This document shows positions 1 through 33,265 of a stretch of 33,265 bases of DNA, piece after piece. Made by a program: the position numbers and the translations under genes. The notes beneath the pieces are model-generated. The model saw nothing but the letters and a program-made list of their open reading frames with translations, was not told where the DNA came from and did not search any database. This DNA comes from a virus. Numbering within the stretch: the stretch's first letter is position 1; every line of letters starts with the position of its first letter. The stretch spans positions 1-33,265 of the IMG/VR virus record IMGVR_UViG_3300020129_000381. One strand, 5' to 3'.

Positions 1-246
1 AAACTTTTTCAGTTGCTTCTGTGTCTTGGCCCAGTTCAATAGCATTATTGTCGTGTGAATATCGTCGGTTACTGGAAAGGAATCCGCTATCGAATCATCG
101 ATCTGAGAATTCCCCCCAAGGTGAACAACGTAATCCGGAGAATCTTCTTTCTTGGGAACAATCTCCCAGTCCGTAGTTTCCCGCACGTATTCCTGTAAGT
201 GCGAGCCGATGAATCCTTCCGCGCCAGCGATGTAGAGCTTGGTCAT
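1..246 (-). CDS. NAD-dependent sugar epimerase/dehydratase, N-terminal part (3' end outside window)
   Basis: The 82 visible codons begin with a Rossmann nucleotide-binding loop, MTKLYIAGAEGFIGSHL, the GxxGFIGSHL signature of the extended short-chain dehydrogenase/epimerase family acting on nucleotide sugars. A second strand DYVVHLGG and a segment like SFxxTDDIHTTIMLLNWA match the family's usual 'S-x-N-x-x-G-T-x-N-L-L' region. The frame is still open at the window edge, so the catalytic YxxxK is not seen and substrate cannot be named. Its ATG overlaps the stop of the upstream glycosyltransferase (ATGA), so the two are translationally coupled and probably act in one sugar-modification step. Confidence 0.85.
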   Translation of the reverse strand, partial: MTKLYIAGAEGFIGSHLQEYVRETTDWEIVPKKEDSPDYVVHLGGNSQIDDSIADSFPVTDDIHTTIMLLNWAKTQKQLKKF

Positions 247-2153
247 TGGTTCACCGTCTCAAAAATCTCACGCATGCGAACTGTCCAGGTGTCGTGCTTG
301 CGAACGTAATCCACTCCATCTATGACAACTTGTTTTACCCCTCTAGGATTTTGGGAAATATCCGAAAGCAAAGCTTCGATGGAATATCGCAGGCTTTGCA
401 AATCTTGAGCCTCATAACATGCCATCGGTACTTTCAACCCCTTGATCGAAGGATGAACGAGTAATCCATGTCGTCCGATAGTTTCCGGAACACGGTCACT
501 CCAATAGTTAGGAATCCCCGCGCCGAAGCAATCTCCGACCACCACTTTCATGGAAGCGTAAACGTCGTTGAGCAGGTGGCCGCGCACGCCTTGCACATGC
601 TTGAATCGGTTTCCATAAGTTTCTTCTAGGAAGGCGACCAATTTTTCGCGGAACGGATACTCGGCGTGGTAGCTCCTAGCACCGACAAATCCCACATCGC
701 AGCGGTACTCGTCTCTTGGCGTACCAGGATGGCAATAGACTTCGGAGACCGCTGGTTTCATCCAGAAATGGTTCACTCCCCGCTTGGCGAAATCCTCCTG
801 TCTCGAGCCGTCGGCGGTAAATACAAAATCTACTTTCCAGAACGGAATTTTGCCGATCAGTTTTTCCCGCTCCGGAATATCCCAAAACTTATCCAAATGC
901 ATGGAAAAAGATCGAACACCTGCGTACCGCAGATCCGCCAGGTACTGGAACATATTTTTATCCGGAATCTGCAGCCAGCCCGGCGTGCGCACCCACAGGA
1001 AATAATCGATGAACTCCAAATTCTCAAGATCATAGAGGGTGGTCTGGTCTTCCTGCAGTTTTATGACGTCCATGCCCAGACGCTCCGTGAGCGCCCACAG
1101 GATCATGTTTTCCGTGCTCTCGCTGGCGCGGAAGTTGCCGAGGAAGGCAACCGTCTTACCTTCCCCGGTCTTCCGCCGTGGGGGTGTGGCTTTTACGGCT
1201 TTCACCATAGGGGTGGTGACCTCAGGGGCAACCTGAAGACTTTTCTCGAATTGAGCCAGGTGCGCAGTGAACTGCTGCTTGAAATCTTCATTGCCTTGCA
1301 GAAATTCCGTGCGCGGAGCGCCCGTACTCGCAAAGCCGCGGTGCCCCAGCGTCATCAGATCGCTCACGGCATCGTATATATCTAGCGCCGAGACTTGGTA
1401 CATCTTCACGGAATTGAACATCGTGTGACCGCAGGATCTGATCTTGTACGCCGACTTGATCTCGTTCATGGGAGGTGCGTCGACCGTCAGGATGTTAGCG
1501 TTCACCGACAACGCTTCGTGAAGGACATGCGACCATCCTTCGGTTTGCGATGGCTGCAGGTGAAAACGGCAAACATTTTGCAGAAACTTTAAATGCTTAT
1601 CGTCTATTCTGCTGATTACCTTGACCCCATTGGGAAGATCTTCCTGAGGAAAATCAGAAACAATAGTCAGATCAGCATCCAATGATTTTCCATTCTTTTT
1701 CCATCGCCACGCATCGATGATGGCTTGCGTGTTTTTTACTTGCGATTTTCCGGAAACATGGAGGAAACGTTTATAACGGACAATCGGTTTGTCCATGCGG
1801 TCCTCGGAAAGGAATCCGGTGTAATTGGTTTTCTCGCCGAACAGTTCCGTGCAGATGCGGTGCGCTTCCTGCGTTTTGCAAAACACCTTGGAGAACGACT
1901 TCTGGATGACCTTGATGTCTTCGGGCATCAGAAATTCTGGGTTCACGAAGATCCACGGCGGCTTTCTGGAGAGACGCACGTAATGTTTTGGAACGGTCTC
2001 GAGGAAAATGATCAGCGGGAATACCGATTCGCAAGCTTGGTTGAATTTCAGCAACTCCACTTCATGGCCACTGTTCTTGAGGACTCCGCTCAAAAGGTTG
2101 GCGTCCTTTTCGAGACCGCGGCTGTCCAGATTGCTGACGATCCCAAGTTTCAA
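243..2153 (-). CDS. Two-domain GT-B glycosyltransferase
   Basis: This 636-aa protein looks like two glycosyltransferase halves in tandem. The first, roughly residues 1-320, opens with KLGIVSNLDSRGLEKDA and has a GT4-like donor-binding motif EGWSHVLHEAL at about 205-215. A Pro/Lys-rich linker (about 310-332) leads to a second fold starting KTVAFLGNF, with VGFVGARSYHAEYPFRE near 487-503 and SDRVPETIGRHGLLVHP near 552-568, the arrangement of CgeB/DUF3880-type glycosyltransferases. The start is a TTG overlapping the TGA of the preceding gene, with AGGTGA six bases upstream. It is coupled to the epimerase gene. Probable targets are virion proteins, phage DNA or host surface glycans; the sequence does not decide between them. 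Confidence 0.85.
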   Translation of the reverse strand: MKLGIVSNLDSRGLEKDANLLSGVLKNSGHEVELLKFNQACESVFPLIIFLETVPKHYVRLSRKPPWIFVNPEFLMPEDIKVIQKSFSKVFCKTQEAHRICTELFGEKTNYTGFLSEDRMDKPIVRYKRFLHVSGKSQVKNTQAIIDAWRWKKNGKSLDADLTIVSDFPQEDLPNGVKVISRIDDKHLKFLQNVCRFHLQPSQTEGWSHVLHEALSVNANILTVDAPPMNEIKSAYKIRSCGHTMFNSVKMYQVSALDIYDAVSDLMTLGHRGFASTGAPRTEFLQGNEDFKQQFTAHLAQFEKSLQVAPEVTTPMVKAVKATPPRRKTGEGKTVAFLGNFRASESTENMILWALTERLGMDVIKLQEDQTTLYDLENLEFIDYFLWVRTPGWLQIPDKNMFQYLADLRYAGVRSFSMHLDKFWDIPEREKLIGKIPFWKVDFVFTADGSRQEDFAKRGVNHFWMKPAVSEVYCHPGTPRDEYRCDVGFVGARSYHAEYPFREKLVAFLEETYGNRFKHVQGVRGHLLNDVYASMKVVVGDCFGAGIPNYWSDRVPETIGRHGLLVHPSIKGLKVPMACYEAQDLQSLRYSIEALLSDISQNPRGVKQVVIDGVDYVRKHDTWTVRMREIFETVNQ

Positions 2154-2344
2154 GGAATCACCTGGAAGGTCATATCAAATTTACGAAGGATGGCGTCGAT
2201 TTCGTTTCGATCGATTAGAGCGTTGGGGGCGAGACAGAGTTGATCGTTGGCTACGTCGTAGGTCACGAGGCCGATAAATACTCGGCCATTGGCTTCTGCT
2301 TCTTCAACTACTTTATCCAGCGTGAAGTCTTCTGGGTCGTCCAT
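2150..2344 (-). CDS. Small hypothetical protein (64 aa)
   Basis: An acidic small protein (MDDPEDFTLDKVVEEAEANG at its start) that I do not recognise. It contains an alternating hydrophobic stretch GRVFIGLVTYDV and ends FDMTFQVIP. Its TGA overlaps the TTG start of the glycosyltransferase, so it is probably co-translated with it. The start is doubtful: the ATG at 2344 has no Shine-Dalgarno, and the frame stays open upstream, reading KVIVVYSCANA just before this Met with no ATG, GTG or TTG. A non-standard start such as ATT is possible. Confidence 0.6.
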   Translation of the reverse strand: MDDPEDFTLDKVVEEAEANGRVFIGLVTYDVANDQLCLAPNALIDRNEIDAILRKFDMTFQVIP

Positions 2345-2370
2345 GGCGTTCGCGCAGGAGTATACAACAA

Positions 2371-2562
2371 TTACTTTTGTTTCTTTAGGAAAATTCCGGA
2401 CTTTCCGCCTTCTTGATTGGTGGACTCCACTGCGTCGACTACATCTTTAACGCTTGGCAGCTTTCCGGAGCGGCGTAACTCCTCCACCCGATGAGCGGCC
2501 TCTTTCGGGTTGAACATCTCTTGTTTTTCGTTCTTGGACGATTCTTTGGGCTTCATTTCCAT
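2371..2562 (-). CDS. Small charged hypothetical protein overlapping the end of the 1415-aa gene
   Basis: A 63-aa Lys/Glu-rich protein. The core FNPKEAAHRVEELRRSGK is predicted to be helical and is followed by a short tail ending FLKKQK. It overlaps the 3' end of the large upstream gene by 116 nt in another frame. The overlap peptide looks protein-like in this frame, whereas the large protein's own end there is low-complexity (RGRSSGGG). The start is uncertain: ATG at 2562, 2556 or 2517 are all possible and none has a strong ribosome-binding site. The Met at 2517 would shorten the overlap to 71 nt. Function unknown. Confidence 0.6.
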   Translation of the reverse strand: MEMKPKESSKNEKQEMFNPKEAAHRVEELRRSGKLPSVKDVVDAVESTNQEGGKSGIFLKKQK

Positions 2563-5500
2563 AGCTCAGGGGTTCCACTCCCTTGGCTCCGTGGGCTTTG
2601 TACAATTCCTGTTCATAGTACCAAAGAACCGCTTGAGCGTCACGGGGTTCAATCCCTAGTTTGTTTCCGACTCTGGCAATCGCTTCACGGGCATTTCTGA
2701 TCTCGCCAGGCCCCGGAGCATCGTCCACATTTTTTCCCGTCAACCTTCCGGTCCAGCGCTGCCAGGTTCTTGTTGCCCACTTGTCTACGGTTACGAGATC
2801 AGGCACGCCATTAAGATTCAAATAGAAATTGCCACCCTTTGGACCGTAGATCACTGCACCGTACTGCTGATCAGTCGCTTTGCCGGAGACGTTCTTATTG
2901 AATTGTTTCAACTCGGAAGTAGGATGTTTCGATAAAAGCCAATCAACTGCCCCATTTTCGCCGAATTTGTCGATCAGCGCTTGGGTGCTTCTCATGTTCC
3001 CTTCGTGGCCAGCCTTGTACACTCCCCAAGCCTTCCCGTCGGGCTGAGTGATCGGCATCTTCCCAGTTTCCTTGTACAGGTTGTAGGCTTTTTCGGCCAG
3101 CATCATATTGTCTGCAGGATTTTTTCCATAGGAAAGTGCCGACCAGAAAGTCTTGAATAGAGCGGCTTTCTTTGGATCTTTGAGCTCTGGGTGAAGTTCA
3201 GTCATGGCATCGACGGCCTTTTGCGTATCTGCTTCGTACCAGCCAAGACCGCTATTGTCCGTGGCCATCTGATACTTAATCTCAGGGATGGCCATCTTAA
3301 TGGCTCGATCTACTGCTTCTTTATCGGAAACTGCCCCGAATTTTTCTTGTGAATATTTCCCAAGCGCTTGCCCGATATCTGCCACGCTCACCGGGCCGTC
3401 TTCGCCCTTAGCTTTCATCTGCAGTGGACGTTCGCGAAGTTTCGTAAAAGGAATTGTTTCAACCGTAGGCGCTTCTTCCTTGACCATGCGGTACATGCCA
3501 GCGCCCGGCACGCGCTTGATGATCTGATCGAAAGCTTTTTTGCGAGTCAAAGCTTCTTCAGTGACATGCAGATCCTCTGCCGACCCTGGCGCACCTTCAA
3601 TTGTGAATGTGTAAATATTCTTAGGAGGAGTGAATGGCTTTATTTTTTCTTTCCGAGCAGCGCCTGTTGCAGATTCTCCCGCGCCTGCTTTTTCTCCTGC
3701 GGAGACAGCCTCTTCGCCGCCTGCGTCGCCAACTGCAGCACCTGTTCCCTGGTTAGCGCCTCTTTGTTCATAGAGTCCTTTGGCCTTGCGAACGATGTTT
3801 TCTGCGCGGTTCTTGCTGAAATGAAATTCTACAGGAAGACCCTCTTCGCGTATAGAGGCTTCACGTTTCATCAGGTCTACAATGCCGGGATGCGACAATC
3901 TCTCTTTGGCTCGATCTACTGCGGCATCAAACATAGCCTCGTGCTGGTCTTCAGGAATGTCCAAAGCTTGGAACAGTTGTTTGGCTAGTTTCCTATCCCC
4001 ATACAGGCCAGGGTTAGTCTTGCGATCAATGCCGTGCAAGAGTTCATCGGAAGCGGCGCCAGCCGCGAATAAATCGGCAAGTTGCGAACCTTTATTTTTC
4101 ACTACGTCGGTATCAAATCCGCCAGTAACTGGATCGCGAAATTGTGCTCGTGGAAAGAGCACCGAAGCAGTCGCTCCTGTGCCCTTAGATAGTGGATGGC
4201 GATGACTCGAGACACCATTGGAGACAAATCCGTCGATTCCGGCAAGCATTAAGTGCGCCAGTTCATGATGCAGGACCGATTCCGCAGTTACGCCGCGAGA
4301 CGTCCAAACTTTACCAGCAGGAATCGGCATCGGTTTCGTGTAAGGAACACCTTCTTCCTCAGTACTTACTTTTTTTTTAGGAAGCCCTTCTTTGTCGCCG
4401 ATCTTTCCTAGAACGGTTTCTCCGGCTACTCTGGGACGTTGCGGCGGTGTTTCCTCGAATCCTGCCGGGACTTGTTCTTCCAGTTTGGAGATGCGCTGTG
4501 CGATGGCATTGGCCGCTCCGCTGTTGCCCTGCTTGCGCAAATCTTTTTCACGCAAACGCAATTCGTCGATGGTGTCCTGTATAGCCCGGGCCGGAACATT
4601 CTTCGGCAATTCTCCGGCTACTCTTTGTACGATACCCTGGCGGCCGACAGTCCCAAGCTGTGTCTCCGGTGCGCGTTCCGCTGCCTCCGCCGTAGGACGG
4701 ACTTCTTCTCTGGCATATTCGTCTCCCACAATCGGCGGAACATTTGTTTCACGTGGAACAAGTGAAGCGGCGGCTTCCGGCAATTGCGGCGGCGGCCCAT
4801 TCACGCGTCCAAGCCCACCTTGCGGGATCTCACGCAGAAATTGCGGCGTAATCGGAGCAGGAGGCGGCAACTGTCCAGCCGGATTGACCCAGCGGTTATT
4901 CTGGAACCCTGGAGAGCCTCCCAGATTCACCGGACCAGGCATTTGCGTGGCAGGCGCTGGTAATTGCGCAGCAGGTGCGGCTGGGGCTGGAGCACGCAGC
5001 GGCGTGGTCTGTACATCGAAAGTATTTGGCCTCGAGGTGTCCGCAAGATTCCGGAATGCCTTGATGGTGTTCAGATTCGGATTCTTGGAACGCAGATAGT
5101 CGGTCCAGACCTTGGCCCCTTCGCCAAGCAGAAGACCGAAAAGCGCACCGGGAATCGTGTGCGCAAATCCTCCGACCACCGCTCCGGCACCGCCGGCGGC
5201 GAGAGAAGGTCCGCTCTTGGCTACTTGAAAAGCGCTCCAGTTCCCCTTCTTCTGCGCGTCGACGATGGCATCCTCGAAATGATCTCGCACATTGATCAGA
5301 TCTCCGACACGTTTGCGAAATTCCCGAATTGGAACCGGACGACCATCCACATCCACGGCTTGAATTCCCGCTTGTTCCAGCAAGCCGGGATTGGCGGCAT
5401 CTCCATACAACATGTCGCGCATGGCATTGGCTGTGGCACGCTGCGTAACCGCAGTAGCTTCACTTTTGGCGATCAAACGCTGATCTGCTGGTTTCGACCT

Positions 5501-6694
5501 GTAATACGCGCTGGCTTCAGAATCCAGGCGGCGGCGGATACGCTCCATCTCAAACAAACTGATGTCTGGATTGTTGCCGATCAGATTCAGAACTTCCTGC
5601 TTGGCGGCCATCTTTTCCTTGTCGGAAAAATGGCTCAAATTCTGCTTGAACGCACTGTCGATGTGGCGGTCGGCACTGGCCACGACGTCATTCACGGGAA
5701 CTGGAGTGGTCGGCTGCGTCTGTAGTTGAGTGCTGATGGGCGATTCCATCTGGCCGATTCTGTTGGTGATCGCATCGGACGCATCTTCAGGATTCTTGAT
5801 TTTCCCACGGTTATCCTGTGCAATGCGCTGCATGTCGGGCATTACATTGGAAACCGTTTGCGCGTATTCGGTTTCACTCATCCGCGGTGGTTTGACGGTG
5901 AGGATCTGTTTTTGCGCCGCAGCAAGTTTTCCCGCTTCAGTCAACGGAGTGCCGCGGACCACTTTGTCAGCAAGCTTCAAAGGCGCTTTTACTGTTTCGA
6001 GAGGATGAGCAGCCGCTTCTCCTCCAAGAACAGCTCCAGTGGCTTGCCCTGCGGCGCCGCCGACATCTCCGGTCCCGGCTTGTTCGCCCAGCGATGCGGC
6101 CCATGGGCCAACCAGAGGAACCATCGAAGCGATACGGTGGCCAACAGCAGAAGTCGCATGGCTCACAGACCCTGGAGTTCCAGCAGTTTCTTCCTGGCGG
6201 GATTGTTCTTCTAGTTGTCTCGCCTTTTCTGCTTCCTGTTTGTAGGGATCGGTGATGTATTTCTCCCCGAGCCACTTCAGGCGGCCGATAGGATCTATCT
6301 TCCCTTCGGCATTCATGCCAACCAATCCGCCAAGCCCATGCTGTTCTTCGCCTTGGGCGTTTTTCCCTTCGCCAAAAGTCAGATCGTAAAGACCCTGCGC
6401 GGCTGATCCCACCGCTCCTTTTGCGCCTTCATAAATATTCCCCAGCACGTTCCCGGGCGTGAATCCGTAGTTCTCTGGGATTTGAGGAGTTTCTTTTTCG
6501 GTGCGTGTCGGCTTCTGAAATGTTTTTCCGGCGGCGGCACGCAACCGCGGCGTCGACGAAGGCAGGTTTTCTTCAGTAGCTGCCGTTGCTGGCGCAGTTT
6601 TGTGCGCACTTGGAACGTCCTCCCATTCGTCATCATCGGCGGTGGCAGTTCCCCCAGGATTTTTTACATCTTCCCAATCGTCGTTTGTCGCCAT
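2447..6694 (-). CDS. Giant internal/ejection protein with HELAH metallopeptidase motif (1415 aa)
   Basis: The N-terminus carries two copies of an acidic D/E-W-E-D-V motif (near residues 6-10 and 23-27), then Ala/Gly-rich, helical and Pro-rich stretches. HELAH at 810-814, preceded by another His and followed by LMLAG, is a zincin-type HExxH active site; a later DLFAAGAASDELLHG segment may supply a further ligand. The last third (about 1150-1400) resembles a globular domain of large phage 'polyvalent' proteins. Size, composition and position after the tail genes suggest a virion protein injected with DNA, possibly degrading host proteins or opening the envelope; this is inference. The ATG follows the previous stop directly (TAAATG). 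An A9 tract encodes KKK at 773-775, just before the peptidase region, and a parS-like site lies inside the gene. Confidence 0.85.
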   Translation of the reverse strand: MATNDDWEDVKNPGGTATADDDEWEDVPSAHKTAPATAATEENLPSSTPRLRAAAGKTFQKPTRTEKETPQIPENYGFTPGNVLGNIYEGAKGAVGSAAQGLYDLTFGEGKNAQGEEQHGLGGLVGMNAEGKIDPIGRLKWLGEKYITDPYKQEAEKARQLEEQSRQEETAGTPGSVSHATSAVGHRIASMVPLVGPWAASLGEQAGTGDVGGAAGQATGAVLGGEAAAHPLETVKAPLKLADKVVRGTPLTEAGKLAAAQKQILTVKPPRMSETEYAQTVSNVMPDMQRIAQDNRGKIKNPEDASDAITNRIGQMESPISTQLQTQPTTPVPVNDVVASADRHIDSAFKQNLSHFSDKEKMAAKQEVLNLIGNNPDISLFEMERIRRRLDSEASAYYRSKPADQRLIAKSEATAVTQRATANAMRDMLYGDAANPGLLEQAGIQAVDVDGRPVPIREFRKRVGDLINVRDHFEDAIVDAQKKGNWSAFQVAKSGPSLAAGGAGAVVGGFAHTIPGALFGLLLGEGAKVWTDYLRSKNPNLNTIKAFRNLADTSRPNTFDVQTTPLRAPAPAAPAAQLPAPATQMPGPVNLGGSPGFQNNRWVNPAGQLPPPAPITPQFLREIPQGGLGRVNGPPPQLPEAAASLVPRETNVPPIVGDEYAREEVRPTAEAAERAPETQLGTVGRQGIVQRVAGELPKNVPARAIQDTIDELRLREKDLRKQGNSGAANAIAQRISKLEEQVPAGFEETPPQRPRVAGETVLGKIGDKEGLPKKKVSTEEEGVPYTKPMPIPAGKVWTSRGVTAESVLHHELAHLMLAGIDGFVSNGVSSHRHPLSKGTGATASVLFPRAQFRDPVTGGFDTDVVKNKGSQLADLFAAGAASDELLHGIDRKTNPGLYGDRKLAKQLFQALDIPEDQHEAMFDAAVDRAKERLSHPGIVDLMKREASIREEGLPVEFHFSKNRAENIVRKAKGLYEQRGANQGTGAAVGDAGGEEAVSAGEKAGAGESATGAARKEKIKPFTPPKNIYTFTIEGAPGSAEDLHVTEEALTRKKAFDQIIKRVPGAGMYRMVKEEAPTVETIPFTKLRERPLQMKAKGEDGPVSVADIGQALGKYSQEKFGAVSDKEAVDRAIKMAIPEIKYQMATDNSGLGWYEADTQKAVDAMTELHPELKDPKKAALFKTFWSALSYGKNPADNMMLAEKAYNLYKETGKMPITQPDGKAWGVYKAGHEGNMRSTQALIDKFGENGAVDWLLSKHPTSELKQFNKNVSGKATDQQYGAVIYGPKGGNFYLNLNGVPDLVTVDKWATRTWQRWTGRLTGKNVDDAPGPGEIRNAREAIARVGNKLGIEPRDAQAVLWYYEQELYKAHGAKGVEPLSYGNEAQRIVQERKTRDVQPERGRSSGGGVTPLRKAAKR
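4370..4378 (-). other. A9 slippery homopolymer in the 1415-aa gene
   Basis: On the coding strand nine consecutive A residues encode Lys 773-775. Loss or gain of one A leads to a stop within a few codons in either alternative frame (TAA right after the run in one, TGA a few codons later in the other). Transcriptional slippage or frameshifting here would give a protein of about 775 residues lacking the HELAH domain. Whether this happens is not shown. Confidence 0.5.
4745..4760. promoter_or_regulatory. parS-like centromere site (ParB-binding consensus)
   Basis: The minus strand reads TGTTCCACGTGAAACA. The classical parS is TGTTTCACGTGAAACA, and C/T and A/G variants at the two half-site positions are known functional forms in many bacteria, so this is a full match to the degenerate consensus. 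It lies inside codons for VPRETN of the 1415-aa protein. No parA or parB is encoded in this window. Binding by host ParB is inferred from sequence only. Confidence 0.7.
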
Positions 6695-8377
6695 TTACTG
6701 AGTCTCAGGAACTTCTCGATATTCTCCGGTGCGTTTGTTTTGCTGCCACTTCATTCCCTGCTTAGGCGCTCGCGGTGGACCGCCAGAAGTTTTTCCAGCA
6801 GCGCTCCCACCACCCTTGGATTCCTCGATCGCATTACGGCGGCGATTAGCATCGTTGAGGAAGGTCTGCACACTGCCTCGCGCCTCACCGATAGCAGCTT
6901 TCGTCGCATCCGGTTCATTTTTCAAACTATTCATCACTGCGTCGGCAGCCGTCTCAACGTGTTGAGCATTCTTCATCGCGTGCGCTCCGACCGAAGCCAT
7001 TCCCAAATATTCCTTGATGGTATGCAGCCTAGCGATGTCTTTATCTCCGGTTCCCAGCCAATCACGAATTGAAGTAAGTCGCCCGGCGCCAGGACCGAAA
7101 AGATCCGGCCTGCGGTCCACGATTGCTTCCAATTCATCGAGATTCTTAATCATGTTTTCGCCGAGGTCGGCGCGGCGCTGCTCATCAATAGTAGGCTCTT
7201 TGGATTTTTCCACTTGTCCACGCAGCAACTCTTTGCGCAATTCCTTTGTCTCTTCATCGGCGCTGCTGCGGTCTCGCGTTTTCAAAATGCTGCGGGCCTT
7301 GTCGCGATTCGTCGGAGTATTGGCGAGTTTGTGCCCCTGTAAATAATCATCGATCGCTTTGTCTTCTTCCGATGGTTTGCCCTGTCCTTCTTTCTGGTTG
7401 ACCAGTTTTTCTTTTTCCTGCTCCAGGAATTGCACTTGCTTGTCAGTCGCCGGGTCGCCACCCGCGGCGTAAACATCTTGAATTCTTCCGGCCAGCATTT
7501 GCTCGATATTCTCTGCACGCTTCTGCTTATCCGGAGTCCCTTCCCAGTCTTTAGCCATGTCCTTGATGGCTTGCGGCGTTTCAGGATCATTGAGCGAATG
7601 CAGTCCGCCTTTCGCGTCATGCCAGCCGCGAATGTTTCCGGCTTTATCGAGAATGAGATCCTGGTCGCCTTCCTGGCCGAGTTTCTTGGCGCGGGCTTCG
7701 GCTTCCGCCGTCTGTGCGGTCTCTAGTTTTCCTTTGCTCTCGCGCTCCTGCTCTCCGGCGAGATCCTGCTGCGCTTTTCTCTCCTCGAGCCGCTTGTTGA
7801 GATCGCTTCCCGGGATCATTGCGGCCACTCCCGGCATCAGGCTCTCGAGCGCCACATTGCCGACTCGCCCAAGCACATGCCCGACCTTGCCCATGAACGA
7901 AGGGTGCGAAGCCAGAGTGTCGCCGCGGCGTGCGGCGGTAGCGCGGTCCAGTTCCGATTGATAATACGGAATGCTTCCTGCCTGTGGAGTGGAAACCGGA
8001 TTTACGCCTTCTGCTCCGGAGGTAAACGGCAGACCACCCTCCGCTCCCGTCGGTGCTGGCGGCGCAGCAAGATTCGGCGCCGACATCGGATTCACGAGCT
8101 TTGATGATTCCGGCGGCATGATCGGAGCCGCAGCCATGCTTGGCGCTTCCGGCAATTCCGCAGATTTCATGGCCGGAAGATGTGGATGAGATGGAGGCGT
8201 GAATGGTTTCAGTGCCGGCGTTGCCGCAGTATTTGTGGGCGGAGTCAGTTCCGGAACCACCGTGGGCGCGGCGGGCGGCGGCGGAGGCTGCAGAGCTCCG
8301 ACACCGTAGAGATGCTCCCGCAATTCATCCGGATCGCGAGGCAGGCTGATTACGTCTTCAAGGTTGGGTGTCCACAT
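6695..8377 (-). CDS. Internal virion/ejection-like protein (560 aa)
   Basis: The protein starts MWTPNLEDVISLPRDPDEL, continues with a long Pro/Ala-rich region (about residues 30-135), then a small-residue stretch VGHVLGRVGNVALESLMPG that could be amphipathic. The remainder is highly charged and helical (KRLEERKAQQDLAGEQE, many K/E/Q), probably coiled coil. I do not recognise a family. Size, composition and position between two other Ala/Gly-rich proteins suit an internal virion protein ejected with the DNA. The ATG follows the preceding stop after three bases, so translation is coupled; its own stop abuts the next ATG. Confidence 0.75.
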   Translation of the reverse strand: MWTPNLEDVISLPRDPDELREHLYGVGALQPPPPPAAPTVVPELTPPTNTAATPALKPFTPPSHPHLPAMKSAELPEAPSMAAAPIMPPESSKLVNPMSAPNLAAPPAPTGAEGGLPFTSGAEGVNPVSTPQAGSIPYYQSELDRATAARRGDTLASHPSFMGKVGHVLGRVGNVALESLMPGVAAMIPGSDLNKRLEERKAQQDLAGEQERESKGKLETAQTAEAEARAKKLGQEGDQDLILDKAGNIRGWHDAKGGLHSLNDPETPQAIKDMAKDWEGTPDKQKRAENIEQMLAGRIQDVYAAGGDPATDKQVQFLEQEKEKLVNQKEGQGKPSEEDKAIDDYLQGHKLANTPTNRDKARSILKTRDRSSADEETKELRKELLRGQVEKSKEPTIDEQRRADLGENMIKNLDELEAIVDRRPDLFGPGAGRLTSIRDWLGTGDKDIARLHTIKEYLGMASVGAHAMKNAQHVETAADAVMNSLKNEPDATKAAIGEARGSVQTFLNDANRRRNAIEESKGGGSAAGKTSGGPPRAPKQGMKWQQNKRTGEYREVPETQ

Positions 8378-8380
8378 AGA

Positions 8381-9058
8381 TTAACCGAATCCCGCCGCCT
8401 TTGCCGCTCCAAGTCCCATGCCTCCGAGAGTGTTGATGGTAGCCAAAGTATTTTGCAGCCAGCCGCTCTTGCCGCCTTCCAGTTGTGTCTGCAAATCTCT
8501 ATTTTGCATTTCCTCTTGGCCTAACTGCTGTCCGGTGTCAATGCCATAAAGCTTCATCAGATTCGATCTGGCTTCTTGCCGTTTTTGTTCCGCCAGTGCC
8601 GCATCGCCCATGTTGATCTGCAATCCGGTCGAGGCCGCCGCACGGCCTTTCGCTCGCGCTGCTTCAGCAAGAGCAGGAGCAAATCCGGCGGCGTTGCGCG
8701 TACGCATGGAATTCAAGCGCGCTTCTCCGCTGGCGCCTGAATTCACTCCACCCAAAGCTTCGTTCCCCGAAGTAATCATGGAAGCTCTCTGGAGGGGAGT
8801 ATATCCAGTGGGGTTTTGCGCATCCTGCACTAAGCCGGGAATGATGGCATTTTCTTCCGTAGTTCCACGGGAACCGTATTGATCCGCTTGCGCTCCCGCT
8901 TGTTTGCCGGACGTCGAAGCAGCTTTCTGCACGCCTCGATCTGCGCGAATCAATATCTCATGGTCGGGAATTTCGTATTGGCCGTCGTGCGAGGCGAGAG
9001 TGAATCGCTGGAGTTCGTCGCTCCAAAGAAATCTCGGGTTGATGGTGATTTTTGCCAT
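8381..9058 (-). CDS. Ala/Gly-rich virion-associated protein (225 aa)
   Basis: Residues 1-40 form a probable beta segment (AKITINPRFLWSDELQRF). The rest is rich in Ala, Gly, Gln and Ser with helical patches (ALAEAARAKGRAAAS) and ends in a glycine-rich hydrophobic tail, NTLGGMGLGAAKAAGFG. The tail resembles small-residue membrane-active regions of podovirus ejection proteins, but no known family is evident. It is the first of three consecutive genes of this composition. The ATG at 9058 is the only clear start, 44 nt after the GNAT-like gene; the ribosome-binding site is weak. Confidence 0.7.
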   Translation of the reverse strand: MAKITINPRFLWSDELQRFTLASHDGQYEIPDHEILIRADRGVQKAASTSGKQAGAQADQYGSRGTTEENAIIPGLVQDAQNPTGYTPLQRASMITSGNEALGGVNSGASGEARLNSMRTRNAAGFAPALAEAARAKGRAAASTGLQINMGDAALAEQKRQEARSNLMKLYGIDTGQQLGQEEMQNRDLQTQLEGGKSGWLQNTLATINTLGGMGLGAAKAAGFG

Positions 9059-9102
9059 ACCGATGGCTCACGCAATCTCCCCGATTTCAGTTGCAAACTA
9101 TA

Positions 9103-9519
9103 TCACAAGTTCAAAGTCCAGCAGACATAAGGTGATTTTTTAAATCCCATGCCTTCCATGCGCTTGGCGAAGCTCTTGTCGATCTCCTCCGGCAGCCAGG
9201 CCGACAATTGCTCTAACCCCAACTTCCACGCCTCCAGCGCGAACCATCCCTTGAACTCCAAAAGCCATTGCCAGCGCTCGTCCGGAGTGCCCACTTCGTG
9301 ATTTAGCAGCAGAAAAAGTTCTCCCTGCATTTTACAGAAAGCCATCATGGCCGGGACGCCTTGGTGCTCGTACACCGCGTTGATGATGAATAACGGATTG
9401 GGCACAGTGCGGCCATCGACTTCGATGTTCAATTGCGGCAAGCATCCTTCGGGAAGTTCATTGGCGCGGTGAATTTCTTTGGCTGTCTCTAAATCTTTTT
9501 CAGTGAACGGTCTGATCAT
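9103..9519 (-). CDS. GNAT-fold acetyltransferase-like protein
   Basis: The 138-aa protein begins MIRPFTEKDLETAKEIHRA, the typical first strand and helix of a GNAT domain (IRPATxxDxxxIxxL), and ends MEGMGFKKSPYVCWTL, like the closing 'GF' strand pair of that fold. The acetyl-CoA pyrophosphate loop (R/Q-x-x-G-x-G/A) is not visible, so it may be non-catalytic or divergent. GNAT-like proteins of this sort occur among virion genes of podoviruses. Its ATG overlaps the stop of the Fn3-like gene by four bases. Confidence 0.65.
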   Translation of the reverse strand: MIRPFTEKDLETAKEIHRANELPEGCLPQLNIEVDGRTVPNPLFIINAVYEHQGVPAMMAFCKMQGELFLLLNHEVGTPDERWQWLLEFKGWFALEAWKLGLEQLSAWLPEEIDKSFAKRMEGMGFKKSPYVCWTLNL

Positions 9520-9995
9520 AGAGCTTTGGGCGTGGTGATTCTGACGGTGGCCGGGCGGTGCAGATTATTTCCGAATCCTTGCCCTGCGGATTGCCCATTT
9601 GCTGGAGCTGTTCCGCTTCCGGTGGACGGGAGCAGCGTCATCTGAAATGTTCCGCCTGGATCTACCGCTGTAGCCCGTTCGCCGCCGAAACGGATCTTGG
9701 AACTTGGTTTTCCACCCGGCAATTGTGAGTAAGAGCGGAAATAAAACTTCTGCGGATTGCCATCGTCATCGAGCGCCGGAAGATTTAGAGGATGCATGGT
9801 CCTGCTGGTTCCCATATGCACGACATGCGGCTGTTTGAACGATGGGTCCGTGTCGTATTCCACAAAATAGTGAATACCGCGGCGCAACTGGCTTTGATCG
9901 TTGATTACCGCATGCACGAGGCCTCCGCTGGCCTTCACGGTCAAACTTTGCGGAGCATCTGGCGGCGGCAGCGTCGCCGAAGGGTCCGCGCCCAC
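9516..9995 (-). CDS. Fibronectin III-like virion protein, main part (downstream of an in-frame TGA)
   Basis: The body of the protein (PQSLTVKASGGLVHAVI, then HYFVEYDTDPSF, then KFYFRSYSQLPGGKPSS) follows the strand pattern of a fibronectin type III domain, ending in a flexible Gly/Ser/Thr/Pro-rich tail. Fn3 domains are common in phage tail and capsid decoration proteins. The only start is a GTG at 9995 with no nearby Shine-Dalgarno. The same reading frame continues upstream, after a single TGA at 10002-10004, into a 36-codon piece that does have a ribosome-binding site. The likely full product is about 198 residues starting at 10112, interrupted by a nonsense codon or made by readthrough. Confidence 0.7.
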   Translation of the reverse strand: MGADPSATLPPPDAPQSLTVKASGGLVHAVINDQSQLRRGIHYFVEYDTDPSFKQPHVVHMGTSRTMHPLNLPALDDDGNPQKFYFRSYSQLPGGKPSSKIRFGGERATAVDPGGTFQMTLLPSTGSGTAPANGQSAGQGFGNNLHRPATVRITTPKAL

Positions 9996-10001
9996 GTTAT
10001 T

Positions 10002-10112
10002 TCAAAGATTGGTGACTCCGGTGGCCAGACGGCCGAGCGCCAGCGCCAGATAGCGCCCAAACTCCGGAAGTTTCTTTATATAGTCGAGTTCTCGATCGAT
10101 ATTGACAGCCAT
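10002..10112 (-). CDS. N-terminal fragment of the Fn3-like protein, ending at an in-frame TGA
   Basis: Thirty-six codons begin at an ATG with AGGTGA just upstream, three bases after the stop of the 1579-aa gene. The peptide, MAVNIDRELDYIKKLPEFG followed by RYLALALGRL, reads as an amphipathic helix and looks like a genuine protein start. The TGA at 10002-10004 is in frame with the downstream Fn3 gene and separated from its GTG by only two codons. Either it is a separate small protein or the two parts form one protein through UGA readthrough or a recent mutation. Confidence 0.55.
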   Translation of the reverse strand: MAVNIDRELDYIKKLPEFGRYLALALGRLATGVTNL

Positions 10113-10115
10113 GCA

Positions 10116-13100
10116 TCACCTGTTGCGGCCGCTGTACGGAGCAAAGCCCGAAGTGCTCATCAGCATGGTCATTCCCGACAAAGTATAAGCCGAACCGACG
10201 CATTGCGCGATGAATTCGATGAACAAACGGTTGGCTTCCTCGTCGAGAGGCACTTCCGCATCGCCAAAAGTTGAAACTGGGAACGTCAGATCCGGCAAAA
10301 GTCTGCGCGTGCCAGCTCCGTCAACGTAATTGTTGTGCGCGACGATGCCGAAGCTACCCTGGCCGTCGATAATCAGCGTCATGGTGTCGTAGCCGCAGCG
10401 CAGCACGCCAACATTCTGCGCTTGAGCGTCGGAACGCGGCAAAAACGATGAAGTGATGTAGCGCTCGGAGAATGGCGAGCCGTCATCCTCCAAAAGTCCT
10501 TCGATTAACTGGAAAATCTTGCCGTTTCCGTCTGAATTGCCCACAAACACCGGAGCAGTGTTGTCAGAACGGGTCAGAAACGCCGCGGAAGGCGCTTTAA
10601 TGGTCCACAAGGCCCATTTGCGGGTGATTTCCGAGGCCAAAAGCTTGCCTGAATAGCTGCGATGCACTCCCACCGAGGAAGACAGGGCGCTGGCCGTGTT
10701 TAATTGCTTGTAATTCAGCTCCAGAATCACATTGGGCGTGGTCGGAGCCGGATCGTCCGGAATCACTCCCGCCGGCAACCATGTTCCGCGCTGCACATTG
10801 CCGTAAGCGTCGAGCCAGTAAGTTTTTAGAGGCACGCCAAAGAGAATTCTGCGGTTGATGATGTCGTTCAGCGTCCAGATGGTGTGCTCGAAGTCCCAGT
10901 TGATCTTGTTCCAGATGGATTGAATCTCTTCAGAAAGTTTTACTGGCTCTCCTCCGTCGTAAATGTAGGCTCCCGGCTGTCCCGCAAGGATCGCCCAATC
11001 CTCTCCGGAGTTTGGCTGGTCGATAGCCGTGGTGATTCCGTAGACGCTGGTGGTTCCAATCGATTGCGACACGGTGCGCACGCCCCATCCGGCATCGGCA
11101 ACCACAGGTTCCGTGGTTCCATTGTCGGCCGTCGAGAACAGCGAATTCACTTTGCCCATGTAGAACGTATCGAACTCCACGAAACAGCTCTTGATCGGCT
11201 GCGAATTCTGCGCGGGCTTGATCACTCCGGTGAGGCGGTCGAAAGCTTCAAAATTCTGCGCGTAAGAGAAGATCACCTGCGTATGCAGATTCGGCGCTTC
11301 GGTCGGGAAGGCCTCTTCTCGATCGAGCGTCACCACCGCGCCATCCGGAATATTCTGCGCCCAGATGCGCAGCAGCAGATCCTGGGGAACCGGAGCCAGC
11401 ATGGTGGTGAGCAATGTTCCACTGAAGAGTTGCATGCGTGTAGTCAAGCTCGATAGCGGAAGAGAGAACGTTCCAAGCGCCGTATGCAGCAGCGGACTGT
11501 AGAGATCGATGATCAGATTGCCAGAAGCTACCAATGCAGAGACTGCGGCCGTCACGCGCACGCTGTAAGTCGTCGACGCGTTGATGATATCCACGAGGAA
11601 TTCATCTTTGTAGGCGGGCTGCGAGATCATTCCGTAAACCGCTTGCGGCGACCCGGTCGAATTAGTGATCTGATACGCATTACCAAAGATTGGCGACGTC
11701 ACCACACTTCCGCCTGCGCCGTTTGCCGGATCTACCGTCCAGCCCAGCGGGTAAGTCTGCCCTCCGGCGCCTCCTCCGACTCCACCGTCAAAAGAATGAT
11801 TGCGGAAATTGAATACCTTGTTCTGTTCTCCGATGGCCGCAAGACGCTGTGCTCCGGAGTACGGAACTAGGGCTGTGCATGAACCCAACTCGTAGCACGC
11901 GAACAGATTGTTTCCCTGAATATCGATTTCGTCGGCCGCCAGCAGCACTTCATCTGAGAACGACAGCACGACGTTGGTGGTGGTGTTATCCATCACCCAG
12001 GTGGAATCGTTGGTGATTTTCTGTCCGGTAATCGGATCGGTGACGAAGACCGGATCCGGAATGTTGTAAAACTGTCCGCCATTGGCTCCGGTGAAGTGGA
12101 TTACCCGTGCGATGACATTCTCCGGACCGGGAGAAAGATTGGACACCGCGATTCCTGTAGATCCGACGATGATATCAGCCGTGGCGATAGGCGAAGGCTG
12201 AGTCAAGAAACCATTGCGCGTCAGGAACGAGTAGCAAAGCTTGCGAATGCCGAAGGCGAAGATTCCCGCAACCACCACGGTGCCTATGCCTGCGATATTT
12301 CCTACGGGCTGGCCGGGCTCGAACTTGAAAATGGTTCCAGCCACGATTCCCGTGCCACTCTCCGCAGCCGATGGAATGTCAGGACTCACCAGAGAGATCG
12401 AGAAGACTCCCGGGCTGGTCGAGGTGATGGTGGCATTGGAGACGTTGAAGATTCCGCCGCCATTGAGCGTTTCACCCACAGTCACTTTCGATCCGATGGC
12501 CGGCGTTGCCCCAGAGATCACGATATATCCGTAGGTCGCAATATTTCCTGCGAGCACGGTCGAAGTGATCTGCAACTGCGCGGCGTTCGTCGAGTCGGTC
12601 ACCAACCAACTGCCATCGTATCCGGCCGCAGGAGATCCTCCAGTTCCCGCAATTTCCATGGTGCTGCCGATCTGCATGTTGGGAATAGGCAGAGTCGAAG
12701 TAAGCGTGGCGGTGGTGACCTGATAATTTCCGTCCGGAGCGTTAGCCTCGATGTGGTCGGCCTGATTCACGAACTGGCTCACAGGCACCTGCACCGTGAA
12801 GTACCAGCGACCGAAGGTAGCTCCCGGGGGGATGCCCTCGCCAACGCTAGTTACAGTGTAGTTAGCATCGATTAACTGGCCATTGAACTGGTTATTCGGA
12901 TTAGCCGTGTCCGCGCCGGAAATAGTTACTCCCACGCCAACCTTAAGGTCCGGATCATTGGTGGCCGAAGGCCCAGGAGGCGAAGAGCGCCCCCAGTAAA
13001 CTGTCAACACGTTTCCTGCGGCGGTGCTGCCAGGTCCAGCGGACCACAGGAACCCTGAAATATGCCCGGGATTTTCCGGATCGCTTTTCACCGTTGGCTG

Positions 13101-14855
13101 GGTGATGCTGGCAATTGGAATGGTGCCGCCAACATTCGATCCTGTTCCGGTCGGAGGAGCGCCTGGCCCGACCTGCGAGAGTCGATCAAAATTCGGCGGA
13201 GAATAAACTCGCGGGATATCCGTTCCATTCACCAGATCCGAAATAGCGATGTACTCGCGGTTATCGAGCGTTGCGCTCTGCGCGAAACTGTCCGGAAATA
13301 TATTCGAGAACAGCGGCGCCAGAAGATTTGGAGCGTTGATGGCGTCTTCCTTGTACATGACGCCATTGCTTCCCAAAACAAGAGAAGTAAGTTCTCCTCC
13401 CGTTTCAGAAAAGGATTTCATGTAGTTGACGTCGGGAGGCGGATCGGGAACCGAGAAAGCCACCAGAACTTCAACGCTGACAGTGAACGTGACCAGTTCA
13501 CCGCCCGGTGCCTGCGCCACGATATTCACCGTGAAGTTAGGATCATTGAGCAGCGCCGCGGTCAATTGATCCGTGGTAAATCCCCACAGGTCCGTCGGCG
13601 AGCCAAGTGTGACGGTTCCAGAGACCAGCGGCATCTGCACTGTTTTGATGTCCGGAGAAAGAGTTCCGTCCGGTAATTGCAGTTGCACCAGAAGTTCAGC
13701 ATCCGGAGGCTGGGCGCTCTGGCTTCCGGTGAGTTCGACCTCGACGCCAAGAATCGGCAATCCGGTAGGAGCATCGATGATGGTATATGTGGATCCGCAG
13801 CCTGAAGCGATTTGCCCTTGCGGAACATCGACAGGAATATTCAAAGCAAAATTGGTGGCCTGCAAAGTCTGAGAAAGCGGACTACCGCCTCCACCGCAGT
13901 CGTGAGTAACCGGAAACGACATATTCTTCATCGCCACTTGCGTCGTACCGCCACCAGCTACTCCGTGATAATTACCTCCGTAAGTCCCTGCGGGACTGTG
14001 AAAGTCGGAAGTGTCTGGACTAACGTAGTGAGCGGTGATTAAACTTCCGCTTACTCCAGGGGTCGTTCCTAGGTTTGTATAGTCTGGGTCAGTTTGGGCA
14101 TCCCGTGGACTCAATAGAAAACTCATCACAAATTCCGTAGCAAGAGTGGTAATTGGAGGTCCGCTGTACGGAGTCGGCGGCGGTCCAGGTTCTGTAAACA
14201 CACCTTCATTCAAATGCGATACGGTGGGAAGTATTCCGCGAATCACTGTACCGATCACAGTCTGTTCTACTTCTATGACCGGATGATTATAGGTGACCGA
14301 GAATGAATAGGCTCCGCCTGCGGCAACCGCTGCTGTCAACGGGCCGCTGAAAACCTGAAGAATTTCTCCGACGGCGACCAGCCTAGTGCCTATTTGAGAA
14401 AAGATCGTTCCCAAACTATCGGTAATCCCAATGCAAGCGGTGTCTGCATGAAATAAAGTCCCAGTCTGAATATAAAAAAACACCACATCATTTACCTTCA
14501 TCTCGTTTACGAGAGGTGAAATGACGTCCGATGCGACATTTCCTATGAAGCTCGGACTGCTGGGACCAGAAATGCTATACGCGATCAGTGGACAGAGACC
14601 TGCTTGGTTCAGCGTGACGCTGCCGCCGCTCCATGACACTCCGGCTGGTCCCACCGATTGCGTGAATCCTGCGTTCGATTCAAAAGCATCTTCAGGAAAA
14701 GTGAATGCACTGCGCTTCACCGGGCGAGGTCCAACCGCGCCGACCACATAGTCGACGTTGATGGCCCGGGGAGAAGCGCCCTGCGGCAACCCTTCCGGCG
14801 AGGCTTCAGTGAACAGCCCGGCGAAGAGCTCCTGTGCTGTCTTGATCTGCGGCAT
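10116..14855 (-). CDS. Giant beta-rich tail protein, nozzle/receptor-like (1579 aa)
   Basis: The N-terminus QELFAGLFTEASPEGLPQGA, followed by SPRAINVDYVVGAVGPRP, looks like a virion docking segment. The bulk consists of Ser/Thr/Gly/Val-rich beta-strands with recurring Ig-like or beta-helix-like modules, for example GSKVTVGETLNGGGIFNVSN and NYTVTSVGEG. The C-terminus contains a propeller-like region near WALWTIKAPSAAF and ends FAPYSGRNR. Following the adaptor and fibre genes, it may be the tail nozzle/hub or a receptor-binding component of a short tail; this rests on position and composition. The Fn3-like gene starts three bases after its stop. Confidence 0.7.
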   Translation of the reverse strand: MPQIKTAQELFAGLFTEASPEGLPQGASPRAINVDYVVGAVGPRPVKRSAFTFPEDAFESNAGFTQSVGPAGVSWSGGSVTLNQAGLCPLIAYSISGPSSPSFIGNVASDVISPLVNEMKVNDVVFFYIQTGTLFHADTACIGITDSLGTIFSQIGTRLVAVGEILQVFSGPLTAAVAAGGAYSFSVTYNHPVIEVEQTVIGTVIRGILPTVSHLNEGVFTEPGPPPTPYSGPPITTLATEFVMSFLLSPRDAQTDPDYTNLGTTPGVSGSLITAHYVSPDTSDFHSPAGTYGGNYHGVAGGGTTQVAMKNMSFPVTHDCGGGGSPLSQTLQATNFALNIPVDVPQGQIASGCGSTYTIIDAPTGLPILGVEVELTGSQSAQPPDAELLVQLQLPDGTLSPDIKTVQMPLVSGTVTLGSPTDLWGFTTDQLTAALLNDPNFTVNIVAQAPGGELVTFTVSVEVLVAFSVPDPPPDVNYMKSFSETGGELTSLVLGSNGVMYKEDAINAPNLLAPLFSNIFPDSFAQSATLDNREYIAISDLVNGTDIPRVYSPPNFDRLSQVGPGAPPTGTGSNVGGTIPIASITQPTVKSDPENPGHISGFLWSAGPGSTAAGNVLTVYWGRSSPPGPSATNDPDLKVGVGVTISGADTANPNNQFNGQLIDANYTVTSVGEGIPPGATFGRWYFTVQVPVSQFVNQADHIEANAPDGNYQVTTATLTSTLPIPNMQIGSTMEIAGTGGSPAAGYDGSWLVTDSTNAAQLQITSTVLAGNIATYGYIVISGATPAIGSKVTVGETLNGGGIFNVSNATITSTSPGVFSISLVSPDIPSAAESGTGIVAGTIFKFEPGQPVGNIAGIGTVVVAGIFAFGIRKLCYSFLTRNGFLTQPSPIATADIIVGSTGIAVSNLSPGPENVIARVIHFTGANGGQFYNIPDPVFVTDPITGQKITNDSTWVMDNTTTNVVLSFSDEVLLAADEIDIQGNNLFACYELGSCTALVPYSGAQRLAAIGEQNKVFNFRNHSFDGGVGGGAGGQTYPLGWTVDPANGAGGSVVTSPIFGNAYQITNSTGSPQAVYGMISQPAYKDEFLVDIINASTTYSVRVTAAVSALVASGNLIIDLYSPLLHTALGTFSLPLSSLTTRMQLFSGTLLTTMLAPVPQDLLLRIWAQNIPDGAVVTLDREEAFPTEAPNLHTQVIFSYAQNFEAFDRLTGVIKPAQNSQPIKSCFVEFDTFYMGKVNSLFSTADNGTTEPVVADAGWGVRTVSQSIGTTSVYGITTAIDQPNSGEDWAILAGQPGAYIYDGGEPVKLSEEIQSIWNKINWDFEHTIWTLNDIINRRILFGVPLKTYWLDAYGNVQRGTWLPAGVIPDDPAPTTPNVILELNYKQLNTASALSSSVGVHRSYSGKLLASEITRKWALWTIKAPSAAFLTRSDNTAPVFVGNSDGNGKIFQLIEGLLEDDGSPFSERYITSSFLPRSDAQAQNVGVLRCGYDTMTLIIDGQGSFGIVAHNNYVDGAGTRRLLPDLTFPVSTFGDAEVPLDEEANRLFIEFIAQCVGSAYTLSGMTMLMSTSGFAPYSGRNR

Positions 14856-14867
14856 AGGCTCCCGCGA

Positions 14868-15248
14868 TTAGATAGAAGCGTTGCGCTTGACGACGGCCAC
14901 GAAGTTGATCACTTCGTTCTGCAGCGTGACGTTGTCGATGGTGCTGGGCAACTGCTGCAGCGGCGCGGCTGTCGTGAGAGAGCCCGTGGGCGGAACCTGC
15001 AAGCCCATGGCTTTCCCGGTCAGAGGCTGGCGCTGCCAGATGTATCCACTGCCCACATCCGAAGTCAGCAGCACGCGTGCGATGACGCCTGTCGCTTCCG
15101 GAAGAGCCAGAATGACGGAGTCGAGTGGAATGCCGCCCACCGGATAATTTCCGGTTCCGACGATAGTCATGCGTCCGGAAAGAGTGGTCGTCTTCTGATC
15201 GTTGCTGGCCATGTAATTGGCGGCGGTAATTGAAAATGAAAGCGGCAT
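14868..15248 (-). CDS. Small beta-rich virion protein (126 aa)
   Basis: The start is the internal ATG at 15248, chosen because AGGAG lies nine bases upstream; an upstream extension would be Arg-rich and unlike the rest. The product (MPLSFSITAANYMASNDQKT, later DSVILALPEATGVIARVLL) consists of alternating hydrophobic strands and ends in NFVAVVKRNASI. I do not recognise it. Position between the fibre and the giant tail protein suggests a tail or decoration component. It has a private leader containing a perfect inverted repeat. Confidence 0.75.
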   Translation of the reverse strand: MPLSFSITAANYMASNDQKTTTLSGRMTIVGTGNYPVGGIPLDSVILALPEATGVIARVLLTSDVGSGYIWQRQPLTGKAMGLQVPPTGSLTTAAPLQQLPSTIDNVTLQNEVINFVAVVKRNASI

Positions 15249-15267
15249 TCTTTTTCTCCTAGTCTGC

Positions 15268-15283
15268 CGATGCCTTGGCATCG
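15268..15283. repeat. Perfect inverted repeat in the leader of the 126-aa gene
   Basis: CGATGCC-AA-GGCATCG on the minus strand gives a 7-bp stem with a 2-base spacer, about ten bases before the AGGAG ribosome-binding site. There is no T-run after it, so it is not an intrinsic terminator. It could be an mRNA hairpin tuning translation or a protein-binding palindrome. Confidence 0.5.
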
Positions 15284-15339
15284 CGCCAGCTGTGTTGATG
15301 GAATCCTGCGCTGGTCAGGCCGCGTGCCCGTGCCGTACC

Positions 15340-16356
15340 CTAAACCAAAGTCGTATTACCGGGCGTAACCGCACGCCACAAATTTCCCGATGAAAGCTTG
15401 AACCCCTGAATGGTCACGTTGTTGGCGCCTGTATCGACCGAAGCGCCGCCTCGTGTGTTGGCTGGCCAAGCGAAGGCGTGGCCTCCAGCGCCATCCTGCG
15501 CCACGGCAATCCAGATGACTTGTCCTGCGGTGCCATTGGTGATCGTTCCGAAATTAGCGTCTCCGGTAAGCGTAAGAGAAAAAGCATTCGACAACGAAGC
15601 ATCGAAGACCGGAGAGCCGGCGTTGAAAGCGACCGAAACATCCAGAGGGAAATCCGGAGGGAAGATTCTCCGCGCCGTGACTGGACCTGCGCCGCCGGAA
15701 ACCGGACCCGCCAGAAACAGATTGGCGTTCTGATTGGTGAAGTTGATGGTCAGCGTAATCGTTCCACTGGTGGTGATCGGGCTTCCGCTGACGGATCCCG
15801 AAAGCAGCGAACTAAGCGACTGCGAGATGGCCACGCTGGTGACTGAGCCGCTGCCGACACCTGCTGCGGTAAGAATATCGGTAAGCAGTTTGAATGTCGG
15901 CGCGGCAGCAGGCCCCGAAAGCGGTCCAGCCCACACAGTAAGAATATTCTGCAGCGCTTTACTTAAGCCAAGAGTTCCGTTGGTGATGATCGGCGAGCCG
16001 CTGATTGTAAACTCAGGCGGCACAGTCATAGCCACACTAGTAACCGTGCCCGATCCAGCGCCGGAGGAAAGAATCAGAACATCGGGAATGATGATTGTCT
16101 CGATGCGCTGCAGCGTGTCGTAAATCACCAGCGTGTACAGCCCTGGATTTGCGTAGAAATCGAAATTGCCGTTGCCGTCGCTGATGACTGGATTTGCGCC
16201 GGGAGTCGCTCCACTGCTGTCGGTGAACAATGTAGCCAGCGGCGAAGGCGGAATGATCGAAGTGTTTGCTGGCTGCGTGCAGACGTAGATCAGCACGCCA
16301 TCGATAGCATTGCCTACCGCGGACTGGATCTGATTCTGATAACGGGTAGCGCTCAC
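15340..16356 (-). CDS. Tail fibre protein with GSG-x-VTSVA repeats (338 aa)
   Basis: Residues about 1-95 (RYQNQIQSAVGNAIDGVLIY, then GNFDFYANPGLYTLVIYD) form a beta-sandwich-like attachment domain. Two tandem modules follow, each GSG-T/S-VTSVA, SGSPI-T-GT, N-L/I, GP-L/V-SG-A-P, near residues 97-160 and 165-230; such modules are common in phage fibres. The C-terminal region (DANFGTITNGTAGQVIWIAV, then SGNLWRAVTPGNTTLV) is Gly/Asn-rich and beta-stranded, as expected for a receptor-facing tip. It is coupled to the adaptor gene by an ATGA overlap. Fibre identity is well supported by repeats and context; receptor is unknown. Confidence 0.8.
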   Translation of the reverse strand: MSATRYQNQIQSAVGNAIDGVLIYVCTQPANTSIIPPSPLATLFTDSSGATPGANPVISDGNGNFDFYANPGLYTLVIYDTLQRIETIIIPDVLILSSGAGSGTVTSVAMTVPPEFTISGSPIITNGTLGLSKALQNILTVWAGPLSGPAAAPTFKLLTDILTAAGVGSGSVTSVAISQSLSSLLSGSVSGSPITTSGTITLTINFTNQNANLFLAGPVSGGAGPVTARRIFPPDFPLDVSVAFNAGSPVFDASLSNAFSLTLTGDANFGTITNGTAGQVIWIAVAQDGAGGHAFAWPANTRGGASVDTGANNVTIQGFKLSSGNLWRAVTPGNTTLV

Positions 16357-17186
16357 TGGACTAAGCCCCCGATACCGCCCATCTGTCCGGTGTCAGCACC
16401 ATCGCCCTGGCCCGATCCGCCGCCACCGTAACTGGGTCTGCGGCGGTTGATGCCTTGTTGCTGGCGCACGTACGCTTCGGCCATCCCTTGTATCGCAGCA
16501 TCAGCCGCTTTTTCCTTGGCGGCAATCAATCCAGGTTCGCCGTTATTTCTTTCCGCGTAAAGTTGCGCCATCTTGTTGGCTATAGCGCTCTTGCAATCTT
16601 GAACATGGATGATGGTCGTCGTGAAATCCTCCGGCAAAGTATTTAAAGGCAATTGCCCTGAGACATAGCGGAACATCAGATCCATTGTTTGCAGCGAACC
16701 GTTCAGGCGGATCTCGTAGTTGATCCATTCCCACTGCCCGAAAAACTGTTGCGGGAAAGAAGAGATCAGTCCTTCCTGCGCTTCACTCATGCGTGCGAAA
16801 GGTAGTTGTGTCCCACTGACTCTCTGCTGCAACACGAGCGGCTGCATCAGATCGCCGGGAAGTTTCTTGGTTCCGTGCATGGTCTGGCCGTCGAAGTATC
16901 CGTCAAACCCTACGCGCACGTTGACTGCTGGTTCGTTGATGGCTTGCGGTGGAATCTGGTAGATAATGACGTTGTCGCGAATCGGAAATGTCACGCCTTC
17001 GTTGCGCAGCGCACGATTCATCCAATCCAATGCCTCATTCAGAAAAGGAAGAGTGAATGGCGAATCGTTGGTGAAGATGCGGCCCTGCTGCCCCCCGACG
17101 CCGGAGAAAGTATCACGCGACATCGATCTCACTAACTGCATGATCTGGTCGAGCGTCGGGAAGAGCTGTGGTTGTCCAATGGGCAT
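16353..17186 (-). CDS. Head-tail adaptor-like protein (277 aa)
   Basis: The start at 17186 is set by AAGGAG eight bases upstream; upstream codons to a GTG at 17252 are probably untranslated leader. The N-terminal part (MPIGQPQLFPTLDQIMQLVR, then LPFLNEALDWMNRALRNEG) is helical, like phage head-completion/adaptor proteins, and is followed by beta segments (VRVGFDGYFDG, INYEIRLNGSLQTMDLMFRY), a C-terminal helix and a Gly-rich tail. Position between head genes and fibre supports a connector role. The family is not identified with certainty. A small hairpin (CGACG-AAG-CGTCG, 17210-17222) lies in its leader. Confidence 0.65.
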   Translation of the reverse strand: MPIGQPQLFPTLDQIMQLVRSMSRDTFSGVGGQQGRIFTNDSPFTLPFLNEALDWMNRALRNEGVTFPIRDNVIIYQIPPQAINEPAVNVRVGFDGYFDGQTMHGTKKLPGDLMQPLVLQQRVSGTQLPFARMSEAQEGLISSFPQQFFGQWEWINYEIRLNGSLQTMDLMFRYVSGQLPLNTLPEDFTTTIIHVQDCKSAIANKMAQLYAERNNGEPGLIAAKEKAADAAIQGMAEAYVRQQQGINRRRPSYGGGGSGQGDGADTGQMGGIGGLVQ

Positions 17187-17299
17187 TGCTAAACTCCTTG
17201 GGAGCGCACCGACGCTTCGTCGAATCGGGGTTGCTCCACTTACTGAATCCACACAGCAAGTGGACCGACGATGTACGACGAGCGCCCCCCAGAAGAACG

Positions 17300-18169
17300 T
17301 TAGGCCTGTTGCTGCTTGCGGCCTGATCTCTTGGGCTTCGGCGCTTCGTTTTCCTCGTCTTCATCCACTTCCGCGGCGGCCTTGATGATTCCAAGCTTCA
17401 CGCACCGTTCGTAGTCGATGATGCATTTATCGCCGAAAGCGTTCTTGTGGTACGCGATGCCGTCCCTCACCGAATCTCCGCAGGTCGGGCAGGACACCAT
17501 GTGATCCGTGTTCATGTGCCAGTTGGCCTGCTTGCCCAGATAATCCATGGCGAAGTGCATGTTGGGAGTGACATCGCCAACCTTGTGCTGCGCCACCAGC
17601 AATTCCGCCTGCTTGACCAGAGAGTTCATGTGGCGCAAGACGATGTCTTTGAACAGTTTGATTTCCGCGTCGAGCTTTTCGGTTTCATCCGGCTCGGTCA
17701 GCGACCAGAAGCATCCCCACTTGTTCAGATTGTTTCCGCCTCCGGTAATCGCGGTCTCCGGAGAATCCCAGGAAGCCAGTTGCGATTCCCACTCCGTGCC
17801 CGGGAAGGCCTCAGGGTTCAGCAGCGTGGTTGCGTCCTTGCGCCCGTCCATCACTTTGTAACTGATTTCATTCGGGTCGCTGGCCTTGAAGAAAGTTTCC
17901 TTGGTGAATGCCGGAATCATGGTGAACGAAAACTTCTGCCCCTTGGGGCAAGCCGGAATCAGGAACTTCGGCCACTTCGGTTCCTGCCGCACCACATACT
18001 CGCGGTCCAAAATGTTGTAGATGTAAATGCAGTAGCCCGCTTCTCGTCCCATGTCCTGCACGGAAAGCGTCAAGCCTTCGTGATTCTCTCCGGCCATCAT
18101 GTCTTTAGCCATGCGCGAAGCTCGAGCCTGGCTCCTTACCATTGCTGCGTTTGGTGCGAACGTTCCCAT
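17300..18169 (-). CDS. Uncharacterised structural-region protein with C-terminal zinc ribbon (289 aa)
   Basis: The ATG has a strong GGGGAGGA ribosome-binding site. The N-terminal half contains a beta-rich region around GYCIYIYNILDREYVV and an aromatic core. Residues 227-256 hold CPTC, His241, Cys249 and Cys256, a probable zinc-binding ribbon. The tail is acidic then basic (DEDEENEAPKPKRSGRKQQQ). I do not know the family. It lies between the capsid/co-chaperonin pair and the adaptor, so it may be a head-completion or assembly protein. Confidence 0.75.
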   Translation of the reverse strand: MGTFAPNAAMVRSQARASRMAKDMMAGENHEGLTLSVQDMGREAGYCIYIYNILDREYVVRQEPKWPKFLIPACPKGQKFSFTMIPAFTKETFFKASDPNEISYKVMDGRKDATTLLNPEAFPGTEWESQLASWDSPETAITGGGNNLNKWGCFWSLTEPDETEKLDAEIKLFKDIVLRHMNSLVKQAELLVAQHKVGDVTPNMHFAMDYLGKQANWHMNTDHMVSCPTCGDSVRDGIAYHKNAFGDKCIIDYERCVKLGIIKAAAEVDEDEENEAPKPKRSGRKQQQA

Positions 18170-18173
18170 CGTC

Positions 18174-18187
18174 TTCCTCCCCGATTT
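18174..18187 (-). promoter_or_regulatory. Shine-Dalgarno leader identical to that of the scaffold gene
   Basis: AAATCGGGGAGGAA precedes the ATG at 18169. The same 14 bases precede the scaffold ATG at 23334. Confidence 0.6.
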
Positions 18188-18974
18188 ATCTGTATCTTGA
18201 AACTAACGGCCGATCACCCTGTGTCAGCCCCGTCTGGAACACCGGGCGAAGTCCGTTGCGTGCCAACTGATCCCAATGCTTTTGGATCGCGTGCATCTTC
18301 TGATCAAGCAGCGAAGTGCGGCAACCTTGCCTTGAAAAACTCACTGGCCCGTACCACGCCGGCAGAGAATCCATCATGCGTTCCGTCAACTCCGCATTCT
18401 CGCGTGCGGCTTCGGCTTCCGCTTCGGCGTACTGCGCCGCTTCTTTTTCTTCCTGCGTCAGTTCCTGCCACGCCAGAATCAGCGGGATGATCACGTCTAT
18501 CAGGTAGTGCGAGAGCGGCATGTGCTCGATCTTGAGCTTGTTGTCGACGAACTCCTTGTGCATCAGCGGCACTACAATTTCGTAGCGCCCCTTGTACGGA
18601 TATTCCGCGGTAACGTAGAAACCTTCTGGACTGTCGTAGCCTCTGCCGTCCGCACGCTCTGCCGAATCTTCTCCTGCGGTCTTCAGCGGAATCCATGTGT
18701 TGGCGTAGTACGTTTCCGGAGACCCGTAATGCGACGGCGGCTTCCAGCACATGATCATCCAGCAGGGATTGGCATCGCCCTGATAGCAGTCGCGGTAGTA
18801 ATGCACGCGGCGCCCGTATTTGTCTTTATCCTCGCGGCCTAAGCGAATGAACTGCGACTGGTTCCACACAATCTTGAAGTGCGGCTCGCCGAATTGATTC
18901 CTTCCGAATTTGCGCGTGAGCCGCTCTTGGAACTGCGGAGGGCATTGGCGCGTCTCTCGTCCGGAGATGTACAT
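18186..18974 (-). CDS. Uncharacterised structural-region protein (262 aa)
   Basis: The first 90 residues are basic and aromatic (FGRNQFGEPHFKIVWNQSQF, DKYGRRVHYYRDCYQGD), the middle is beta-rich (YKGRYEIVVPLMHKEF), and residues about 180-215 form a strongly acidic coiled coil (ELTQEEKEAAQYAEAEAEAA). The C-terminal 50 residues are again basic. No known family is recognised. It lies four bases after the co-chaperonin stop, implying co-translation and perhaps a role in capsid assembly. Confidence 0.7.
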   Translation of the reverse strand: MYISGRETRQCPPQFQERLTRKFGRNQFGEPHFKIVWNQSQFIRLGREDKDKYGRRVHYYRDCYQGDANPCWMIMCWKPPSHYGSPETYYANTWIPLKTAGEDSAERADGRGYDSPEGFYVTAEYPYKGRYEIVVPLMHKEFVDNKLKIEHMPLSHYLIDVIIPLILAWQELTQEEKEAAQYAEAEAEAARENAELTERMMDSLPAWYGPVSFSRQGCRTSLLDQKMHAIQKHWDQLARNGLRPVFQTGLTQGDRPLVSRYR

Positions 18975-18977
18975 CGG

Positions 18978-19367
18978 CTATTCGTCGTCCTCGAGCACGG
19001 TATAGATTTCTTCCTCGCGCACCAGAAACAAAGTCTTGTCTCCAGTCGCGTCTTCCATCTCGTCCAGTTGAATGGCGAAGTTGGTGTACAACACCACATC
19101 GCCGCGCTCGAGATCGGTAACCTTCGGAGAAAATGAAACCACTTCTCCGATACTTGATCGAGCTTGGCCCTCGGTGATCAGCAGTCCAGCCGCGCTCAAC
19201 TTGTCGCGTGGATCGATCTTCCGGACCACGACCCACTCGTGCCGCGGACGAAGTCTCTTTCTTTTTTGAGTGCTGATGGGAACTGCGGATTCGGCGCGTC
19301 TCTTCACCGTTTCCCGCGCACGTTCAAGCATTGCATCTATGACTGGAACCGTCGCCGTACTTTTCAT
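18978..19367 (-). CDS. Phage GroES-like (Cpn10) co-chaperonin
   Basis: Residues about 39-126 follow bacterial GroES closely: LRPRHEWVVVRK (first strand), KLSAAGLLITEGQARSSIGE (mobile loop and the following GEV strand; compare [20 protein letters not shown] of E. coli GroES), LERGDVVLY, and the C-terminal FLVREEEIYTVLED. The hydrophobic GroEL-contacting tripeptide is LLI at 62-64. There is an extra basic N-terminal stretch of about 38 residues that ordinary GroES (about 97 aa) lacks. Known phage co-chaperonins (T4 gp31 and relatives) redirect host GroEL to fold the capsid protein. Its location directly after the major capsid gene fits that job. AGGGG lies six bases before the ATG. Confidence 0.88.
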   Translation of the reverse strand: MKSTATVPVIDAMLERARETVKRRAESAVPISTQKRKRLRPRHEWVVVRKIDPRDKLSAAGLLITEGQARSSIGEVVSFSPKVTDLERGDVVLYTNFAIQLDEMEDATGDKTLFLVREEEIYTVLEDDE

Positions 19368-19391
19368 TCTGTACCCCTATTTACATGAATT

Positions 19392-19423
19392 GAGGGAAGC
19401 CAGGATTGCTCCCAGCCTCCCTC
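19392..19423 (-). promoter_or_regulatory. 14-bp intercistronic hairpin with GCAA tetraloop
   Basis: Just after the capsid stop, the minus strand reads GAGGGAGGCTGGGA, then GCAA, then TCCTGGCTTCCCTC. The arms pair over 14 positions with three G-U wobbles and no mismatch, capped by a GNRA tetraloop. No U-tract follows, so it is not a standard terminator. It sits between the capsid and co-chaperonin genes and could protect the upstream mRNA 3' end or adjust the ratio of the two products. Confidence 0.65.
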
Positions 19424-19430
19424 GTGGAAA

Positions 19431-20765
19431 TTACGTGGTGACGGAAGGCACGGCCAAGTTGGTGATGTAGGCTCCGGCCTTCATGTTCGCGTTGAAGAGA
19501 TTCAAGAACGCGTTGTAGTAGAAAATGGAGCTGGTCTTGTAAGCTCCGGTGGTCGCATCCGGAATCGGCATGGTGGTTACGCCGTCGCCGAAATCGTACA
19601 GGGACGGCTCGACAGTTTCCACAATCCCCCATGTGCCAGGGTCAATCGCGTCCATGCGCCCTTGTCTCGCGGTCACCGTAACATGCAGTGGCCGTCCGTT
19701 GAAAGTCTTGGGCATGTTCTTCTTGCTCATGTCCAAGGCGCTATCGCCGGGCGGAACGTAGTTCTGCTGCAGCACGTTGGTGTAGAGCTGAGTAACCGCC
19801 AGTTCCTGATCGGGTCCGCAGATCCACTCGAACTTTTCTACTTCGTCGGCGTCATCGCCCAAGCCGCGGCGCATCAGAATCCCGACTTTGTAGCCGTCAG
19901 TGGTGTTGAGCGCAGCGCCACCCTTGTTGATATTCGGAGTGGACAATTGCCCGGGATAAGTTGCGCGGGAAATGTTCAGCACGGTTCCGGTATTGGACTG
20001 CACCTGATAGGTGTAGATGCCGGCAACGCCGTTGCCCAGTGCGCCCGAAGAACCCTGAATCATGATGAAGTCTCCGGCTGCGGTGCCGTTGGGCAGAGCA
20101 GTCGAGAAGTACACCGTGTCCAGTGCGCCGTCGACGTACGACACTGTCGCGTTAGCTACGCCGCCAGTGCGCGGTGCGCCGCCTTCCGCCGCGAAGAACT
20201 GCACGACTTGCTGTTCCTGCAGTTGGTTCGCTTGGCCGTTCAAGCCCACGATCGATGACGGGTTGGCGCCGCCGAGGGTGTTGTTGTTGACGGTGGCGGT
20301 CGCCGGAATCTGCAGCAGCGAGCCAGCCGAATCAGAAAGGAACTGCGCATCGACGCCGCGCATGAAAGAGTTCAGTGAGTTCTTCAACTCTTCCGCACGC
20401 AGTGAAATCAATCCGCGCTTCGGGCCGTTGGTGGCGATGCGGGAGAGGTACGTGATCTCGCAGCCAGCGAACAAGCCGATGGGAACGATATCCCCACCTT
20501 CCCAGCGGGAGCCAGTGCCGCGCTGCAATCCGTCGCCGTCTCCAGTTGCCTGGAAGATCGCCGCGCCGGACTGAATGCGCCACGGAATCCTGAACGAAGG
20601 CCGCGTAGTTCCACCCGCAGCCGTGGTGACGGCGGTCGGATAAGTCTTCGCGCCTTTCTTCATCAGGTTGTAAATCGTTTTGAAAGTTGGAACTAAATCA
20701 GGGATGCCTTTTGCAAAATTCTCGAGTTCGACTGCTTGGACGGCAGCTTCCTGTAGCGGAGCCAT
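19431..20765 (-). CDS. Major capsid protein
   Basis: A 444-aa protein lying after portal and scaffold. The N-terminal arm (VELENFAKGIPDLVPTF, then IYNLMKKG) leads to a central region rich in Gly/Ala/Asn (FRIPWRIQSGAAIF, then FMRGVDAQFLSDSAGSLLQI) and an A-domain-like beta region, ending YNAFLNLFNANMKAGAYITN. This distribution and size are usual for HK97-fold capsid proteins. The family assignment rests mainly on gene order, length and composition, since no motif is diagnostic by eye. AGAGG is about 11 bases before the ATG. A segment of its N-terminal arm recurs in the Tat-signal-like protein at 27355-27717. Confidence 0.8.
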   Translation of the reverse strand: MAPLQEAAVQAVELENFAKGIPDLVPTFKTIYNLMKKGAKTYPTAVTTAAGGTTRPSFRIPWRIQSGAAIFQATGDGDGLQRGTGSRWEGGDIVPIGLFAGCEITYLSRIATNGPKRGLISLRAEELKNSLNSFMRGVDAQFLSDSAGSLLQIPATATVNNNTLGGANPSSIVGLNGQANQLQEQQVVQFFAAEGGAPRTGGVANATVSYVDGALDTVYFSTALPNGTAAGDFIMIQGSSGALGNGVAGIYTYQVQSNTGTVLNISRATYPGQLSTPNINKGGAALNTTDGYKVGILMRRGLGDDADEVEKFEWICGPDQELAVTQLYTNVLQQNYVPPGDSALDMSKKNMPKTFNGRPLHVTVTARQGRMDAIDPGTWGIVETVEPSLYDFGDGVTTMPIPDATTGAYKTSSIFYYNAFLNLFNANMKAGAYITNLAVPSVTT

Positions 20766-21014
20766 GAGGGTATATACCTCTGCGCTGACTCAACGCGGCG
20801 ATTTGGGCATCGCTCTGCCACTTTTCGCGTTGGTGATCCGTCGCATTCAAGCGATTCGGATTGTCGTTCACCCCGATTAAGGTGTCTTGCTATTGCAGTG
20901 CTCAGAGCAGAGGTACTTCTACATGCACTTTCTTAGCGCCCTGCATATAGGCCGGTTTAACAGTTTTCCTTCTAAGGTTGCCTGAGCGAATCTAGCTATA
21001 CACCGCTTCTGATA
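20766..21014. other. 249-bp gap upstream of the capsid gene
   Basis: This is the longest non-coding stretch in the structural block. No tRNA and no convincing -35/-10 pair were found. A GTG-started open frame (20698-20871) reads plausibly for its first 35 codons, then runs antiphase into the capsid gene; it lacks a properly spaced ribosome-binding site. A 10-base palindrome, GGTATATACC, sits immediately before the capsid ATG (20769-20778). The gap may carry a capsid promoter or leader. Confidence 0.4.
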
Positions 21015-21197
21015 TCAAGCGCAAGTCTTTTTAAGAACCTGGCCGCAAGATCTGCAACGTGGAGCATTTGCTTTGCGCTCCTTGGACGCGTCTATGGCTT
21101 CCTGTTTCTTCCGCTCGCATTCGTCTGGAGTGAGCAAAAACTCTCTGTACTTTATATTTGTGAATTCACCTGCGGTATCAGTGGCGAGGTGGGACAA
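21015..21197 (-). CDS. Small protein with CxxC knuckle (60 aa)
   Basis: The likely start is a TTG at 21197 with GGAAG a few bases upstream; no ATG is available in frame. The peptide is hydrophilic and helical (LLTPDECERKKQEAIDASK) and ends in a Cys-containing tail, CRSCGQVLKKTCA, which could bind a metal as one half of a zinc ribbon. Function unknown. It lies in the small-gene cluster between scaffold and capsid. Confidence 0.5.
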   Translation of the reverse strand: MSHLATDTAGEFTNIKYREFLLTPDECERKKQEAIDASKERKANAPRCRSCGQVLKKTCA

Positions 21198-21240
21198 TTC
21201 TTCCGTAATGCTCTGGACTAAATTCTTTCCAAATCACTAA

Positions 21241-21501
21241 TCACAGCGTGGCCTCGTCGTGCAGCATCAATAGGAATATATCGAACAATTCGAGCGCAAT
21301 ATTTTGGCTGCGGCTGAATTCTTTTCTCTCTTCCAGAAGTTTGCGCGTGCCTTCCCAGTTTCCTTTGCTTTCTGAAATGGCTTTATCCAGATGTTTGATG
21401 GCCATGTGCGTGAGGTGACTGCCATGGGATTTATTGATTACCGCGATGGCTTCGGCTTGCACGATAGCCACTTCCTGCTCGGTTGGCGTTCTGATGGGCA
21501 T
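21241..21501 (-). CDS. Small helical hypothetical protein (86 aa)
   Basis: It starts at MPIRTPTEQEVAIVQAEAIA, 13 bases after the 3' end of the tRNA. An upstream extension of the frame would run through the tRNA and is rejected. The product is all helix (HMAIKHLDKAISESKGNW, EERKEFSRSQNIALELFDIF) and resembles small phage proteins of unknown role. No Shine-Dalgarno is visible, so processing of the tRNA 3' end may define its mRNA leader. Confidence 0.65.
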   Translation of the reverse strand: MPIRTPTEQEVAIVQAEAIAVINKSHGSHLTHMAIKHLDKAISESKGNWEGTRKLLEERKEFSRSQNIALELFDIFLLMLHDEATL

Positions 21502-21514
21502 TGTTTTGCAGTTT

Positions 21515-21590
21515 TGGTAGCGGCGGACAGAATCGAACTGTCTACTGTTCAGGTTATGAAGCTGATGCGCATCCGGAGCGCCTCGCCGCA
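21515..21590 (-). tRNA. tRNA with CAU anticodon (Met-type, atypical), CCA encoded
   Basis: The 76-nt sequence folds as a cloverleaf. Acceptor TGCGGCG pairs with CGCCGCT at six of seven positions (position 1/72 is U-U). D stem is GCGC/GCGC with a 7-base loop; anticodon arm is TCAGC-TTCATAA-CCTGA (C-C at the loop-closing pair); T arm is GACAG-TTCGATT-CTGTC; then A and an encoded CCA. Odd points are the absence of U8, the short D loop and the 1-72 mismatch, the last resembling initiator tRNAs. The G-C triplet of initiator anticodon stems is absent. It could read AUG, or AUA if lysidine-modified. Confidence 0.7.
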
Positions 21591-21689
21591 CCAATTTTGT
21601 AAAGGAGCCATGAGTTGCGGTTGCAACCTACCGGAGTAGTGACTCACAGCCCCCTCGTCATGTCCCGTGACTGCCCGGGGATTCTATCA

Positions 21690-21857
21690 CTACCTGCCAG
21701 CGAGAGCCACTAGCTTTGCGCCGCTTTCAAAGCAGATGGCGAATGCTGCGGCCGCGAACATGAGCCTGCCGATTTCTTGAAGCTTGGGGTTGGCAGACAG
21801 GGCGTACATGAGCACACCAACGATTCCGATGATTACGCAAACGGATGCAATTAACAT
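21690..21857 (-). CDS. Small two-TM membrane protein (55 aa)
   Basis: ATG at 21857 has a perfect AAGGAGG ribosome-binding site. The first hydrophobic segment (LIASVCVIIGIVGVLMYAL) and the second (MFAAAAFAICF to LVALAG) are joined by a polar loop, SANPKLQEIGR. It has the layout of many short phage membrane proteins found near capsid genes, whose role is not known to me. A holin is possible by topology, but there is no lysis gene next to it. Confidence 0.75.
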   Translation of the reverse strand: MLIASVCVIIGIVGVLMYALSANPKLQEIGRLMFAAAAFAICFESGAKLVALAGR

Positions 21858-21921
21858 TTAGCCCTCCTTTGGGCGAGCACGATAGACTTTCCGCGAACGA
21901 CTTGTCTGTACTGTTTTGTAC

Positions 21922-23334
21922 CTAGACGCGCACGGCCTTCCAGTCCAGATTCACTGTCTTGCCGTTCTTGAGCACGATGCCTTTGCCGGAGATCCAGTTG
22001 AGTTGATCTGTTTTGTTCCAGTCCACATCTTCGCGGTTTGGTTTTGTGACCGCTCCCGAGGCCTGAGTGGTTGCGGTGCGTGCGCCGTTGGTTGCCGCAG
22101 TTCCGTTGGCATTTGGCTTGGCTGGAGGCGTCGCTTGCCCGGGCTTCCAGTTGGGATACAGGCTGTTGCGCAGTTCGCGGAAATGATGCGGCAGCAGTTC
22201 AGCAAACTTGGCGTTCATGAAACGAATGGTCGCTTCATTGTCGCCCTTGCTCTTTTTGTTGTTGGCCTGGCGCTGGTAGGTTTTGTCCTTGCGCATGGCT
22301 GCGTAGATTTCCGATTCCAGATTCTTCAGGAACTTTGCGCGTCCGACCGGAGGAAGCTTGATGTCCTTGAAGAATGTGTCGGTGAGTTTGCTCATCGATG
22401 TGTTGTTCAGTTTTGTGACGCCTTCGCCGATGCGCGTGTCCACTTCCTTGGCTTTCTGTTCCGCGAATTCCTGCCGCTCGCGGTCGAAAGCTTCGCGCTC
22501 TGGATCCACTTTGCTCTTCTGCTGTTTTTCACCGTTCTTCTGCGCCAGGTTCTTCAGGTGCCCGAACCATGCTTTCATCTGCGCGAACGAATCCGTAACC
22601 TCCGGATTCCGCAGTTGCTGCATGATGTCGTAAGCCTTTTGCCCGTCGCCTTCCTCGATCGCTTTCTGGATTACATCGAGAGTGGCGTCGATCCGCGCCA
22701 TGGCTTTGTATGCGCCGCCGCCGTCCAGACGTGCGTACATCGCCGGAATCACGGCTTGATCAAAGTGCTCGCCGTTTTTCTCCATCAGCATGTCCATCAA
22801 GTTTTGTGCCGCGGTGATCGTGGACTCTGGGCTGTTGGCGTAGAGATCCTGCAGTAATGCCGGATCGCCATCCCTGAATTGCGCTATCTCTTTGCGGAAG
22901 TCGCCGACCTCGTCCTGCAGAGCGTTGATGCCTTCTTCGCCACCCAGGGAATCGATCGTGGCCTTTGCGCCGCGAGCTTCCTGCACCGTGCCGAATTCTT
23001 TTTGGTAAGCGCCCAGCGAGTAGTGTTCCTTGGCCCATTGCTTGGCTGCTTCCGGATTTGTTTTCTTCAGTTCCGCGATGTCTTTGCGGATCTTTAACTC
23101 GGCAGGACTGGCGTCTCCGCCGCCGCTTAACTCCGCTTCTTCGCTGCCTTCGTCGCCGGCTTCCGCTTCTGCGCCTTCTGGAGTTTCTGGCGTTGCAGGT
23201 TGCGGCAGATCGTCGCTGACTGGCGGTGGCGTGCTGATCGGTGTTTCCGTGGTTTCAACCGCTGCTCCGGTGTCGGCGGTTTCTACAGCAGCGCCATCGG
23301 TTACAGCAGTGCCTACATTTCCTAGATCGTCCAT
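21922..23334 (-). CDS. Putative head scaffolding protein (470 aa)
   Basis: The N-terminal 80 residues are acidic, Ala/Pro/Thr/Glu-rich and disordered (ATPETPEGAEAEAGDEGSEE). The remainder is a long helical, charged region (DIAELKKTNPEAAKQWAKEH, later REAFDRERQEFAEQKAKEVD), followed by a basic, Ala/Thr-rich C-terminal tail (about 395-450). Position between portal and capsid and this composition fit a scaffolding protein; no catalytic motif is present. It shares a 14-base Shine-Dalgarno leader with the gene at 17300-18169. Confidence 0.65.
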   Translation of the reverse strand: MDDLGNVGTAVTDGAAVETADTGAAVETTETPISTPPPVSDDLPQPATPETPEGAEAEAGDEGSEEAELSGGGDASPAELKIRKDIAELKKTNPEAAKQWAKEHYSLGAYQKEFGTVQEARGAKATIDSLGGEEGINALQDEVGDFRKEIAQFRDGDPALLQDLYANSPESTITAAQNLMDMLMEKNGEHFDQAVIPAMYARLDGGGAYKAMARIDATLDVIQKAIEEGDGQKAYDIMQQLRNPEVTDSFAQMKAWFGHLKNLAQKNGEKQQKSKVDPEREAFDRERQEFAEQKAKEVDTRIGEGVTKLNNTSMSKLTDTFFKDIKLPPVGRAKFLKNLESEIYAAMRKDKTYQRQANNKKSKGDNEATIRFMNAKFAELLPHHFRELRNSLYPNWKPGQATPPAKPNANGTAATNGARTATTQASGAVTKPNREDVDWNKTDQLNWISGKGIVLKNGKTVNLDWKAVRV

Positions 23335-23340
23335 TACTTT

Positions 23341-23354
23341 TTCCTCCCCGATTT
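23341..23354 (-). promoter_or_regulatory. Shine-Dalgarno leader of the scaffold gene (repeat copy)
   Basis: AAATCGGGGAGGAA, followed by seven bases (AAAAGTA-type spacer) and the ATG at 23334. Identical to bases 18174-18187 upstream of another head-region gene. Confidence 0.6.
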
Positions 23355-23358
23355 TTTC

Positions 23359-25947
23359 TTACTGTACTCGACTGGGCGGCTGTTCAGGCGCACCCGTGGG
23401 TAGTGGTTTTGCGGGTTCTTTTTGCGGCGTTGCTGCAGCAGGCGGACCTGCGGGAGGTTGTGTGGCTCCGGCTGTGGGCGTGATTCCGCCCTTCAGCAGC
23501 AACTGATCGGCTGCGCCCTTATCGAGAGCCGCAACATCTTTGTAATTTGCGCTGAGACTTGGCGGCTTGCCTTGCTGTGCGCCCGATGCGGCGGCCTTGG
23601 CTTGCGCCGCGGCAACCGTCTCCAAATAGTGCAAGCGCACGTTGGCATATCCGTTGGGCTTTTGCCGCTTGGCTTTGCGCCCTTCGGCGCCGTTCAACCA
23701 CTGCCACAATGTCGCGGCTTCGGTTTCGTTGTCCTCGGTCGGGCCATCGACAGGAATCGAGGAAGACCACAAAGATTGATCGGCGCTCTGCACATCCTCA
23801 GGGCCGGAATTTGCGAGTTGTTGTTGCGCTCTCGCTAATTGAATATCAACAACACCCATGGTCTTCATCTTCTCGAGTTGCTCGTGCGCCAGTTCCCATT
23901 TCTGATTAGGCACGGCTTCTGAGGCCAGCAGTAATTCGATTTCCGCCAGTTGCTTGTTGCGGGCCGCTACCTGCGGTATATACAGTTCGCGCAAGCCGAT
24001 CATACTCTGGAAGAAAGAAACGTTTGCGGCGTTATATACCACCTCGCCCAGCATGGGGTTCTTGGCCGCGTCGTCGAATAGTTTCATCACTGCATTCTTC
24101 TTTTGCGTGTAAGTCTCTGGGAAATTCTCGTCGCTCTCGGCGTAGCAAAGAATATTTCCCTTGAGATCGTTGATCTCCAGCTGGATCACTTCGCCGCCGG
24201 GAATCTTTTCATTCACACTTCCGTCGCGGCACTTCGCGGCCCAGCGCACCATCTGCTTGCTTGATTCCGCTTCGCATTTCTTCAGCGCGTGCCAGGTCGG
24301 CGCAAGGCGACCCAACGCAGAGTCACGTTGAGTGGCAATGGCGACGCCAGAATCTGCCGTTCCCACGTCGCCACCAGCCAGTGCGGGATATGCTCCCGAG
24401 AGCAACTCTGCCAAAGGCCCAGAGTATTCCTTGATGAAGTCGGCGAGACTCTGTGGAGGAATGACTGCGGGTTCGACAAAGATCAACTCGGTGACCGGAA
24501 CGCCGGGCTTCCATTTGAATGGCCGGATATCCCCCGGGATGTTGGTCTGGCCGCGCACCGCTTCCACATTGAATGTTTTGTTGTCCATCCATTTGGTGGG
24601 AATGGCCCGGGTAAAGAAATCGTTCATTAAATCGAGCCAGTTATTCAAGCGTTTCTGAATGGGCATGGTCGATGTGCCCATGGCGTTGCGGTTCTGTCCG
24701 TCGCCTGAGTACGCTTGCCCGATAGAGATCGAATCGTCCATTGATTCATTGCGCGAATAGCAGTAGGTGTCTCCCGCGTAGCACACCAGACACCCATTCG
24801 GAAACATTTCGATGAACTTGTCGCGGATCTCCGCTTTTTCCTTGGGAATCTCCATGAACCATGTGGGGCGCATCCAGATGCGTTTCACCGTGCAGTCGCT
24901 GGCGATTGAATCTGAAGTCACGTAGGAAGACTGCATGCCCAGCTTGACGTTCTGTCTTGCGAGGCGGGCGATCTCGCCGTCGGCCGGAGCGTTCGATCCG
25001 GACTTGATGTCGTCGGCCACCCACGGAAACATTCCCTTGGCCCGTGCGCAGTCCACTTCGTACTCCAAAATAAATACATCGGCTTCGTTCTGATCATTCG
25101 CCGACATCGGCACAATCTTGGTTTCGAGTTTTCCGTGGCAGGTTCGCACTTCCTGGCCGCGAGGCGTGCGCTTCGCTGGAGTTTGTTGCACCTCTTCAGG
25201 CTGCGCTTCTTCGTCCTGGGGAACCGCTTCTGAGGTTTCCACACTCTCCGGCGTGGCCTCGGCGGCTGCGCCTTCCACCGGACCTTGCGCTCCGGCATCG
25301 GGCGGTTCTGTTTCCGGCGTGATGTTGTCTGGCGCGTCATCTTCTTCCCAGCCGAAGCGTTGCCCGTCCTTCACGAAACGATTCCAGTAAGTCCAGCGGC
25401 CGTCGGTCCACGCATAACGCGATGCGTCGGTCTGGGTCATGATCAAATCATTGTTTCTGCGGATGACTTCGATGTATTTGTCGGCTGATTCCGCTGCGGT
25501 GATCTGCGCGTCGTCGTTTCCGCTCTCAGGGCCGAAACGCACACCGGGCACGGCGCGGGTCAGCGCCGCGATGATCATCTGTCCTCGAGCCGAATAAATA
25601 TTCGTGGCCAGCAGCGACAGATCCATCTGCATGGATGGTCCGTAGCCTGTCGATTCACCGGGGATCAGCCAGCCGCCGCCGCGCTGCGGAACTAGGAATT
25701 GAAAGCCGCGGTAGAACAAAGCCGCTTCCCAGGCTTGAATCACTTCGACAAGGCGAGCAGGGTAGTCACGCTTCTCGGCCTTCTTCACCAGCTCCTGCAT
25801 GACTTTCTTTTGTTCGTCGTCCAGTTTCGCGTTGGGAACATTCGAGAACTCGAGGCCCGCAAGCACACCGATGCCGTACTTCGGCTCATCGTGCTCTTGC
25901 GTGTCCGACCCGGTCAGCCCGTGCGGAATTGTCGCCGCCGTAGCCAT
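23359..25947 (-). CDS. Portal protein (862 aa)
   Basis: A large protein upstream of the scaffold and capsid genes. Early segments EVIQAWEAALFYRGFQF and MQMDLSLLATNIYSARGQ resemble the clip/wing start of P22-type portals. Residues about 202-264 form an acidic Pro/Glu/Ala-rich insertion. Central parts (RLNNWLDLMNDFFTRAIPTK, QSLADFIKEYSGPLAELLSG) and a helical C-terminal barrel region (ARNKQLAEIELLLASEAVPN) complete the picture. It is longer than most portals, partly because of the insertion and a Pro/Gln-rich tail. Function: dodecameric DNA gate at the capsid vertex. Assignment is from context and overall layout. It follows the 82-aa gene without a gap (TAA then ATG). Confidence 0.82.
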   Translation of the reverse strand: MATAATIPHGLTGSDTQEHDEPKYGIGVLAGLEFSNVPNAKLDDEQKKVMQELVKKAEKRDYPARLVEVIQAWEAALFYRGFQFLVPQRGGGWLIPGESTGYGPSMQMDLSLLATNIYSARGQMIIAALTRAVPGVRFGPESGNDDAQITAAESADKYIEVIRRNNDLIMTQTDASRYAWTDGRWTYWNRFVKDGQRFGWEEDDAPDNITPETEPPDAGAQGPVEGAAAEATPESVETSEAVPQDEEAQPEEVQQTPAKRTPRGQEVRTCHGKLETKIVPMSANDQNEADVFILEYEVDCARAKGMFPWVADDIKSGSNAPADGEIARLARQNVKLGMQSSYVTSDSIASDCTVKRIWMRPTWFMEIPKEKAEIRDKFIEMFPNGCLVCYAGDTYCYSRNESMDDSISIGQAYSGDGQNRNAMGTSTMPIQKRLNNWLDLMNDFFTRAIPTKWMDNKTFNVEAVRGQTNIPGDIRPFKWKPGVPVTELIFVEPAVIPPQSLADFIKEYSGPLAELLSGAYPALAGGDVGTADSGVAIATQRDSALGRLAPTWHALKKCEAESSKQMVRWAAKCRDGSVNEKIPGGEVIQLEINDLKGNILCYAESDENFPETYTQKKNAVMKLFDDAAKNPMLGEVVYNAANVSFFQSMIGLRELYIPQVAARNKQLAEIELLLASEAVPNQKWELAHEQLEKMKTMGVVDIQLARAQQQLANSGPEDVQSADQSLWSSSIPVDGPTEDNETEAATLWQWLNGAEGRKAKRQKPNGYANVRLHYLETVAAAQAKAAASGAQQGKPPSLSANYKDVAALDKGAADQLLLKGGITPTAGATQPPAGPPAAATPQKEPAKPLPTGAPEQPPSRVQ

Positions 25948-26196
25948 TTATCTTTTGCGAGCTCCTGAGAATATCTGGCCCATGCGCGATTTCTTTCCAT
26001 CGCTCTTGCCGATACCAGGGAATTTGCGATGCACTGCGGCACGCACTTTCGATTCAACCTCGCCGCCCTTGGCTCCGGCACGAGACAATGCATTGCGGGC
26101 GTGAGAGGCATCGGGAATGGGGAACTTGCGCTTTTCTGGGAACACAAATGATTTTGACGATAGCGCATTGCGCCCTGCGGAAGTCAGTTTAGCCAT
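25948..26196 (-). CDS. Small basic protein with SRMGxIF C-terminal motif (82 aa)
   Basis: A Lys/Arg-rich protein (KLTSAGRNALSSKSFVFPEK, then HARNALSRAGAKGGEV) ending KKSRMGQIFSGARKR. The same C-terminal signature appears in the 57-aa protein encoded just upstream (SSRMGRIFKQAKKK). The central region, SFVFPEKRKFPIPDASHARN, resembles small phage proteins of the DUF6582 type, though I am not certain. The ATG overlaps the previous gene's stop region by eight bases. Perhaps a DNA- or portal-associated peptide; function unproven. Confidence 0.7.
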   Translation of the reverse strand: MAKLTSAGRNALSSKSFVFPEKRKFPIPDASHARNALSRAGAKGGEVESKVRAAVHRKFPGIGKSDGKKSRMGQIFSGARKR

Positions 26197-26431
26197 TGGT
26201 TCCTCGCATCAGCAGATTTCTCGGCTCGTACCACATCGAGCAATATGCGTCGATGTTCCCAGGAATGATTTCCGATCCGTTCCACTTCACGAAATTAGGT
26301 TCGCCGCAGACTTTCTTTTCCCGGTCCTTCAGGAACTTGCAGTTGCCGCACATGCTGCCGCCCTTAGGGACGCGCATCCCCGCTATGTTTTTGTCCTTGG
26401 CGGGGTAGTGCGGGATGGGATGGTCTTTCAA
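26189..26431 (-). CDS. Small four-Cys protein, HiPIP-like pattern (80 aa)
   Basis: The product contains CGNCKFLKDREKKVC, and 21 residues later a YCSMW segment. Two Cys two residues apart, one after ten more, and a final one before an aromatic resembles small phage proteins with a high-potential-iron-protein-like fold; a zinc site is the alternative. The proposed start is a TTG overlapping the TGA of the preceding gene (TTGA). An internal ATG at MRVPKGGSM would give a shorter form that keeps all four Cys. Confidence 0.65.
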   Translation of the reverse strand: MKDHPIPHYPAKDKNIAGMRVPKGGSMCGNCKFLKDREKKVCGEPNFVKWNGSEIIPGNIDAYCSMWYEPRNLLMRGTNG

Positions 26432-26601
26432 GTTTTCTTTTTCGCCTGTTTGAAGATTCGCCCCATGCGCGACGATCCTTTTTGCATGTGCCCCATCGCC
26501 GGATTGGCGTGCAGCTCCGCGTGCATCTTGTTCTTCTGCTCGCCACTCAACGGAGAACCGGACGAGAATAAATACTTAACTTGTTTCCTGGTCCAGGGCA
26601 T
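26428..26601 (-). CDS. Tiny basic protein with SRMGxIF motif (57 aa)
   Basis: This small gene begins MPWTRKQVKYLFSSGSPLSG and ends KGSSRMGRIFKQAKKKT. Helical and strongly basic in its second half, it shares its C-terminal motif with the 82-aa protein two genes downstream. It fits exactly between its neighbours: the ATG overlaps nothing and is adjacent to the preceding stop, and the TGA overlaps the next TTG. 'Kxx(Y/F)LFSSGSPLS' resembles openings of small phage peptides that precede portal genes. Function unknown. Confidence 0.7.
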   Translation of the reverse strand: MPWTRKQVKYLFSSGSPLSGEQKNKMHAELHANPAMGHMQKGSSRMGRIFKQAKKKT

Positions 26602-27024
26602 TTACGCCATCCCGGGGATCGCGCCTTGCCCTTCTTCCTGCTCGTTCTCGTTCGCCGCTTCGTCCGGTGTTTCGGTTTCTTCTTCGTCTCCGGTATTCAT
26701 CCCGGCCGCCATCCCTGCGTGCATGTGCGCTTCGTCGGCGCTGCCGTGCGTCGACTTGTGGTGTGCGCCTTTGTGGTGCGAGGTGACGTGATGCATGCCG
26801 CCGGCGTGGTCGTGCTTGATGTGGATCTCGTGCGCCGATCCGTGCTTGGCGACCACATCCTTGATCTTCATGTTGGAGACGTCTTGCGTTTGGCCGGAAA
26901 CACCTGACTGAGGATTTCTGTGCTCTGCGTTTGGCTTGTTCAGTTTGCGTTCGCCTAATTCGTCATGAAGACTTGCCCTCGACGCGCTGTGGTGCGTCGA
27001 CCCGTCCTTCGCGTTGTACGCCAT
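26602..27024 (-). CDS. Histidine-rich protein (140 aa)
   Basis: The start at 27024 is supported by AGGGAG seven bases upstream; it overlaps the preceding gene by 62 nt. The middle third is packed with His (KHDHAGGMHHVTSHHKGAHH and then KSTHGSADEAHMHAGMAAGM), followed by a Glu/Asp-rich tail (TGDEEETETPDEAANENEQ). Such a His-rich then acidic layout suggests metal or nucleic-acid binding by a disordered protein. There is no recognised family. Position just before the portal group suggests a capsid-assembly or packaging accessory. Confidence 0.65.
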   Translation of the reverse strand: MAYNAKDGSTHHSASRASLHDELGERKLNKPNAEHRNPQSGVSGQTQDVSNMKIKDVVAKHGSAHEIHIKHDHAGGMHHVTSHHKGAHHKSTHGSADEAHMHAGMAAGMNTGDEEETETPDEAANENEQEEGQGAIPGMA

Positions 27025-27358
27025 CTGTTTCTCCCTGTGCCAGCGTGGCTTGCTTGGCTTGCGCCTTGCGCCAGCGTTCATCGTCTTCTCTGATCATTTG
27101 TGCTTTGAGACGCTGCCAGGGAGTCCCGCTCAGTGGTTCCATTACAGGCGGTGGCGTTTCGTCGTCGTTCTCGTGCGGAAGTGTAACAGCTTGCAGGCCG
27201 GGCGAAAGAAGAATCCGTGTCCTCTGTAGCTCGTCCCGCAACTTATCGTTTTGCACCATAACACGGGAAAGTTCCTCGGCGTGAGTCTTTTTCAGGAACT
27301 CGACCTCTTTCTCGAGCCACAGGGTATGCGAAGATTTGAAGAAATCACGCCAACTCAT
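26963..27358 (-). CDS. Coiled-coil hypothetical protein (131 aa)
   Basis: After a short amphipathic start (MSWRDFFKSSHTLWLEKE), residues about 15-50 form a heptad-like coiled coil (VEFLKKTHAEELSRVMVQND). A Pro-rich hinge and a basic helical tail follow. The ATG overlaps the stop of the Tat-signal-like gene (ATGA). I do not recognise the family; an oligomerising assembly factor is possible. Confidence 0.65.
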   Translation of the reverse strand: MSWRDFFKSSHTLWLEKEVEFLKKTHAEELSRVMVQNDKLRDELQRTRILLSPGLQAVTLPHENDDETPPPVMEPLSGTPWQRLKAQMIREDDERWRKAQAKQATLAQGETDGVQREGRVDAPQRVEGKSS

Positions 27359-27717
27359 GTGAACAAACCCCTCTTGGCATGCCAGATTCCGTCACGAAAA
27401 ACTGGTTCACTCTTCGCCAGCCTTATGTCCGACATGTTCGATTCTTTATTGAGCAATTCGTAAAGTCTTCGCTTCGCAAAAAATAGATCGGGTATTTGCT
27501 TGGCGAACGCTTCTAGTTCTGCTGCTGAAACACGCGCTTCGGTTAGTGGACCAGGATACGGAAGACGGGATAGCCCGACAAATTCTGGCTCAACCAAATC
27601 AAACGTTGGCAAGAATATCTTACGGAATGGCCACACTTCGGACGGCAGCGCCGTAGCAGCGGCGACTCCGAGAATTGACTGCATGAATTTTCGCCTATCC
27701 ATCACGGTTTTCGCCAT
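27355..27717 (-). CDS. Tat-signal-like protein sharing a motif with the capsid N-terminal arm (120 aa)
   Basis: Near the N-terminus, MDRRKFMQSILGVAAATALP has twin Arg (8-9), Phe (11) and an Ala-rich hydrophobic stretch ending ALPSEVW, the layout of a Tat export signal. Residues about 64-90 read SAAELEAFAKQIPDL, then an L-Y-x-L-x-K pattern, closely matching the major capsid N-terminus (QAVELENFAKGIPDL, then I-Y-x-L-x-K). The C-terminal 30 residues are unlike the capsid. Function unknown: it could be exported or membrane-held, or the RR segment may not be a signal at all. No clear ribosome-binding site; Met-6 (27702) is an alternative start. Confidence 0.7.
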   Translation of the reverse strand: MAKTVMDRRKFMQSILGVAAATALPSEVWPFRKIFLPTFDLVEPEFVGLSRLPYPGPLTEARVSAAELEAFAKQIPDLFFAKRRLYELLNKESNMSDIRLAKSEPVFRDGIWHAKRGLFT

Positions 27718-27841
27718 ATCAGGTGATTAATAGGCCAGACCTTATACAAACCAACCATAAAAGCCAAAATTGCAAGTCGTCCAGGGAACCACTTACGGCG
27801 CACGGAAACTACTACCAATTCATGGACGGGAATTTTTTCTC

Positions 27842-29572
27842 TCACGGCTGCCCCTTCACCCGGTTTACCCAGGAAGGAATTGTCGGCCCCACCGGGCCGC
27901 GGCGTTCCTGCGCTTTCTGCTTATTGAAATGCTTGTACATCTCCACATGCCGCCGCATCGGATCTTTGATGCCCGCGAGTTTATCACGAAGCTTGATGTT
28001 GTCGGGCTTTTCTCCTTCTTCCTCGAGCAGCACGCCAGCCACGGCATAGCGAGCCGAATCGTTCAGGTCATCCTCGAGCGACAATCCTTTTGGCTTGACC
28101 ACATCCTCGAGCGAACAGGAGATGCCGTCTCCGCGCACAGCCAGAGGAATCGCCTCGGCCAGCAATGGACACGCCCCGCGCAGCAGGAACAGTTCGTAGC
28201 GATCGAGCAGCGAATATATTTTTGACCATCCAGCCACGCGATCCGTGTTGCTGCGCAGCGGTCGCACAATGTTGTTCAGCGCCAGCAGATCTCCAAGATC
28301 GTCGGACACGCTGCGCTTGATGCCATTCCTCTTGCTGGTCTTCATGAACCGTTCCCAGGAGAAATGAATGCTGGAAATCGGCGCCGGGATGCAGTCGTCG
28401 CGTTCATCCGGCTCGAAAGCGTCATCCGCATCGAGAGGCTGTTCCACCAGCCTGCGCATGTTGATGGTCTTGCCGATTTGCGGAAGCATGGCCATGAATT
28501 GCTGCCCCTGCTCCTCGATGGTCATCTCATGCAGAACCAGTTCTCCGATGCATACGTTGACGATCCGCGCCCGGGAGAATTCTCCGACAGGCAACCGCGG
28601 CTTGAGTGTGGCCTTGGTCCAGAAAGTGATTGTGGCGTAGTGTCCGAATCCATAGTCCCAGCCGACCCACACCGGATTCCATGGCTCGAACAGAAAAGAT
28701 TCCGCCGGCAGGATGTGATTGGCCGGATCCCAGTTGTCGAAGTATTGTCCGGTAACCGAATCGAGACGCCCCCAGCGAATCTTGTCGCGCAGCGGCGAAG
28801 CTTCGAGCTTCTCGATATATTCCTTATCCTCGGCGTAAATCGGATTTTGGTCGACAGTGGAGTGAATGAACCAGTAGTCCCGCGGCTTGTATTTATCCGG
28901 ATCCATTCCGAAAACAGGCTGCTTGTCGATAAACAGTTTCTTGATCCAGCCCCAGCCGATGCCCATGGGGTTTGTGGACCCGGCCATGCACGGGCGCGAT
29001 CCACGTATCGGGCAGCGGTTGCGTCCGGCGAATGCGTCCCAGATGGGAAAAGGGAACTCTCCTAATTCCTCGAATCCCACGAAAAGGAATTCCGTCGACA
29101 GGAACTTGCTGACGTCCTCGATTCGTTCGCATGCGCCGAAATATAATTTGCTCTGCCGGTATTCCTGCTCGCCGTCGGCGCCGATCTTTGGCGTTCCGTC
29201 CTCGTTCCATTGCAGCACTGGAGGCCAGTACACGATATGGTCCGACTGGTTGTAGGTTCCTTTCTGCTGCGAACCGCGTTCGTATAGACCTTTGGGAATA
29301 TCCGCCAGGAACTTGTCGATCACCGTGCGCTTCAGGTCTGGAATCGTTTTGCGGAGGATGATGTTGTTGCTGCCTGGAACCGCTTCCGCATGCAGGATTC
29401 CTTCCATCAAAAGAGGCCGGGATTTTCCGCTTCCGAACGAGCCAACTTGGAGTCTGTATTTTGCTCCGGATAAATGGAAAGCTTCCTGATGCGCCCAAGG
29501 CTCGTAGAAATCGCTAATGCGGATCTTTTCGTGCGGGGCAATTATGTCGAGGTCTGTTGCTGCTGTAGACAT
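27842..29572 (-). CDS. terL: Terminase large subunit
   Basis: DNA-packaging motor, 576 aa from the ATG at 29572 (a TTG at 29581 is an alternative). Walker A is GSFGSGKS at 44-51; ILRKTIPDLKRTVIDKF follows; the Walker B/catalytic-Glu region is FLFVGFEELGE at about 162-172. The nuclease half begins with VWVGWDYGFGHYATITF (first acidic residue) and ends with DDLNDSARYAVAG (a second acidic cluster). Length and motif order are normal for TerL. It acts with the portal to cleave and pump DNA into the procapsid. The preceding gene's TGA lies just before the ATG. Confidence 0.93.
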   Translation of the reverse strand: MSTAATDLDIIAPHEKIRISDFYEPWAHQEAFHLSGAKYRLQVGSFGSGKSRPLLMEGILHAEAVPGSNNIILRKTIPDLKRTVIDKFLADIPKGLYERGSQQKGTYNQSDHIVYWPPVLQWNEDGTPKIGADGEQEYRQSKLYFGACERIEDVSKFLSTEFLFVGFEELGEFPFPIWDAFAGRNRCPIRGSRPCMAGSTNPMGIGWGWIKKLFIDKQPVFGMDPDKYKPRDYWFIHSTVDQNPIYAEDKEYIEKLEASPLRDKIRWGRLDSVTGQYFDNWDPANHILPAESFLFEPWNPVWVGWDYGFGHYATITFWTKATLKPRLPVGEFSRARIVNVCIGELVLHEMTIEEQGQQFMAMLPQIGKTINMRRLVEQPLDADDAFEPDERDDCIPAPISSIHFSWERFMKTSKRNGIKRSVSDDLGDLLALNNIVRPLRSNTDRVAGWSKIYSLLDRYELFLLRGACPLLAEAIPLAVRGDGISCSLEDVVKPKGLSLEDDLNDSARYAVAGVLLEEEGEKPDNIKLRDKLAGIKDPMRRHVEMYKHFNKQKAQERRGPVGPTIPSWVNRVKGQP

Positions 29573-29577
29573 TCCGT

Positions 29578-29799
29578 TCAATCTTCTTTCAGGAGTTCCA
29601 CCAGCCGGAATCTTTCCGTCCGGTCGTTGGTCATGGCGATGAGCAGCATATCAACAGTGTGCTGCCGGCGAACTTTTCTGCCCAGCCCGTTCAGGTCATT
29701 GCGCAACTGGCGGATCTCGGCGCGTGAACCTGAAATGATTTTGCCAGCAGTATATACAACACCGACAACGAATACGGAGACAGTAATCCATTCGGTCAC
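29578..29799 (-). CDS. Single-TM membrane protein with coiled coil (73 aa)
   Basis: The start is the GTG at 29799, overlapping the stop of the upstream gene (GTGA). Residues 4-22 (WITVSVFVVGVVYTAGK) form one membrane helix. A basic/acidic region of heptad character follows (SRAEIRQLRNDLNGLGRKVR) and the end is RTERFRLVELLKED. Topologically it resembles an inner-membrane spanin or a one-TM holin, but its place just before terL is unusual for either. Function unknown. Confidence 0.7.
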   Translation of the reverse strand: MTEWITVSVFVVGVVYTAGKIISGSRAEIRQLRNDLNGLGRKVRRQHTVDMLLIAMTNDRTERFRLVELLKED

Positions 29800-30086
29800 A
29801 GCCGATGCTCCGCAGGTATTTTGGCTTCGCACTCGTACAGCTGTTTGATCAGAGCGGAGCGCCTGCTGTTTCTGCCGTTGTGGTTTCTCTCGAATTCGTC
29901 GAGCCTGGCACGCAACAGTTCACGCTGTACGTAGGGACGCAAGGCATCGCGCAGGTCGGCGACATCCCGTGCGCTGGGTCCATTTCCTGTTTTAGCGTGG
30001 CGATCTGAGAATGCGATAGCGATGGAGACCGCAATGGCGGCGAGTCGGCCTTCAGGACTTTCTTCATGCACGAAGCGTCCATTCAT
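29796..30086 (-). CDS. Small protein preceding terL (96 aa), candidate terminase accessory
   Basis: The ATG at 30086 is preferred over a GTG at 30116, because the GTG lies inside a terminator hairpin. The product has a central helical stretch (RLAAIAVSIAIAFSDRHAKT), then RDVADLRDALRPYVQRELLR and basic HNGRNSRRSALIKQLYECEA. Position two genes before terL is where a small terminase subunit often lies, but I see no DNA-binding motif. No Shine-Dalgarno is apparent. Function unknown. Confidence 0.65.
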   Translation of the reverse strand: MNGRFVHEESPEGRLAAIAVSIAIAFSDRHAKTGNGPSARDVADLRDALRPYVQRELLRARLDEFERNHNGRNSRRSALIKQLYECEAKIPAEHRL

Positions 30087-30098
30087 AGGCTTGAATTT

Positions 30099-30132
30099 AA
30101 AAAAGGGCCGCTCCACTCCCGGGGAACAGCCC
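30099..30132 (-). terminator. Intrinsic terminator
   Basis: On the minus strand GGGCTGTTCC and GGAGCGGCCC pair over ten positions (two G-U wobbles) around an 8-base loop and are followed by TTTTTT. It lies between the small-gene block and the packaging genes, so it should limit or separate the two transcripts. It is only 12 bases before the next ATG. Confidence 0.85.
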
Positions 30133-30205
30133 TCACCCGTACTGACACTATCCGGAGTTGAGTCTACTTTTAGGCGGGACGTTCTGCAAGGACAATGCTT
30201 GGTGA

Positions 30206-30439
30206 TTATTCTCCAGGTTGCGGTTTTGCGCGGCTGGTGGCGAGAATGGCGAGAATTTTCTGCGTGGTCAGTCCACCGTTTCCTTCAGCTTCGCGGAACG
30301 CCGCAGCGGTCCACGCCAGATCGGGAGAAAGAGCCAGCAGCAAATCGGAAGTGGCCAGCGGCTCCGTGCGCAGTGTGATCAGATCCGTCTGATCGAGCAC
30401 CAGCACTCTGGAGCCGTCGGCGTTCTTCAGCGAAATCAT
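30206..30439 (-). CDS. Small hypothetical protein (77 aa)
   Basis: The start is the ATG at 30439, two bases after the previous stop; upstream codons are antisense-like. The protein opens MISLKNADGSRVLVLDQTD, probably two beta strands, followed by Leu/Ala-rich helix (SDLLLALSPDLAWTAAAF) and a Gly/Gln tail. No family recognised. Last gene before the terminator. Confidence 0.6.
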   Translation of the reverse strand: MISLKNADGSRVLVLDQTDLITLRTEPLATSDLLLALSPDLAWTAAAFREAEGNGGLTTQKILAILATSRAKPQPGE

Positions 30440-30441
30440 TT

Positions 30442-30618
30442 TCAGCCGCGCATAGAATCGAGATTGGACTTCGAGATCACATCTTGTTTGTGCGCGAGGA
30501 TGGCATCGATCGCCGCTTGCACTGCGGCCAGCACTTCGGCCGGGGCTTTGCCGCCCTTGAGGCCAGAGAGAAATGGAAGAAGGAACTGAATGCCCAGATC
30601 GAGCAGAGTTAGGTACAT
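30442..30618 (-). CDS. Small hydrophobic-N-terminus protein (58 aa)
   Basis: Starts at ATG 30618 with a GGGGGAAG ribosome-binding site, one base beyond the range of the lipoprotein stop. The first 18 residues (YLTLLDLGIQFLLPFLSGL) are hydrophobic, followed by an Ala-rich helix, APAEVLAAVQAAIDAILAH. It may be membrane-associated; its position after a lipoprotein leaves a lysis role possible but unproven. Confidence 0.6.
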   Translation of the reverse strand: MYLTLLDLGIQFLLPFLSGLKGGKAPAEVLAAVQAAIDAILAHKQDVISKSNLDSMRG

Positions 30619-30620
30619 TT

Positions 30621-30992
30621 CTACTTCCCCCCCGTGGCGGTTTTGAGATCCGCAGAAATCTGATTGTAGTTGGTGATCGCCGCACGTAATTTCGCTTCGG
30701 CCTGCACGCCAGCGGCGGTATGCAAGTCTGGAGCGTTGCACGCACCGCCAGCATTGAAGTCTGGACCGCTACAGTAGACGGTGATGGCGTCGATCAAGGC
30801 ATCTTTTGCGCCAACCGCTTTCCCGAGATCCACGCAAACCGTCGAGGTCGCAGCCGCCGGACATTCGGGATGATTCTGTTTTTCCTTGTCGAGAAAAGCT
30901 TTCGCTCCGACCACAACGTTGTACGCCTGGCGCTCGAGGGGAGAACAGCCAGACAACGAGAATGCGAGGAAGAGAAGTGCAAGTTTTTTCAT
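30621..30992 (-). CDS. Small lipoprotein (123 aa)
   Basis: ATG at 30992 is supported by AAGGAG eight bases upstream. The N-terminus MKKLALLFLAFSLSGC is a type II signal peptide with lipobox LSGC (13-16), so Cys-16 would be lipidated and the protein anchored in an envelope membrane. The mature part is Ala-rich and helical with further Cys residues (PECPAAATSTVCVD, VYCSGPDFNAGGAC). An outer-membrane spanin or superinfection-exclusion lipoprotein is possible; neither is demonstrated. Confidence 0.8.
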   Translation of the reverse strand: MKKLALLFLAFSLSGCSPLERQAYNVVVGAKAFLDKEKQNHPECPAAATSTVCVDLGKAVGAKDALIDAITVYCSGPDFNAGGACNAPDLHTAAGVQAEAKLRAAITNYNQISADLKTATGGK

Positions 30993-31024
30993 CGGAGCTC
31001 CTTGGTGCGAGAGTCTAACACAAA

Positions 31025-31249
31025 TCAATCCTCGCTGGTCACTGCCCGTTGTACGCTGGTATGGTTGCTTGGGCGCTCGACAACTTGAGCGAATCTGCTG
31101 CTCTGCCAAGTCTCTACATGGCCACCAGCGGCTTCATACTCAATTTTGACCTGCGGGTACTCAAACGGATGATCGTCTATCTCAGTTACTTTGCCAATAA
31201 TCCAGGTACCAATGATCTGAACTTTGTCGCCTAGCTTTATGTCGCTCAC
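31025..31249 (-). CDS. KOW/SH3-like small protein (74 aa)
   Basis: The GTG at 31249 overlaps the previous TGA (GTGA). The product, VSDIKLGDKVQIIGTWIIGK then VTEIDDHPFEYPQVKIEYEA, has the strand pattern and GDKV opening of a small beta-barrel as in KOW or SH3-like domains. Frame extension upstream to 31372 runs through the neighbouring gene and is rejected. Role unknown. Confidence 0.65.
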   Translation of the reverse strand: MSDIKLGDKVQIIGTWIIGKVTEIDDHPFEYPQVKIEYEAAGGHVETWQSSRFAQVVERPSNHTSVQRAVTSED

Positions 31250-31443
31250 TTGCTTTTCCTTTCCGCCCTGCGCCAGATGGCGTGACTCCCATGATATTGC
31301 TCCCAGTGTGCGCGTTCTTCTTTTGTCGCTGGCCTGCCGTCCTTGAATCCTGAACAGCCGCAGACCGCACACGTCTTGCTCGCTCCGCGATTATGTTGCG
31401 AGCGATAATCGCCGCAGAAGCATGTGTCACTGCCGTGCGTCAT
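31246..31443 (-). CDS. Small Cys/His zinc-binding-like protein (65 aa)
   Basis: The second ATG (31443) is better spaced from GGAGG than the first (31449). Residues 8-33 read CFCGDYRSQHNRG, then CAVCGCSGF: a C-x-C-x6-H-x7-C-x2-C-x-C set expected to bind zinc. The tail is basic and aromatic (HWEQYHGSHAIWRRAERK). Such C-x-CG-H and C-x-C-C-F peptides occur in phage small-gene clusters; the function is unknown. Confidence 0.65.
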   Translation of the reverse strand: MTHGSDTCFCGDYRSQHNRGASKTCAVCGCSGFKDGRPATKEERAHWEQYHGSHAIWRRAERKSK

Positions 31444-31448
31444 TGCCA

Positions 31449-31463
31449 TTCCCTCCCCTTAGC
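31449..31463 (-). promoter_or_regulatory. Repeated Shine-Dalgarno leader, copy 1
   Basis: GCTAAGGGGAGGGAA, spanning the stop of the DUF4326 gene and the ribosome-binding site of the next gene. Identical to bases 31782-31796. Confidence 0.55.
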
Positions 31464-31779
31464 CATTCGCAATTTCTAGTAGCACGTCTGCATGACAAGG
31501 CTGGTCTAGCGCGCACCAGCACGCCAAATCTTTTCCGCGAAGCCGATCAATCAATCCTGCTGGCTGAACCTTGAGCAATCCAGGCAGGTAGCGCTGATAC
31601 GCTTCCACAACTTCCTGCGCGGTTAGTGGTGGGTGCGACTTCGGCCCACAATCAGGATGGTCACAATCCCCGTTGCTTATGCGAAAAGGGTTACCCCAAA
31701 TGGTAGGACGGCCAACGTAGACCGCATTTGTCGGCATCTTCCAGCCCTTCGTGCGCTTGCGTTGAATCCGCTTTGGCAT
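31459..31779 (-). CDS. DUF4326 family protein (106 aa)
   Basis: The core VYVGRPTIWGNPFRI and the end LACWCALDQPCHADVLLEI are the conserved blocks of DUF4326 (V-x-R-x-x-GNPF ... L-x-CWC ... PCHADVL). This small family is common in phages and bacteria and of unknown biochemical role; the Cys/His set (87, 89, 95, 96) may bind metal. ATG at 31779 follows GGAGGGAAGG; an internal Met at 15 would skip the basic lead. Confidence 0.85.
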   Translation of the reverse strand: MPKRIQRKRTKGWKMPTNAVYVGRPTIWGNPFRISNGDCDHPDCGPKSHPPLTAQEVVEAYQRYLPGLLKVQPAGLIDRLRGKDLACWCALDQPCHADVLLEIANG

Positions 31780-31781
31780 CC

Positions 31782-31796
31782 TTCCCTCCCCTTAGC
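31782..31796 (-). promoter_or_regulatory. Repeated Shine-Dalgarno leader, copy 2
   Basis: GCTAAGGGGAGGGAA before the DUF4326 start, identical to the sequence at 31449-31463. Confidence 0.55.
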
Positions 31797-31813
31797 TCCG
31801 TGGCTCTGGCTAG

Positions 31814-32098
31814 TCACAAGGGCGCTCGATATTCCACGCTCTTAACGGCGGTACGTCGTACCCGCATTTCTCTTAAGTTCTTGGCCTTGACCAAGAAGCG
31901 GTTCCTGGTGAAACCGCGAGTGCCCATGTCACTAGCCCCGTCCCTCTTTCTCTGTTCACAGGTGGTGAGAACCAGTGTCATAATCTCTTGCACCAGAAAA
32001 TACTCCACGCCTGCAATGCCGTAACGATACGCAATCTCTTCTGCCTTCTTACGAATAGCTACAACGTCCTGTTGTCCCTTCTGTTGCTCGTCGCTCAT
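31814..32098 (-). CDS. Small helical hypothetical protein (94 aa)
   Basis: Starts MSDEQQKGQQDVVAIRKKAE, with the ATG overlapping the preceding stop. Residues about 15-50 form amphipathic helices (IAYRYGIAGVEYFLVQEIMT), followed by a basic tail (FTRNRFLVKAKNLREMRVRR) that could bind nucleic acid. Not recognised. Confidence 0.6.
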   Translation of the reverse strand: MSDEQQKGQQDVVAIRKKAEEIAYRYGIAGVEYFLVQEIMTLVLTTCEQRKRDGASDMGTRGFTRNRFLVKAKNLREMRVRRTAVKSVEYRAPL

Positions 32099-32289
32099 TG
32101 GACTTTCCCTTCAATTTGCGCGAATGCCATCTCATCTGCTTTTTGCGGATCGGCAGGGATAACAAATTGTTGTTCTAGCTTTCCCTCAAACGGCGGATGA
32201 GTGACGTGTGAAACTCTCACACTGCCATCTTCCAGCCGTTTGAAGTACCAACCATCTCGCCAGTGAAAACCGCTTTGTATGTCGCTCAT
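32095..32289 (-). CDS. Small aromatic/beta hypothetical protein (64 aa)
   Basis: AAGGAG lies six bases before the ATG. The sequence MSDIQSGFHWRDGWYFKRLE, then DGSVRVSHVTHPPFEGKLEQ, looks like a small beta-sheet protein. It is coupled by ATGA to the next gene. Function unknown. Confidence 0.65.
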   Translation of the reverse strand: MSDIQSGFHWRDGWYFKRLEDGSVRVSHVTHPPFEGKLEQQFVIPADPQKADEMAFAQIEGKVQ

Positions 32290-32359
32290 TTTTGCTCCTT
32301 CGTGTCCGGCTGCGTCGGGGAATGTTGTGCGGTGTTGGTGGCCGCAAGGGCTGCGTCAT
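32286..32359 (-). pseudogene. Possible small gene broken by a frameshift
   Basis: An ATG with TAAGGAG upstream overlaps the previous stop (ATGA). A frame ending AATNTAQHSPTQPDTKEQK stops with TGA overlapping the next ATG. The two ends, both typical of coupled genes, are out of frame by one base. It may be a broken 24-codon gene or coincidence. Confidence 0.3.
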
Positions 32360-32715
32360 GGCAATTGCTCCTTATAGTAACCGCCCAATTCCAGAAAGTG
32401 TTTTCTAGCTGCCATCCACCAATCAATCGAGCCACGCAACACTTTGCTATCAGCGAACTCCCGCGATACCTTCCACTTTCCCCAGAAATTCTTTAATGCA
32501 AGGTCGCGTACCGTCCAGTGATTAAACTCGTCCTCGCACTGGTGCCGTTGCAGACATTCGATACAGAACGATTCGCCGCAGGCTTCGCAAAAACGGCTGG
32601 CATAGCGCGGCTGTGGTGAATTGGGGTCGTCGCATCCGGCACAGCCTCTTGAGCAATGCGCATGTGCTCCTCCGCAAACCGGACACCATTCAAAGGCGTT
32701 TGAGTTTGCGCTCAC
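32356..32715 (-). CDS. Cys-rich zinc-finger-like protein (119 aa)
   Basis: GTG start at 32715 overlaps the preceding stop (GTGA). Residues 11-60 carry two Cys clusters: CPVCGGAHAHCSRGCAGC and then CEACGESFCIECLQRHQC, a B-box or double zinc-ribbon arrangement. The rest is helical and aromatic (HWTVRDLALKNFWGKWKV). A metal-stabilised nucleic-acid or protein adaptor is likely; target unknown. Confidence 0.7.
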   Translation of the reverse strand: MSANSNAFEWCPVCGGAHAHCSRGCAGCDDPNSPQPRYASRFCEACGESFCIECLQRHQCEDEFNHWTVRDLALKNFWGKWKVSREFADSKVLRGSIDWWMAARKHFLELGGYYKEQLP

Positions 32716-33265
32716 GGCTGAGCCCTCAGCGTCGGGGTAGCGGCCAGCTTCCAGTTCATCAAAGCAACTATTTTATTGTGGTCATACTTGAGATGTGCCA
32801 CTTCGTACAAGATTCTTTCAGCGTCGTCATACTCGGCTGATTGTCCCGGCAAAGGAACCTTCTCTGGCGGCTGCGTCGGGGTAGCGGCGCAATCTGGACA
32901 TGCTGCAAGCGTTCCTTCGTATGCTTGCTCGGCGCTGGCACGAATGGCTGTAATCACATCATCACGCGCCACAAAGCGTATCTCGCCTTCTGAAGTGTTG
33001 CGAGTAGCCTTGATGTAGCCCAGTTTCATCACCTGCTCGACCGAGCGCACGCGCTGTTTGGCTAATTCAACTGGAAGATTAACGTCCTGCGGTGGCTTCG
33101 GGGTGGCCTTGCTAGGAGCCTGCCAGCGCGCTTCGATTTCATTCACAACGGCAGCGTCGTCTGAGTTTAGGGCGGCACCCGTCTCTTTTTGGAGTCCGCG
33201 CAAGTAGTAGATCAACATATTCACGTCCCATCGCGGATGCCACTCAGACGGGAGCACCTTCGCGC
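32712..33265 (-). CDS. Hypothetical protein, partial (start outside or at window edge)
   Basis: The frame is open to the window edge; the only start inside is a GTG at 33257 with no separate ribosome-binding site, so the true start probably lies outside. The visible part (LPSEWHPRWDVNMLIYYLRG, later AKQRVRSVEQVMKLGYIKAT) is helical, then carries a Pro/Ala-rich hinge with CPDCAATPTQPPEKVPLP and an acidic helix. The short motif AATPT recurs at its C-terminus. Not recognised. Confidence 0.6.
   Translation of the reverse strand, partial: AKVLPSEWHPRWDVNMLIYYLRGLQKETGAALNSDDAAVVNEIEARWQAPSKATPKPPQDVNLPVELAKQRVRSVEQVMKLGYIKATRNTSEGEIRFVARDDVITAIRASAEQAYEGTLAACPDCAATPTQPPEKVPLPGQSAEYDDAERILYEVAHLKYDHNKIVALMNWKLAATPTLRAQP
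32729..32744. repeat. 16-bp direct repeat, copy 1
   Basis: GCGTCGGGGTAGCGGC, identical to bases 32873-32888 and encoding part of AATPT near the C-terminus of the partial gene. A related 13-mer occurs at 32308-32320. Confidence 0.6.
32873..32888. repeat. 16-bp direct repeat, copy 2
   Basis: GCGTCGGGGTAGCGGC, same frame as copy 1, encoding part of AATPT in the Pro-rich hinge. Confidence 0.6.

Follow-up and report, generated by a model that had tools for sequence, protein, structure and literature searches.

In the parABS systems of phage-plasmids, such as P1 and mycobacterial extrachromosomal prophages, phage DNA carries a parS for ParB. These phages have genes for ParA and ParB next to this parS, which is their own and often divergent. 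The chromosomal parS, the centromere of the Spo0J/ParB system, is reported to have mainly the form TGTTNCACGTGAAACA (PMC7022226). ParB-CTP clamps are described to load at parS, to slide and spread from it and to stimulate ParA (PMC12704722), and parB mutants of several hosts are described as impaired in SMC loading (PMC7022226). For the lytic phage phi29, Spo0J was reported to carry the phage DNA into the spore (Meijer et al., 2005, as cited in PMC9437464). In searches of the open-licence PMC literature, no title or abstract opening was found that presents host-type parS sites as common to phages without ParB. Such sites are of a known kind, that of phi29 and Spo0J, which apparently has been little surveyed.

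The window, i.e. the whole stretch of viral DNA analysed here (33,265 bases, IMG/VR record IMGVR_UViG_3300020129_000381), contains one sequence of this type within a large gene. The initial annotation had described a canonical parS on the minus strand, and this was borne out: positions 4745-4760 have 0 mismatches to TGTTYCACGTGRAACA, the minus-strand 16-mer fits the literature form exactly, and a second parS match is not present in the 33,265 bases at up to 3 mismatches. The site is read in frame by the codons GTT CCA CGT GAA ACA, giving V-P-R-E-T at residues 646-650 of the 1415-aa product. It is the center of an 18-bp palindrome that consists of parS plus one extra pair, and no other 18-mer of the window pairs as well. 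The features are:

2447 to 6694, minus strand: late gene of 1415 aa, whose large product is probably a virion protein or an injected one of the polyvalent type; HELAH is found at residues 810-814, and residues 1279-1359 match DUF7178
4655 to 5014, minus strand: linker rich in Pro/Ala/Gly/Ser/Thr/Glu (about residues 561-680, by composition in 40-residue windows), which holds the parS
4744 to 4761, no strand assigned: near-perfect 18-bp palindrome TTGTTTCACGTGGAACAA around the parS site, 8 of 9 pairs
4745 to 4760, minus strand: parS-type site TGTTCCACGTGAAACA (TGTTTCACGTGGAACA on the plus strand), exact match and the sole one in the window
27842 to 29581, minus strand, the same strand as the parS gene: terminase large subunit (PHROG 2, E 8.5e-25)

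The site fits the same consensus as the chromosomal parS but, unlike it, lies in a virion-type gene of a phage, with no parAB found beside it. It differs from the parABS systems of phage-plasmids, as neither ParA nor ParB was detected in the window or in the overlapping record described below. The closest likeness is to phi29, PZA and B103, which carry exactly the same 16-mer inside late structural genes, in the frame V-S-R-G-T or V-S-R-E-T; in gene 10 it lies close to the C-terminus of the protein. In phi29, however, there is more than one site, the host is a known spore former and Spo0J is reported to be involved (PMC9437464), whereas the window phage is larger and has one site.

The five parS codons probably cost the 1415-aa protein little, as a Pro/Ala-rich stretch is likely to tolerate such a peptide. 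Near the C-terminus, the DUF7178 match scores 27.2 bits against a cut-off of 27, and this region shows 29-35% identity to very large proteins in three phage records sharing this C-terminal domain (MW202722, MW202640 and Limnohabitans phage DC33). In these records no parS was found at up to 2 mismatches, in MW202722 and MW202640 over the whole sequence and in DC33 over 30.7 of 39.0 kb. The HELAH zincin-type motif (window 4253-4267), read by eye, suggests a metallopeptidase domain, as in polyvalent proteins, which are injected with phage DNA and carry such domains (PMC5512222). That the product is injected is a reasonable conjecture. When IMG/VR was queried with the complete protein, and also with a stretch of 500 residues surrounding the site, the outcome was a single record, IMGVR_UViG_3300020122_000371 (G001), and no relative spanning the parS site was found there, among genome contigs or in INPHARED at the DNA and protein level. 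Four distant relatives, recognised via the terminase and an 862-aa protein on contigs of 10-15 kb, gave no match to the 1415-aa gene.

G001 (48,451 bases) represents the same phage: 1,816 of 4,001 query bases of the window align to it at 100%, and two further proteins are also 100% identical. It begins at window base 5185, which leaves a gap of about 425 bases to parS, so that the site is known from one assembly only, and it extends past the right end of the window. If both are collinear, the phage has at least about 53 kb. G001 itself has no parS-type site at up to 2 mismatches. Its extension codes for a terminase small subunit, RecT and a HerA/FtsK-like protein. The latter, an ATPase of 567 aa (14143-15846 of G001, locus L131), has a further match to a PHROG that bears the name terminase large subunit, although the same phage has a separate large terminase in the window. 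At 18634-19881 of the same record, beyond the window, a protein of 415 aa is encoded that gives HYDIN/ASH-type Ig-like and fn3 matches, names that are unusual for a phage protein.

Among the 16 window proteins scanned, named matches were restricted to terminase and a glycosyltransferase, most proteins had no match, and no bacterial origin-region genes were found around the site. In the window and G001, which together may be an incomplete genome, ParB_N (PF02195) gave no match, while 11 of 14 control genomes were positive. The same was found for the ParA-type AAA_31 (PF13614; 14 of 14 controls positive), tyrosine integrase (PF00589; 14 of 14, here too with a genome that may be partial) and serine recombinase/resolvase (PF00239; 11 of 14). 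The suggestion of captured partition machinery is not supported by the first two results, nor is a prophage of the integrating form by the last two. Since no ParB was found, any ParB acting on the site would be that of the host.

In IMG/VR, the degenerate parS pattern is present in at least 120 stretches, and at least 120 were also obtained with the 16-mer of the window alone. A permuted-arm control that kept the CACGTG core (four 16-mers) gave 10 stretches, about 5 per equivalent pair, and a second control, a different near-palindrome, gave 0. The 210 parS loci examined contain 134 copies of the window 16-mer, 129 of them with distinct flanks. Copies outside ORFs of at least 60 aa make up 31% (42 of 134) versus 12% of random positions, which shows that the 16-mer prefers gaps between genes, and 28% (38 of 134) lie inside ORFs of at least 300 aa versus 46% of random positions. 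Still, the copies in long ORFs are far above the control, for which 3 of 10 sites were in such ORFs, corresponding to about 1.5 for two 16-mers. According to the control, chance accounts for about 4% of all copies (upper value about 7%) and about 4-12% of those in long ORFs. By theory, with the collection size guessed at about 35 Gb, perhaps at most about 16 copies, or at most about 13-20%, would be due to chance.

A similar picture was obtained for 50,697 named phage records, in which a match required 16 or more of the 18 bases. The 18-mer of the window matched 164 records, 13 of them at all 18 bases; in a sample of 60 records spread over the 164, the 16-mer is complete in 54 and incomplete in 6. 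The TTTC/GAAA form matched 315 records, and the 60 listed all match at 18 of 18 bases. The CC form, a third parS form, matched 108, where the listed Mycobacterium records are without the last base of the 16-mer. No record matched a permuted 18-mer at the same threshold. These counts are not independent, as many of the matching phages are closely related to one another. The survey as a whole suggests a strong over-representation of canonical parS in phage DNA. The commonest hosts in the searches with the TTTC/GAAA form and the window 18-mer were Listeria, Microbacterium, Arthrobacter, Gordonia, Bacillus and Pseudomonas, in addition to microviruses. Klebsiella phages account for 10 of the 108 CC-form records, and the three listed all contain the whole 16-mer. 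This is at odds with a simple rule by which parS follows host ParB, since Enterobacteriaceae are reported to lack chromosomal par genes (PMC7022226).

The phi29 family was used as a yardstick for conservation. Exact copies of the window 16-mer occur four times in phi29, and the parS counts are 4 in phi29, 3 in PZA, 2 each in B103 and BSP11, 3 in Chedec 11 and 1 in Athos. The other 10 of the 16 genomes examined have no site at up to 2 mismatches, including three from Bacillus-group hosts. Four of the carriers (phi29, PZA, B103 and Chedec 11) were already known from the motif searches; among the other 12 genomes only BSP11 and Athos carry parS. The ten genomes without parS comprise two enterobacterial phages and eight others, which also lack the 14-base core and whose hosts presumably have ParB. 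Matching of parS to host ParB across the family thus supports the rule only weakly.

At the codon level the family is more informative. In gene 10, encoding the connector, the five B. subtilis phages share all six codons at the site in each of the ten pairwise comparisons, against a background of 0.42-0.76 for the same codon at identical residues. Among 306 windows of six codons, complete identity across the five phages is seen in just 2, and both are at parS. In gene 15, the 16 bases vary at one degenerate position, where a G to A change replaces Gly by Glu and keeps parS. The gene 10 sites did not bring these phages up in the first motif searches, although the phages are still not a blind sample. 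The codon identity in gene 10 and the change in gene 15 argue for selection on DNA rather than on protein, and point to selection at the DNA level for parS inside late genes of the phi29 group.

Whether the copy in the window is of the same nature has to be weighed against chance, i.e. that the 16 bases are accidental in the V-P-R-E-T linker and have no role, although a canonical host ParB might bind them. The expectation for exact parS matches is 2.2e-5 to 3.1e-5 per 33,265 bases, depending on the model, in agreement with the earlier claim that a chance match in 33 kb is very unlikely, and any parS is present in only 19 of 20,000 synonymous shuffles of the 1415-aa gene. Given the peptide, the probability of the DNA of the site is 7e-5; this argument was dropped, as every in-frame parS gives a similar value and nothing independent is added. 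These odds are to be read with the note that, if many windows and motifs are screened, one rare match somewhere is expected. The permuted-arm control also recovers some stretches, and a Pro/Ala-rich linker would probably tolerate any such peptide. The flanks of the window 16-mer are T...A, which is atypical: among the 127 distinct IMG/VR copies with full flanks this combination occurs once, versus 44 with A...T, and among the named phages it corresponds to the 13 of 164 records that match the 18-mer completely. In addition, there is a single parS in about 53 kb of window plus G001, versus 2-4 in the five B. subtilis phages of the phi29 group. The rare flanks, the lone site and the lack of a relative found to span it count against this copy. 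On the other hand, the odds per window and the shares of copies attributed to chance above speak against an accident. Taken together, an accidental origin is somewhat unlikely, and the sequence comparisons make it quite probable that this parS copy is under selection.

If it is selected, the site could still be used for something other than segregation, such as loading of host SMC to compact the phage DNA, titration of ParB that would disturb segregation in the host, or silencing or roadblock of late transcription by sliding ParB. The spreading of ParB clamps from parS (PMC12704722), the SMC-loading defect of parB mutants in several hosts (PMC7022226) and the occurrence of parS in late genes of unrelated phages would agree with such roles, but a lone site per genome would be expected to titrate little ParB, and we consider them clearly unlikely. 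The effect on ejection and the pure decoy for ParB that the initial annotation had also considered were not supported in this analysis. An origin of the site from a chromosome fragment or from a phage-encoded parABS would be suggested by the identity of canonical parS with the chromosomal centromere sequence (PMC7022226) and by the parABS systems that some phages carry. Here, however, the site is within a gene of a phage contig with the terminase on the same strand, and ParB_N, AAA_31, integrase and resolvase gave no match in the window or G001. This explanation is very improbable and largely refuted.

Loading of host ParB on the phage DNA, as proposed initially, is the best reading, because the 16-mer is over-represented in phages and is kept at the codon level in a late gene of the phi29 group. 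We assign a probability of roughly 0.55 to a genuine host-ParB loading site that is kept by a phage without detected ParB and whose benefit would be segregation. Hitch-hiking on host segregation would be the likeliest use of the site, with phi29 and Spo0J as the precedent. Since ParB-CTP clamps load at parS and slide, a parS-bearing phage genome in a ParB-positive host should acquire ParB. After entry or replication of the phage DNA, host ParB with CTP would recognise parS, close as a clamp and slide onto the adjacent phage DNA. The ParB-coated phage genome would then be treated like a chromosome origin, with ParA-driven movement and SMC loading. In cases of delayed lysis, this would help it to pass to both daughters or into a dormant cell. 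For the window phage we infer a host with a canonical ParB, its binding to the site and segregation as the benefit, so that the phage genome may stay with the host nucleoid during delayed lysis. Reportedly, Lin and Grossman in 1998 stabilised a plasmid by a cloned chromosomal parS together with the Soj/Spo0J of the host. If this reading is real, the window adds a larger phage to the case of phi29 and Spo0J. The over-representation of parS in phages makes a neglected question testable, namely whether lytic phages rely on the centromere system of the host for persistence when its cells are slow or dividing.

The wider pattern across phages is of more interest than the single copy in the window. 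Manatee Spring podovirus ctKR88 (MW202524) carries the same 16-mer, as a single copy in 26,491 of 42,585 bases, in a glycosyltransferase-type (yqgM-like) gene. Its proteins gave no match to 21 window proteins at E 1e-3, and it therefore looks like an independent case and not a relative. Of the 38 long site-bearing ORFs in IMG/VR contigs, 36 were scanned; 22 match PHROGs, and for 15 the best match is to head/packaging, connector or tail families. The genes holding parS include:

L010, L064, L162, L190, L214 and L216: terminase large subunit (PHROG match)
L150: terminase small subunit (PHROG match)
L147 and L100: portal or adaptor (PHROG match, weak for L100)
L044: phi29-like connector (PHROG match)
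L160 and L176: head genes (PHROG match)
L140 and L157: tail genes (PHROG match, weak for L157)
L133: lytic structural protein (PHROG match)

ParB_N matches were found in 3 of the 38 contigs, one of them above the cut-off, where many of the contigs are fragments. The reading frame of the window, V-[P/S]-R-[E/G]-T, is used in 28 of the 38 ORFs; by a rough estimate this is about what amino-acid frequencies predict, and it proves little alone. Two homologous pairs carry parS in both members: L190/L214, and L034/L204 with 54% amino acid identity, the same codon at 0.39 of identical residues and parS kept at 16 of 16 bases. Both were discounted as proof of conservation, as the pairs came to notice because both members carry the site and are biased. 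It is an evenly balanced proposition that unrelated phages without ParB have widely and convergently come to keep a host-type parS in such flexible V-[P/S]-R-[E/G]-T stretches of late genes, with host ParB clamps serving segregation or SMC loading in many bacteria beyond sporulating Bacillus, and with the window as one independent case.

Some further occurrences of parS were observed in the viral records. Canonical parS is found in many records of Microviridae, gokushoviruses and Spiroplasma phage 4, which are ssDNA phages of about 4-7 kb. In the Pseudomonas phages phiPsa300/347/397, PN09, UAVern and vB_PpS_SYP, as well as in Vibrio phage phi 3 and Roseobacter phage DSS3P8, parS is located in an annotated terminal repeat or less than 1 kb from the start of the record, in a region that may be the first to enter the cell. 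Two contigs have five exact TGTTTCACGTGAAACA copies each in about 1 kb (L032, 2657-3444; L085, 10535-11462), which are possible parS arrays. The highest copy number among the loci listed is found in a contig of 116,662 bases (L146, IMGVR_UViG_3300037518_000322), where eleven exact TGTTTCACGTGGAACA copies are located within about 5 kb (8906-13878), resembling a centromere-type array in a viral contig.
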